Positions 1-45,631 of a stretch of DNA of 45,631 bases are shown here, in pieces. A program made the position numbers and the translations under genes. The stretch covers positions 1 to 45,631 of the forward strand of contig VGOW01000028.1 in assembly GCA_016875735.1 (NCBI GenBank). Direction: 5' to 3'. The DNA is from Chloroflexota bacterium (GTDB lineage Bacteria; Chloroflexota; Anaerolineae; Anaerolineales; VGOW01). Below the pieces are notes generated by a model. That model searched no databases, was not told the DNA's origin, and saw nothing but the letters and a program-made list of their open reading frames with translations. Each line of letters starts with the position of its first letter. Within the stretch, counting starts at the first letter, position 1.

Positions 1-64
1 AGAGATGCCCACCACTCATCGCGCCGCTTTACATTCATTGCTGACCTTGCGTTTTCAACTGTTT

Positions 65-644
65 TCAAAAGCGCAGTTTGTGCCCGCGTGAAGTATATGC
101 ATCGTCGCGGTATCCTTGCAGTTCTCCAACGCGAGCGGGCAAACCTGCCAGAGAATCGTTCACTCCAAATCGCTGGTAGGTGCGCCGTTTACAGCTGGCT
201 ATCACAGGAGAGGGCGGCTCTGGCGTTGCAAGCGATGTGTCCGCAATGCAGGTGAGATAAAAGACCAACTTTCGCGCTGACTCAGTCGGAATTGGTTGCA
301 GATGGGTGGCGGATTGGCTCATGGCCTGCCAGAGTTTCCGCGCCCCACTTTCTCCCGCTTCCGTCTGTCGAAATCCGCCATGACCATCGGCGATCAAGTA
401 GCCTTGCTGAATAGCGGGAGCAAAGCGTTCTTCGTTCACGCGCGGCAGTCTGTAGGGGGAGACGCGCATGAATTGCGACATAGTGAACGGCTCAGAGGCG
501 AAAAGCGAAACTTCTATCGCCCCAAGTGAACCAGCCGGGCGGGAGACCAAGTTCGGCGGCGGCTTTGTCCCATGCGGGGTAGCCGTAATCGCCCAGGATG
601 TCCAAACTCTCTTCGAGCACTGACCATATGGGATTCAGTCTCAT
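65..644 (-). pseudogene. Frameshifted small HTH-like protein of unknown function
   Basis: Two minus-strand reading frames join into one protein. The first starts at ATG 644 behind a strong AAGGAGG (652-658) with MRLNPIWSVLEE and runs to about GWFTW. The second continues AIEVSLFASEPFTMSQFM and runs to the stop at 65-67. Removing one G from the GGGG run near 520 gives a continuous GLPPGWFTWAIEVSLF, so the break is a single-base frameshift, either a real mutation or a sequencing error. The rebuilt protein would be about 190 residues. The stretch with VNEERFAPAIQQGYLIADGHGG resembles a winged-helix-like segment, but I cannot name a family with certainty. It lies about 100 bp downstream of the serine-kinase-like gene on the same strand with its own ribosome site. 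Confidence 0.6.
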
Positions 645-745
645 TGGAAGCCTCCTTGATTTACGGCATTGCGCCCAACGAATCAAGGATTGATGCGGCG
701 GACCGAAAGGAAATCGGGCAGGCGCATTCATGCGCTATCGCAGTT

Positions 746-1654
746 TCACTCGTCAAAAAGATACGTCGCCTCCGCGTAATAACGCACCTCTTTCTTCGCC
801 ATCTTGTTTCGCATCCACTCGGCCAGTTTGGCGTTCTTCTCTTCGAGCGGCGCGCCCGATTTCAATTCACTCAGCGGGAAGTTGATGCGCAGGGCGCGGC
901 CCTGAATGAGATGCCGGGTGAGGCCCGCCGGAAGCAGTTCGCCGTCGCGGGCCAGCGCCATCACTTCCGACGGCTCGTAGTTGGGGAAGATGACCAGCCC
1001 GGTGAGAGACGGGTAGAGACGACGGGCGTCTTCCACGTTGTCGGTGGTGGCGCGGAAGAGGCCGCCCCGTTCTTTGTACGTGTTCACCATCGCATTCAAC
1101 AGCGCGTTCTTTCCGCGGATCGTCGCCTGCCCTTTCGACACGGCGGCGGCGAACACTTTGCCGTCGGTGCGAACCACGTAGGCGATGAAATCGCGGCGGG
1201 CCAGCCCGGCGCGCGCATGCAGAAGATCGATCTCTTTGAAGTCCAGCCCGTCAATCGCGTCGAGTTCGCGGCTGAAGGTGTCCGGCTCGATGTTGGTGAC
1301 CAAATGATGCCACGTGGACAGGGTCACTTGCGGCGGCTCGTAGCGCACCACTTGAGCGAGGCAGTGCGGATATTTGAGCAAATGCAGTGAGGTGACTCGG
1401 TTCGCGCCGTCGAGCACCACATAGCGTGGGTCTCGCCCCGCCGCCGGAGGGTCGCCCTCATCCACCGGCGTCACAATGGGCGGGTTCTTGAGAATGCCTT
1501 CGGCCTGCAAACGACGCGCTAACGGCTCGGTGCGCTGAACGTCGTTGAACTCGTGCTCGACGAGCAGGCCGGTGGGGATGATTCGCAGATCGGGCGTTTC
1601 GGGATCGAGGAGCGGGTGGAGTTGATGAGAGGGTGTTTGAGTCATGGCGGTCAC
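746..1654 (-). CDS. ParB/SbnI-SerK-like protein, candidate free L-serine kinase
   Basis: A 302-residue protein whose N-terminal half has the ParB-like nuclease fold used by the serine kinases SerK and SbnI. The stretch around VEHEFNDVQRTEPLARRL (residues 32-49) places Glu35 where those kinases carry their catalytic Glu. GILKNPPIV and VLDGANRVTSL follow, as expected for the nucleotide-binding loop. SerK and SbnI phosphorylate free L-serine to O-phospho-L-serine, the acceptor of some cysteine synthases. The gene starts with GTG in a GTGA overlap with the stop of the PLP synthase upstream, which is strong evidence for coupled translation and joint function; ATG at 1645 is an alternative start. 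It has no DNA-binding HTH like a chromosome-partitioning ParB. Kinase activity is inferred from fold and neighbour. Confidence 0.68.
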   Translation of the reverse strand: MTAMTQTPSHQLHPLLDPETPDLRIIPTGLLVEHEFNDVQRTEPLARRLQAEGILKNPPIVTPVDEGDPPAAGRDPRYVVLDGANRVTSLHLLKYPHCLAQVVRYEPPQVTLSTWHHLVTNIEPDTFSRELDAIDGLDFKEIDLLHARAGLARRDFIAYVVRTDGKVFAAAVSKGQATIRGKNALLNAMVNTYKERGGLFRATTDNVEDARRLYPSLTGLVIFPNYEPSEVMALARDGELLPAGLTRHLIQGRALRINFPLSELKSGAPLEEKNAKLAEWMRNKMAKKEVRYYAEATYLFDE

Positions 1655-3057
1655 CGATTCTGAGTGGAAAGGTAGTCGAGCAGATCGATTTTGGTGAGGA
1701 TGCCCACCGGCTTTTTGTTTTCGACGACGATAGCCACTTGCCCGGTGACGAACACCGACATGAGCACTTCGAGGGCGGTGTCGGGCGACACGGTGGCCAC
1801 TTCCTCGCGGAGGATCGTCCCAATCGTCTCATCCGGATCATGTTTGTGATCGGCGGTGAGCAAATGGTTGAGCAAATCAATCTCGCTCACGATGCCGGTC
1901 AGCGAACCATCATTCGCTGCCACCGGCAGCTGCGAGACATCGAACTTTTTCATCAGCGCCACAACGTCGCTCATGCGATCGGTGGGGCGGGCAATGTGCA
2001 GGGCGCTCGAGGCTTTGGCCGCCAGCACGTCGCTGGCGCGGCGCTCGGCCCACGCCGATTCGAGAAAGCCCATCTCGCGCATCCATTCGTCGTCGAACAA
2101 TTTGGTGAGATAGCGCGATCCCGAATCGGGCAGGATGACGACGACGAATCGCTCGGGACCGAAATTGCGGGCGTAGCGCAGGGCCGCCGCCACTGCCGTG
2201 CCGCTCGATCCGCCGCAAAAGATTCCTTCTTCCCGCACCAACCGGCGCGTGGTGAGAAACGATTCTTTGTCTCCCACCTGAATCACTTCATCCACCACCG
2301 AGAGATCGAGCGAGGTGGGCACGAAGTCTTCGCCGATGCCTTCGACTTTGTAGGTTTTGATCACCGGCTCGGCGGGGATGTGGCCGAGCCGCCACGTGTC
2401 GTACAGTAGTGAGCCGATGGGATCGACGCCGACGATTTTGATCGCCGGGTTCTTCGATTTGAGATAGCGCCCGACTCCGGTGACGGTTCCCCCCGTGCCC
2501 ATGCCGATGATCACGTCAGTCACTTGCCCCTGAGTCTGTTCCCAAATTTCCGGGCCGGTGGTGCGCACGTGCGACTCGGGATTGACCGGGTTGTGATATT
2601 GGTTGGCGAGAATGGCGTTGGGCGTTTCGGCCACGATGCGGTTGGCGACGCTGTAATACGAACGCGGGTCTTCGGGCGGGACGGCGGTGGGTGTGATGAC
2701 CACCTTCGCCCCGAACGAACGCAAGAGCCGCACTTTGTCCATGCTCATCTTGTCGGGCATGACGAACACGGCTTTGTAGCCTTTGAGGGCGCAGGCGATA
2801 GCCAGCCCGACTCCGGTGTTGCCCGATGTGGATTCGACGACCGTGCCCCCCGGTTTGAGCCGCCCCGATTCCTCCGCCTCTTCAATCATCGCCAGCCCGA
2901 TTCGATCTTTCACCGAGCCGCCAGGATTGAAGAACTCCACCTTTGCGCACATCCGGCATTTGAGTCCCTGCGTCACTCTGTTGAGGCGCACGAGCGGCGT
3001 ATTGCCGATGGTGTCGAGGATGCTGTCGTAGACTCGTTGTGCGGCGAGGGAAGTCAT
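1651..3057 (-). CDS. cbs: PLP-dependent cystathionine beta-synthase / cysteine synthase with C-terminal CBS pair
   Basis: A fold-type II PLP enzyme of 468 residues, the usual length of bacterial cystathionine beta-synthases. The PLP lysine is Lys50 in NPGGSVKDR, the substrate loop is STSGNTG (about 76-82), and the phosphate-cradle GMGTGGTVTG follows near residue 190. The last about 125 residues form two CBS motifs, as seen in ALHIARPTDRMSDVV and TVSPDTALEVLM, which commonly bind adenosyl ligands. The start at 3057 is chosen because the conserved SLAAQRVYDSILDTIGNTP begins there and GGAG lies 8 nt upstream; an in-frame extension upstream is not protein-like. It condenses serine or an activated serine with homocysteine or sulfide. 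Coupling to a SerK-like kinase suggests O-phosphoserine as substrate, but sequence alone does not separate the options. Confidence 0.9.
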   Translation of the reverse strand: MTSLAAQRVYDSILDTIGNTPLVRLNRVTQGLKCRMCAKVEFFNPGGSVKDRIGLAMIEEAEESGRLKPGGTVVESTSGNTGVGLAIACALKGYKAVFVMPDKMSMDKVRLLRSFGAKVVITPTAVPPEDPRSYYSVANRIVAETPNAILANQYHNPVNPESHVRTTGPEIWEQTQGQVTDVIIGMGTGGTVTGVGRYLKSKNPAIKIVGVDPIGSLLYDTWRLGHIPAEPVIKTYKVEGIGEDFVPTSLDLSVVDEVIQVGDKESFLTTRRLVREEGIFCGGSSGTAVAAALRYARNFGPERFVVVILPDSGSRYLTKLFDDEWMREMGFLESAWAERRASDVLAAKASSALHIARPTDRMSDVVALMKKFDVSQLPVAANDGSLTGIVSEIDLLNHLLTADHKHDPDETIGTILREEVATVSPDTALEVLMSVFVTGQVAIVVENKKPVGILTKIDLLDYLSTQNR

Positions 3058-3085
3058 GAGCACGCTCCGGGAAAAAGTTGCCGGG

Positions 3086-3115
3086 AGCATAGCACAGATT
3101 TTGCCAATGAAGCAA
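3086..3115 (-). promoter_or_regulatory. Candidate sigma-70 promoter of the cbs-kinase operon
   Basis: Read on the minus strand, TTGCTT (3115-3110) and TATGCT (3091-3086) are separated by 18 nt and lie just upstream of the ATG at 3057. They sit in the short divergent space shared with lspA. Confidence 0.4.
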
Positions 3116-3136
3116 ATACAATCGCTTCTCCTGCGG

Positions 3137-3142
3137 TACAAT
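3137..3142 (+). promoter_or_regulatory. Candidate -10 element for a leaderless lspA transcript
   Basis: TACAAT ends exactly 7 nt before the lspA ATG, so transcription would begin at or next to the start codon. No ribosome-binding site is visible. The same geometry occurs before the PucR-family gene at 14711. Confidence 0.45.
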
Positions 3143-3149
3143 CTTCGCC

Positions 3150-3683
3150 ATGCAAAAAACTTTTCAGCGCATCCTTCTGTTTCTGATCGCCGCCCTCGTC
3201 ATCATCGCCGATCAGATCACCAAAGAGGCCATCCGCGCCGCGCTCGCCCCGCAGGAGTCCGTCGCCCCCCTCCCGGCGCTGGCCGACTTCTTCACCCTCA
3301 TCCACACCCAAAACACGGGCGCGGCCTTCGGCATGTTCAAGCAAGCGGGCGGCATCTTCACCCTCATCGCCATCATCGTCACCGCCGCCATCGTGTACTA
3401 CTATCCGCGCATCCCCGAGGGGCAGATCGGCATTCGCGCCGCGCTCGGCTTGCAGCTCGGCGGCGCGGTGGGCAACCTCATCGACCGCCTCCTCTTCGGC
3501 ACCGTCACCGACTTTATCTTTTTCCACTGGCGGGACGCCCTCAACGCTCCCATCTTCAACCTCGCCGATCTGTCCATCACCAGCGGCGTGATCGTGCTGG
3601 CTCTGCTCATGTGGCGCGAGAGCATCGAGGAACACAAAACCCAAACCCCCTCCGCCGATCCCGTTGCGCCACAGCATGAATGA
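3150..3683 (+). CDS. lspA: Lipoprotein signal peptidase (signal peptidase II)
   Basis: An inner-membrane aspartyl protease that removes the signal peptide from diacylglyceryl-modified prolipoproteins. The 177-residue length and four hydrophobic segments match the family. Conserved boxes are visible in order: ADQITKEAIR (20-29), NTGAAFGMF (55-63), GGAVGNLIDRL with catalytic Asp112, and FNLADLSI with catalytic Asp140. The gene is transcribed divergently from cbs and is followed by a palindromic repeat and rluD. The lspA-rluD order is common in bacteria. The C-terminal tail after the last membrane segment (EEHKTQTPSADPVAPQHE) is hydrophilic and unremarkable. Confidence 0.96.
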   Translation: MQKTFQRILLFLIAALVIIADQITKEAIRAALAPQESVAPLPALADFFTLIHTQNTGAAFGMFKQAGGIFTLIAIIVTAAIVYYYPRIPEGQIGIRAALGLQLGGAVGNLIDRLLFGTVTDFIFFHWRDALNAPIFNLADLSITSGVIVLALLMWRESIEEHKTQTPSADPVAPQHE

Positions 3684-3698
3684 TTCCCTCAGCGCACA

Positions 3699-3792
3699 TT
3701 TCACCGCAGAGTCGCGGAGCGCGCAGAGACAACGCTGAGAGATAAAAGAGTCTCCGCATTGTCTCCGTGTTCTCTGTGTCTCTGCGGTGAAA
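3699..3792 (+). repeat. Imperfect inverted repeat (CACCGCAGAG family), copy 1
   Basis: Outer arms TTTCACCGCAGAG (3699-3711) and CTCTGCGGTGAAA (3780-3792) are perfect complements; the interior is rich in GCAGAG and TCTCTG words. The element fills the lspA-rluD gap. A related copy lies at 14570-14638. It may fold as a terminator-like stem but has no T-tract. Confidence 0.75.
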
Positions 3793-3814
3793 AAAACTCC
3801 GCCCCAAAGCGCCG

Positions 3815-4744
3815 ATGACAGATCGCCTCATTCGCCTCATTGCCTCCTCGACCGGCGAACGCATCGACCGCTACCTCGCCCTCGCCCTCCCCGAACTCTC
3901 GCGCGCCCAAATCCAGCGTCTCATTGACGACGGCTTCATCACCGTCAACAACATCCCCGTTGCCAAAGCCAGCCAGCGACTCAACGACGGCGACGAGATC
4001 GCCGTCACCGTTCCTCCGCCCGCGCCCGCAACCCTCGCCCCCGAATCGATTCCGCTCGCCATTGTTTACGAAGACGGCGATCTGATTGTCATCGACAAAC
4101 CGGCGGGCATGGTGGCGCATCCGGCGGCCGGGCACCCCGGCGGCACGCTGGTCAACGCCGTGCTGGCGCACGCGCCCGACCTCGAAGGCGTGGGCGATGA
4201 ACAGCGGCCCGGCATCGTGCACCGCCTCGACCGCGACACCTCCGGCCTCATCGTCGTCGCCAAAAACAATCGCGCGCATCGCCATCTGCAAAAGCAGTTC
4301 AAGGATCGCGCCGCGCAAAAACTTTACCTCGCCCTCGTCGTGGGCAAGCCGCCCACACCGACCGGGCGAATCGAAGCGGCAATTGATCGCGACCCCAAAA
4401 ATCGACAGCGAATGGCTGTGACGACCGGCGAGTCCGGGCGGGAGGCCGTCACCGTTTATCGAACGGTCGAGGCCTTCAAACAATTCACCCTCGTGGAAGC
4501 CGAACCCAAAACCGGGCGCACACACCAAATCCGAGTCCACCTCACCTTCATCGGCTGTCCCATCGCCGGAGACTCGCTGTATTCCACGCCGCGATCGGTG
4601 AACACCACACTTCCCGGACTCCATCGCCAATTCCTTCACGCCGCGCGGCTCACCATCGCCCTCCCCTCCGGCGCGGTTCGCACCTTCGACTCGCCTCTGC
4701 CCGAAGACTTGTCGAACGCGCTGACGCATCTCCGCTCGATTTAA
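3815..4744 (+). CDS. rluD: RluA/RluD-family 23S rRNA pseudouridine synthase
   Basis: A 309-residue protein with an N-terminal S4 RNA-binding domain (about 1-70, RIDRYLALALPELSRAQIQ) followed by the pseudouridine synthase catalytic domain. The family box GIVHRLDRDTSGLIVVAK carries the catalytic Asp139, and the third box TGRTHQIRVHLTFIGCPIAGD is intact. Such enzymes isomerise uridines in large-subunit rRNA; members with an S4 domain that sit next to lspA are usually RluD-like, modifying helix 69. The exact target sites cannot be read from sequence. No strong Shine-Dalgarno is seen before the ATG, which directly follows the inverted repeat. Confidence 0.9.
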   Translation: MTDRLIRLIASSTGERIDRYLALALPELSRAQIQRLIDDGFITVNNIPVAKASQRLNDGDEIAVTVPPPAPATLAPESIPLAIVYEDGDLIVIDKPAGMVAHPAAGHPGGTLVNAVLAHAPDLEGVGDEQRPGIVHRLDRDTSGLIVVAKNNRAHRHLQKQFKDRAAQKLYLALVVGKPPTPTGRIEAAIDRDPKNRQRMAVTTGESGREAVTVYRTVEAFKQFTLVEAEPKTGRTHQIRVHLTFIGCPIAGDSLYSTPRSVNTTLPGLHRQFLHAARLTIALPSGAVRTFDSPLPEDLSNALTHLRSI

Positions 4745-4757
4745 CTTTTCTCTCGGC

Positions 4758-4763
4758 TATAAT
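4758..4763 (+). promoter_or_regulatory. Candidate -10 element upstream of the nitrilase-fold gene
   Basis: TATAAT lies 62 nt before the ATG at 4826, between rluD and the palindrome at 4778. No good -35 is visible. Confidence 0.3.
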
Positions 4764-4777
4764 TGCAATCATCCCGC

Positions 4778-4801
4778 AGGGGCGCATCGCGATGCGCCCC
4801 T
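4778..4801 (+). repeat. Perfect 24-bp palindrome (AGGGGCG family), copy 1
   Basis: AGGGGCGCATCG is followed directly by its exact reverse complement. It shares the outline AGGGGCGnnTCGCGAnnCGCCCCT with the palindrome at 10764-10791. In an mRNA it would form a long hairpin in the leader of the nitrilase-fold gene. Confidence 0.85.
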
Positions 4802-4825
4802 TGCGAATCAAGGAGCCAACCTTAC

Positions 4826-5662
4826 ATGCGTGAAGTGACGATTGCCACCGTTCAGATGCGCCCCGTTCTCAACGAGATGGAGGACAACTTGGTGAAGATG
4901 GCGGATTACATTACCAAAATCTGCTCGAGCCAAAAAATCGATCTCATCGTCTTTCCCGAACTGATCACCACCGGCTACGAGTGCGGCGTGCGCTTCGTCG
5001 ATCTGGCCCAGCGCGTGCCCGGCGCGTCGGTGAATGTGCTGGCCCAACGCGCCTCCGAGTTTCAGGTGCACATCGCTTTCGGGATGCCGTCGAAAGAAAA
5101 AGTGGAATCGATTCTGTTCAACAGCGCTGTGCTCATTGGCCCCGACGGCGAATTGATCGGCGAATACCGCAAAGTGCATCTCAAGGGCGAAGAGCGCATG
5201 ACCTTCCGCGCCGGATACAAATATCCAATCTTCGAAACGGCCTTCGGCAACGTGGGTTTGCTCATCGGCTACGACATTGCCTTCCCCGAAGCCGCGCGCT
5301 GCCTCGCCCTCGACGGCGCTGATCTCGTCGTCCTCTGCGCCAACTGGGAGAAGCCGCGCAACGACGAATGGCGGACGTACGTGCAGGCTCGGGCCTATGA
5401 AAATTCGTGCTTCATCGCCGCCGCCAACCGCGTGGGCCTCGATGCCACAATGTCGTTCTTTGGCGACAGCATGATCGTGGGACCCCGCGGGCAAGTGTTT
5501 GCCTCGCTGGCCGGGGAGGTCGATCCGAAAACGGGCGAACCCGCCGAAGGCTATGCGCTCGCTCGCGTCGATCTCTCCGATGTGCGCCGCAACCGCGAAG
5601 AGTTCCAAACTTTGCAGAACCGCGAGCCGGATTCGTACAAGGCCATTGTGCGGAAGTATTGA
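4826..5662 (+). CDS. Carbon-nitrogen hydrolase (nitrilase) fold protein lacking the catalytic cysteine
   Basis: A 278-residue protein with the full nitrilase superfamily fold. The general base is Glu45 in VFPELITTGYE and the lysine is Lys116 in EYRKVHLKGEE. The nucleophile position, normally the Cys of a CYDxxFPE motif, reads GLLIGYDIAFPE: residue 148 is Gly (codon GGC at 5267-5269, one base from TGC). Without the thiol, standard amidase chemistry should be impossible. The rest of the gene is intact with normal codon use, so this is either a recently disabled enzyme, a sequencing error, or a non-catalytic family member. The start at 4826 is supported by AAGGAGCC upstream; the longer frame from 4763 only translates the palindromic repeat. 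Confidence 0.85.
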   Translation: MREVTIATVQMRPVLNEMEDNLVKMADYITKICSSQKIDLIVFPELITTGYECGVRFVDLAQRVPGASVNVLAQRASEFQVHIAFGMPSKEKVESILFNSAVLIGPDGELIGEYRKVHLKGEERMTFRAGYKYPIFETAFGNVGLLIGYDIAFPEAARCLALDGADLVVLCANWEKPRNDEWRTYVQARAYENSCFIAAANRVGLDATMSFFGDSMIVGPRGQVFASLAGEVDPKTGEPAEGYALARVDLSDVRRNREEFQTLQNREPDSYKAIVRKY

Positions 5663-5676
5663 TTGCTTTCATCAGA

Positions 5677-5787
5677 GCACTCTGAGCGAAGGCCTGCGGA
5701 GCAGGCCGTAGTCGAAGAGTGCGATTTGTACTCCGAAACCGCGCCCTTCGACTACGGCGGGAATAGCGCCGCCTCCGCTCAGGGCGC
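5677..5787 (+). repeat. Paired inverted repeats (GTAGTCGAAG family)
   Basis: Two adjacent palindromic units fill the gap between the nitrilase-fold gene and the next gene. Unit one is bounded by GCACTCT (5677-5683) and AGAGTGC (5716-5722), with an inner hairpin GGCCTGC-GGA-GCAGGCC. Unit two is bounded by GCGCCCT (5741-5747) and AGGGCGC (5781-5787). CTTCGACTACGGC in one is complementary to GCCGTAGTCGAAG in the other. It looks like a REP-type interspersed element. Confidence 0.75.
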
Positions 5788-5836
5788 TTTCACAATCTAC
5801 TGGACTATGCTGTTCCTTTGCTCTCGGCGGTAAAGA

Positions 5837-6193
5837 ATGGCCGACACTAGATCGATTCCGCGTCCGCGCCGCAACGTTTGGGCGCTCGCCAGTTTGTGGC
5901 TCGGCGTGTTCGGCTTAGCCCTCGCGCTCACCGCGCCCATTCCGTTCGTGCCGCTCATTTCCGCGTTCACGTGGCCGCTGGGGTTCGGGGCGATGATGAC
6001 CGGTTGGGCCGGGCGGCGGGCCGCGCGGTCGAACGGCGACGCCACTGCGGGGCAACAGTCGCGATGGGGAATCCGGCTCGGTTGTTTGGGCTGGGCCGTG
6101 CAAGTGATCACGAGCATTGTCAAAATGATGATTCTCGCCGGGATGATCACTTATGCCGCCTCCAGATTTTTCAATGGGACACCGACTCCATGA
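5837..6193 (+). CDS. Small membrane protein of unknown function (DUF4190-like layout)
   Basis: A 118-residue protein with a basic N-terminus (RSIPRPRRN) and about three hydrophobic segments: WALASLWLGVFGLALAL, the VPLISAFTWPLGFGAMM stretch, and VQVITSIVKMMILAGMI near the C-terminus. The pattern of a WALASLWLGV entry segment resembles small DUF4190-type membrane proteins, but no catalytic motif is visible. Its stop codon overlaps the start of the threonine aldolase gene in an ATGA arrangement, so the two are translated together; a functional link is not obvious. It starts just after the repeat element, with only a weak purine-rich stretch before the ATG. Confidence 0.7.
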   Translation: MADTRSIPRPRRNVWALASLWLGVFGLALALTAPIPFVPLISAFTWPLGFGAMMTGWAGRRAARSNGDATAGQQSRWGIRLGCLGWAVQVITSIVKMMILAGMITYAASRFFNGTPTP

Positions 6194-7242
6194 AACGCTC
6201 TGCTGACCCCGCGATTGATTTCCGTTCCGACACCGTCACTCATCCCACACCGGCGATGCGCCGGGCGATGGTCGATGCCGAAGTGGGCGACGATGTGTTT
6301 GGCGACGACCCGACGGTGAAGAAGCTGGAGGCGCTGGCCGCCGAGATGGTGGGCAAAGAGGCGGCGTTGTATGTGTCGAGCGGGACGATGGCGAATGCGA
6401 CGGCGATGCTGACGCATTTGCGGCGCGGCGATGAAGTGATTCTCGGCGCGCGCTCGCATATCTATCTCAACGAGCAGGGCGGGCTGGCCGCGCTGGCCGG
6501 CGCGCAGGCCGCGCCGATACTGGAGAACGCCGACGGCGCTCTGCCGCTCGATGCGATTGAAGCCGCCGTGCGCGAAGACGACGAGCACTGCCCGATCACT
6601 CGATTGGTGTGCATCGAGAACACGCACAACCTTTGCGGCGGCCAGCCGGTTTCGGTGGAGCACACGGAGGCGGTGGGCGCGTTGGCGAGGAAGTATGGGC
6701 TGAAGTTTCATATCGACGGAGCGCGGCTGTTCAATGCGGCGGTGGCGCTCAACGTGTCGGCGGAGGCGCTGGCGCGGCCAGCGGACTCTGTTTCATTTTG
6801 TCTTTCGAAAGGCCTGTGCGCGCCGGTGGGCTCGCTGGTGTGCGGCAGCCGCGAGTTCGTGCGGCAGGCGCGGCGCGCGCGCAAACTGCTCGGCGGCGGA
6901 ATGCGGCAGGCGGGGGTGATCGCCGCCGCCGGAATCGTCGCCCTCACGTCGATGGTGGAGCGGTTGTCGAACGATCACGACGACGCGCAGTTGCTCGCGC
7001 AGGGGTTGGCGAAGATTCCGGGGATCGTGTTCGATCCGGCGACGGTGAAAACGAATATGGTGTATTTCGATCTCGCGCCCGAAGTTCCGTTCGATGCGGC
7101 GGCGCTGGAGAAGAAAATGAAGGAGCGCGGCGTGTTGATGCTGACTGCCGGGCCGCGCCGGATGCGGATGGTTTTGCATTATTGGATTTCGCCGACGGAT
7201 GTGGAGAGGGCGGTGGAAGTGTTTCGGGAAGTGATGGCTTGA
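6190..7242 (+). CDS. ltaE: Low-specificity L-threonine aldolase
   Basis: A fold-type I PLP enzyme of 350 residues that splits L-threonine or L-allo-threonine into glycine and acetaldehyde. Typical family landmarks are present: IDFRSDTVTHPTPAMRRAM at the N-terminus, EVGDDVFGDDPTV, the phosphate-binding YVSSGTMANATAML, HIDGARLFNAAVAL with the PLP-stacking and Asp residues, and the Schiff-base lysine in SFCLSKGLCAPVGS. The ATG at 6190 overlaps the preceding stop (ATGA), which fixes the start; the longer frame from 5878 is a shadow of the membrane protein. It is followed by a 21-bp palindrome and the glmS leader. Confidence 0.92.
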   Translation: MKRSADPAIDFRSDTVTHPTPAMRRAMVDAEVGDDVFGDDPTVKKLEALAAEMVGKEAALYVSSGTMANATAMLTHLRRGDEVILGARSHIYLNEQGGLAALAGAQAAPILENADGALPLDAIEAAVREDDEHCPITRLVCIENTHNLCGGQPVSVEHTEAVGALARKYGLKFHIDGARLFNAAVALNVSAEALARPADSVSFCLSKGLCAPVGSLVCGSREFVRQARRARKLLGGGMRQAGVIAAAGIVALTSMVERLSNDHDDAQLLAQGLAKIPGIVFDPATVKTNMVYFDLAPEVPFDAAALEKKMKERGVLMLTAGPRRMRMVLHYWISPTDVERAVEVFREVMA

Positions 7243-7301
7243 ATCTACAACCGAGACCGACGCGGTTTTGGAGCCTATCTCTATGCCTCGGTTGGGGCGC
7301 C

Positions 7302-7322
7302 GCCGACGGCATTGCCGTCGGC
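7302..7322 (+). repeat. Near-perfect 21-bp palindrome
   Basis: GCCGACGGCA and TGCCGTCGGC flank a single T, 59 bp after the threonine aldolase stop. There is no T-tract, so it is more likely an interspersed palindrome than a classical terminator. Confidence 0.6.
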
Positions 7323-7384
7323 TATGCGGTAAAATGAAAAGCAAAGGAAAGGAGGTGAGAGCAGATAACTTCAACGGGAAGGAT

Positions 7385-7600
7385 AGCGCATGACCCCGCG
7401 CGCAAGCGGCGGGGTGACGAGGACGAGGGTTCCCCATCGCGAGATGGGGCTAACGGCGGCGGCGCCCGTCACCGGAAAATCGAAAGTTCAGCGGAAGCCC
7501 TCCGGGTCAGCCGGACCCGACACTCTTTCCCCTCCAAAAGAAAAACCTTTCGTAATACCCGCAGGCAACTGCCCGGTCAAAGCGAGAGGGCGCGGCAATA
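7385..7600 (+). ncRNA. glmS: glmS self-cleaving ribozyme (glucosamine-6-phosphate riboswitch)
   Basis: The 5' UTR of glmS contains the glmS ribozyme core. The cleavage site is A7385 before GCGC. P1 is ACCCCGC pairing with GCGGGGT, followed by GACGAGGACGAGGGTT (7416-7431). ATCGAAAGTTCAGCGGAAG (7479-7497) closely matches the known ATCGAATTTTCGGCGGATG segment. GAGGGTT (7425-7431) pairs perfectly with AGCCCTC (7496-7502) as the P2 stem. P4 is represented by GCAG-GCAA-CTGC (7561-7572), followed by a GCGAGAGGG stretch. In this class, glucosamine-6-phosphate is the cofactor for cleavage, and cleaved mRNA is degraded, giving feedback on glmS. Unusual is a 47-nt insertion at 7432-7478. The 3' boundary is approximate. 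Confidence 0.9.
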
Positions 7601-7607
7601 ATGGCCT

Positions 7608-7658
7608 TTAGCAATCAGCCATCAGCGATCAGCCAATCGCTAAACGCTGATCGCTAAC
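7608..7658 (+). repeat. AGCCATCAGC-type interspersed repeat, copy 1
   Basis: A run of alternating TAGC, ATCAGCC and GATCAGC words with partial dyad symmetry (AGCGATCAGC / GCTGATCGCT) lies between the ribozyme and the glmS Shine-Dalgarno. A related copy is at 43820-43862. Confidence 0.65.
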
Positions 7659-7676
7659 AACTACTGGAGGATTCCC

Positions 7677-9518
7677 ATGTGTGGCATCGTTGGCTATGTG
7701 GGCCCGCGCGAAGCGGCGCCGATCATTCTGGACGGCTTGAAGCGGCTGGAGTATCGCGGTTACGACTCGGCCGGGTTGGCCGTGATGTCGGACGGGCAGA
7801 TCAATATCCGCCGCGACGTTGGCAAACTCAATAACCTCATGGCTCGCTATTACAGCGATCCGGTGTCGGGCAGTATCGGCATTGGGCACACGCGCTGGGC
7901 CACGCACGGCGCTCCTTCGGAGCGCAACGCGCACCCGCACCTCAGCGACGGCGGCAACGTCGTCGTGGTGCAGAACGGCATTGTCGAAAACTTTGTGGCG
8001 CTGAAAGAGGAACTGCTGGCCGAGGGCGCAACCTTCCGCTCGGAGACCGACACGGAGGTGATCGCCAACCTCATCGAACGCTTTTTAGCCAGCGACGTTC
8101 CGCTGGAAGAGGCAGTGCGCCAAACGCTCAAACGATTGAAGGGCGCGAATGTGGTGGTGGCGATGTCCCCGCGCGAGCCGGGCAAAATTGTGGCGGCGCG
8201 GATGGGTAACGCGGGCGGCGTCACAGTGGGGCTCGGCGACGGCGAGATGTTCATCGCCTCCGATATGCCGGCCATCCTCGAACACACGCGGCGCATGGCC
8301 TTTCTCGAATCGGGCTGGATGGTGATCGCCACGCGCGACCGCTACGAGGTGCAATCGTTCGACGGGGAAACGATCACACCCGAAGTGCACAGCATCGCCT
8401 GGGATATGGTGACGGCGGAGAAGGGCGAGTATCGCCACTTCATGCAAAAAGAGATTCACGAGCAAGTGCGCTCGATCACTGACACCATCGGCGGGCGGAT
8501 TGATTTTGGAACTGGCGTGGTGACGCTAGGCGATTTGAATCTCACGCCGGAATTGGCGAAGAAGATCGAGCGGATCGTGATCGTGGCTTGCGGCACGGCG
8601 GCGCACGCGGGGATGATTGGGAAGGTGGTGGTCGAATCGCTGGCGCGGATTCCGGTGGAGGTGGATATTGCCTCCGAGTTCCGTTACCGCGACCCGCTGG
8701 TGAACGACCGAACCGTCGTGCTGTCGATCAGCCAGAGCGGCGAGACGGCGGATACGCTAGCGGCGATGGAAGAGGGGCGGGCGAAGGGCGCGACTCTGTG
8801 GAGCATCGTCAACGTGATCGGATCGCAGGCGATGCGCGCAGCGCACGGATACATCACCATGCAATCCGGCCCGGAGATCGGCGTGGCCTCGACCAAAGCC
8901 TTCACTGCGCCGTTGGTGGATTTGTATTTGTTGGCGATGAAGTTGGGTGAACTGCGCGGCGCGTTGAACCCGACTCGACTCAAAGCGCTGGCTCAAGATT
9001 TGGCCCGCCTGCCCGATCTGGTTGGCCGCACGCTCGACCGCGAGCCGGAGGTGGAGAGGGTGGCGCGCGCTCTGCGGCACACCGGCCACTGCCTCTATCT
9101 TGGGCGCGGCATCAACATGCCCATTGCCTACGAGGGCGCGCTGAAACTAAAAGAGATTTCGTACATCCACGCCGAGGGCTACCCGGCGGGCGAGATGAAG
9201 CACGGCCCCATCGCGCTGGTGGATAAAGATATGCCGGTGCTGGTGATCGCCACGAAGGATCGCTGGTATGAGAAGATGCTGAGTCAGATCGAGCAAGCGA
9301 AGGCGCGCGGCGGCATGGTGGTGGCGGTCGCCACCGACGGCGATGACCTCATTGACTCGAAGGCCGATCACGTTCTCTATGTTCCCGAATGTCCGTGGTT
9401 GCTCAGCCCGGTGCTCACCGTGCTACCTTTGCAGCTGCTGGCTTATCACATTGCCGTGCTGAGAGGGTGCGATGTCGATCAGCCGCGCAACTTGGCGAAG
9501 AGTGTGACGGTGGAGTGA
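7677..9518 (+). CDS. glmS: Glutamine-fructose-6-phosphate aminotransferase (isomerizing)
   Basis: Makes glucosamine-6-phosphate from fructose-6-phosphate and glutamine, the first committed step to UDP-GlcNAc and peptidoglycan. The 613-residue length is typical. The N-terminal class II glutamine amidotransferase domain begins MCGIVGYVG with Cys2 as nucleophile after Met removal, and contains GHTRWATHG and QNGIVENF. Two SIS sugar-isomerase domains follow, with VACGTAAHAG, SISQSGETADT, YLGRGINMPIAYEGALKLKE and the C-terminal DQPRNLAKSVTVE. GGAGG precedes the ATG at the proper distance. Expression is expected to be controlled by the upstream glmS ribozyme. Confidence 0.98.
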   Translation: MCGIVGYVGPREAAPIILDGLKRLEYRGYDSAGLAVMSDGQINIRRDVGKLNNLMARYYSDPVSGSIGIGHTRWATHGAPSERNAHPHLSDGGNVVVVQNGIVENFVALKEELLAEGATFRSETDTEVIANLIERFLASDVPLEEAVRQTLKRLKGANVVVAMSPREPGKIVAARMGNAGGVTVGLGDGEMFIASDMPAILEHTRRMAFLESGWMVIATRDRYEVQSFDGETITPEVHSIAWDMVTAEKGEYRHFMQKEIHEQVRSITDTIGGRIDFGTGVVTLGDLNLTPELAKKIERIVIVACGTAAHAGMIGKVVVESLARIPVEVDIASEFRYRDPLVNDRTVVLSISQSGETADTLAAMEEGRAKGATLWSIVNVIGSQAMRAAHGYITMQSGPEIGVASTKAFTAPLVDLYLLAMKLGELRGALNPTRLKALAQDLARLPDLVGRTLDREPEVERVARALRHTGHCLYLGRGINMPIAYEGALKLKEISYIHAEGYPAGEMKHGPIALVDKDMPVLVIATKDRWYEKMLSQIEQAKARGGMVVAVATDGDDLIDSKADHVLYVPECPWLLSPVLTVLPLQLLAYHIAVLRGCDVDQPRNLAKSVTVE

Positions 9519-9532
9519 GGGCATAGGCTCTG

Positions 9533-9838
9533 ATGAACGGGACCGGCCGCGCCGCTCGCTGTAGCATTTGTTCCCAACTGGCCGCCCAAGAGTCGGCGTA
9601 CCAAAAGTATGGTTGGGCGGAGGGTGACACCCATCTGCCCGGGGCCGCATATCGGCTTGTCATCGTGAAGGACCTCAAGCCCAATTCCGACCGTAAACTG
9701 CAACTCCAACAATGCCCGGAATGCGGCACATACTACGAGCACAAAACCGACTATGAGTATCTTGTCAACGGCACGGAAGATGAACAGCACCTTGCGCGCT
9801 TGTCGGATGAAGAGGCAGGGGAGTACTTGCAGGCCTGA
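9533..9838 (+). CDS. Small zinc-ribbon-like protein of unknown function
   Basis: A 101-residue protein with two Cys-x2-Cys knuckles, CSIC near the N-terminus and CPEC about 60 residues later, spaced as in small zinc ribbons. The remainder is charged and mostly soluble, with an acidic C-terminus (NGTEDEQHLARLSDEEAGEYLQ). It starts 14 bp after glmS and ends just before a bidirectional terminator, so it may be read through from glmS. Metal binding is inferred from the knuckles; no function can be assigned. Confidence 0.65.
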   Translation: MNGTGRAARCSICSQLAAQESAYQKYGWAEGDTHLPGAAYRLVIVKDLKPNSDRKLQLQQCPECGTYYEHKTDYEYLVNGTEDEQHLARLSDEEAGEYLQA

Positions 9839-9878
9839 CTCAGCGGGCAGTAAAATCTGATCGGAAACTACTCAACAA

Positions 9879-9915
9879 AAAACCTCTCGAAGAATTCTTC
9901 GGGAGGTTTTGTTTT
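9879..9915 (+). terminator. Bidirectional intrinsic terminator between convergent units
   Basis: AAAACCTCTCGAAGAA (9879-9894) pairs with TTCTTCGGGAGGTTTT (9895-9910) with one G-U, followed by GTTTT. The A/T-flanked stem can work on both strands. It separates the plus-strand glmS unit from the minus-strand anti-sigma gene. Confidence 0.85.
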
Positions 9916-9923
9916 GTGTTGCC

Positions 9924-10340
9924 TCATCCCGTCTTCCGCTTCACCATCACCAAACGGTTTGCGCCATCTTTGTGATGGTAGGTCACCTCGTTCATCATCT
10001 TCCGCATGAAGAACACACCCAGCCCGCCGATGGCCGCGTCTTCGATGGGGCGATCCAAACTCGGATCGGGCACTTGGGTCACGTCGAACGGCGGCGCCCA
10101 ATCGATGATGGTGATCGTCGCCATGCCGGGCTCGGTGCGGCACTCTGCTTCGATCTGGCCTTTGTCTTCGCCCCGATAGCCGTGTTCGATGATATTGGTG
10201 CAGGCTTCGTCCACCGCGATCTGGCAGTGGAACACAGCCGTCTCGTCAAGCCCGGCGCTCTCCGCCGCGTCAACCACAAACGCGCACACTTGCTTGACGC
10301 GGTCATAGCGGGCCGGAACCGACATCCGACTCTCGCTCAT
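9924..10340 (-). CDS. Anti-sigma regulatory factor, RsbW/SpoIIAB-like serine kinase
   Basis: A 138-residue GHKL-type ATPase domain of the RsbW family. The N-box DEACTNIIEHGYRGED and the later GGLGVFFMRKMM, corresponding to the ATP-lid region, are clear. These proteins bind a sigma factor or another target and phosphorylate a STAS antagonist partner. Here the partner is probably encoded immediately upstream, 8 nt away, and the two form a partner-switching pair. I start at ATG 10340 (MSESRMSVPARYDR) because the longer frame translates the neighbouring gene. No sigma factor gene is adjacent, so the target lies elsewhere or is not a sigma factor. Confidence 0.88.
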   Translation of the reverse strand: MSESRMSVPARYDRVKQVCAFVVDAAESAGLDETAVFHCQIAVDEACTNIIEHGYRGEDKGQIEAECRTEPGMATITIIDWAPPFDVTQVPDPSLDRPIEDAAIGGLGVFFMRKMMNEVTYHHKDGANRLVMVKRKTG

Positions 10341-10348
10341 ATGCCCGA

Positions 10349-10681
10349 TCAGAAACTGCCAACGGCATCGTTCTGGCTGGGGTAGATGTTGAAGATAGAG
10401 GTGAGACCGGCAAGGCGCAGAACTTCGGCCACGCGCGGCGAGGGCGTGCACAAACGCAGATCGCCATTGATGCGCTTGACGGCTTTGAGGGTGGACACCA
10501 TGGCCCGCAAACCGGCGCTGGACATGTACTCGACATCTTTGAGATCGAGAACGATCTGAGTCTTTTCGTTATCCACCAATTTCTTCAACTTGTCTTCAAG
10601 TTTGGGCGCGGTGTCGCTGTCCACGCGGCCTTTCACCGTCATCACCGAAACACGTTTGACTTCATGCACTGGACATTCCAT
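10349..10681 (-). CDS. STAS-domain anti-sigma factor antagonist (SpoIIAA/RsbV-like)
   Basis: A 110-residue single STAS domain. VSVMTVKGRVDSDTAPKLED forms the opening strand-helix and VLDLKDVEYMSSAGLRAMV contains the regulatory serine, Ser55, aligned with the phosphorylated serine of SpoIIAA. When dephosphorylated such proteins sequester the anti-sigma kinase and free its target. The gene is first in a two-gene minus-strand unit with the RsbW-like kinase. AGGATCGCCAC precedes the start, offering a moderate ribosome site. Confidence 0.9.
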   Translation of the reverse strand: MECPVHEVKRVSVMTVKGRVDSDTAPKLEDKLKKLVDNEKTQIVLDLKDVEYMSSAGLRAMVSTLKAVKRINGDLRLCTPSPRVAEVLRLAGLTSIFNIYPSQNDAVGSF

Positions 10682-10717
10682 GTGGCGATCCTCCTCAATG
10701 GCGTGATTGCGCGGGGA

Positions 10718-12193
10718 TTATACCACCGTCGCACTGCGCGCACATTCGTTTGGGTCGGCCTCAGTAGGGGCGATTCGCGAATCGCCCCTACGCGAATCGC
10801 CCCTGCCGAGCCGTGTGGCCGACAATCCCAACCCGATCACCATCCAAAACAATGTTTGCGCGGGCTGGAAATCGAGATTCACAAAATAGTGATCGCCCAT
10901 GCCCACCGTGAGGGCGGCGATGAGCGCGGCATGAAGCCCCCAAAACAACGGCTCGAGTTGCGAGTCGGCGCTGGCCACGCGGCGATGATCGTAGGCCCAA
11001 CCGAAGACGACCAGCAGAACCAGAATCAGGACCGCCAGCCCCGCGAATCCCATTTGTTGAGCAATCGAGAGATACGCATTCGACACGCCGAGATAAATGT
11101 CGATGTCGGGCGCGCCGGCAAAGCCCACGCCGATGATCGGATAGCGCGAGAGAAGGATGAACGCATCTTTGTATTCGCCGAAACGCATCTGGGTGGCCAG
11201 GTCTGCGCCCTGCGCGCCCTGCACGAATCGTTCGACGTAACTTTGCGTGACGGGCAAAAGGATGACGACGATCGCTCCGGCGAGTAGCGCCCACACCAGC
11301 CAGCGATACTTTCGATTGGCCAGCGCGACGAAAAGAACGCCGAGCACTAACCCGGCCATCGCCATCCGCGAAAAGGTGAGGATGAGGCACACCGTGATGA
11401 TGAGAAAGACTCCGACCCACAGCCATCGCCAGCGCGCGCCAAAGGCCGGTTGGGCGGCGATGATTTGCGGGGCGGCCATCGCTCCCACAATCGCCAACAG
11501 CCCGCCGAAGGCGTTGGGGTCCACCGATGTGCCAATAGCTCGCTGGCCGAGTTCGGGATTGCTTTCGATGTATTGCAACACGCCGCCCGACGGGTAGCCG
11601 ACGACTCGCAACGCAGAGAGCAAACGCTCGGCCAATGTTTCGGGAATGATCCACAGCGCGATGCCGATGAGCGCCGCCGCCGCCCCGCACAGCAAAATGA
11701 CGCCGACGATGCGGCCCAGTTTTTCGCGGCTGTCGATCCAATCGACGACGACGAAAGCGAAGGCGATGCTGAGGATGAATTCGGCGAAGTGGCGGGCAAG
11801 GTTGGAAGTGAGCGGCCCGTTGTTCAGCCCGGCGGCGAAAGCAAACATAGCCATTACGATGAAGGCGACGATGGGCGCGTGCGCCGGGGTGACGGTGAGT
11901 CGGCGGCGGCGGCCCGACATCCACTGCAAAAGGTACACGATCAAAACGCCGCCCATCGCCAGATCGAGGAAGGTGGGAGTGAAAACGATTTTGATCGGCA
12001 GGGTGGCGAAGGGCAGAAGCGAGATCACGCCGACGATTCCCCACATGCCGATTTCGAGATCGGTGAGAGCCCACAACACGCCGATCACGCCGACGATGGC
12101 GATGAGGGTGATGAGCACGCCGCCGTATCCCAGCAGTGCGCCGACGACAACGGCGGCGAGCGCCATAGCCACGCCGAACACGTGACTGTTCAC
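10718..12193 (-). CDS. O-antigen ligase/polymerase-like polytopic membrane protein
   Basis: A membrane protein with about eleven hydrophobic segments and the extended extracytoplasmic loop typical of the Wzy/WaaL (O-antigen ligase) superfamily, seen in the RAIGTSVDPNAFGGLLA and RYPIIGVGFAGAPD stretches. These transfer or polymerise lipid-linked glycans on the outer face of the cytoplasmic membrane. The start is uncertain: the frame is open to 12331, but everything before about residue 46 of that frame is encoded by an interspersed repeat; GTG 12193 or ATG 12166 directly precedes the first membrane segment. The last about 30 residues, with RGDSRRGDSR, come from a palindromic repeat at 10764-10805, so the native C-terminus has probably been replaced. 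Isolated from other glycan genes. Confidence 0.78.
   Translation of the reverse strand: MNSHVFGVAMALAAVVVGALLGYGGVLITLIAIVGVIGVLWALTDLEIGMWGIVGVISLLPFATLPIKIVFTPTFLDLAMGGVLIVYLLQWMSGRRRRLTVTPAHAPIVAFIVMAMFAFAAGLNNGPLTSNLARHFAEFILSIAFAFVVVDWIDSREKLGRIVGVILLCGAAAALIGIALWIIPETLAERLLSALRVVGYPSGGVLQYIESNPELGQRAIGTSVDPNAFGGLLAIVGAMAAPQIIAAQPAFGARWRWLWVGVFLIITVCLILTFSRMAMAGLVLGVLFVALANRKYRWLVWALLAGAIVVILLPVTQSYVERFVQGAQGADLATQMRFGEYKDAFILLSRYPIIGVGFAGAPDIDIYLGVSNAYLSIAQQMGFAGLAVLILVLLVVFGWAYDHRRVASADSQLEPLFWGLHAALIAALTVGMGDHYFVNLDFQPAQTLFWMVIGLGLSATRLGRGDSRRGDSRIAPTEADPNECARSATVV
10764..10805 (-). repeat. Perfect 28-bp palindrome plus 15-nt tandem unit (AGGGGCG family), copy 2
   Basis: GTAGGGGCGATTCG (10764-10777) is followed by its exact reverse complement (10778-10791). 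CGCGAATCGCCCCTA (10776-10790) is then repeated as CGCGAATCGCCCCTG (10791-10805). The element lies inside the 3' end of the O-antigen-ligase-like frame and encodes its RGDSR-RGDSR tail. Confidence 0.88.
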
Positions 12194-12203
12194 GGATCGA
12201 GAT

Positions 12204-12299
12204 AGAACGCTGATGAACGCTGAAGGATCGGATGAACGCTGATCATTTTGATCATAAGAATCGGCATGTATCGGTTTGAATCTGCGTTCATCTGCGTAC
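12204..12299 (+). repeat. GATGAACGC-type interspersed repeat
   Basis: Left part carries GAACGCTGATGAACGCTGA and GATGAACGCTGATCA; right part carries ATCTGCGTTCATCTGCGT, giving inverted arms around an A/T-rich centre with TGATCATTTTGATCA. It occupies the gap between the membrane protein and the serine hydrolase. Confidence 0.65.
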
Positions 12300-12343
12300 C
12301 TCACAGGCCCGGCGCGAGCGGCTCGACTCATTTATCGGCGGCG

Positions 12344-13795
12344 TCATTGCCCGCTGGAGGGCAATTGATTGAAATAGTTGTACACCGCGCGCGAAATATC
12401 GGCCATGAGCGGCGCGCCGTATTCCCAGTTGAGATACTCCGGCGTCCAAATGTATTCGACGATAACGTAATCGCCGGCCGGAGAAAAGATGATGGCCGCG
12501 TCGCCGTAGGCGTTGTCGCTCAACCCTTCTTTGTGGGCGACCTTGATTCCTTCGGGGACTCCGCCATCGATCTGCACGCCAGTTTGATTCTGGGCGAGGA
12601 AGCTGAGGATGATTTGGCACTCGCTCTGCGTGATCTTGCCGGGGAAGACGACGGCCAACGGGCCGCCGCCGGTGCTGGCGCACTCGTGCAGCATGACGAG
12701 CAGTGAGGCGATGTCGCTGACGGTGGTTTGGATGTAGGGATCGGGTTGAGTGTTGAAGTCGGCGCGTTGATTGGCGGGGGTGAGAATGGGCTGAACGGGC
12801 GTATCCTGATCGAAGGCTTTGGCCATGAAGGTGTTTTGCAGGCCGAGCTGCTTCATGTGTTCGGTGAGCAGTTGCGCGCCGCGCAGGGCGCTGCCCTCGC
12901 CGAGATCGGTGAGCAGGAGATTGGCGTTGAAGTTGCTGGATTCGAGCACGGCTTCGGCGATCTCGCCCAGGGTTTCTTGCGGCGGTTCGGTGTCCCACAG
13001 CCAATAAGTTTGGATGACGATGGGGATTTTCATAACGCTCATGCCAGTGAAGGCAATGTCGGAGTTGATGCGCAGTTCTTGCCCGCTGTTCATGTCGATG
13101 ACGACGATGCTGGCGACGCCGTTGAACTCTCTGAATTTCAAGTAGTCGCCGATGACTTGCTCGAGTTGGGTGAGGGTGGGGCGGGCGGCAGTGTCTTCGA
13201 TGAGGGTGAGCGCGGCGCGGCGGTTGGTGGGTTGCCGCAGGGCGAGGTCGATGACGGCGGCGGAGGAGTCGATGTCCAACGAGTATCCGGGCTGGCCGGC
13301 GCCGAAGGTGAGGGCGACGGAATCGCCTTGGCCGGGCGCGGGCGGCGAGTCGTATCGCGCGGCGATGTCTTTCAAATAGTCGCGCAGCTGTTCTTGTGAA
13401 TACTCGGCGGTGAGATTCACTTCGACAACTTTGCCCGGCTGCTGCCACAGGTAATCCCAGAAGCCGCCCCAGAAACTTGACTCGGTGCGGTAGGTGTCGG
13501 CGCGGGCGAGCATCACCTCGGTGTCGAGGCGAAAACTGATCTGCGCCGGGTCGAGGGTGAAGACGGCTTCGCGGTAGTGGAGCTCGATGGGCGTGGAATA
13601 GACGCGGGCCAGTTCGGCCTGCGCATCGGCGGGGGTGAGGCCGCCCACCGGCACTCCGGCGATGATCATTCCGGCGGGCATTCGCTCGCGCACACTGCTG
13701 TACGAAACGATGTTGAAGACGAGCAGGCCGATGGAGGCGACGGCGCCGATGATGGCGACCCATTCGAGGGCGGCGGTGTTGCTTCGGCGTTTCAT
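12344..13795 (-). CDS. Membrane-anchored beta-lactamase-fold serine hydrolase with YoaR-like N-terminal domain
   Basis: A 483-residue protein: short basic N-terminus, one membrane anchor (about 11-32), then a segment starting AGMIIAGVPVGGLTPADAQ, typical of YoaR/VanW-associated putative peptidoglycan-binding domains, and from about 215 a class A beta-lactamase fold. Catalytic motifs are visible: SVMK (Ser253 and Lys256, SxxK), ESSNFNANLLL in place of SDN (Ser285-Asn287), and HKEG (421-423) in place of KTG. It probably acts on cell-wall substrates or has lost beta-lactam specificity; resistance cannot be inferred. The start at 13795 has GGAG upstream and fits the anchor. Confidence 0.85.
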   Translation of the reverse strand: MKRRSNTAALEWVAIIGAVASIGLLVFNIVSYSSVRERMPAGMIIAGVPVGGLTPADAQAELARVYSTPIELHYREAVFTLDPAQISFRLDTEVMLARADTYRTESSFWGGFWDYLWQQPGKVVEVNLTAEYSQEQLRDYLKDIAARYDSPPAPGQGDSVALTFGAGQPGYSLDIDSSAAVIDLALRQPTNRRAALTLIEDTAARPTLTQLEQVIGDYLKFREFNGVASIVVIDMNSGQELRINSDIAFTGMSVMKIPIVIQTYWLWDTEPPQETLGEIAEAVLESSNFNANLLLTDLGEGSALRGAQLLTEHMKQLGLQNTFMAKAFDQDTPVQPILTPANQRADFNTQPDPYIQTTVSDIASLLVMLHECASTGGGPLAVVFPGKITQSECQIILSFLAQNQTGVQIDGGVPEGIKVAHKEGLSDNAYGDAAIIFSPAGDYVIVEYIWTPEYLNWEYGAPLMADISRAVYNYFNQLPSSGQ

Positions 13796-13894
13796 GGGTG
13801 ATGACTCCGGTTGCAGAAAAAGTATAGCACACAGCGCGGCGGCGAAATTCGCTGTGATATACTCTCGGCATCTTCTCATTTACAGGAGTTTGTG

Positions 13895-14224
13895 ATGTCA
13901 AAGTTTTCTTCGGTCGCCGATGTCATTGATGTGATGTCGGCGCGTTTTTTGCCCGAGCAGGCGGCGGGGCTGAACGCCATTTTGCAGTTGGATATTTCCG
14001 GCGATGGCGGCGGCCAGTGGCATTTGGCTATCGCCGATAAAAAATTAACCGTGACTCCGGGAGCGGCCGCCAATCCGAACATGACTCTGAAAATGTCCGC
14101 CGCCGATTACCTCTCGATGGTTAACCGTGAGGCCGACCCCATGCAAATGTTTATGCAGGGCAAGGTGAAAGTGGGCGGCGATATGTCGCTGGCGATGAAG
14201 ATGATGGCGATGTTCAATCTGTAG
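13895..14224 (+). CDS. SCP2 sterol-binding domain protein
   Basis: A single-domain protein of 109 residues matching the SCP-2 sterol transfer family: an N-terminal helix ending FLPEQAAGLNAILQLDISG, then strands GGQWHLAIADKKLTVTPG, ANPNMTLKMSAADYLSMVN, and the family-typical QMFMQGKVKVGGDMSLAMKM. The fold gives a hydrophobic tunnel for lipids or acyl chains; in bacteria the ligand is usually unknown. The ATG at 13895 follows CAGGAG at good distance; the longer frame is not supported. It is transcribed divergently from the serine hydrolase and may share an operon with the small membrane gene 25 bp downstream. Confidence 0.9.
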   Translation: MSKFSSVADVIDVMSARFLPEQAAGLNAILQLDISGDGGGQWHLAIADKKLTVTPGAAANPNMTLKMSAADYLSMVNREADPMQMFMQGKVKVGGDMSLAMKMMAMFNL

Positions 14225-14249
14225 AGACCGCGTCGATCTGGGCTGAACA

Positions 14250-14540
14250 ATGGACAAGAAAGAACTGCGGCGCAATCAAGTGATCGGGATCGCCGTCGGG
14301 TTGATCGGCGGGCTGATGACGGGCAACTTTTGGCCTTCGATCCCGGCGGCCATCGGCTGGGGCGGCGTGATTCTGTGGGGCGCGGCCATTGGCGCGGCGC
14401 TCGGCTCGCTGGCGCAGTTCGAACGCGCGGGCCAAGCGCTCACCCGGCGCGATCATCGCGGGCTGAATATGGTTGTGGGGCTGAGCGTGCCGCTGATTCT
14501 GATTGCGCTGGCGGCGCTGGCGCTGAACGCGCTGCGATGA
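14250..14540 (+). CDS. Small three-segment membrane protein of unknown function
   Basis: A 96-residue protein beginning MDKKELRRNQ, with hydrophobic segments at about 11-30, 32-54 and 75-93 and a charged loop QFERAGQALTRRDHRG between the last two. Glycine-rich packing (GLIGGLMTG, GWGGVILWGAAIGAALG) is the only notable feature. No family is recognised with confidence. It lies 25 bp after the SCP2 gene and before an inverted repeat. Confidence 0.6.
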   Translation: MDKKELRRNQVIGIAVGLIGGLMTGNFWPSIPAAIGWGGVILWGAAIGAALGSLAQFERAGQALTRRDHRGLNMVVGLSVPLILIALAALALNALR

Positions 14541-14569
14541 TCAACTCCGCCCACGCTGAGAGATCTTCA

Positions 14570-14638
14570 TCTCAGAGTCGCCGAGAGCGCAGAGAGCCTA
14601 TCGAGAAGACTCTGCGCGCTCGGCGCCTCTGCGGCGAA
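14570..14638 (+). repeat. Imperfect inverted repeat (CACCGCAGAG family), copy 2
   Basis: TCAGAGTCGCCGAGAGCGCAGAGA on the left pairs imperfectly with TCTGCGCGCTCGGCGCCTCTG on the right. Words and spacing match the element at 3699-3792. It lies before the PucR-family gene. Confidence 0.65.
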
Positions 14639-14697
14639 CTGGCCTCCAACGCGAAACGCACCCCTGCGCGCGTATAGACGCGAAACCGAAAACTGAA

Positions 14698-14703
14698 TAC
14701 AAT
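14698..14703 (+). promoter_or_regulatory. Candidate -10 element for a leaderless pucR-type transcript
   Basis: TACAAT ends 7 nt before the ATG at 14711, exactly as at lspA. No Shine-Dalgarno lies between them. Confidence 0.45.
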
Positions 14704-14710
14704 CGGCGGT

Positions 14711-16354
14711 ATGAAATCGGAATCGATGCCCGCCCCCATCTCGCTCGCGCAAATTATCCGCCTTGCTTTGCCCTCCGGGACGAAACTGCGACCGGCCAAT
14801 GCCGAGTCGCGCAACAAACAAGCGCAGTGGGCGGTGGTGGTGGGTGTGCCGGTGCGCCGCGATGCAATGGTGGAGCAGGGCGATGTGGTTTTTTGCGCGG
14901 TGCGCTCCGACGACCCGCAGTGGCTCGACGCGGTGGATCAGTTGATCGCCGCGGGCGCGGTGGCCGTTGCCATGAACGTGCCGCCGACTCCGGCCATGCT
15001 CAAAAAGGCTGACGCCGCCGGAGTGCCCCTCATCGTTTTGCCCGAAGGCGCGAACATGCGCCAAGCCCATCGGGCGACCATCACTTTCATTTCGAATCGC
15101 GACGCGCACATCGCTCAACTTGCGGCGGAGGCCTATCACTCCTTTGCGCAGCTCTCGGCCGAAAGCAAAGGGCTGACGGCGATTGTGGATGCGATGGCCG
15201 ACATGACCGGGCACAGCGTGGTGGTGCAAGATAAACGCCTCGCTCCGATTGCGGTGAATGAGCCGGACAACGGGCGAGAGAAGTGGCAGAAGATGTTGGC
15301 CGAGATCGCCGACGTGGAAACATTGCCTTCGGGCTGGGCCGACCGCAAGCAAGTGGCGGCGCGCAGTATTTCGGTGGAGTGCCAGCGGTTGAAAAGCGGC
15401 TACTCGCGGCTGGTGATGCCCATTGTGGTGGGCAGTCGCGCGCGGGGTTACGTGTCGGTGATCGCTTCGGGCGAGGAGGAGTTGGATGCGCTCGATGCGC
15501 TGGTGATCGAGCAGGGCGCGGGCGCGTGCGGGCTGGAAATGTCCAAAGCCAAAGCAGTGAGCGAGGCGACCAAACGCTCGCGCGGTGATTTCCTCGACGC
15601 AGTGCTGGCCGGAGCCGTGCCCCAGCAAGAGATCAAACGATGGGCCGAGCGCATCGGGCACGACATCACCGCGCCCCACGCGGCGATCATTTTTGCGTGG
15701 CCGGAGATCAGCAGCCCGCCCACGCTCCGCCGCTTGGAGACGATCGTCAACGGCGAGATCGGCATGGGCCGCGCCTCGGCGCTCACCCGCGTCACCGACA
15801 GCGAGATCGCGGCGTTCGTTGCGTTAGGGAATGACGGAACGTTGAAGGCGGCGCGCGCGCTGGCGCAGGCCGTGTGCGATCAGGCGAGCAAAGAGTATCC
15901 GAAGATCAAACTGCTGTGCGGGTTGGGGCGGCAAGCGGCGGCGGTGGCCGAGTGGCGCGTGTCGCACAAAGAGGCCGGGCAGGCGGTGGCGGCCGCCCGG
16001 CGCACCGGCGAAGGCGGTCCGTTGTTCTTCGGCGATCTGTCAGTGCATCGTCTTCTCTTTCAACTCGAAGGCCACCCCGAACTTACTGGCTTCGTTCACG
16101 AAACGCTCGGTGCGCTCATCGAGTACGACAGCGCACACAACAGCAGTCTCATCCAAACGCTGGCCGCCTACTTTGCCCACCATGGCAACCTCTCGCAAAC
16201 CGCCGAAGCATTGTTCATCCACCGCAACACACTGCAATATCGAATGGATCGCATCGCCGAAATTTCGGGCTTCGATCTCGACAACCCCGAAACGCGGCTG
16301 GCCGTGCAGTTGGCAATCAAAGCGTATCGGTTGTTGCATCCGCGAGCGCAATGA
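14711..16354 (+). CDS. PucR-family transcriptional regulator (CdaR-like)
   Basis: A 547-residue regulator with the PucR layout: an N-terminal purine-catabolism-regulator-like domain (about 10-135, with [19 protein letters not shown]), a central region with the GGDEF-like CdaR core (about 310-430), and the C-terminal HTH_30 (about 485-543), where [20 protein letters not shown] and [20 protein letters not shown] are hallmarks. Members respond to purine-degradation intermediates or sugar acids and control nearby genes. No purine catabolic genes lie nearby; the only coupled gene is the DUF255 protein, whose ATG overlaps the stop (ATGA). Probably leaderless. Confidence 0.92.
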
Positions 16355-18390
16355 ACAAACTTGCCTCCGAATCCAGCCCCTATCTGCTCAAACACGCTCA
16401 TAACCCTGTAGACTGGTTTCCATGGGGGCCGGAAGCATTGACAAAGGCTAGAGCCGAAGACAAGCCAATCTTTCTTTCCATAGGGTATGCCTCATGTCAC
16501 TGGTGCTCGGTAATGGAGCGCGAGTCCTTTGAGGATCCGACCACCGCCGCACTGATGAACGAACACTTCGTGAACGTGAAAGTGGATCGCGAGGAGCGGC
16601 CCGATCTTGATTCGATTTACATGGACGCCGTCGTTTCGATGACCGGGCACGGCGGCTGGCCGATGAGCGTCTTCCTCACTCCCGACGGGCAACCGTTTTA
16701 TGGCGGCACCTACTTTCCGCCGCGCCGCCGGGGCGGTATGCCTGCTTTCACCGAAATACTCAACGGCGTACACGATGCATGGATCAATCGGCGCGAGGCC
16801 GTGCTCAAAGGCGGGGCGGACATCCTCGATCACATTCGCCAAAGCGACGCCATTGCTTCGGTGGGCAGTGACGTGTTGACTCCCGACACGCTGACCAAAG
16901 CGGTCGAGGCGTTGTGGTCGCAGTTCGATTGGCGCGACGCGGGCTGGGGGAACGCGCCCAAATTTCCTCAACCGATGGTGATGGAGTTTTTGCTCCGCCA
17001 TCATCATCGCGCAGGCGATCCGCTGGCGCTGGAGATGGTGGCGAAAACGCTCGACGCGATGATGCGCGGCGGCATTTACGATCAACTCGGCGGCGGCTTC
17101 CATCGCTATTCCACCGACGCCTTTTGGCTCGTGCCGCACTTCGAGAAGATGCTGTACGACAACAGCCAACTGGCTCGCCTCTATCTTCACGCGTGGCAAG
17201 CCACCCGCACGCCCGATTACCGCCGATGCGTAGAAGAGATTCTCGATTACATTTTGCGCGAGATGACCGACGTCAGCGGCGGCTTCCACAGCACACAGGA
17301 CGCCGACTCCGAAGGCGAAGAAGGCAAGTTCTTCGTTTGGGGCGAGGCGGAGATCGATTCGCTGTTGGGTGATGATGCGGCGCTGTTCAAAGCAATGTGC
17401 GGCGTGAGTCGAGACGGAAACTTCGAGGGCAAAAACATCCTCTCGGTCGTGGGTGATGTGGAGTCGTTGGCCCGCAAGCACACTCTCTCGGCGGCCGAGG
17501 TCGAGAGCAAGTTGGCGGCCTCACGCACAAAACTGTTCGAGGCGCGGGAGAAACGAATCCATCCCGGACTCGACGACAAAGTGTTGAGCGGCTGGAACGG
17601 GCTGATGTTGGCCGCCTTCGCCGAGGCGGCCCGGTTTCTGAATCGGGATGACTATCGCTCTGCCGCCGTCGCCAGCGCCGAGTTCCTTTGGCGCGAGATG
17701 CGCACATCCGAGGGGCGGCTCTTTCGCTCGTGGCGAAAGGGCGAAGCCAAACTCAATGGTTATCTCGAAGATTACGCCGCTGTCGCCGAGGGGATGCTGG
17801 CGCTGTACGAAACGACGTTCGATGCGCGGTGGTTCAGCGCGGCGCGCGCATTGGCCGACGCACTGCTCGCCCACTTTGCTGATCCGCGCGGCGGCTTCTT
17901 CGACACCAGCGACGATCACGAGTCGCTCGTCTTCCGCCCCAAGTCAATGCAGGATAACGCCGCGCCGTCGGGCAACTCGCTGGCGGCCACTGTGCTGCTC
18001 AAACTCGCCGCCCTCACCGGCGATGGCCGATACGCCGACGCCGCCGAAAAAATTCTGCGCCAAATTCAACCGATTCTCTCCCGCTATCCCACCGGCTTCG
18101 GCCAATGGCTGTGCGCGCTGTCGTTCGCGCTCGGCGGCGCGAAAGAGATCGCCATTGCGGGCGCGGTCGATTCGGATGACACGCAGGCAATGCTCGATGA
18201 AGTGTGGAGCGCGTTCCGCCCGTTTCAAGTCACAGCAGTGGGGGGCGCCGACTCTCCCGTGCCGCTTTTGCGCGACCGCAAACAATTGGACGGCAAAGCG
18301 ACCGCATACGTGTGCGAGCATTTTGTCTGCCTCGCCCCGACGACGGATGCGAATCAATTAAAGCAAACATTGAAAGAGAGATCGGGTTGA
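16351..18390 (+). CDS. Thioredoxin-domain DUF255 protein (YyaL/SPATA20 family)
   Basis: A 679-residue protein of the widely conserved YyaL/spermatogenesis-associated-20 family. The N-terminal thioredoxin-like DUF255 domain (about 1-165) shows the family signature [20 protein letters not shown] and the CHWC motif in [15 protein letters not shown]. The rest is an alpha-toroid resembling six-hairpin glycosidases or GlcNAc 2-epimerases, with [20 protein letters not shown] and [12 protein letters not shown]-like [14 protein letters not shown]. Biochemical role is unknown; a redox or isomerase function has been suggested for the fold. Its start at 16351 overlaps the PucR-type stop, indicating coupled translation. 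Confidence 0.92.
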
Positions 18391-18403
18391 ATCAGCCCGG
18401 GCT

Positions 18404-19627
18404 CTATTCCAAGTGGCGGCGCCCCCACAGACTGATCAGAAAAACGAAAAGCAGAATGATCGCCCCGCTGATGTAGGGCAGGTTGGGATGGAGGTCGAAG
18501 ATCGCTCCCGCGTAGATCGGGCCGGCCACGCGCCCGAGACTCACGAACGAATTGCTCAATCCCATCGCCGCGCCTTGCCCCACCGAGGCTCGCCGAGAAG
18601 TGAGCGAGTGAATCGATGGGCGAAGGAATGTGGTGGTGAAAACGAAGAACCCGGTGGTGAGAAGAACGGCGGGATATGAATTGGCGAGAAGCAACAATAC
18701 GAAGCCGAACGCCCCGGCGATCAATGAGGCTCTGATCGCCGTTCCTTCGCCCACCCATTTGGTGACGGCGCCCGTCAACAGCCCGCGACCGATGAGGGCG
18801 ATGACGCCGACTACCGTGAGAATGCCGCCAACTTGTTCGGGGCCGTAGCCGAGTTTCTTCAACACATACAGGCCGAACACTGATTCGAAGTTGCTCGTGC
18901 CGAAGGTTGCCAGAAATGCGAGGAGCAGCAAAAAGCCAATGGGGCTGAACAGCGCCCGCCACAGCTCGCGGAAGTTGACGAGCGCAATTGGCCCTTTGGC
19001 CGAGACGCGAGATTCGCGGGGCAGAGATTCGGGGAGGAGCAGGGCGATGAGCGCCAGCGAGACGAGCGACATTCCGGCGGCGATGAAGAACGGAGTCGAG
19101 AGCGAGCCGGTCGCCAGCAACCCGCCGATGCCCGGCCCGATGATCATGCCCACGCCAGCCGCCGCGCTCAACAATCCCATTCTGCCGCCGCGCTCCTCTT
19201 CCGTCGTGCTGTCGCCGATGTAAGCCATCGCTGTGGAGAGCGTGGCCGATGAAAGAACCCCCGACAGCGCGCGCGACGCGATCAACATCCATAATTTGGT
19301 GGAGAGGCCAAACAACAGCAGAGAGAGGCCATAACCCAACATGCCGATCATCAGAATCGGTTTGCGCCCCGCGCGATCGGAGACGCTGCCCCAGATCGGG
19401 CCGAAGAGCAATTCGGTGAGCGAGGCGGTGGCCACGAGCAAACCCAACGCGCTCCCGCTCGCCCCCAATCGATCGATGTAGAACGGGAAGATCGGAACGA
19501 CCATCCCGAATCCGAGCATGACGACGATGAGGCTGAAGGCTAACAGATACAAACTGCGGCGATTGCCAGTTTGCGTTTTTGGCTGAGCGCCGCCGTCACT
19601 CGGCGCGCGTCGGACGATCTTGAACAT
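18404..19627 (-). CDS. MFS transporter, DHA1 (TetA/multidrug efflux-like)
   Basis: A 407-residue major facilitator protein with twelve hydrophobic segments. The motif A loop between segments 2 and 3 reads GSVSDRAGRKPIL, and segment 5 contains GVGMIIGPGIGGLLA, the motif C of antiporters. This places it among drug/H+ antiporters of the DHA1 group, though the substrate is unknown. The start at 19627 gives a 32-nt overlap with the GNAT gene upstream; the longer frame would merely translate that gene. The minus-strand series 20404 to 18404 is tightly packed and probably co-transcribed. It converges with the DUF255 gene. Confidence 0.88.
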   Translation of the reverse strand: MFKIVRRAPSDGGAQPKTQTGNRRSLYLLAFSLIVVMLGFGMVVPIFPFYIDRLGASGSALGLLVATASLTELLFGPIWGSVSDRAGRKPILMIGMLGYGLSLLLFGLSTKLWMLIASRALSGVLSSATLSTAMAYIGDSTTEEERGGRMGLLSAAAGVGMIIGPGIGGLLATGSLSTPFFIAAGMSLVSLALIALLLPESLPRESRVSAKGPIALVNFRELWRALFSPIGFLLLLAFLATFGTSNFESVFGLYVLKKLGYGPEQVGGILTVVGVIALIGRGLLTGAVTKWVGEGTAIRASLIAGAFGFVLLLLANSYPAVLLTTGFFVFTTTFLRPSIHSLTSRRASVGQGAAMGLSNSFVSLGRVAGPIYAGAIFDLHPNLPYISGAIILLFVFLISLWGRRHLE

Positions 19628-20114
19628 AGCGAAACACATCCATTCCAAAATACTTTTTCCAACCCGTCCAGGCCATTCCCAGTTTTTCGAGGACATGTTG
19701 TGAGGCGAAGTTGTGGGGGTGAACGACGGCGATGATCTGCCGAAGGCTGAGAGTCTCGAACCCAAATTTCATTCCGGCCCGCGCCCCTTCGATGGCGAAG
19801 CCGCGCCCCCAATACGGTTTGGCGAGCAAATACCCCACTTCGATTTCATGCGTCTCCGGCAAGAACTGCAAACCGTTCCAGCCGATCAACTCTTGCTCGC
19901 CGCGCGGCGTGACCGCCCACCAACCGAAGCTGTGTTCACCCCAATGCGCCAATTGCAGGGCGATGAATCTTTGCACGCGTTCGAGGGAGGGCGGGTTGGG
20001 ATTCGGGAAGTAGCGGAGGACGCCGTCCTCGCTCAACAGTCGGTGAAGGGAGTCGGCATCCGTCTCGCGGAATTCGCGCAGGGTGAGGCGGGAAGTTTCG
20101 ATGATTGGGATCAT
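19596..20114 (-). CDS. GNAT acetyltransferase, RimJ/RimL type
   Basis: A 172-residue acetyl-CoA-dependent N-acyltransferase. The opening IETSRLTLREFRETDADSLH is the RimJ/RimL signature, the core strand is HEIEVGYLLAKPYWGRGFA with the acetyl-CoA pyrophosphate loop, and VHPHNFASQHVLEKLGM closes the fold. Substrates of this subgroup include ribosomal protein N-termini, antibiotics and amino acids, so specificity is open. The ATG at 20114 overlaps the upstream stop (ATGA), and its own end overlaps the MFS start. Placement beside a drug-efflux-type transporter is compatible with detoxification, but that is only suggestive. Confidence 0.9.
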   Translation of the reverse strand: MIPIIETSRLTLREFRETDADSLHRLLSEDGVLRYFPNPNPPSLERVQRFIALQLAHWGEHSFGWWAVTPRGEQELIGWNGLQFLPETHEIEVGYLLAKPYWGRGFAIEGARAGMKFGFETLSLRQIIAVVHPHNFASQHVLEKLGMAWTGWKKYFGMDVFRYVQDRPTRAE

Positions 20115-20404
20115 GGGTGGCCGTCGCTGTCTCGTAACGTGACCAAAGTTACTCCGCGAGCAAAGAGCGCAAGCGGAATGAAGCAAACCAGCCCCATCAC
20201 AAATATCACTACGACATCAGCCACTGCAAATGGCGTGGAAGCCAGCGCTGGCTGCAACAGCAAATAGATGATCAAGGCGATGAACAACATACTGCCTTGA
20301 AAGAGCAATCCCAAGCCTGTGACGTACCCCAACTCTTTTCGTTTCCAAAGGAAGATGCCGCCGATGATCCACGCGGGCGTGTAGCCAAAGAATTTTCGTG
20401 CCAT
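20111..20404 (-). CDS. Small membrane protein, possibly a remnant of a larger one
   Basis: A 97-residue protein with about three membrane segments (YTPAWIIGGIFLWKRKELGY, LGLLFQGSMLFIALIIYLLL, VADVVVIFVMGLVCFIPLAL). The GGIFLWKRKELGYVTGLGLL stretch resembles the C-terminal half of larger bacterial membrane proteins of unknown function, so the gene may be a truncated relic. The start at 20404 has only a weak GAGG upstream, located inside the palindromic repeat at 20421-20450. Its stop overlaps the GNAT start (ATGA). The GT87-like frame reads through this gene in another frame. Confidence 0.55.
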   Translation of the reverse strand: MARKFFGYTPAWIIGGIFLWKRKELGYVTGLGLLFQGSMLFIALIIYLLLQPALASTPFAVADVVVIFVMGLVCFIPLALFARGVTLVTLRDSDGHP

Positions 20405-21386
20405 ATTGACCTCGTTTGGAGGCGACTGTCGTCTCAAAGATGACAGCCGCTATGAATGTTCCGAGCGATTTCTGCATTCGTCCCTTCTGATCCATCAGCC
20501 TAATACTGCTGTATGTTCTGCGAATCTGTCGCAATGTGGATGGCAGGAGTTCCATATAGGAGACGACGAGGAGGAGCAGGTCAGCCCAGAAGATAAAGCC
20601 GACAGAGCCATAAGCGATCCTGTCACCGATGAGATTGAAGAAGACGATGTTGGAGATAACAATGGATGCCAGGAGAAGAAGCGACGCAACTTTCCGTGCT
20701 GGGAGCGGATGCTTCCACGATAGGGTTTTATCTCCCTCCAGAATCATCCAAACTAAAAGCCCTTGAGCGAAGGGAATGTAGACGAGATCAACAGGCCAGG
20801 AGGTTGTCAGAACGAAAGGGATCGTGAGGAAGAGAATGTGGAAGCTCCACAGGTCGGCGTGGGGCAGGCGGGCGCGTTGAATGCCAAATTTGAAACTTGC
20901 CGCGAAAACGAGAAGCGCGGCGGCGAATGCGCGGTGGCCGCGTTCGAGAAAGAGGAGCACTCCCAAAATGGGCACGGTTGTAAAGACGCCCACCTGGCCC
21001 CATTTGAAATTATGCAGGAGGGGAAACGAAGATAGTGCGAGGGCAACGAATAGAAGTTGGATTGGGAGTTTGGCTGGAACGAGTTGGCGGAAGGCGAACA
21101 GGCAGAAAATGAAGAAGACGGCTTGCAGAATGCCCCAAAGGAGGAGCGAAGCGTCGAGTCCAAACGGTGGGAACGCGGCGAGCAGGATGGCGATGAACGG
21201 GGAATAGACAAAACCTTCGATGGGCAGTTTGGTTTGGAAGATCGCCTCGCCCATGGGGTAGTAAAAGGCTGCGAAGTCGCAGAACGGTTGCGCGCACACA
21301 TCCATGGCGGCTCTGAAGTTGTAAACGTTGCGCCAGGTGAAGGCGTAGTAGGCGAAGAGGAGGAGGGCGATCAAAGCGGCGCCCAT
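20217..21386 (-). CDS. GT87 (DUF2029)-like mannosyltransferase-type membrane protein, probably degenerate
   Basis: The first about 150 residues match a GT87-type polyprenyl-phosphate-dependent glycosyltransferase: the CDFAAFYYPMGEAIF acidic loop, YSPFIAILLAAFPPFG, and HNFKWGQVGVFTTVPILGVL. After AASFKF the expected tyrosine-proline and following membrane helices are absent; the frame jumps to PHADLWSFHILFLTIPFVL, which looks like the C-terminal part. About 80-100 residues seem to be missing. The frame then runs through a REP palindrome at 20421-20450 and overlaps the next gene by 188 bp, so its last about 75 residues are not native. Upstream of ATG 21386 the frame stays open into another palindrome, so the true start is uncertain. 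Likely non-functional. Confidence 0.55.
   Translation of the reverse strand: MGAALIALLLFAYYAFTWRNVYNFRAAMDVCAQPFCDFAAFYYPMGEAIFQTKLPIEGFVYSPFIAILLAAFPPFGLDASLLLWGILQAVFFIFCLFAFRQLVPAKLPIQLLFVALALSSFPLLHNFKWGQVGVFTTVPILGVLLFLERGHRAFAAALLVFAASFKFGIQRARLPHADLWSFHILFLTIPFVLTTSWPVDLVYIPFAQGLLVWMILEGDKTLSWKHPLPARKVASLLLLASIVISNIVFFNLIGDRIAYGSVGFIFWADLLLLVVSYMELLPSTLRQIRRTYSSIRLMDQKGRMQKSLGTFIAAVIFETTVASKRGQYGTKILWLHARVDHRRHLPLETKRVGVRHRLGIALSRQYVVHRLDHLFAVAASAGFHAICSG
20421..20450 (+). repeat. GGCGACTGTC-type palindrome, copy 1
   Basis: GGCGACTGTCGTCT and AGATGACAGCCGC flank CAA and are near-complementary. The element lies inside the degenerate GT87-like frame and just upstream of the 97-residue membrane gene. 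Confidence 0.65.
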
Positions 21387-21439
21387 CCAGTAGCCTTTGA
21401 GAGGTTTGCTTTCGTTCCTGGATATATCGAACTCATTCA

Positions 21440-21470
21440 GGCGACTGTCAGTTCCAAACTGACAGTCGCC
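21440..21470 (+). repeat. GGCGACTGTC-type palindrome, copy 2
   Basis: GGCGACTGTCAGTT (21440-21453) and AACTGACAGTCGCC (21457-21470) are perfect complements around CCA. On the plus strand TTTT follows, but the flanking genes are both on the minus strand. The two copies of this family bracket the GT87-like gene. Confidence 0.8.
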
Positions 21471-21477
21471 TTTTATC

Positions 21478-24093
21478 TCAGTTCAACGACACGATTCCCG
21501 CGTTGCCATCCACCGTGATGGTCTGACCATCCGCGATGCGGCGCGTTGCCATGCCTGTGGACACCACGGCCGGGATGCCGTATTCGCGCGCCACGATACT
21601 GCCGTGGCTGAGCGGCCCGCCGACGTCGGTGACGACGGCGGAGGCCATCGCGAAGAGCGGAGTCCAGGCGGGCGTGGTCGTGCCGGCCACCAGTACGTCG
21701 CCATGTTTCATCTTGCCGAAGTCTTCGGGGCTGAACAGGACGCGCGCCGTGCCAGTGACTTTGCCCGCGCTGGAAGCGACGCCTGTCAACACGTTGCCAG
21801 CGCTGTTGCGATTCCACGACAACATCTTTGCCCAGATGGAATTTTCCGGGAGCATGGCAGGCGGGATGAGTTTCATCTGTTCGCGCCACACGGCTTTGCG
21901 TTCGGGGATGCGCGCGGAGTAATCGGGCAGGCTCTCGCCGCGTTCGAGCAGGGAGGCGAGTTCGTCCACTTCGTCTTCGACCAGCCAGTAAATTTCCTCC
22001 GCCTTTTGGATCGCGCCATATTCGGCAAAGCGTTTGCCCAACTCGCCCAGGAAGCGACGCAGGGTGGTGTGACCCATTCCCAAATCGGCGATGCTGTCTT
22101 CGCGGTCCGGGCCGACGCGCAACGCCCAGTTGACGGATTTGTCGAACCAGCGGTTCGGAATCAGCTTGAAGCGGCTTCGGATTTTCTGCAATGTCTCTTC
22201 GCGCTGGCGCGTTGATTCGCGCTGGCGCGCGTGCGGGTCACTGCCTTTGCCATCCACGTAGAGTTTGAGCGCGTCGAGGATCACTTCGGGCGTTTCGGCG
22301 GGAGTGGGATTCATGAAGTCGAATTCGTAGGTGGTGTGACCGAACTCATCAAGATAGTTTTGGAAGCGGCTCTTGAACTCGCGCCAGTCTTCGGCGGGAA
22401 TCGGCTCGGGTGTGGAGTCGACTTGAAGCGCCGCGGCCAATTCATCGGTCGGAGTGTGATGCGTGAAGTCGCGCAGGGCGGGTCGTTCGCGCGTCCACGC
22501 CCCAAAATCGAACAAAGTTTTTTCGGCGCGCAGGGGTGTCGTCTCCAACCCGAACAAAATCGTCTCGGCTTTGGGCTCGCCCTTGCGGCTGACCATTTTG
22601 TACGCGCGTGTGAACACAATCTCACTACTCGACGCTGAGGGTAACGTGCTTGCTTGAATGACGGTGTAAAACCTGCCGATTGCCGCCATCAGTTCGCGCG
22701 CGCTGTCGAGCAGGGCGGTGGGCGAAAGCGACTTCACCTCTTTTTCATCTTGTGCGGCGATTGCGGCGATGAGTTTCTTGCGCCCTTCCTGCCAGTGCTC
22801 GTGACTGACTTTGAACATCGAGCGCGTCAATTGCGAGGTTGCCTTCGCCATCGCGAGCCACTCGCGCCACGTCAACACCATGCCGAGAAAAACATAGCCA
22901 TTGATGGCATGATACTGGTACCCGCCGCCGCCCACGCCGAGCGCCATCTCGCCGATCTCTTTGGTGGGGATGTTGACCATGCGGATGCCCAGCGTGCCAA
23001 ACAACGGCGAAACGGGATTCGGCAAATGCTCGCACAGGCTTCCGCGCGCGTACATGCCTTTGGGGTTCGGCGGAATCCATTGCGCGGGTTCGGGCGGCAA
23101 TGCAGTGATGGGACGCGATTGCACGATGAAGAACTTGCCCTCACCCTTAGCCGCTCTCCCGCGGGGAGAGGGGGACGCGGCGCGACACCATTCGATGTCT
23201 TGTGGACTTGAATACAAGGATTCGATTCTACGCGCGATCTTCACCAACTCGACGACCTCCGCTTCATGCATGACCTTCGAGCGGCGCCGCCCGTCCGCAA
23301 GCGTTTCCTCGCGCGTGCCTTTTTCTGTCCGAACCGTGATGACGGTCTTCTCCGCGACCTCATAACTTTTGACTTGGCCCGTTGCTTTCTCTGCAACGAT
23401 GGTGTCAGGCGAAACGAGTCCACCGACGATGGCTTCGCCGAGTCCCCAGGCGGCGTTGATGACCATCTCGCCGCGGCGCCCGTTGATGGGATTGGCGGTG
23501 AACAGAATCCCCGCGGCTTCGGCGTCCACCAACTCTTGCGCAACGACCGCCAGCGCGACCGTATTTTGGTCAATGTTGTTTTTTATGCGATACGCGATGG
23601 CGCGCGCTGTCCACAACGATGCCCAACATTTTTTCACCGCGTCGAGCAAATCGTCTGCGCCGCGAATGTTGAGGAAGGTTTCCTGCTGTCCCGCAAAGGA
23701 GGCTTCGGGCAGGTCTTCGGCGGTGGCGGAGGAGCGAACGGCAACTGGAGGCTGGAGATTAGAGATTGGAGATTGGAGGTGAGCGTAGGCCGCGCGGATT
23801 GCGTCGGCGATTTCAGGGGGCATGGGCGCGCGGGCGAAGAGATCGTGGATCGCGCGGGAGGCGGTCTCCAGTGTATCGGGGCGGGAGGCCTCCGCCGAGG
23901 CCTGCGCGGCCATGATGCGCGGTTGCAGATCGTTGGCAATCACGAACTGTTTGTAAGCGGCCGTCGTCACGTGGAAGCCGCCCGGAACGGGCAGACCGGC
24001 GTTGGCGAGCCGGGCCAACGATGCGCCCTTGCCGCCGACGGTTTCGAGATCGGCGCGGGGATCGGCGAGGGGGAGAACGTATTGGAGTGACAT
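21478..24093 (-). CDS. Rifampicin-phosphotransferase-like PEP/pyruvate dikinase domain protein
   Basis: An 871-residue protein with the three-part layout of rifampicin phosphotransferases: an N-terminal PPDK-type ATP-grasp domain (TVGGKGASLARLANAGLPVP, VAVRSSATAEDLPEASFAGQ), a large central substrate-binding region (about 340-750), and a C-terminal swivelling phosphohistidine domain with GGPLSHGSIVAREYG, His830. Size and His position match Rph enzymes, which transfer the beta-phosphate of ATP to rifamycins; PEP synthases have a different C-terminal half. The substrate is not proven. Two stretches, HLQSPISNLQPP and RAASPSPRGRAAKGEG, are in-frame repeat insertions. AGGAAG precedes the ATG. A 60-residue ORF lies 10 bp upstream. 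Confidence 0.82.
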   Translation of the reverse strand: MSLQYVLPLADPRADLETVGGKGASLARLANAGLPVPGGFHVTTAAYKQFVIANDLQPRIMAAQASAEASRPDTLETASRAIHDLFARAPMPPEIADAIRAAYAHLQSPISNLQPPVAVRSSATAEDLPEASFAGQQETFLNIRGADDLLDAVKKCWASLWTARAIAYRIKNNIDQNTVALAVVAQELVDAEAAGILFTANPINGRRGEMVINAAWGLGEAIVGGLVSPDTIVAEKATGQVKSYEVAEKTVITVRTEKGTREETLADGRRRSKVMHEAEVVELVKIARRIESLYSSPQDIEWCRAASPSPRGRAAKGEGKFFIVQSRPITALPPEPAQWIPPNPKGMYARGSLCEHLPNPVSPLFGTLGIRMVNIPTKEIGEMALGVGGGGYQYHAINGYVFLGMVLTWREWLAMAKATSQLTRSMFKVSHEHWQEGRKKLIAAIAAQDEKEVKSLSPTALLDSARELMAAIGRFYTVIQASTLPSASSSEIVFTRAYKMVSRKGEPKAETILFGLETTPLRAEKTLFDFGAWTRERPALRDFTHHTPTDELAAALQVDSTPEPIPAEDWREFKSRFQNYLDEFGHTTYEFDFMNPTPAETPEVILDALKLYVDGKGSDPHARQRESTRQREETLQKIRSRFKLIPNRWFDKSVNWALRVGPDREDSIADLGMGHTTLRRFLGELGKRFAEYGAIQKAEEIYWLVEDEVDELASLLERGESLPDYSARIPERKAVWREQMKLIPPAMLPENSIWAKMLSWNRNSAGNVLTGVASSAGKVTGTARVLFSPEDFGKMKHGDVLVAGTTTPAWTPLFAMASAVVTDVGGPLSHGSIVAREYGIPAVVSTGMATRRIADGQTITVDGNAGIVSLN
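23138..23176 (-). repeat. CTCTCCCGCGGGGAGAG-type repeat inside the dikinase gene
   Basis: The palindrome CTCTCCC-GCG-GGGAGAG with the flank CCCTCACCCTTAGCCG encodes about 16 extra residues between IEWCR and KFFIVQSRPIT, a junction that is normally short in the family. The frame is kept. Confidence 0.7.
23745..23780 (-). repeat. GGAGATTGGAGATT simple repeat inside the dikinase gene
   Basis: Imperfect seven-base units (AGATTGG, AGATTAG) encode HLQSPISNLQPP between the YAxL helix and the conserved VAVRSSATAEDLP. The frame is kept. Confidence 0.6.
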
Positions 24094-24103
24094 GGTTTGC
24101 TTC

Positions 24104-24286
24104 CTATGGGGGCGGAATTTCTTTTTCGAGGCGGGTTACAGAGATCAGGATCAGATTCAAATCCCACAATTTGTTCAGGATGCCGCGCAGGGCGGATTGG
24201 TCAACGACCGGGCCCGGTGAGGGTAGTGACGGTTGGCCCTGCACGGCGATTCGATATACCCGTTCTCGATCCGATTTGCGGTCCAT
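24104..24286 (-). CDS. Short conserved-type protein with an apparent internal deletion
   Basis: A 60-residue frame beginning MDRKSDRERVYRIAVQGQ and ending with SALRGILNKLWDLNLILISV plus TRLEKE. Both ends resemble a small protein often seen beside LuxR-type regulators in Chloroflexi-like genomes, where VQGQ is followed by a tryptophan-rich stretch and then TLTGPVxDQAALHGLLNKxRDLNL. Here the middle is missing, and a neighbouring frame at the junction encodes TTLTGP, so a deletion plus a one-base shift appears to have occurred. It ends 10 bp before the dikinase start and may be co-transcribed with it. The remainder of 24287-24399 shows nothing I can name. Family identification is from memory. 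Confidence 0.45.
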   Translation of the reverse strand: MDRKSDRERVYRIAVQGQPSLPSPGPVVDQSALRGILNKLWDLNLILISVTRLEKEIPPP

Positions 24287-24399
24287 CGCGGCCTTGCCCA
24301 GAATCGATCTCCGAGGCAATGACACTTTACTGCAAGCAGAGTATGGTTGTGACCCGACGAAAGTATGGAGCTTGAATTGGGTGCAGTGCGGGGGGAAGC

Positions 24400-26847
24400 T
24401 CAGGCGGTGGAGAGAATGCCCAGAGCGCGGGCTTTGGCGACCGCCTCAGTGCGGTTCTTTACACCTAACTTGCCGTAGATGTTGCTGGTGTGCCACTTGA
24501 TGGTGGGGAGCGAGAGCACGAGCCGATGAGCAATGTCCTCATTCGAGAGTCCTTCGGCGATCAATCGAAGCACTTCCAGCTCGCGCTCGCTGAGGGGTTC
24601 GAGCAGAGGTTGGGGTGTGAACGAAGGAGAGCCAAAGGCGGCGAGCAGTTTGTGAATGTAGCCTTTCAGACTCGCGAAGCGGCCTTCGCTCATCATCCTT
24701 TCCAACAGCAATTGCAGGCCTTCGCCCTCATCGGCGAAGAGGCGCACGTACCCTTCGGGTTGGGCGAGGGTGAGCGCCCGCGCGAGAGACTGTATGGCGC
24801 GATCATTCTGATCGAGCGCGCGCGCCGCCAGCGCGGCGAGGATTTCGTATTCGATCACCAATGCGGCGCGATTCATCTTTTCCGCGATGGGCAGGGCCGA
24901 TTCGAGCAGGGCCAGCGCCTCGGCCGGGCGGCCCTCGGCCAGCCACAACCGCGCCGCCACCGGGTATTCATACTTGTGCATGCGGCGGGTGTTGGCGTCG
25001 CCGCCCAGTTCGAATTGGGCCGGGTCAACGTCTCGGCTCAATCCGTAGCGCTCCGCCCAATCGCGTGCGCCGCCGAGATCGCCCTGCTCAATTTGCATCC
25101 ACGCCTCGACCATATCCACCATGCGATCGTCGAGATCACTCGCTTTGAACTCCACCGCCAATCGCCGCATCGCCTGGAGCGACTCGCGGACGCCGTTCCA
25201 ATCCTTCTGCGCTTGGCGGATCCGCGTCAGCATGTAATACGCGCCCAGCCCACCTGCCGCCGCCCAGTGCCGCGAGAGTTCGCGTCCTTCGAGCACGCAT
25301 CGAACGGCCTCTTCCAAATCATTCCACTCGCGCGCGATCTCGCCCAGCCCGATCAACGCTCGGCTGGCGATGGGCAGGCGCGCGCCGCCCGGCCCGCTGG
25401 CCAGATCGAGCGCCTGTTGAAAGAGGGATTGCGCCTGACGAAGTTTCCCCTCCCGCCGAAGGAGGTCGGCGCGATAGCACAGCGCATTGACCGTGATCAT
25501 GATGTTGCCCTGCGACGCGCCGGCCCGCCCGGCTTCGCGCATGAAACGCTGGCTGGACTCGGTGTCGCCGATGGTGTGATAGGCAACCGCCAGAGTCATT
25601 CGGGCGAGCCCGCTGAAGAAAGACTCGCTCTCCGGTAGTTGCTCCAATGCGCGCCGAGAGAGGGCAATGGCGCCAACGGGGTCGCCGCGATAGTGAGCAA
25701 CGAAAGCGAGCACTGTCAGAGACTCGCTCGACGCCGGGCCGCTTTCTTCGATGGGACTCAGCCGCGCCTCGACCGCCTCCAATGGCGAACCGTTCAATAA
25801 CAGCACCCAAGCATAATAAACGCAGAGCAGCCGTCGGGCGCGCGCGCGCTCGGCGGGCAGGGCCGTGATCCATTTGAGGAGCGTCGTGGACTCACTGCGC
25901 GCCAACATCGCTTCGGCGATCTGCTCGATCAGTTGCGCCGCCCGCTCGAAATCCTGCGCCGCCAACGCGTGATCAATGGCCTCGGCCATCAAGCCATTCT
26001 GCTCGTGCCATTGGCTGGCGCGGCGATGCAGAGTCGGCGCCAGTTCCGGGTGCGCCTCGCCGAGCTGTTTCTGAAGCAAGTCGGCGAAGAGGCGGTGATA
26101 GCGATACCACTTCCGTTCGTCGTCGAGGGGGATGATGAACAAGTTGGCCCGCTCCAGCCATTCCAGAGTCGATTGCCCGTCGTTCTGGCCGGTGACGGCG
26201 TCACACACGGAGGCAGTGAGGCGATCCAGGGCGGTGAAGCGCAGATCGGCTTGGCGCAGTTCGAGGAGTTGGCCGCGCGCGCGGAGGCGGGGCAGGGGCA
26301 GGGGCAGGTCGCCGCGCGTGGCGATGATGAGGTGCAGCCGCGGCGGCAGATGATCGATCAAGAATGAGAGCGATTGGTGAACGTCTTGCGAATGGATGAG
26401 GTGGTAGTCGTCGAGAACAAGAACGGTTTGGCCTGGCGCGTCGGCGAGCTCGTTGAGCAGACTCGGAAGCACGACATCGCCGGAGAGCGGTTGCGGTGAG
26501 CGCAGAAGGCTTTGGCTAGATTCGCCGAAACGAGGGTGAACAGTTTGCAGTGCGGCGATGAGGTAGGCGAGGAAGCGAGTCGAGTCGTTGTCGCCGTCGT
26601 CAAGCGTCAGCCAGCAGAATTGCGCGTTGTCGATCTTGGATGGCAGAATGGGCGCCGGTGGGCGATCGGCTAACTGTGTTCTGAAGTCTGCGATCAGCGT
26701 GGTCTTGCCGAAACCGGGCGGGGCGGAGAGGAGGGTGAGCGGTTTGGTGAGGCACTCGGCGAGGCGGGCGATGAGGCGCGGGCGCGGCACGAGGCCGGGG
26801 CGCGTCTGCGGAGCGTAGAGTTTGGTGGCGAGGAGTGGCGGCGCCAT
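24400..26847 (-). CDS. MalT-type LuxR-family transcriptional regulator with missing helical domain
   Basis: A large STAND-ATPase regulator of about 815 residues. The N-terminus PPLLATKLYAPQTRPGLVPR is the family signature; Walker A is SAPPGFGKTTL and Walker B VLVLDDYH. The C-terminus is a LuxR HTH, LSERELEVLRLIAEGLSNED, with a TPR-like bundle between. Normally about 90 residues of helical domain separate the LRFT element from LCDAVTG; here the sequence goes directly LRFTALDRLTASVCDAVTG. The frame is intact, so this is an in-frame deletion of an ATPase subdomain. These regulators bind ATP and an inducer; the loss may affect regulation. ATG 26847 is preferred; TTG 26859 is an alternative. Confidence 0.9.
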   Translation of the reverse strand: MAPPLLATKLYAPQTRPGLVPRPRLIARLAECLTKPLTLLSAPPGFGKTTLIADFRTQLADRPPAPILPSKIDNAQFCWLTLDDGDNDSTRFLAYLIAALQTVHPRFGESSQSLLRSPQPLSGDVVLPSLLNELADAPGQTVLVLDDYHLIHSQDVHQSLSFLIDHLPPRLHLIIATRGDLPLPLPRLRARGQLLELRQADLRFTALDRLTASVCDAVTGQNDGQSTLEWLERANLFIIPLDDERKWYRYHRLFADLLQKQLGEAHPELAPTLHRRASQWHEQNGLMAEAIDHALAAQDFERAAQLIEQIAEAMLARSESTTLLKWITALPAERARARRLLCVYYAWVLLLNGSPLEAVEARLSPIEESGPASSESLTVLAFVAHYRGDPVGAIALSRRALEQLPESESFFSGLARMTLAVAYHTIGDTESSQRFMREAGRAGASQGNIMITVNALCYRADLLRREGKLRQAQSLFQQALDLASGPGGARLPIASRALIGLGEIAREWNDLEEAVRCVLEGRELSRHWAAAGGLGAYYMLTRIRQAQKDWNGVRESLQAMRRLAVEFKASDLDDRMVDMVEAWMQIEQGDLGGARDWAERYGLSRDVDPAQFELGGDANTRRMHKYEYPVAARLWLAEGRPAEALALLESALPIAEKMNRAALVIEYEILAALAARALDQNDRAIQSLARALTLAQPEGYVRLFADEGEGLQLLLERMMSEGRFASLKGYIHKLLAAFGSPSFTPQPLLEPLSERELEVLRLIAEGLSNEDIAHRLVLSLPTIKWHTSNIYGKLGVKNRTEAVAKARALGILSTA

Positions 26848-26987
26848 TGTTTGATCCAATGGCTATTGTAGCCCATGCGCCCTCGCCCTCCAAATTTGCG
26901 CCTATGCGATCTCTGCCAGATGCCGCGTTGCTTGTTTCCAGTTATACTGCGTGAACTGCAATGACCTGCAACAGAGAGGCGGCAACC

Positions 26988-27932
26988 ATGCGCATCGCCG
27001 AATACGACGACGTTGATCCTCATCAAGTCTTGCGCCTCAATCTTCTCAGTCTGGGTTGGGCGCTCACGCCCGAACGAGTCGCGCTCATTCGCCGCATCGA
27101 TCCGCGCCCCTTTCCCTTCTTCGCCGTGTATGCTGTCGAAGGCGGCGTTGTGGCCGGGCAAGTTGGGGCGTATCGTTTGCCAATGGTCTCGACCGAAGGG
27201 CCGGAAGTTGTCGGCGGCGTGTGCGCCGTGTGTACGCATCCGGCCTTCAGTGGACGCGGTATTGCCACTATGCTGTTGGGCGAAGCCCACCACCGGATGC
27301 GCGCCGCCGGACTGCGCTTCTCGACGCTCGGCACCGCGCGCCATCGCGCGGCGCATTCGCTCTATCGGCGCGAAGGCTACGAAGAGGTGGCCGCCTCAGC
27401 CTCAACCTTTGCTCGATGTGAGTCCCTTCGCCGCGACACACCCTTGCGCGCCGAACGCGCTGGCGCGGAACGGCTCGCCCTCACCGACAACATCTTTCGC
27501 CGCGCCGCCGCGGGCCGGCTCGGCTTCGCCCGCCGCTCCGAGTCGTTCATCGCGCTGGTGGCGGCCATTGGCGATGTGAATCCCGACGACGTTTGGCTGT
27601 TGGGCGATGGCAAAGATTGGATCGGCTACGCCATCGCCAGAGTCTCCGACGGAATACTGACGATCAGCGATCTGGTTTTGATCGATGAGGCCGACGCCGC
27701 CAATGCAGGGGCGGCCATGATTCGTGAAACCGATTCCGTTTACGCGATGGCGCGAGTCGAAGACTCTTTCACCGCCGCCAGCCTTCAGCGCGCGGGCTTT
27801 CCGCCGCCGCACCCCGATTGGGGAACGTTCATGATCAAACCATTGACGACCGGAGCCAACGTTGACGATGCGCGCCGACTATTCGGCATTGGCACGGAGC
27901 GATTCATAAAATCGTGGATGGACGTGACGTAG
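26988..27932 (+). CDS. GNAT-family N-acetyltransferase
   Basis: A 314-residue protein with one clear GNAT domain in the N-terminal half: VCAVCTHPAFSGRGIATMLL is the beta4-alpha3 acetyl-CoA-binding motif, followed by LGTARHRAAHSLYRREGYEE. The second half (from about 160) is probably a degenerate or auxiliary domain, as in two-domain GNAT proteins. The ATG at 26988 follows GAGAGG; ATG 26961 is an in-frame alternative, and TATACT at 26943-26948 would place transcription start just before it. The gene is divergent from the LuxR regulator and 53 bp before mtnA, so it could head the mtnA unit. Substrate unknown. Confidence 0.82.
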   Translation: MRIAEYDDVDPHQVLRLNLLSLGWALTPERVALIRRIDPRPFPFFAVYAVEGGVVAGQVGAYRLPMVSTEGPEVVGGVCAVCTHPAFSGRGIATMLLGEAHHRMRAAGLRFSTLGTARHRAAHSLYRREGYEEVAASASTFARCESLRRDTPLRAERAGAERLALTDNIFRRAAAGRLGFARRSESFIALVAAIGDVNPDDVWLLGDGKDWIGYAIARVSDGILTISDLVLIDEADAANAGAAMIRETDSVYAMARVEDSFTAASLQRAGFPPPHPDWGTFMIKPLTTGANVDDARRLFGIGTERFIKSWMDVT

Positions 27933-27985
27933 TTGATCGAATCGCCCGCTGTGGTTATCATCTCCCCCTCGCCAAAGGAGACATG

Positions 27986-29071
27986 ATGACCGACTACCGC
28001 ACGATTGAATGGAGAGATGCCGTCGTCCGCATGTTGGATCAGCGATTGATCCCGCAGAAGACGGTTTATGTGGACTGCGCCGACTACCGCGAGGTGGCCG
28101 CCGCGATCAAAGACATGGTCATTCGCGGGGCGCCAGCCATCGGCGCGGCGGCGGGATACGGCATGGCGTTGGCCGCCTTTCGCTCCCGCGCCGCCGACCT
28201 CCACTCACTCCGCGCCGAACTCGCCGAAGCCGATACTGTCCTTCGCGCCTCGCGCCCCACAGCAGTGAATCTTTTTTGGGCGCTGGATCGAATCAAATCG
28301 CGCGCCGCCGACTCCGCTCTCGTCAGCATCGAAGCGGTGCGCGCCGCCATTCTCGACGAAGCGCACGCTATCGCCGAGGAAGATGTGTGGACGAACAAAC
28401 AACTCGGCCTCAACGCTCTGCCGCTCGTCCCCGACAAAGCCAACATCATTCATCACTGCAACACTGGCGCGTTGGCAACGGTGGATTACGGGACGGCGCT
28501 CGGCATCATTCGCGCCGCGCACGAGCACGGCAAAAAGGTTCACGCCTTCGTGGATGAAACCCGCCCCCGCTTGCAGGGCGCGCGGCTCACTGCATGGGAA
28601 CTCAAACAGCTCGGCATCCCACACACGGTGATCGTGGACGGCGCGTCGGGGCATTTCATGCGAACAATCGGGATCGATCTCTGCACGGTGGGCTGTGATC
28701 GGGTGGCGGCCAACGGCGACACTGCCAACAAGATCGGCACGTACAATCTCGCCCTCGTCGCCCGCGCGCACGGCGTGCCGTTTTACGTGGCGGCGCCCAC
28801 CAGCACCATCGATCTGAATATCCCCAACGGTGATGCGATCAAAATTGAAGAACGCGCGGCGCGCGAAGTGACTCACGTCGGCAATGAACAGATCACGCCC
28901 GATGATGTTGCGGTGGGCAACCCGGCCTTCGACGTGACTCCGGCGCAATACATCACCGCCATCGTCACCGAGGCCGGAGTGGCGTATCCGCCGTATGAAT
29001 CAAGCTTGCGCGCGATGGTGGAGAGGGCGCGCGCCCTGCACCAAAGCCGACGGGCGGAGTCGGCGCGATGA
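27986..29071 (+). CDS. mtnA: S-methyl-5-thioribose-1-phosphate isomerase
   Basis: A 361-residue eIF2B-like isomerase that converts 5-methylthioribose-1-phosphate to 5-methylthioribulose-1-phosphate in methionine salvage; some members also accept 5-deoxyribose-1-phosphate. Landmarks: VIRGAPAIGAAAGYGMA, HHCNTGALATVDYGTALG with the catalytic Cys, VDETRPRLQGARLTAWEL, VGCDRVAANGDTANKIGTY with the catalytic Asp, and VAAPTSTIDLNIP. AAAGGAG lies 5 nt before ATG 27986 (ATG 27983 is too close). Its stop overlaps the start of the transketolase N-subunit (ATGA). No mtnK, mtnB or mtnC gene is nearby, so the route after this step is not the classical one. Confidence 0.94.
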   Translation: MTDYRTIEWRDAVVRMLDQRLIPQKTVYVDCADYREVAAAIKDMVIRGAPAIGAAAGYGMALAAFRSRAADLHSLRAELAEADTVLRASRPTAVNLFWALDRIKSRAADSALVSIEAVRAAILDEAHAIAEEDVWTNKQLGLNALPLVPDKANIIHHCNTGALATVDYGTALGIIRAAHEHGKKVHAFVDETRPRLQGARLTAWELKQLGIPHTVIVDGASGHFMRTIGIDLCTVGCDRVAANGDTANKIGTYNLALVARAHGVPFYVAAPTSTIDLNIPNGDAIKIEERAAREVTHVGNEQITPDDVAVGNPAFDVTPAQYITAIVTEAGVAYPPYESSLRAMVERARALHQSRRAESAR

Positions 29072-29970
29072 TCGATTGGCGCGATGATGCGCGGCGGGTC
29101 GCGCAGGGTATTCGCCGCCGCGTTCTGGAACACACCATCAATAGCAACGGCGGCTATTTGAGTCAGGCCTGCTCTTCGGCGGAGACGCTGGCTGTGCTGT
29201 ACACGAAAGTGATGCGGCTCGGCCCTAGCATTGCGCCGCCCGTGCCGCCGCCGTTCCCCGGCGCGCCGAGCAAAACGAATCCGCGATACACGGGCGCCGG
29301 ATACAACGGCGCGCGCGCGCCCGAACTGGATCGCTTCTTTCTTTCGGCGGTGCATTATGCGCTGGCCTTGTATGCTGCGCTCATCGAAACGGGGCGCATG
29401 TCGCCCGACGGTTTGGCGCAGTTCAACAAAGATGGCAGCACGGTGGAGATGATCGGCGCGGAACATTCACCGGGATTGGAAGTGACCGGCGGATCGTTGG
29501 CGCAAACGATCAGCCAAGCCGGCGGTGTCGCGCTCGCGCGCCGGTTGCGCCGAGAGTCGGGGCGCAATTGGGTGTTCATGTCCGACGGAGAATTTCAATC
29601 GGGGCAAACTTGGGAGGCCGTTCAGGCGTTGTGCTTCTATCGATTGGACAACGTGTGCGTTTATGTGGACGTGAACGGCCAGCAGTGTGATGGCGCGATG
29701 GAAGAGGTGATGAAGATCGAGCCACTGCAGAGTCGACTCGAATCATTCAGCGCGCGAGTGTGCTCGGTGAACGGGCACGATCTCGACGCGCTGGCCGCCC
29801 CTGCCGAACTCGCCCCCGATGGCCGCCCACTTTTTATCCTCGCCTATACCGATCCGTGCGCCGGGATGCCGATTCTCGACCCCCGCCGTCCCAAACTCCA
29901 TTACCTGCGATTCAAGGATGCGGGTGAGCGGGATCAGTTTGCGGATTATCTCAAGACGATGGACGGTTGA
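29068..29970 (+). CDS. Transketolase N-terminal (ThDP-binding) subunit
   Basis: A 300-residue protein corresponding to the first domain of transketolase. The thiamine-diphosphate motif appears as SDGEFQSGQTWEAVQALC ending YVDVNGQQCDG; the usual GDG reads SDG. The conserved HSPGLEVTGGSLAQ and GGYLSQACSSAETLAVLY segments are present. Split transketolases pair this half with a separate C-terminal half, encoded next. Together they transfer two-carbon ketol units between sugar phosphates. The ATGA overlap with mtnA indicates joint translation. The proline-rich insertion PPVPPPFPGAPSKTNP near residue 55 is unusual. Specificity for normal pentose phosphates, branched sugars such as apulose phosphate, or a methylthio sugar is not decided by sequence. 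Confidence 0.88.
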   Translation: MIDWRDDARRVAQGIRRRVLEHTINSNGGYLSQACSSAETLAVLYTKVMRLGPSIAPPVPPPFPGAPSKTNPRYTGAGYNGARAPELDRFFLSAVHYALALYAALIETGRMSPDGLAQFNKDGSTVEMIGAEHSPGLEVTGGSLAQTISQAGGVALARRLRRESGRNWVFMSDGEFQSGQTWEAVQALCFYRLDNVCVYVDVNGQQCDGAMEEVMKIEPLQSRLESFSARVCSVNGHDLDALAAPAELAPDGRPLFILAYTDPCAGMPILDPRRPKLHYLRFKDAGERDQFADYLKTMDG

Positions 29971-30008
29971 CGAAGGACGGACGCGCTCATCCCCATTCGT
30001 CATTTGCC

Positions 30009-31016
30009 ATGCCTCTCCTCTCCCGCGTTCACGCCCGCAACCTCGTGCAATGGGCAAAAGACAAGCCCGAAGTCATCGTGCTCTCGGCAGATCTCACCAG
30101 CTCCACTGAAGCCGATCTGTTTCGAGACACATATCCCGATCGTTTCTTTTCGATGGGCATGGCCGAGCAAAACATGATGAGTTTTGCGGGCGGCCTCGCC
30201 CGCGAGGGCTTTGTGCCGTGCGTGCACACCTTCGCCGTGTTCATCTATCGCCGCGCCTACGATCAGATCTGCGATTCGATTGCCTATCCGAATCTGCGCG
30301 TGCGGCTGTTCGGCTTCTTGCCCGGCGTCACCACTCCCGGCGGCGCCACTCATCAAGCCATCGAAGACATCGCCGTTCTGCGCGCCCTGCCGAACATGAC
30401 CATTGTAGAAGTGGGCGACGCCACCGATGTCGAAACGGCGCTCGACGCCATTCACGCGGCGGACGGCCCGGTGTATGTGCGAATGCTGCGCGGCGAAATC
30501 CCGCGCCTCTTCCCCGCCGACGAGCCGTTGCGGTTGGGGCGGGCCCGCGTTCTTTCCACCGGCTCCGACCTCGCTTTGTTTTCGGCCGGCATCTGCACTG
30601 AAGAAGCGATGCGCGCCACTTCGATCCTCCGCGCGCGCGGCCTTTCGATTCAGCACATGCACATTTCCACGCTCAAGCCCTTCAACGATCCTGCCGTGAT
30701 GGATGCCGCCTCTCGCGCTCGATACGGCGTGATCACAATGGAGAATCACACCATCGTCGGCGGGTTGGGCACGGCAGTGGCCGAGCGGATGGCCGAAGCG
30801 GGCGTGGGCAAACGGCTGGTTCGCATGGGGCTTAACGACACGTTCATTCACGGCGCGAGCCGCCCGTACCTCATGCGCGAATACGATCTCGACGCGCTGG
30901 CGCTGGTGCGGCAGATCGAAAAACTGACGGGCGCATCGCTCAACATCACCGAAGACGATCTGGCCGCCGTGCGCCTCGACGCCGCGCACAGCGAAGCGAA
31001 AGCCGAGGCGTTGTAA
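30009..31016 (+). CDS. Transketolase C-terminal (pyrimidine-binding) subunit
   Basis: A 335-residue protein with the transketolase central and C-terminal domains. The pyrimidine-binding segment includes FFSMGMAEQNMMSFAGGLAR with the catalytic Glu that activates ThDP, followed by FAVFIYRRAYDQI and TPGGATHQAIEDIAVLRALPN. The C-terminal domain has ITMENHTIVGGLGTAVAERM. It forms the partner of the preceding subunit. The start at 30009 is chosen from conservation; a TTG at 29967 overlapping the upstream stop would translate a short intergenic stretch that carries a GACGAA/TTCGTC inverted repeat and is not protein-like. The gene ends 34 bp before the RuBisCO-like gene. Confidence 0.88.
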   Translation: MPLLSRVHARNLVQWAKDKPEVIVLSADLTSSTEADLFRDTYPDRFFSMGMAEQNMMSFAGGLAREGFVPCVHTFAVFIYRRAYDQICDSIAYPNLRVRLFGFLPGVTTPGGATHQAIEDIAVLRALPNMTIVEVGDATDVETALDAIHAADGPVYVRMLRGEIPRLFPADEPLRLGRARVLSTGSDLALFSAGICTEEAMRATSILRARGLSIQHMHISTLKPFNDPAVMDAASRARYGVITMENHTIVGGLGTAVAERMAEAGVGKRLVRMGLNDTFIHGASRPYLMREYDLDALALVRQIEKLTGASLNITEDDLAAVRLDAAHSEAKAEAL

Positions 31017-31050
31017 AGCAAATTACCGCTTTGCCCTACGGTCTTCACAC

Positions 31051-32193
31051 ATGATTCCCTCCGTCCCTGTTCCTCTCTCCGGCGAACGTTTCCGTGTGGT
31101 ATATCGCCTCAGCGGCAGCGAGTCGGAATGCCGGGAGAAGGCGCAGGATATTTGCCTCGAGCAGACCGTTGAGTTCCCCGCCGAACTCGTGCCGGATGGC
31201 GACATCCGCAATTCGGTCGTCGGGCGAATCGAGTCGCTCGACAGAGTCGGCGAGAATCGTTTCGCCGCCATCGTCAGCTTCGCCGTCGAGACATCCGGCC
31301 CGGAACTGACTCAATTCCTCAACGTCGTCTTTGGCAACACCAGCATCAAACCCGACGCGCGCGTCGAGCGGCTTGATTTGCCGGAGTCGCTGTTGCGCGC
31401 CTTCAGCGGCCCGCGCTTCGGGCGAGAGGGATTGCGCGCGCGGCTTGGCGTGCCCCAACGCCCGTTGCTCTGCACCGCGCTCAAACCCATGGGCCTTCCG
31501 CCAAATGAGCTGGCGAGCCTCGCCTATCAATTCGCGCTCGGCGGCATCAACATTATCAAAGATGATCACGGCCTCGCCGATCAGCCGTTCGCGCCCTATC
31601 GAGAACGCGTGCGGCAATGCGCCGATGCGGTGGCGCGCGCCAACCGCGAAACCGGACTCAATTGCATTTACATGCCCAACGTCACTGCTCCGGCAGATCG
31701 ACTCGCCGCGAATGCGATGTTCGCAAAAGAAGCGGGGGCAGGGGGACTGCTGATCTCGCCCGGACTTACTGGACTCGATGCCATGCGGCAACTGGCCGAT
31801 GACGACGGTATCGGACTCCCGATCATGACTCACCCGGCACTGCAGGGGAGTTTCGTCGCCAGCCCCGACAGCGGCATTTCGCACTTTGCGCTCTTCGGCC
31901 AACTCGCCCGCTTGGCCGGAGCCGACGCGACCATCTTTCCGAACTTCGGCGGACGATTCTCTTTCAGCCGCGAGGAGTGCCACAGCATTGCCGAAGGAGC
32001 GTCGACTCCGATGGGGCGCATCAAGCCGATCTTTCCCACGCCGGGCGGCGGCATGAGTCTCGACCGTGTTCCGGAGATGATCCGCTTTTACGGGAGCGAT
32101 GTCGTTTTCCTCATTGGGGGCGGACTCCACACGCACGGCCCGGACGTTGTAGAGAACTGCCGCCACTTTAGACGGATGGTCGAAGGGCAGTAA
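31051..32193 (+). CDS. RuBisCO-like protein (form IV, RLP)
   Basis: A 380-residue RuBisCO large-subunit homologue that is not a CO2-fixing enzyme. The N-terminal domain has FGNTSIKP, and the barrel includes TALKPMG with Lys145 (equivalent to Lys175 of form II/I RuBisCO) and GGINIIKDDHGLADQPF, in which Lys170 and Asp172 are conserved but the third metal ligand, normally Glu204, is His173. Loop 6 carries no catalytic lysine motif; instead HPALQGSF and FPNFGGRFSF follow. FPTPGGGM and IGGGLHTHG keep the phosphate sites. Known RLPs act as DK-MTP-1P enolase, 5-methylthioribulose-1P isomerase or isoapionate-phosphate (de/trans)carboxylases. Grouping with mtnA and transketolase suggests enolisation of a sugar phosphate. 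Confidence 0.88.
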   Translation: MIPSVPVPLSGERFRVVYRLSGSESECREKAQDICLEQTVEFPAELVPDGDIRNSVVGRIESLDRVGENRFAAIVSFAVETSGPELTQFLNVVFGNTSIKPDARVERLDLPESLLRAFSGPRFGREGLRARLGVPQRPLLCTALKPMGLPPNELASLAYQFALGGINIIKDDHGLADQPFAPYRERVRQCADAVARANRETGLNCIYMPNVTAPADRLAANAMFAKEAGAGGLLISPGLTGLDAMRQLADDDGIGLPIMTHPALQGSFVASPDSGISHFALFGQLARLAGADATIFPNFGGRFSFSREECHSIAEGASTPMGRIKPIFPTPGGGMSLDRVPEMIRFYGSDVVFLIGGGLHTHGPDVVENCRHFRRMVEGQ

Positions 32194-32195
32194 GC

Positions 32196-32223
32196 TTGTG
32201 CGCTAGGTGCAGATCAATATAAT
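32196..32223 (+). promoter_or_regulatory. Candidate promoter of the GntR regulator
   Basis: TTGTGC (32196-32201) and TATAAT (32218-32223) have a 16-nt spacer, 24 bp before the GntR ATG and directly after the RLP stop. A separate transcript for the regulator is therefore likely. Confidence 0.5.
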
Positions 32224-32247
32224 TGGCGCGATCAAGGATTCGAAACT

Positions 32248-32943
32248 ATGAAGAGCATTGCCGACAGAAGCACATTGGTGGACGACACCGCTGACCGCCT
32301 CCGCACTATGATTTTCTCGGAACAGATCAAGCCGGGGCAGTTGTTGCCTCCGCGCAAAGAATTGGCGGCGCAGTTTGGCGTGGGCATTGCTACGGTTCAT
32401 GAGGCGGTCAAATCTCTGGCGGCTGTGGGGTTGCTGGAATCCCGGCCGGGCAAAGGCACGTGGGTCAGTCACAATGCGCTCCAAAGCGTAATCCACCCGT
32501 CGATGATTCTGAATCGCTTCGGAGCAATTGATGCCCAAACGATTTATGAGGCTCGCTTGGCGCTCGAAGTGTCGTTGGCCGAGCTGGCCGCCCAGAAGGC
32601 AACGCCCGAAGAGATCCAGCGCATGTTCGATGCGCTGGATGCCGCTCAGAAAGTGATTGACGATGACGCCGAGTTCGTTCGCAGTGATTGGGAATTTCAC
32701 ATGGCGGTTGCCAAAGCCACGCACAATGTTTTGCTGCAAGCGTTTTACCATTTGTCGCGCGAACTGCTGCTCGAATTCATTCGGGATGTCATTCGCCTGC
32801 CGCAGGTGAAAGAGGAAGCCTCTAAGATTCATAGAGTGGAGGCCGAGGCCATTGCCCGGCACGATGTCGAGGCGGCTTGCACCGCCGCCCGCGAACACAT
32901 GCTATATCTGAAGCAGAAAATCTTTCCCACATCGGACTCGTAA
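32248..32943 (+). CDS. GntR-family regulator, FadR/FCD subgroup
   Basis: A 231-residue repressor-type regulator. The winged helix (about 10-75) includes KPGQLLPPRKELAAQFGVG and ATVHEAVKSLAAVGLLESRP; the FCD ligand domain (about 90-225) has the metal/ligand pattern with RSDWEFHMAVAKATHN and later histidines in EHMLYLK. FCD regulators usually sense small organic acids and control adjacent catabolic genes. It sits between the RLP cluster and the dehydrogenase-MttB cluster and has its own putative promoter. The inverted repeat at 33072-33092 next to the following promoter is a plausible operator. Confidence 0.92.
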   Translation: MKSIADRSTLVDDTADRLRTMIFSEQIKPGQLLPPRKELAAQFGVGIATVHEAVKSLAAVGLLESRPGKGTWVSHNALQSVIHPSMILNRFGAIDAQTIYEARLALEVSLAELAAQKATPEEIQRMFDALDAAQKVIDDDAEFVRSDWEFHMAVAKATHNVLLQAFYHLSRELLLEFIRDVIRLPQVKEEASKIHRVEAEAIARHDVEAACTAAREHMLYLKQKIFPTSDS

Positions 32944-33024
32944 CACGCGCCGCCGACGAGGCTTCCGCACAGGACAATCAGTGCTGCATCTTGCCTCGCA
33001 CCTCCGTTCGAATTCTACAGAGCA

Positions 33025-33053
33025 TTGACTTTTTTCCAGCAGAATCATATAAT
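33025..33053 (+). promoter_or_regulatory. Near-consensus sigma-70 promoter of the dehydrogenase-OCD-MttB operon
   Basis: TTGACT (33025-33030), a 17-nt spacer, and a perfect TATAAT (33048-33053) lie 65 bp before ATG 33118. It is the best promoter match in the window. Confidence 0.8.
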
Positions 33054-33071
33054 CATCGGCGCGTAAATATA

Positions 33072-33092
33072 CGATAATTCAGTAAGTTATCG
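33072..33092 (+). promoter_or_regulatory. Inverted repeat, candidate GntR operator
   Basis: CGATAA (33072-33077) and TTATCG (33087-33092) flank 9 nt, just downstream of the expected transcription start. The arrangement fits repression by a dimeric regulator, most simply the FCD protein encoded next door. Confidence 0.45.
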
Positions 33093-33117
33093 CACTTGTC
33101 AATTTCAAGGAGCGAAC

Positions 33118-34020
33118 ATGAAGATAGGATACATCGGCCTCGGGAACATGGGAGGCCCGATGGCTATCAATTTGGCCAAGTCCGGGTGCGACATTGCGGT
33201 CTATGATCTGGAGCAGGGGAAAATCGCTCAGGTCGTTGCGTATGGGGCGACGGCGGCGGCCAGCGGAAAGGATGTTGCGGCCCAAGCAGATATTCTGTTT
33301 ACGTCTTTCCCGGAACCTCGCCACGTGGCCGCGGCTGTTCCCGCACTGATTGACGTTATGCAAGCCAGCTCCGTTTGGGTCGATTTGACAACCAACGATC
33401 GAGACTTGTTATTGCAATTATCGAAACGGGCGAGCGCAAGAGACGTTTCTGTTGTCGAGGCTCCAGTGACCGGCGCGGTTGACGGCGCCCGACTTGGGAA
33501 ACTCACATTCTTCGTTGGCGGCGAGAAAGGAATCATCGATCGCGTGCGCCCGTATTTTGAGATCATGGGCAAGGTGGTGGAGTGCGGCCCGTTGGGCGCG
33601 GGCAATGTCGTCAAACTCATCACCAATCAGATTTGGTTCATCAACGCCGCCGCCATCGGCGAAGGATTGGTTCTTGGCAAAAAGGCTGGGGTTGATTTGC
33701 TGGTTCTGTGGGACGCGCTCAAGAACAGCGTGGGCGACACGTTCGTTGTCCGCCACGACGTGCCGTCGATCTTTGACGGGCACTACGATCCGTCTTTCAC
33801 TCTTGACCTATGCTGTAAGGATTTGCGTTTGATCAAAGAATTGGGCGAGCAGACAAGAACGCAAATGGATATGACTCTTCTGGCGCGAGCGAAGTTCGAA
33901 GAGGCGAGGGCGGCCTTTGGAGGCGGTTCGCCCGAGTTGCTGGTGTGCAAGCTTATTGAAGACGCCAGCGAAGCCGATTTGCGAGTCGAAGGCAATTGGA
34001 CAAAACATTGGGAAGTATAG
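33118..34020 (+). CDS. NAD(P)-dependent beta-hydroxyacid dehydrogenase (HIBADH family), paralogue 1
   Basis: A 300-residue member of the 3-hydroxyisobutyrate dehydrogenase family. The Rossmann fold opens MKIGYIGLGNMGGPMAINLA; an acidic residue after the second strand (VYDLEQG) favours NAD over NADP. The substrate loop is EAPVTGAVDGA, and the catalytic lysine is Lys166 in GAGNVVKLITNQ. Members oxidise beta-hydroxy acids such as 3-hydroxyisobutyrate, tartronate semialdehyde in reverse, threonate or apionate-type sugar acids; specificity is not readable. AAGGAG lies before the ATG. First gene of the operon behind the promoter at 33025, 33 bp before its own paralogue. Confidence 0.9.
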   Translation: MKIGYIGLGNMGGPMAINLAKSGCDIAVYDLEQGKIAQVVAYGATAAASGKDVAAQADILFTSFPEPRHVAAAVPALIDVMQASSVWVDLTTNDRDLLLQLSKRASARDVSVVEAPVTGAVDGARLGKLTFFVGGEKGIIDRVRPYFEIMGKVVECGPLGAGNVVKLITNQIWFINAAAIGEGLVLGKKAGVDLLVLWDALKNSVGDTFVVRHDVPSIFDGHYDPSFTLDLCCKDLRLIKELGEQTRTQMDMTLLARAKFEEARAAFGGGSPELLVCKLIEDASEADLRVEGNWTKHWEV

Positions 34021-34053
34021 ATTCCGGAATCGTTGTTGTTCGGAGGTTATCTT

Positions 34054-34983
34054 ATGAAAGTCGGTTTTATCGGACTCGGCAACATGGGCGGAGCGGCGGC
34101 GCGGAATATCCAACGCGCCGGCTTTGATTTGATCGTCCATGATCTCCGAAGGGAGGCGGCCAACAATCTGATCGCGCACGGGGCAACTTGGGCCGACACA
34201 CCTGCGGACACCATCAATCAAGCGGACATCGTCGTCACGATGGTTTTCGGCCCGAAGCAGGTTGAGCAAGTGGTGCGCGGCGAACGCGGACTCCTCGCGG
34301 GCGATTGCCACGGCAAAGGATGGATCGATTCGACGACGAGCAGCCCGATGCTGATGCGCGAACTGGCGGCGGAGTTCGGGCGTGCCGGAGGGCTGCCGGT
34401 CGATGCGCCGGTCACCGGCTCCGTTGACGCCGCCATTCGCGGGGATATGATCATGTTCGTCGGCGGGACCGAGGCGGCCATTGCGCTCGCGCGCCCTGTG
34501 CTGAAGGCTATGGGCGAAATCCGACTCGTGGGCCAATATGGCAATGGCTACGTCGCCAAGCTGGTAAACAATCAACTTTGGAAAATACACGCCGCGGCCA
34601 TCGGCGAAGCAATGGTCGCCGCCAAAAAGGCGGGGCTTGAGCCGGGCGTGTGGTGGGCGGCAATGAAGGGCGGCGCCGCCGATAGTTTTGTGATGCAGCA
34701 CGATGTCCCCTCTATTTTCGCCGGCCATTATGATCCCTCATTTCGATTGGCGCTCTGCCTGAAGGATTTGAGCCTCATTGACGAATTGGTGCAAAAGATG
34801 GGAACGCGCTCGGAGTTGACGCAGGCAACGTATGCGCGCTTCCGCGAAGCGGCGGCGCGATACGGCGAAGATGCCGGAGAAATGACCGTTTGCAAGCTGA
34901 TCGAAGAAGATGCCGGAGTCGAATTGAGAGTCGCTGGCGACTGGATCCCCCCATGGGAGGTCAAACACCCGAATGATCAATGA
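34054..34983 (+). CDS. NAD(P)-dependent beta-hydroxyacid dehydrogenase (HIBADH family), paralogue 2
   Basis: A 309-residue paralogue of the preceding gene. It has MKVGFIGLGNMGGAAARNIQ, an Asp after strand two (VHDLRRE), the substrate loop DAPVTGSVDAA and catalytic Lys169 in GNGYVAKLVNNQ. Both copies share the C-terminal DVPSIFxGHYDPSF region, so they arose by duplication, but they differ enough to have distinct substrates or stereospecificity, or to form hetero-oligomers. The start at 34054 has GGAGG upstream; the longer frame is not supported. Its last 11 nt overlap the start of the ornithine-cyclodeaminase-family gene, showing tight coupling. Confidence 0.9.
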   Translation: MKVGFIGLGNMGGAAARNIQRAGFDLIVHDLRREAANNLIAHGATWADTPADTINQADIVVTMVFGPKQVEQVVRGERGLLAGDCHGKGWIDSTTSSPMLMRELAAEFGRAGGLPVDAPVTGSVDAAIRGDMIMFVGGTEAAIALARPVLKAMGEIRLVGQYGNGYVAKLVNNQLWKIHAAAIGEAMVAAKKAGLEPGVWWAAMKGGAADSFVMQHDVPSIFAGHYDPSFRLALCLKDLSLIDELVQKMGTRSELTQATYARFREAAARYGEDAGEMTVCKLIEEDAGVELRVAGDWIPPWEVKHPNDQ

Positions 34984-35992
34984 GACTCAGACGGAGGCGG
35001 CCAAGCCTTTGATTTCCCGTGATCGACAGTTGTTGTATTTATCGCAGGCCGATGTGATTCAAGTGGGCCTGACGATGGCCGAAGTCATCGAGTTGGTCGA
35101 AACAGCGTTCCGCGAAAAAGGGGCTGGCCGATACGAAATGCCGCCCAAGCCCGGCATTCACCCGGGCGGCGGCGACAACTTCATCCACGCTATGCCCGCG
35201 TACATCCCGGCCATGCAATCGGCTGGCCTCAAATGGGTGAGCGGCTATCCCGGCAATTCTCGGCGCGGCTTGCCGTACATCACCGGTTTGCTGATCCTCA
35301 ACGATCCGGACACCGGCCTCCCCCTCGCGATCATGGATTGCGTTTGGATCACGGCCATGCGAACGGCGGCCGCCACCGCCGTGGCCGCCCGCCGACTGGC
35401 CCGGACCGAGTCGTCTCGACTCGGCGTGCTGGGCTGTGGCGTTCAAGGCCAAACTAACACCGAAGCCCTCAACGTTCTCTTCCCCCTCAAACAAGTCTTT
35501 GCTTACGATACGCGGCCAGAAGCAGCGGAATCATTCGCCGCCGACATTTCGTCTCGCTTCGGGCTGGAAGCCATTCCGGTGCAAACCCCGCGCGAGGCGG
35601 TGGCCGGTTGCGATCTGGTGGTCACCGCCGGGCCGATCGTCAAAAAGCCGCACGCCACCATCGCCGCCGGTTGGCTCGAGGAAGGCGCTTTCGCCTCGCT
35701 GGTTGACTTTGACTCGTATTGGCATCCCGCGGCGCTGAAAGAGGCGGCAAAGTTTTGCACCGATGATGTGCCCCAGTTCAATCATTATCGAGAGATTGGC
35801 TACTTTCAAGATGTCCCGCCGATCTATGCCGACTTGGGCGAACTGGTGGCCGGAATCAAACCGGGCCGCGAGAACCCAACCGAACGGACGATTGCCTGCA
35901 ATCTCGGTGTGGCGTTGGATGATATGGCAGTGGCCCCCGCAATTTACCGGCGAGCCATTGCCCAAAATATCGGTCGGCATTTGCCGCTATAG
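34973..35992 (+). CDS. Ornithine cyclodeaminase / mu-crystallin family protein
   Basis: A 339-residue NAD(P)-binding protein of the OCD/mu-crystallin family. The N-terminal substrate domain has LYLSQADVIQVGLTMAEVIE and LKWVSGYPGNSRRGLP with the conserved lysine; the Rossmann part has RTAAATAVAARRL and LGVLGCGVQGQTNTEAL. Family reactions include ornithine cyclisation, alanine or lysine dehydrogenation and ketimine (pyrroline-2-carboxylate) reduction, all on amino acids or cyclic imines. It overlaps the upstream dehydrogenase gene and is 11 bp before the first MttB-like gene, so a demethylated amino acid or imine is a reasonable substrate guess. Confidence 0.88.
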   Translation: MINETQTEAAKPLISRDRQLLYLSQADVIQVGLTMAEVIELVETAFREKGAGRYEMPPKPGIHPGGGDNFIHAMPAYIPAMQSAGLKWVSGYPGNSRRGLPYITGLLILNDPDTGLPLAIMDCVWITAMRTAAATAVAARRLARTESSRLGVLGCGVQGQTNTEALNVLFPLKQVFAYDTRPEAAESFAADISSRFGLEAIPVQTPREAVAGCDLVVTAGPIVKKPHATIAAGWLEEGAFASLVDFDSYWHPAALKEAAKFCTDDVPQFNHYREIGYFQDVPPIYADLGELVAGIKPGRENPTERTIACNLGVALDDMAVAPAIYRRAIAQNIGRHLPL

Positions 35993-36003
35993 GAGGAGTC
36001 ACG

Positions 36004-37434
36004 ATGTTCGGCCCTGATTTGAGATTCAAACCGAAGTTGACCGTGCTCAACCCGGCGCAGATCGAGCAGATTCATCAGGCCACACTGGAAGTGTTGGAGC
36101 GAACCGGCGTGGAGGTGGCGCACGCGCGCGCCCTCGAGTTGTTGCATGGCGGAGGCGCTCGCGTCGATGGCAAACGAGTGCGGCTTCCATCGTGGATGGT
36201 TGAGCGGGCGATCCGCCAAGCGCCTCACCGAGTCGTTCTCGGAGATCGCTCCGGCGAGCGCAAAGTATTTTTGGAGGGCGATAAGTCATGGTTCGGGCCG
36301 AGCCTCGATTGCATCGACTATTTGGATCCGCTGACGGACGAGCGGCGGCGATTCGTCAGCGACGATTGCCGGATCACGGCGACTGTCGCCGATGCTCTGC
36401 CCAACTTCAGTTGGGTGATGACCATTGGTATGGCCGACGACGTGCCCGCCGACATCGCTGACCGAGTCATTGCCCGGCAAGTGTTTCAGACCACGGTGAA
36501 GCCACTGGTGTTTTGCTGCAAAGACGCCAACAGCGTGCGCGATATTTACGAGATGGCGCTCCTCATCGCTGGAAGTGAATCGAGATTCCGGGGTGCGCCG
36601 ACTATCGTGCATTATTCGGAGCCAATCTCGCCGTTGCTCTATTATGATCCGGCGGTTGAAAAGATTTTGTTCTGCGCCGAATACGGCATCCCGTTGATCA
36701 ACTTCCCCGCGCCGCAGGGCGGCAGCACCGCCCCGGCCACCTTCGCTGGTGAAATCGTGCAGGCCAGCGCCGAATCCCTCAGCGGACTCGTGCTGGCTCA
36801 ATTGGCGCGGCCGGGCGCTCCTTTCATCTACGGCGCATTCGCTACTGTGATGGACATGCGCACCACTGTGTTTTCCTATGGCGCGGCGGAAATGAGTTTG
36901 ATGGTTGCCGCCATGTCCCAAATGGCTCAACACTATCAACTGCCGTTCTTCGGCACTGCGGGGGCCACCGATGCAAAATTCCCCGACGCGCAGGCGGGCG
37001 CCGAAGTAGCCTTCTCCTGCCTCGCTTCGGCTCTCGTCGGCGCGAACTTGGTTCACGACGCCGGCAGTTGGCTCGATCACGGATCCCTCGCCTCGCCTGC
37101 GTTCATGGTGCTGGTCAACGAGATCATTTCGATGGTCAATCAGTTCATGGGCGGAGTGCCAGTGAACGGTGAAACTCTGGCATTGGAGATGATTGATCGT
37201 GTCGGGCCGGGCGGCCATTTTCTGAATGAGGATCACACCCTCCGCCATTTCCGCGACGTGTGGTATTCCAATGTTTTCGACCGCACGATCTACACCGCTT
37301 GGCTGGCAGAAGATGGCCGACGCTTCGAGCAGCGGCTTCGCGATCACACCGCCGAACTGATGCAGCACCGACCGGCCCCTTTGCCAGATGCGACTCTGGC
37401 TGAGTTGGAAAAGATGGCGCGGCACTGGAAGTGA
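36004..37434 (+). CDS. MttB-family (trimethylamine methyltransferase-like) corrinoid methyltransferase, copy A
   Basis: A 476-residue TIM-barrel protein of the MttB superfamily. The typical opening LNPAQIEQIHQATLEVLERT, the DALPNFSWVMTIGMADDVPA block, HYSEPISPLLYYDPAVEKIL, and DRVGPGGHFLNEDHTLRHFR near the C-terminus identify it. The frame has no in-frame amber codon, so it is a non-pyrrolysine member; such proteins demethylate quaternary amines such as glycine betaine, proline betaine or carnitine, passing the methyl group to a corrinoid protein. AGGAGGAG precedes the ATG. It is the last gene of the dehydrogenase-OCD operon. It is the most divergent of the three copies, lacking the MRVNYQTN start shared by the other two. 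Confidence 0.92.
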   Translation: MFGPDLRFKPKLTVLNPAQIEQIHQATLEVLERTGVEVAHARALELLHGGGARVDGKRVRLPSWMVERAIRQAPHRVVLGDRSGERKVFLEGDKSWFGPSLDCIDYLDPLTDERRRFVSDDCRITATVADALPNFSWVMTIGMADDVPADIADRVIARQVFQTTVKPLVFCCKDANSVRDIYEMALLIAGSESRFRGAPTIVHYSEPISPLLYYDPAVEKILFCAEYGIPLINFPAPQGGSTAPATFAGEIVQASAESLSGLVLAQLARPGAPFIYGAFATVMDMRTTVFSYGAAEMSLMVAAMSQMAQHYQLPFFGTAGATDAKFPDAQAGAEVAFSCLASALVGANLVHDAGSWLDHGSLASPAFMVLVNEIISMVNQFMGGVPVNGETLALEMIDRVGPGGHFLNEDHTLRHFRDVWYSNVFDRTIYTAWLAEDGRRFEQRLRDHTAELMQHRPAPLPDATLAELEKMARHWK

Positions 37435-37547
37435 CAGATCATGGCAAATGCCACTTTACTGACGAAATTGACTACTGCTACAGTGATATGCGTTTGATAT
37501 ATCAGAATTGGCCGGAGAGACAACGCGGCACGGCTGATTCAGTTCCG

Positions 37548-37598
37548 AAGTTCAGGCCAATGGATCGTGGGGTTATTGTTGCCTGAACTTTTCTTTTT
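37548..37598 (+). terminator. Intrinsic terminator or attenuator between the two MttB units
   Basis: AAGTTCAGGC (37548-37557) and GCCTGAACTT (37581-37590) form a perfect 10-bp stem, followed by TTCTTTTTG. Only 41 bp remain before the MtrH-like ATG, too little for an independent promoter with leader, so read-through or attenuation is possible. The rest of 37435-37547 contains only TGATATATCA (37495-37504), a 10-bp palindrome. Confidence 0.75.
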
Positions 37599-37639
37599 GT
37601 CAGTGGCGGCATCTCTCCAATCGTGAAAGGTTCGATGGC

Positions 37640-38488
37640 ATGGAGTCCAAACTTATTGGTCGAAAAACTGAAGTGTTGATCGGCCCCGATCTGCCGACGG
37701 TGATCATCGGCGAACGCATCAACCCAACCGGCAAGAAAAAATTGGCCGAGGCGTTGCGCGCCGGGGATATGGATTATGTGCGCCAACTTGCGCTGACTCA
37801 AGTGGAGCAGGGCGCACAAGTGATCGACGTCAATGTGGGCACCACAGGGGTGGTAGAAGAAGTTGTATTGCCTCGCGCTGTAGAAATGGTGGCCGACGCC
37901 ACCGGCCTGCCGGTCTGCATCGATTCGCCGGATGAAAAGGCTTTGCCCGCGGCGTTGAAAATTTGCGGCGGCAAGCCGCTCATCAATTCGGTGAACGGGG
38001 AAGAGGCCTCGCTGGCGCGGGTGCTTCCCCTCGTCAAAGAATTCGATGCCAGCGTGATCGGATTGACGATGGACGACGACGGCATCCCCGATACCGCCGA
38101 AGGCCGCCTGCGCGTCGCCGAAAAGATTGTGGAGCGCGCGGCCAAATTGGGCATCGGCCCGGAGCGCATTTTGGTGGATTGCCTCGCCCTCACGGTCGGC
38201 GCTGATCATCGCGCCGCGCTGACCACGCTGACGGCCATTCGCCTTGTGCGCGAAAAACTCGGAGTGAATCTTGCTCTCGGCGCATCCAATGTGTCGCACG
38301 GTTTGCCGGACCGCGAGACAGTCAACGGCTATTTCATTGCTATGGCGATTGCCGCTGGAGTGAACTGCCCCATCGTCGATCCCGGCAAAGCGCGAGAGTC
38401 GGTCGTTGTGGCCGATCTGCTCACGGGGCGCGACGAATGGTCGCAAAACTATTTGGCGCATTATCGGGCCGCCCATCCCGAGTCGTAG
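37640..38488 (+). CDS. Methyltetrahydrofolate:corrinoid methyltransferase (MtrH/AcsE/MtgA-like)
   Basis: A 282-residue pterin-binding TIM barrel. VIIGERINPTGKKKLAEAL (22-40), VIDVNVGTTG (61-70), VCIDSPDEKAL, LINSVNGE and GASNVSHGLPDRETVNG (214-230) are the conserved blocks of the dihydropteroate-synthase-like methyltransferases that move methyl groups between corrinoid protein and tetrahydrofolate; Asn217 is the usual pterin-side residue. In MttB-type pathways this enzyme receives the methyl group from methyl-Co(III) and makes 5-methyl-THF. AAAGG lies upstream of the ATG. It heads the block with the corrinoid protein and two further MttB-like genes. Confidence 0.92.
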   Translation: MESKLIGRKTEVLIGPDLPTVIIGERINPTGKKKLAEALRAGDMDYVRQLALTQVEQGAQVIDVNVGTTGVVEEVVLPRAVEMVADATGLPVCIDSPDEKALPAALKICGGKPLINSVNGEEASLARVLPLVKEFDASVIGLTMDDDGIPDTAEGRLRVAEKIVERAAKLGIGPERILVDCLALTVGADHRAALTTLTAIRLVREKLGVNLALGASNVSHGLPDRETVNGYFIAMAIAAGVNCPIVDPGKARESVVVADLLTGRDEWSQNYLAHYRAAHPES

Positions 38489-38528
38489 TATCCCGGTTTG
38501 CCTGCGATACGCGCTAAGGCAACCGGCC

Positions 38529-38549
38529 GTCGGCTTTCTATGAGCCGAC
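38529..38549 (+). other. Short hairpin before the second MttB-like gene
   Basis: GTCGGCT and AGCCGAC pair around a 7-nt loop, 4 nt before the ribosome site AAAAGGAGG (38554-38562). There is no T-tract. It could stabilise or adjust expression within the operon. Confidence 0.45.
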
Positions 38550-38570
38550 ACTCAAAAGGAGGTGCTGTTT

Positions 38571-40028
38571 ATGCGCGTAAATTACCAAACAAATTCAGCG
38601 GTTCAATTTCAGATCCTCACCGACGATCAACGCCAGGAAATTTTTCGCTCGGCGTTGCAGGTGATGGAACATACGGGCATCGAGGTGCACAACGAGGAGG
38701 CGCTGTCGGTGTTGAAGGCGCAGGGCGCGGCAGTGGAGGGCACGCGCGCGCGCATTCCGGGTTATCTCGTTCAGCGCGCGTTGTCCACTGCGCCGTCGAT
38801 GTTCACGGTGTACAGCCGCGAGGGCAACACCGCCAAAAATATCACCATCGGGCCGAACCACATCAACTACGGCCCCGGCCCCACGTGCCCCAACTTCCGC
38901 GACGCGCGCACCAATGAACGGCGCAAATATCTGCGCCGGGACGCGACCGACGTGGCTCGCGTGTGCGACGCACTGCCGAACATCGACTTCGTCGAGTCGC
39001 TCGGCACGATCAACGATGTGAATATCGATCTGGCCGACGTGTACGAGTTTGCCGATATGATTGCCAACACCGGCAAGCCCATTGTGGCTTGGTCGTACAC
39101 GCTCGAAACGTGCCGCGACATTCACCAAATCGCGGCGGCGGTGGCCGGCGGCGAAGACAAACTCCGCCAAAAGCCCAACTACATTTTCTACGCCGAGCCG
39201 CTTTCGCCGTTGGTGTCGAGCCGTGAGGCCGCCGACAAACTTCTCTATTGCTCGAAGCATCGCATCCCCATCATTTACACGCCGTGCCCCATGTGCGGCG
39301 GCACCGCGCCCACCACGTCGGCGGGCATATTGGTGACGGCCATGTGCGAGTCACTGCATGGGTTGGTGATCTCGCAAGCCATCTCGCCCGGCACGCCGTT
39401 CGTGATGGGCGGCGTCGTGTCCATCATGGATATGCTCAGCTCGGTGCTGGCCTACGGCGCGCCCGAGTTGGCATTGCAGTCGGCGGCGATCACCGAAATG
39501 GCGCGATACGTCGGCCTGCCCGTGTGGTCAACCGCTGGCTGCACCGACTCGAAACTGGTGGATGAGCAGGCCGGAATCGAAAGCGCGTTGTCGATCCTGC
39601 TGGCCGGACTCTCCGGCGCGAATCTGGCGCATGATGTCGGCTTCATCGAATCGGCGTTGACTGGCTCACTGCAAATGGCAACGATGAGCGATGAGATCAT
39701 CGGTTACGTGAAACGGATTCTGCGCGGGATCGAGGTGACGCCGGAGACGTTAGCCACGCAAGTCATCCAAGAAGTGGGCCCGGGCGGACACTACTTGGGA
39801 ACCGATCACACGCTCGGACATTTCAAGACTCAATTCTATTTCCCGCAGCTCATGGATCGCTCGCGCTGGGAAGAGTGGGAAGCGATGGGGCATCCCTCGA
39901 TGGGCGATCGCGTGCAAATGCGGGTCAACGATATTCTGGACACACACGAGCCAGCGCTGCTTGCGCCGGAAGTGAAGAAGCAGATCGAAGACATTCTGGC
40001 GAAGGCCGAAGCACGGTATCGCGACTAA
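38571..40028 (+). CDS. MttB-family corrinoid methyltransferase, copy B
   Basis: A 485-residue MttB-superfamily protein. It starts MRVNYQTNSAVQFQILTDDQ; ATG 38571 is preferred over the in-frame GTG 38562 because AAAAGGAGG sits 8 nt upstream. The blocks ALPNIDFVESLGTINDVNID, YTPCPMCGGTAPTTSAG, SGANLAHDVGFIESAL and VGPGGHYLGTDHTLGHF are typical. No in-frame stop codon interrupts the barrel, so it is a non-pyrrolysine member acting on an unknown N-methyl compound. It lies between the MtrH-like enzyme and the corrinoid protein, the genuine partner position. Confidence 0.93.
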   Translation: MRVNYQTNSAVQFQILTDDQRQEIFRSALQVMEHTGIEVHNEEALSVLKAQGAAVEGTRARIPGYLVQRALSTAPSMFTVYSREGNTAKNITIGPNHINYGPGPTCPNFRDARTNERRKYLRRDATDVARVCDALPNIDFVESLGTINDVNIDLADVYEFADMIANTGKPIVAWSYTLETCRDIHQIAAAVAGGEDKLRQKPNYIFYAEPLSPLVSSREAADKLLYCSKHRIPIIYTPCPMCGGTAPTTSAGILVTAMCESLHGLVISQAISPGTPFVMGGVVSIMDMLSSVLAYGAPELALQSAAITEMARYVGLPVWSTAGCTDSKLVDEQAGIESALSILLAGLSGANLAHDVGFIESALTGSLQMATMSDEIIGYVKRILRGIEVTPETLATQVIQEVGPGGHYLGTDHTLGHFKTQFYFPQLMDRSRWEEWEAMGHPSMGDRVQMRVNDILDTHEPALLAPEVKKQIEDILAKAEARYRD

Positions 40029-40054
40029 CATACTCATTCCCAAAGGAGCCAACC

Positions 40055-40693
40055 ATGAGCGACACACTCGTACAGATTTCTAATGCAGTGATTGAAGGCC
40101 GTGTGAAGGATGCGCCCGGCCTCACCCATAACGCTTTGCAGGCGGGACTGACGGCTAAAGACATTCTCGACAAAGGCTTGATGCCGGGCATGGATGTTGT
40201 GGGCGCGGAGTTCAAGAAAGGCAAAAAGTTTGTACCCGAAGTTCTCCTCTCGGCGCGCACCATGCAGGCCTCGCTCGACATTCTCAAGCCGCTGCTGGCG
40301 GAAGCCGGAGCGAAGATGACCGGCAAAGTTGTCGTCGGCACCGTGAAGGGCGACCTGCACGACATCGGTAAAAACCTGGTGGGCATGATGCTCGAAGGCT
40401 CCGGCTTCGAGGTGGTTGATTTGGGCAAAGACGTGGCGCCCGAAAAGTTCGTGGATGCGGTGAAGAAAGAAAAGCCGAACATCGTCGCCATGTCGGCCCT
40501 GCTCACCACCACCATGCGTTCGATGGGCCACACGGTGACGGCGTTGAAGGAAGCCGGGCTGCGCGACGCGGTAAAGATCATGATCGGCGGCGCTCCGGTG
40601 ACGGCTGATTTCGCCGCCCAGATCGGCGCGGATGCTTACGCGCCCAACGCGCCTGCGGCGGCCGAACTCGCCAAGAAGTTCGTCAGCGCTTAA
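40055..40693 (+). CDS. Corrinoid (B12-binding) methyl carrier protein, MttC/MtgC-like
   Basis: A 212-residue corrinoid protein. An N-terminal helical cap domain (about 1-85, with AGLTAKDILDKGLMPGMDVV and PEVLLSARTMQASLDILKP) precedes the Rossmann-like B12 domain with VKGDLHDIGKNLVG, where His102 is the lower cobalt ligand, then GSGFEVVDLGKDVAPEKFV, MSALLTTTMRSM and GGAPVTADFAAQIGADAY. It carries the methyl group between the MttB-like proteins and the MtrH-like enzyme. ATG 40055 has AAAGGAG upstream. It is the only corrinoid protein in the window although three MttB-like genes are present. Confidence 0.95.
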   Translation: MSDTLVQISNAVIEGRVKDAPGLTHNALQAGLTAKDILDKGLMPGMDVVGAEFKKGKKFVPEVLLSARTMQASLDILKPLLAEAGAKMTGKVVVGTVKGDLHDIGKNLVGMMLEGSGFEVVDLGKDVAPEKFVDAVKKEKPNIVAMSALLTTTMRSMGHTVTALKEAGLRDAVKIMIGGAPVTADFAAQIGADAYAPNAPAAAELAKKFVSA

Positions 40694-40695
40694 TC

Positions 40696-41376
40696 ATGCC
40701 GCTGTACATTCTCGCTTGCCGCGTGCTCCAAACCATCATGGAGCCGTATCTGCGCGCCGCCGACACCCTGGCGACGTTCATGGAATACGGCTTCCATCGC
40801 ACACCTCAGTTGATGACCCCTGCCTTGCAGGAAGAATTGGACAAGGTGGCGGAGCCATCGGTGTTCATTATCGGCTACGGGTTGTGCGGCAACGGCCTCG
40901 CCGGGTTGAAGGCGCGCCAGCACACGCTCATCGTGCCTCGCGCCGATGATTGCATTTCTCTCCTGCTCGGCTCTTATGAACGCTATATCCAAGAGTTCAG
41001 CGAAGAGCCGGGAACATACTACCTCACCAAAGGCTGGCTGGAGAGCGGCAGTCACCCGCTGAAGGAATACCGCGAACTGCTGGAGAAGTACGACCAAGAA
41101 ACCGCCGACTGGATTCTCGACGAGCAGTACCGCAACTACAAGCGCATCGTATTTGTCGCTTCCAGCGAAGAGGAGCGGGAGTCGTATCGGCACAAGGCCA
41201 AAGAGGCGGCCGACTTTTGCGTGGAGCGGTGGGGTTTCCGGTATGAGGAGCGGGTGGGCACCAACGAGTTCGTGGACAAACTGATGACGGTGGCCCGCGA
41301 GTTCACCGAATCGAACGACGACTTCCTCGTGATTCCGCCCGGCGGCGAGATCAAACAGGAAATGTACTGGAGATAG
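40696..41376 (+). CDS. DUF1638 family protein
   Basis: A 226-residue protein of the uncharacterised DUF1638 family. Conserved-looking features are GYGLCGNGLAGLKA (61-74, Cys64), PRADDCISLLLGS (81-93, Cys86) and PGTYYLTKGWLE (105-116), followed by a second half with EYRELLEKYDQETADWIL and a final HxD-like ESNDDFLVIPPGG. Similar genes are found in methylotrophic archaea and bacteria near corrinoid methyltransferases. It starts only 2 nt after the corrinoid protein stop, and an MttB gene follows 12 bp later, which argues for a direct role in methyl transfer or corrinoid handling. No function is known; the two cysteines suggest metal or corrinoid contact, which is inference. Confidence 0.85.
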   Translation: MPLYILACRVLQTIMEPYLRAADTLATFMEYGFHRTPQLMTPALQEELDKVAEPSVFIIGYGLCGNGLAGLKARQHTLIVPRADDCISLLLGSYERYIQEFSEEPGTYYLTKGWLESGSHPLKEYRELLEKYDQETADWILDEQYRNYKRIVFVASSEEERESYRHKAKEAADFCVERWGFRYEERVGTNEFVDKLMTVAREFTESNDDFLVIPPGGEIKQEMYWR

Positions 41377-41388
41377 CAGGAGACGCCC

Positions 41389-42864
41389 ATGAGAGTCAAC
41401 TATCAAACCAACGTCACACCACGAATGCAAGTGGTGTCAACGGATCAAATTGAGCAAATCGTTTATGCGGCGATGGATGTTCTGCAAAACACGGGCACGC
41501 TCGTGTATCAGCAGGAAGCGCTCGAACTTCTGCGGGATGCCGGATGCGTGATCAAAGATGAGAATCTCGTCTTCATCCCGGCGGCGTTGGTGGAGAACAG
41601 CCTGCGGTCTGCGCCGTCGCGGATTGTGATTGCTGGACGCAATCGCGAGAAGCGAGTGGCGTTGGAGAAGAACCGCATCTTCTACGGCACCGGCTCCGAC
41701 TGCCCCTTCATCATCGACCCGCACACCGGCCAGCGGCGGCGCTATACCTTCGAAGATGTGTATCGCGCGGCGAAGATTGCCGACGCTCTGCCGAACATTG
41801 ATTTCCACATGTCGCTCGGCCTCACCTCGGACGTGCCCATCGGCACCTATGACCGCCACCAACTCTATGCGATGATGCGCGGAACGTCGAAGCCGTTTGT
41901 GATCACGGCCAACGATCGCGAAGGTCTTTCTGATCAATATGAAATGGCCTGCACGGCCATCGGCGGCGTGGATGAATGGAAGCGATTGCCGATGTTCGTG
42001 GTGTACATCGAGCCGAGCTCGCCGCTGAGCAACTCGGTGGAAGCCGTCGAGAAATTGCTGTTCTCCGCCGAGCGCGACATCCCGGCCATTTACACCCCGT
42101 GCCCCATCAGCGGCGCAACCGCGCCCGCAACCATGGCTGGAGTGATGGTGCAGTGCTTGGCCGAATTCTTCACCGGCCTCGTCATCTCGCAGCTGAAGAA
42201 GAAAGGCGCGGCGGTGATCATGGGCGGCGTCACTTCCTTATTGGATATGGCGACCACCGTCCTGTCATACGGTGCGCCCGAACTTTCGCTGATCAGCGCG
42301 GCGATGACCAACGTGGCGCAGTATCTCAAACTGCCTATGTTTTCCACTGCCGGTTGCTCCGACGCGAAGATGCTCGATCAACAAGCCGCCATCGAAGCCG
42401 CTATTTCGATTGCGATAGCCGGGCTGTCGGGCGCGAATCTGATTCACGATGTGGGCTACCTCGAGTCGGGCTTGCACGGCTCGTACGACATGCTGGTGAT
42501 GTCCAACGAGATCATCGGCATGGTAAAACGGATTCTGCGCGGGGTGACGGTGGACGCCGACCACCTCGCGGTGGAAGCCATCGAGCGCGTGGGGCCGGGC
42601 GGCCACTTCCTCACCGACGATCATACGCTCCAGCACTTCCGCTCCGAATTTTGGATGCCCGAATTGCTGGATCGTTCGAACTGGGATGTGTGGGAGGCCA
42701 ACGGCTCGAAGACTCTGCGGGAGCGCGTGCACGAGCGGGTGCTCGATCTCATCGAGAATTACCAGCCCGAGCCGATCCCTGCCGAAATCGACTCGCGATT
42801 GAAACTGATCATCGCTCGCGCCGACGAGTTGCACGAAGGCGAGGAGCAGATCGCGTTGGTATAG
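41389..42864 (+). CDS. MttB-family corrinoid methyltransferase, copy C
   Basis: A 491-residue MttB-superfamily protein that shares MRVNYQTN at its start with copy B and is clearly its closest relative here. Blocks include ALPNIDFHMSLGLTSDVPIG, YIEPSSPLSNSVEAVEKLLF, YTPCPISGATAPATMAG, AGLSGANLIHDVGYLESGLH and RVGPGGHFLTDDHTLQHFR. No in-frame stop interrupts it. AGGAGA precedes the ATG, 12 bp after the DUF1638 gene. Differences from copy B in the cavity stretches (for example CPISGATAP against CPMCGGTAP) suggest another methylated substrate. Ends 16 bp before a strong hairpin. Confidence 0.93.
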   Translation: MRVNYQTNVTPRMQVVSTDQIEQIVYAAMDVLQNTGTLVYQQEALELLRDAGCVIKDENLVFIPAALVENSLRSAPSRIVIAGRNREKRVALEKNRIFYGTGSDCPFIIDPHTGQRRRYTFEDVYRAAKIADALPNIDFHMSLGLTSDVPIGTYDRHQLYAMMRGTSKPFVITANDREGLSDQYEMACTAIGGVDEWKRLPMFVVYIEPSSPLSNSVEAVEKLLFSAERDIPAIYTPCPISGATAPATMAGVMVQCLAEFFTGLVISQLKKKGAAVIMGGVTSLLDMATTVLSYGAPELSLISAAMTNVAQYLKLPMFSTAGCSDAKMLDQQAAIEAAISIAIAGLSGANLIHDVGYLESGLHGSYDMLVMSNEIIGMVKRILRGVTVDADHLAVEAIERVGPGGHFLTDDHTLQHFRSEFWMPELLDRSNWDVWEANGSKTLRERVHERVLDLIENYQPEPIPAEIDSRLKLIIARADELHEGEEQIALV

Positions 42865-42880
42865 AACGGATCCATTTCAC

Positions 42881-42911
42881 GACACGAAGTGTCTCGAAGA
42901 CACTTCGTGTC
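42881..42911 (+). repeat. Perfect 13-bp inverted repeat at the EamA start
   Basis: GACACGAAGTGTC (42881-42893) and GACACTTCGTGTC (42899-42911) flank TCGAA. The following gene's ATG begins 2 nt later, so this stem would cover the position of its ribosome-binding site. No T-tract. Confidence 0.85.
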
Positions 42912-42913
42912 TC

Positions 42914-43822
42914 ATGAGCAGATTGAAAGTGATTCCTGTTCTGGCGGTTGCTCTCGCGCGGCGCGGATATTTGCTTGTCCTCGCCGCGACTATTTGTTGG
43001 GCGACCTCCGGCACGTTCATCAAAATCATCCGGCAGAATTACGACCTCTCGGCGTGGACGCTGGCCTTTTGGCGCGATCTGCTCACCTTCCTCATTTTCT
43101 TCGCTATCACCGCTTCGCTGGGGCGGGAGAAGCTGCGCGTGGCGTGGGGCGATCTGCCTTCGCTGGCGGCGATGGGCGCGATCAGCATCGGCATCTTTCA
43201 CGTGCTGTGGAATACCGCCGTGGCGATGATCCCGGTGGCGGTCGCCACCGTGTTGAACTACACCGCGCCCGTGTTTGTCGTTTTGTTCGCGTGGATGCTG
43301 TGGCGCGAGAAGCCCAATCGGACTCAAGCGATTGCTCTCACTCTGGCGTTTGCGGGATGCGTGCTGGTGACCGGCGCGTACAATGTGGCCGACAAGACTC
43401 AAGACTGGCTGGGACTCCTCATTGGCCTTTCCACCGGAATCACCTATGGCACATTTTCCATCTTCGGGAAGGCGGCCCTCAAGCGATACGACTCGTGGAC
43501 GGTGCTCACTTATGCTTTCGGCTTTGCCGCGCTCACCGTGTTCATCCTGCAACCCAGCGCCCCACTGCAACTGTTCGCCAGCCCATTGGGCGCGTGGCTG
43601 TGGGTGATCACTCTTGTGCTCATCTCCACCGTCACCGGCTTCAGCTTTTACACCAGCGGATTGAAACACCTCTCGGTGGGCTCGGCCAGCATCACCGCCA
43701 CCATCGAGCCGGTGATGGCCACCGGCTTTGCCTTTTTCCTTCTCGGCGAAGTCATCGGCCTCCTCCAAATTCTCGGCGGCCTGCTCGTCATCGCCGCCGT
43801 CGCTCTCCTTTCCGCAAGGTAG
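42914..43822 (+). CDS. EamA/DMT-superfamily transporter
   Basis: A 302-residue protein with ten hydrophobic segments arranged as two EamA repeats (about 15-145 and 160-295). Sequence features such as LAATICWATSGTFIKIIRQ and AVATVLNYTAPVFVVLFAWML in the first half and SVGSASITATIEPVMATGFA in the second are typical for this family of metabolite exporters or importers. Its ATG directly abuts the hairpin at 42881-42911 and no Shine-Dalgarno is visible, so the next in-frame start could be used instead. It lies between the last MttB-like gene and the RACo-type gene; transport of a substrate or demethylated product is an inference from position. Confidence 0.88.
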   Translation: MSRLKVIPVLAVALARRGYLLVLAATICWATSGTFIKIIRQNYDLSAWTLAFWRDLLTFLIFFAITASLGREKLRVAWGDLPSLAAMGAISIGIFHVLWNTAVAMIPVAVATVLNYTAPVFVVLFAWMLWREKPNRTQAIALTLAFAGCVLVTGAYNVADKTQDWLGLLIGLSTGITYGTFSIFGKAALKRYDSWTVLTYAFGFAALTVFILQPSAPLQLFASPLGAWLWVITLVLISTVTGFSFYTSGLKHLSVGSASITATIEPVMATGFAFFLLGEVIGLLQILGGLLVIAAVALLSAR

Positions 43823-43862
43823 CCATTAGCGATTAGCCATCAGCCATTAGCCAATCTGCAAT
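43820..43862 (+). repeat. AGCCATTAGC-type interspersed repeat, copy 2
   Basis: TAGCCATTAGCGATTAGCC and ATCAGCCATTAGCC units lie between the EamA stop and the RACo start. It is related to the repeat at 7608-7658. Confidence 0.65.
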
Positions 43863-43869
43863 CAACCCC

Positions 43870-45414
43870 ATGCCCTCTCTCTCCGTAATTTATTCCGATG
43901 AAACGCGCGCGGTCGAGTGCGCCGTTGGGCAAGTCATTGGCGAAGCCATTCCCGCCAGCGGCTTCCCATTGGAACAGCCCTGCGCCGGGCGCGGCACGTG
44001 CGGCAAATGCAAAGTGCTGGCCGAAGGCGAGTTGGCCGATCTGGACGAGATCGAAAAGAAATTTTTGCTTGCCGCCGAACGCGAGGCCAAAGTGCGTTTG
44101 GCCTGCCGCGCGCGCATCGCCGGGAACGCGCAAGTGACGCTGACCCCCGTCGTCGTTTATTCCAACAAAGCCTTCACCCGTTCCAACGAATACAAAACCA
44201 ACGATCACCCTCTTGGCCTCGCCGTCGATCTCGGCTCGACCACGGTGGCGGCTTTCCTCGTTTCGCTGAAAACCGGCATGGTGTATGCCGGAGCCGCCGC
44301 GCTCAATCAACAAACCATCTTCGGCGCCGATGTCATCGCCCGGCTCGCGGCGGCAGAAACCGATTCGCTCAAACTCTCCGCGCTGGCGCAGGCCTCCATT
44401 TATCAAGCCGTTGCCGCGCTCAAACTTTCCAAGCGCGTGCTGGCTCGCATTCAGCGAGCCGAAATCGTAGGCAACGCGGCCATGCACCATTTGCTCATGC
44501 GTTACCCGGTGCACACGTTGGCCGTCGTGCCGTTCCAACCTTACGACCGCACTGCGATTCCGGACGCGGGCGATTTCTTCAGCACTCTCTTTCCCGCGCA
44601 AGCGCGCGTGTCGCTCGCGCCGCTCATCGGCGGTTTCGTCGGCTCCGACACCACTGCCTGCCTCGCTTACTTCGGTTTTGATCGCGCCAGCGAGCCGATG
44701 CTGGCTATCGATCTCGGCACGAACGGCGAAGTGATGGCAACCAACGGGCGCGACATCCTCGTGGCCTCCACCGCCGCGGGCCCGGCCTTCGAGGGCGTGA
44801 ACATCTCCTGCGGCACCCGCGCAGTGGACGGCGCAATCGTGGATGCCGCGCTCAACGATGGGCGGCTTCACCTCGCCACCATTGGCAATCGGCATCCCAT
44901 CGGCCTCACCGGATCGGGATTGCTCAGCGTCGTTCACGCGCTGAAATGCGCCAGAGTGGTGGAGGCCAGCGGGCGATTGGTTGATCGCCACGATCTACTG
45001 CCCATCGAAGAGGGCGCAGATGAAATTGCGCGGGTGAGACTCGGCGACCGGGTGACGCTGACTCAAATGGACGTGCGCGAACTGCAAAAAGCCAAAGCCG
45101 CCATTCGCGTGGCCGCCGACATCGCCCTCGAACGACTCGGCGTGCGCCCCGAAGACTTGCGCCGCGTGGTTCTCACCGGATCGTTTGGCAGTCAATTGAA
45201 CATCGAGGCCGTGCTCGGCGTGGGGCTGATCCCCACCGTGGATCGCTCGCGCGTCGAATTGATCGCCAACGGCGCGGGGCTCGGCGCGGCCATGTTTTTG
45301 CGCGACGACGGATTCAAAATCGGCGAGGCGTTGGCCGAACGCACGGCGCACGTCGAGCTCGACCTCGAGCCGGAATTCAACATGCGCTTTGTCGAGTGCA
45401 TGGGTTTGGAGTAA
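43870..45414 (+). CDS. RACo-type reductive activator of corrinoid protein ([2Fe-2S] ferredoxin + DUF4445 ASKHA)
   Basis: A 514-residue protein. The N-terminal ferredoxin-like domain (about 1-95) has Cys38, Cys44, Cys47 and Cys79 (QPCAGRGTCGKCKVL, RLACRAR), a plant-type [2Fe-2S] site. From about 110 follows the ASKHA ATPase DUF4445 domain with LAVDLGSTTVAAFLV, EIVGNAAMHHLLM and LAIDLGTNGEVMAT. RACo proteins use ATP hydrolysis to reduce inactive Co(II) to Co(I) on corrinoid methyl carriers. Together with the corrinoid protein, MtrH-like and MttB-like genes it completes the catalytic set. No ribosome site is visible; the start is from the conserved N-terminus. Confidence 0.94.
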   Translation: MPSLSVIYSDETRAVECAVGQVIGEAIPASGFPLEQPCAGRGTCGKCKVLAEGELADLDEIEKKFLLAAEREAKVRLACRARIAGNAQVTLTPVVVYSNKAFTRSNEYKTNDHPLGLAVDLGSTTVAAFLVSLKTGMVYAGAAALNQQTIFGADVIARLAAAETDSLKLSALAQASIYQAVAALKLSKRVLARIQRAEIVGNAAMHHLLMRYPVHTLAVVPFQPYDRTAIPDAGDFFSTLFPAQARVSLAPLIGGFVGSDTTACLAYFGFDRASEPMLAIDLGTNGEVMATNGRDILVASTAAGPAFEGVNISCGTRAVDGAIVDAALNDGRLHLATIGNRHPIGLTGSGLLSVVHALKCARVVEASGRLVDRHDLLPIEEGADEIARVRLGDRVTLTQMDVRELQKAKAAIRVAADIALERLGVRPEDLRRVVLTGSFGSQLNIEAVLGVGLIPTVDRSRVELIANGAGLGAAMFLRDDGFKIGEALAERTAHVELDLEPEFNMRFVECMGLE

Positions 45415-45420
45415 ATTTCA

Positions 45421-45631
45421 CTACCGGACAGTTTCTGGTTCAAGCGCGAATGAACTTGGGATAGGTTGATCATGGTTGAGCAGATACTCCAACAGCCGCA
45501 GACCTAATTGGAACAGGCTCAGATCACAGCGATGACTCCGATGAATGACCGGCACCCAATCGTCTGCGTGCGCGATGGCGCCCAAGTAAATGACCCACAG
45601 GTAAGCCAAGCCTGCGGCGAACATCAGCCGC
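45421..45631 (-). CDS. Partial C-terminus of a putative IS transposase
   Basis: A reading frame open to the window edge and ending at 45421. The sequence AYLWVIYLGAIAHADDW and HRSHRCDLSLFQLGLRLLEY, then LLNHDQPIP, resembles the C-termini of IS4-like transposases known from Chloroflexi-type genomes. Only about 70 residues are inside the window, so the family is tentative and I do not see a terminal inverted repeat. It converges with the RACo-type gene, which ends 6 bp away. If correct, an insertion sequence borders the methyltransferase locus. Confidence 0.5.
   Translation of the reverse strand, partial: RLMFAAGLAYLWVIYLGAIAHADDWVPVIHRSHRCDLSLFQLGLRLLEYLLNHDQPIPSSFALEPETVR

Follow-up and report, generated by a model that had tools for sequence, protein, structure and literature searches.

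The window analysed here, which is the whole stretch of DNA (45,631 bp), contains a four-gene unit that, with a probability of about one half, is regulated by an adjoining GntR/FCD-family protein and heads a corrinoid methyltransferase locus for the demethylation of a proline-betaine-type compound. In this reading, an OCD/mu-crystallin-family enzyme (OCD) would act on the product of MttA, a non-pyrrolysine MttB-superfamily methyltransferase, and two beta-hydroxyacid dehydrogenases (HBD1 and HBD2) would be lineage-specific members of the operon. Betaine demethylation by the MttB superfamily is known; on the best reading of the data, the new elements are the OCD partner, not described in the literature found, and the lineage-specific insertion of the dehydrogenases. 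Indeed, the literature searched yielded no description of this operon, as the preliminary description of the region had supposed.

The four genes are arranged as first described, with an 11-nt overlap between HBD2 and OCD, an 11-bp gap between OCD and MttA, and clear ribosome-binding sites (Table 1); HBD2 starts at an ATG with CGGAGG, a TTG at 34033 being the weaker alternative. The near-consensus promoter reported at 33025 is also present, and it ranks best among nine promoter-like sites in 18.8 kb, for which shuffled sequences give an expectation of 6.0 +/- 2.3 such sites. The interval separating MttA from the following gene contains a hairpin whose outer stem (GTTCAGGC/GCCTGAAC) is perfect and after which comes TTTTCTTTTT; its stability was equalled in 0 of 200 shuffles. 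Since this terminator-like hairpin with its T-run stands directly 3′ of MttA, promoter, genes and terminator probably constitute one tight transcription unit of exactly four genes, and spacing, promoter and terminator together back the single operon proposed earlier.

Table 1. Features of the four-gene unit, its regulatory elements and the downstream methyltransferase locus.
Feature	Position	Strand	Length	Evidence and remarks
GntR/FCD-family regulator	32248..32943	+		Pfam GntR + FCD
Sigma-70-type promoter TTGACT-17-TATAAT	33025..33053	+		11/12 consensus match
Inverted repeat CGATAA-N9-TTATCG, possible FCD operator	33072..33092	+		just 3′ of promoter; putative function
HBD1	33118..34020	+	300 aa	beta-hydroxyacid dehydrogenase family, Pfam NAD_binding_2 + NAD_binding_11; lineage-specific operon member
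HBD2	34054..34983	+	309 aa	beta-hydroxyacid dehydrogenase family, Pfam NAD_binding_2 + NAD_binding_11
OCD/mu-crystallin-family NAD(P)-dependent imine reductase / amino-acid dehydrogenase	34973..35992	+	339 aa	Pfam OCD_Mu_crystall
MttA, non-pyrrolysine MttB-superfamily methyltransferase	36004..37434	+	476 aa	Pfam MTTB, E 1e-93
Terminator-like hairpin + T-run	37548..37599	+		ends the four-gene unit; z -3.2
MeTr/MtgA-like pterin-binding methyltransferase (predicted methyl-corrinoid to tetrahydrofolate)	37640..38488	+		Pfam Pterin_bind; NCBIfam NF005719 above cut-off
MttB copy B, second MttB-superfamily methyltransferase	38571..40028	+		Pfam; orthologues in L124, L141, L143
Corrinoid-binding protein	40055..40693	+		Pfam B12-binding + B12-binding_2; ATG with AAAGGAG
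DUF1638 protein	40696..41376	+		Pfam
MttB copy C, third MttB-superfamily methyltransferase	41389..42864	+		Pfam, tree
EamA-family transporter	42914..43822	+		Pfam
RACo/RamA-type corrinoid reductive activase	43870..45414	+		Pfam Fer2 + Raco_middle + RACo_C_ter

MttA matches Pfam MTTB over residues 10-470 with 314.5 bits (cut-off 25); it has no in-frame TAG and scores 388.8 bits with TIGR02369, the pyrrolysine TMA methyltransferase equivalog, below the cut-off of 525, and a pyrrolysine-type MttB is thus ruled out. An Rfam PYLIS_3 match is explained by homologous coding sequence lacking the TAG. Among solved entries, 2qne and 9yce, a glycine betaine methyltransferase, come closest (E about 2e-62), the latter being only distantly related to MttA. 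A pattern-based scan of an 84,980-species collection returned 19 loci with MttA relatives, 56-79% identical, the nearest named records being Chloroflexi/Anaerolineae MAGs, and a maximum-likelihood tree places MttA together with these relatives in a 23-sequence clade (support 100/100) that spans Chloroflexota, Desulfobacterota-type and Spirochaetota genomes. The genome itself, of 4.15 Mb in 150 contigs, one of which is the window in its entirety, has 11 MttB-superfamily genes, two OCD genes and three HIBADH-type genes. Substrates are known for few members of the superfamily, six by a 2025 count (PMC12155760); the non-pyrrolysine homologues demethylate carboxylated quaternary amines, including proline betaine (PMC8604678, PMC12155760).

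A corrinoid protein, a corrinoid:tetrahydrofolate methyltransferase and a reductive activase, the components of a quaternary-amine methyltransferase system, are encoded close to MttA. The genes downstream of the unit would thus supply everything needed to pass the methyl group to tetrahydrofolate, the arrangement known from Eubacterium limosum (PMC8604678, PMC12155760). The DUF1638 family has been tied to cobalamin recharging (PMC12478193). A MeTr/corrinoid/MttB/corrinoid/MttC block is found near the MttA relative in L141 and L143 too, with DUF1638 included in L141, and a second methyltransferase cluster of the genome has a methylenetetrahydrofolate reductase gene.

The gene preceding MttA codes for a protein matching Pfam OCD_Mu_crystall with 223.8 bits (cut-off 24; E 3e-66). 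Among solved structures, it is nearest to archaeal alanine dehydrogenase and Delta1-pyrroline-2-carboxylate reductase; its scores are below every curated NCBIfam cut-off, including those of the Delta1-pyrroline-2-carboxylate reductase equivalogs (116.7 vs 322 and 75.1 vs 400 bits). Orthologues within the order form a sharp group, 57-72% identical, other OCDs reaching at most 40%. Among 400 genomes of the order, OCD stands directly upstream of MttA in all four that bear MttA, this genome included; the two genes also adjoin in L128-L131, L139 and L144, L128 and L129 being two of the order genomes already counted. The window, L130 and three relatives of the order group together in both trees, with support of 99/96 for OCD and 98/89 for MttA (where L127 belongs to the group as well), and these matching supported groups indicate that OCD and MttA have been co-inherited. 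Within the OCD clade, 19 of 27 orthologues have no MttB neighbour and the MttB-linkage label switches at least four times along the tree, suggesting that OCD also works without MttB and that it may catalyse a general reaction. Three relatives of the order (L069-L071) have an OCD of another lineage (35-39% identical) in the arrangement MttB-OCD-corrinoid. The literature search found no paper that mentions ornithine cyclodeaminase alongside MttB (or "trimethylamine methyltransferase").

The neighbours of MttA relatives bear on the class of substrate. A proline racemase with both catalytic Cys (Cys/Cys) is encoded beside MttA relatives in L132 and L137, with a related fragment in L136, and a DAO-family FAD enzyme lies beside MttA in L127, L131 and L132, with a weaker one in L136. 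The best solved match of this DAO is 1y56_B, annotated as sarcosine oxidase; the entry is a Pyrococcus L-proline dehydrogenase. The MttA relatives with racemase or DAO neighbours are 70-78% identical to the window MttA, about as close as the OCD-linked ones, and the gene order is MttA-OCD-MttA-DAO in L131 and BCCT-OCD-MttA-EamA in L144 (MttA 56%). In proline/hydroxyproline catabolism, the OCD, DAO and proline racemase families act as partners (PMC4113996). Because proline racemase, a sarcosine/proline-dehydrogenase-like DAO, BCCT and OCD are found near MttA relatives, the predicted substrate is a quaternary amine with a carboxyl group, most likely one of the proline-betaine type. These neighbours speak for the earlier idea that an N-methylated amino-acid derivative is broken down, and the candidates then named, stachydrine and betonicine, fit the proline racemase, DAO, OCD and BCCT beside close MttA relatives; on hydroxyproline betaine demethylation, the literature search found no paper. 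MttA relatives are also adjoined by choline-kinase-like (L133-L135), hydantoinase A (L131, L140, L141, L143, L145) and sugar-type genes (L139), so that the clade may hold several substrates. An MR_MLE enzyme lies beside MttA relatives in L134 and L138; an HpbD-type epimerase is not supported for that of L134, as the closest solved entries are muconate-cycloisomerase-like. ORF calls were noisy in the high-GC locus L153.

It is unlikely that the OCD-MttA pair works instead on another carboxylated quaternary amine, such as glycine betaine, carnitine, gamma-butyrobetaine or a hydroxylated betaine, with the HBDs oxidising its hydroxyl group or the hydroxyacid that results, in line with the earlier proposal. 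Enzymes for glycine betaine, carnitine and gamma-butyrobetaine are known among MttB homologues, and L128/L049 encode a homocysteine S-methyltransferase along with FAD enzymes resembling DMGDH, a combination also seen in the degradation of glycine betaine; however, the proline racemase beside MttA in L132, L136 and L137 indicates proline chemistry, and HBDs are missing from every other MttA locus. The same reading could draw on L155, where an HBD1-like gene lies beside a gamma-butyrobetaine-hydroxylase-like gene, but the former shares only 38% identity with HBD1, and no MttB gene adjoins it on its contig. L155, in which MR_MLE, DAO and DMGDH-like genes are present as well, nevertheless keeps alive the idea that HBDs may contribute to the pathway.

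Both HBDs are members of the beta-hydroxyacid dehydrogenase family, since each has the two Pfam domains and their GNVVKLITN and GYVAKLVNN stretches align with the Lys stretch of 3cky and 1vpd; the former, a 2-(hydroxymethyl)glutarate dehydrogenase, is the closest solved structure to HBD1, and the latter, a tartronate semialdehyde reductase, to HBD2. With TIGR01692, the model for 3-hydroxyisobutyrate dehydrogenase proper, they score 161.2 and 153.1 bits, below the 291.6 bits required; their best NCBIfam models are tartronate-semialdehyde-reductase-like, and all equivalog scores are below cut-off. The pair, which accounts for two of just three HIBADH genes in the genome, had been described as duplicated; since the two are only 44% identical, the duplication is old. 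A close orthologue of each was found in one of 400 genomes of the order, at 79% identity for HBD1 (G050) and 89% for HBD2 (G002, of the same genus), in both cases standing alone and away from methyltransferases. An HIBADH gene beside MttA was seen in none of the 19 named loci, nor in the remaining three genomes of the order that carry MttA. The synteny search proposed earlier, for HIBADH-HIBADH-OCD-MttB, thus rejects conservation of this arrangement among these loci and genomes, and the coupling of HIBADH to MttA appears to be a single-genome trait. Consequently, a described or conserved pathway that includes the two dehydrogenases is not supported, and neither is a hydroxyl group on the substrate, which depends on the gene context of one genome.

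How the HBDs may have come to their position is suggested by L127, the locus with the closest MttA relative found (79% identical), where an FCD orthologue (75%) is divergent to MttA and a homologous promoter, TTGACT-17-TATGAT, stands directly 5′ of MttA. The HBD1 promoter and the L127 MttA promoter have in common TTGACTTTTTTC, the 17-nt spacer and AAATAT-CG downstream. The positional test gave the L127 counterpart a score of 34, the 99% limit for random windows being 24. When the promoter box was run over the whole locus, the result did not exceed that of shuffles, and the evidence is therefore the positional test alone. Among the other MttA/OCD genes, an upstream promoter of this kind was conserved only in L127 and partly in L129. 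A perfect operator repeat was searched for in L127 and not found, the counterpart there being imperfect. The proposed link between FCD regulator and operon is strengthened by the orthologue alongside MttA in L127, and the conserved core is OCD-MttA with the FCD regulator alongside. Since the HBD1 promoter corresponds to the one directly before MttA in L127, the simplest history would be a lineage-specific insertion of the HBD pair behind the MttA promoter and ahead of OCD-MttA. Genus mates have neither MttA nor close orthologues of the window OCD, and, in an empty-site check, the gene flanking HBD2 in G002 was not found in the window's genome.

Another reading takes the HBDs as passengers, namely stand-alone general or sugar-acid dehydrogenases that came to lie behind the MttA promoter by chance and take no part in methylamine metabolism. 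This is somewhat unlikely: the stand-alone position of the nearest orthologues in G050 and G002, the tartronate-semialdehyde-reductase-like models, although below cut-off, and the lack of HBDs in any other MttA locus agree with it, but the tight spacing, good ribosome-binding sites and conserved MttA promoter suggest co-expression, and the beta-HAD Lys is intact in both proteins. It is highly improbable that the HBDs form one sugar-acid pathway with the IF2B-transketolase-RuBisCO-like cluster, which lies 1 kb upstream on the same strand, but is separated from them by the FCD gene and the promoter. This cluster is independent, as it recurs in genus mates: transketolase-RuBisCO-like orthologues (about 70%) are found in G001 and G004 without a close HBD or MttA match, while G002 and G050, which have the HBD orthologues, lack that RuBisCO-like protein.

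For the preferred reading, a proline-betaine-type demethylation, gene order, families, promoter, terminator, co-inheritance and conserved promoter position are taken from the sequence, and methyl transfer, substrate class, OCD reaction and HBD role are predicted as follows. MttA would transfer a methyl group from the carboxylated quaternary amine, most likely of the proline-betaine type, to the corrinoid protein (40055-40693), the MeTr-like protein would pass it on to tetrahydrofolate, and the RACo protein would reactivate the corrinoid. OCD would interconvert the amino acid left after demethylation and a cyclic imine or keto acid (e.g., proline and Delta1-pyrroline-2-carboxylate), and the HBDs, as a lineage-specific addition under the MttA promoter, would probably process a downstream acid. 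A broader proposal, distinctly unlikely at present, is that OCD-MttA represents a widespread, as yet undescribed cyclic-betaine route, combining corrinoid demethylation with imine reduction or with stereo-inversion via OCD plus DAO, or proline racemase, which the HBDs would extend to a hydroxylated betaine or acid product. The fully supported MttA clade, which extends over several phyla and in which OCD, DAO and proline racemase recur as neighbours, leads to a concrete substrate prediction, the proline-type betaines; if true, betaine demethylation would extend to uncultured Chloroflexota and Desulfobacterota-type lineages.

Compared with known beta-hydroxyacid dehydrogenases, such as tartronate semialdehyde reductase and 2-(hydroxymethyl)glutarate dehydrogenase, HBD1 and HBD2 have the same two Pfam domains and the motif Lys, but are located in a methyltransferase operon. 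Similarly, OCD shares the OCD_Mu_crystall domain with the OCD-family Delta1-pyrroline-2-carboxylate reductase and archaeal alanine dehydrogenase, its closest solved structures; known enzymes of this type function beside proline racemase-family enzymes (PMC4113996), and, unlike Delta1-pyrroline-2-carboxylate reductase, the window OCD adjoins a methyltransferase, not a 3-hydroxyproline dehydratase. With the non-pyrrolysine MttB systems (MtgB, MtpB, MtcB and MtyB) the window has in common a TAG-free MTTB enzyme, a corrinoid protein, a MeTr-like protein and a RACo-type activase in one locus, as well as adjoining regulator and transporter genes; it differs from them in that its methyltransferase operon includes OCD and two HIBADH genes, and in having three MttB paralogues for one corrinoid protein.

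The MttA gene, which codes for the operon's methyltransferase, contains an Rfam PYLIS_3 match despite the absence of a TAG codon. Upstream of the operon, a single run of genes possibly serves a methionine-salvage-like or sugar-phosphate pathway; its transketolase-RLP portion is kept, at ~70%, in the genus mates L174 and L175.

Contig C5 of the same genome (G000) codes for a divergent MttB paralogue, for which tryptophan betaine (hypaphorine) is a candidate substrate; a kynureninase gene is oriented divergently beside this paralogue and its adjoining dioxygenase. The OCD-EamA-DAO run of C5 resembles the OCD/EamA/DAO neighbours of MttA. Among the order relatives, L155 and L156 contain an MR_MLE-HIBADH pair, accompanied in L155 by DAO, DMGDH-like and gamma-butyrobetaine-hydroxylase-like genes.

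Coordinates of the described features
Location	Position	Feature
Window	26961-32193	GNAT, IF-2B/MtnA-like, split transketolase (N and C), RuBisCO-like protein (RLP)
Window	36964-37063	PYLIS_3 match
L159	9206-12039	Tryptophan 2,3-dioxygenase immediately adjoining MttB paralogue
L161	7319-10350	Run with the genome's second OCD
L121	1832-9000	MttA relative (50%), FCD regulator, amidohydrolases, AllG/CoA-ligase-type genes (oxamate/ureide metabolism)

The genes adjoining the MttA relative in L121 suggest that the substrates of this branch are N-methyl ureides. A hydantoinase A-like gene adjoins MttA in L131, L140, L141, L143 and L145, and is followed by an FCD gene in four of these five loci. In L133-L135, the MttA relatives are preceded upstream by a choline-kinase-like gene, reminiscent of the phosphocholine-pathway kinase (MthK/MthB).
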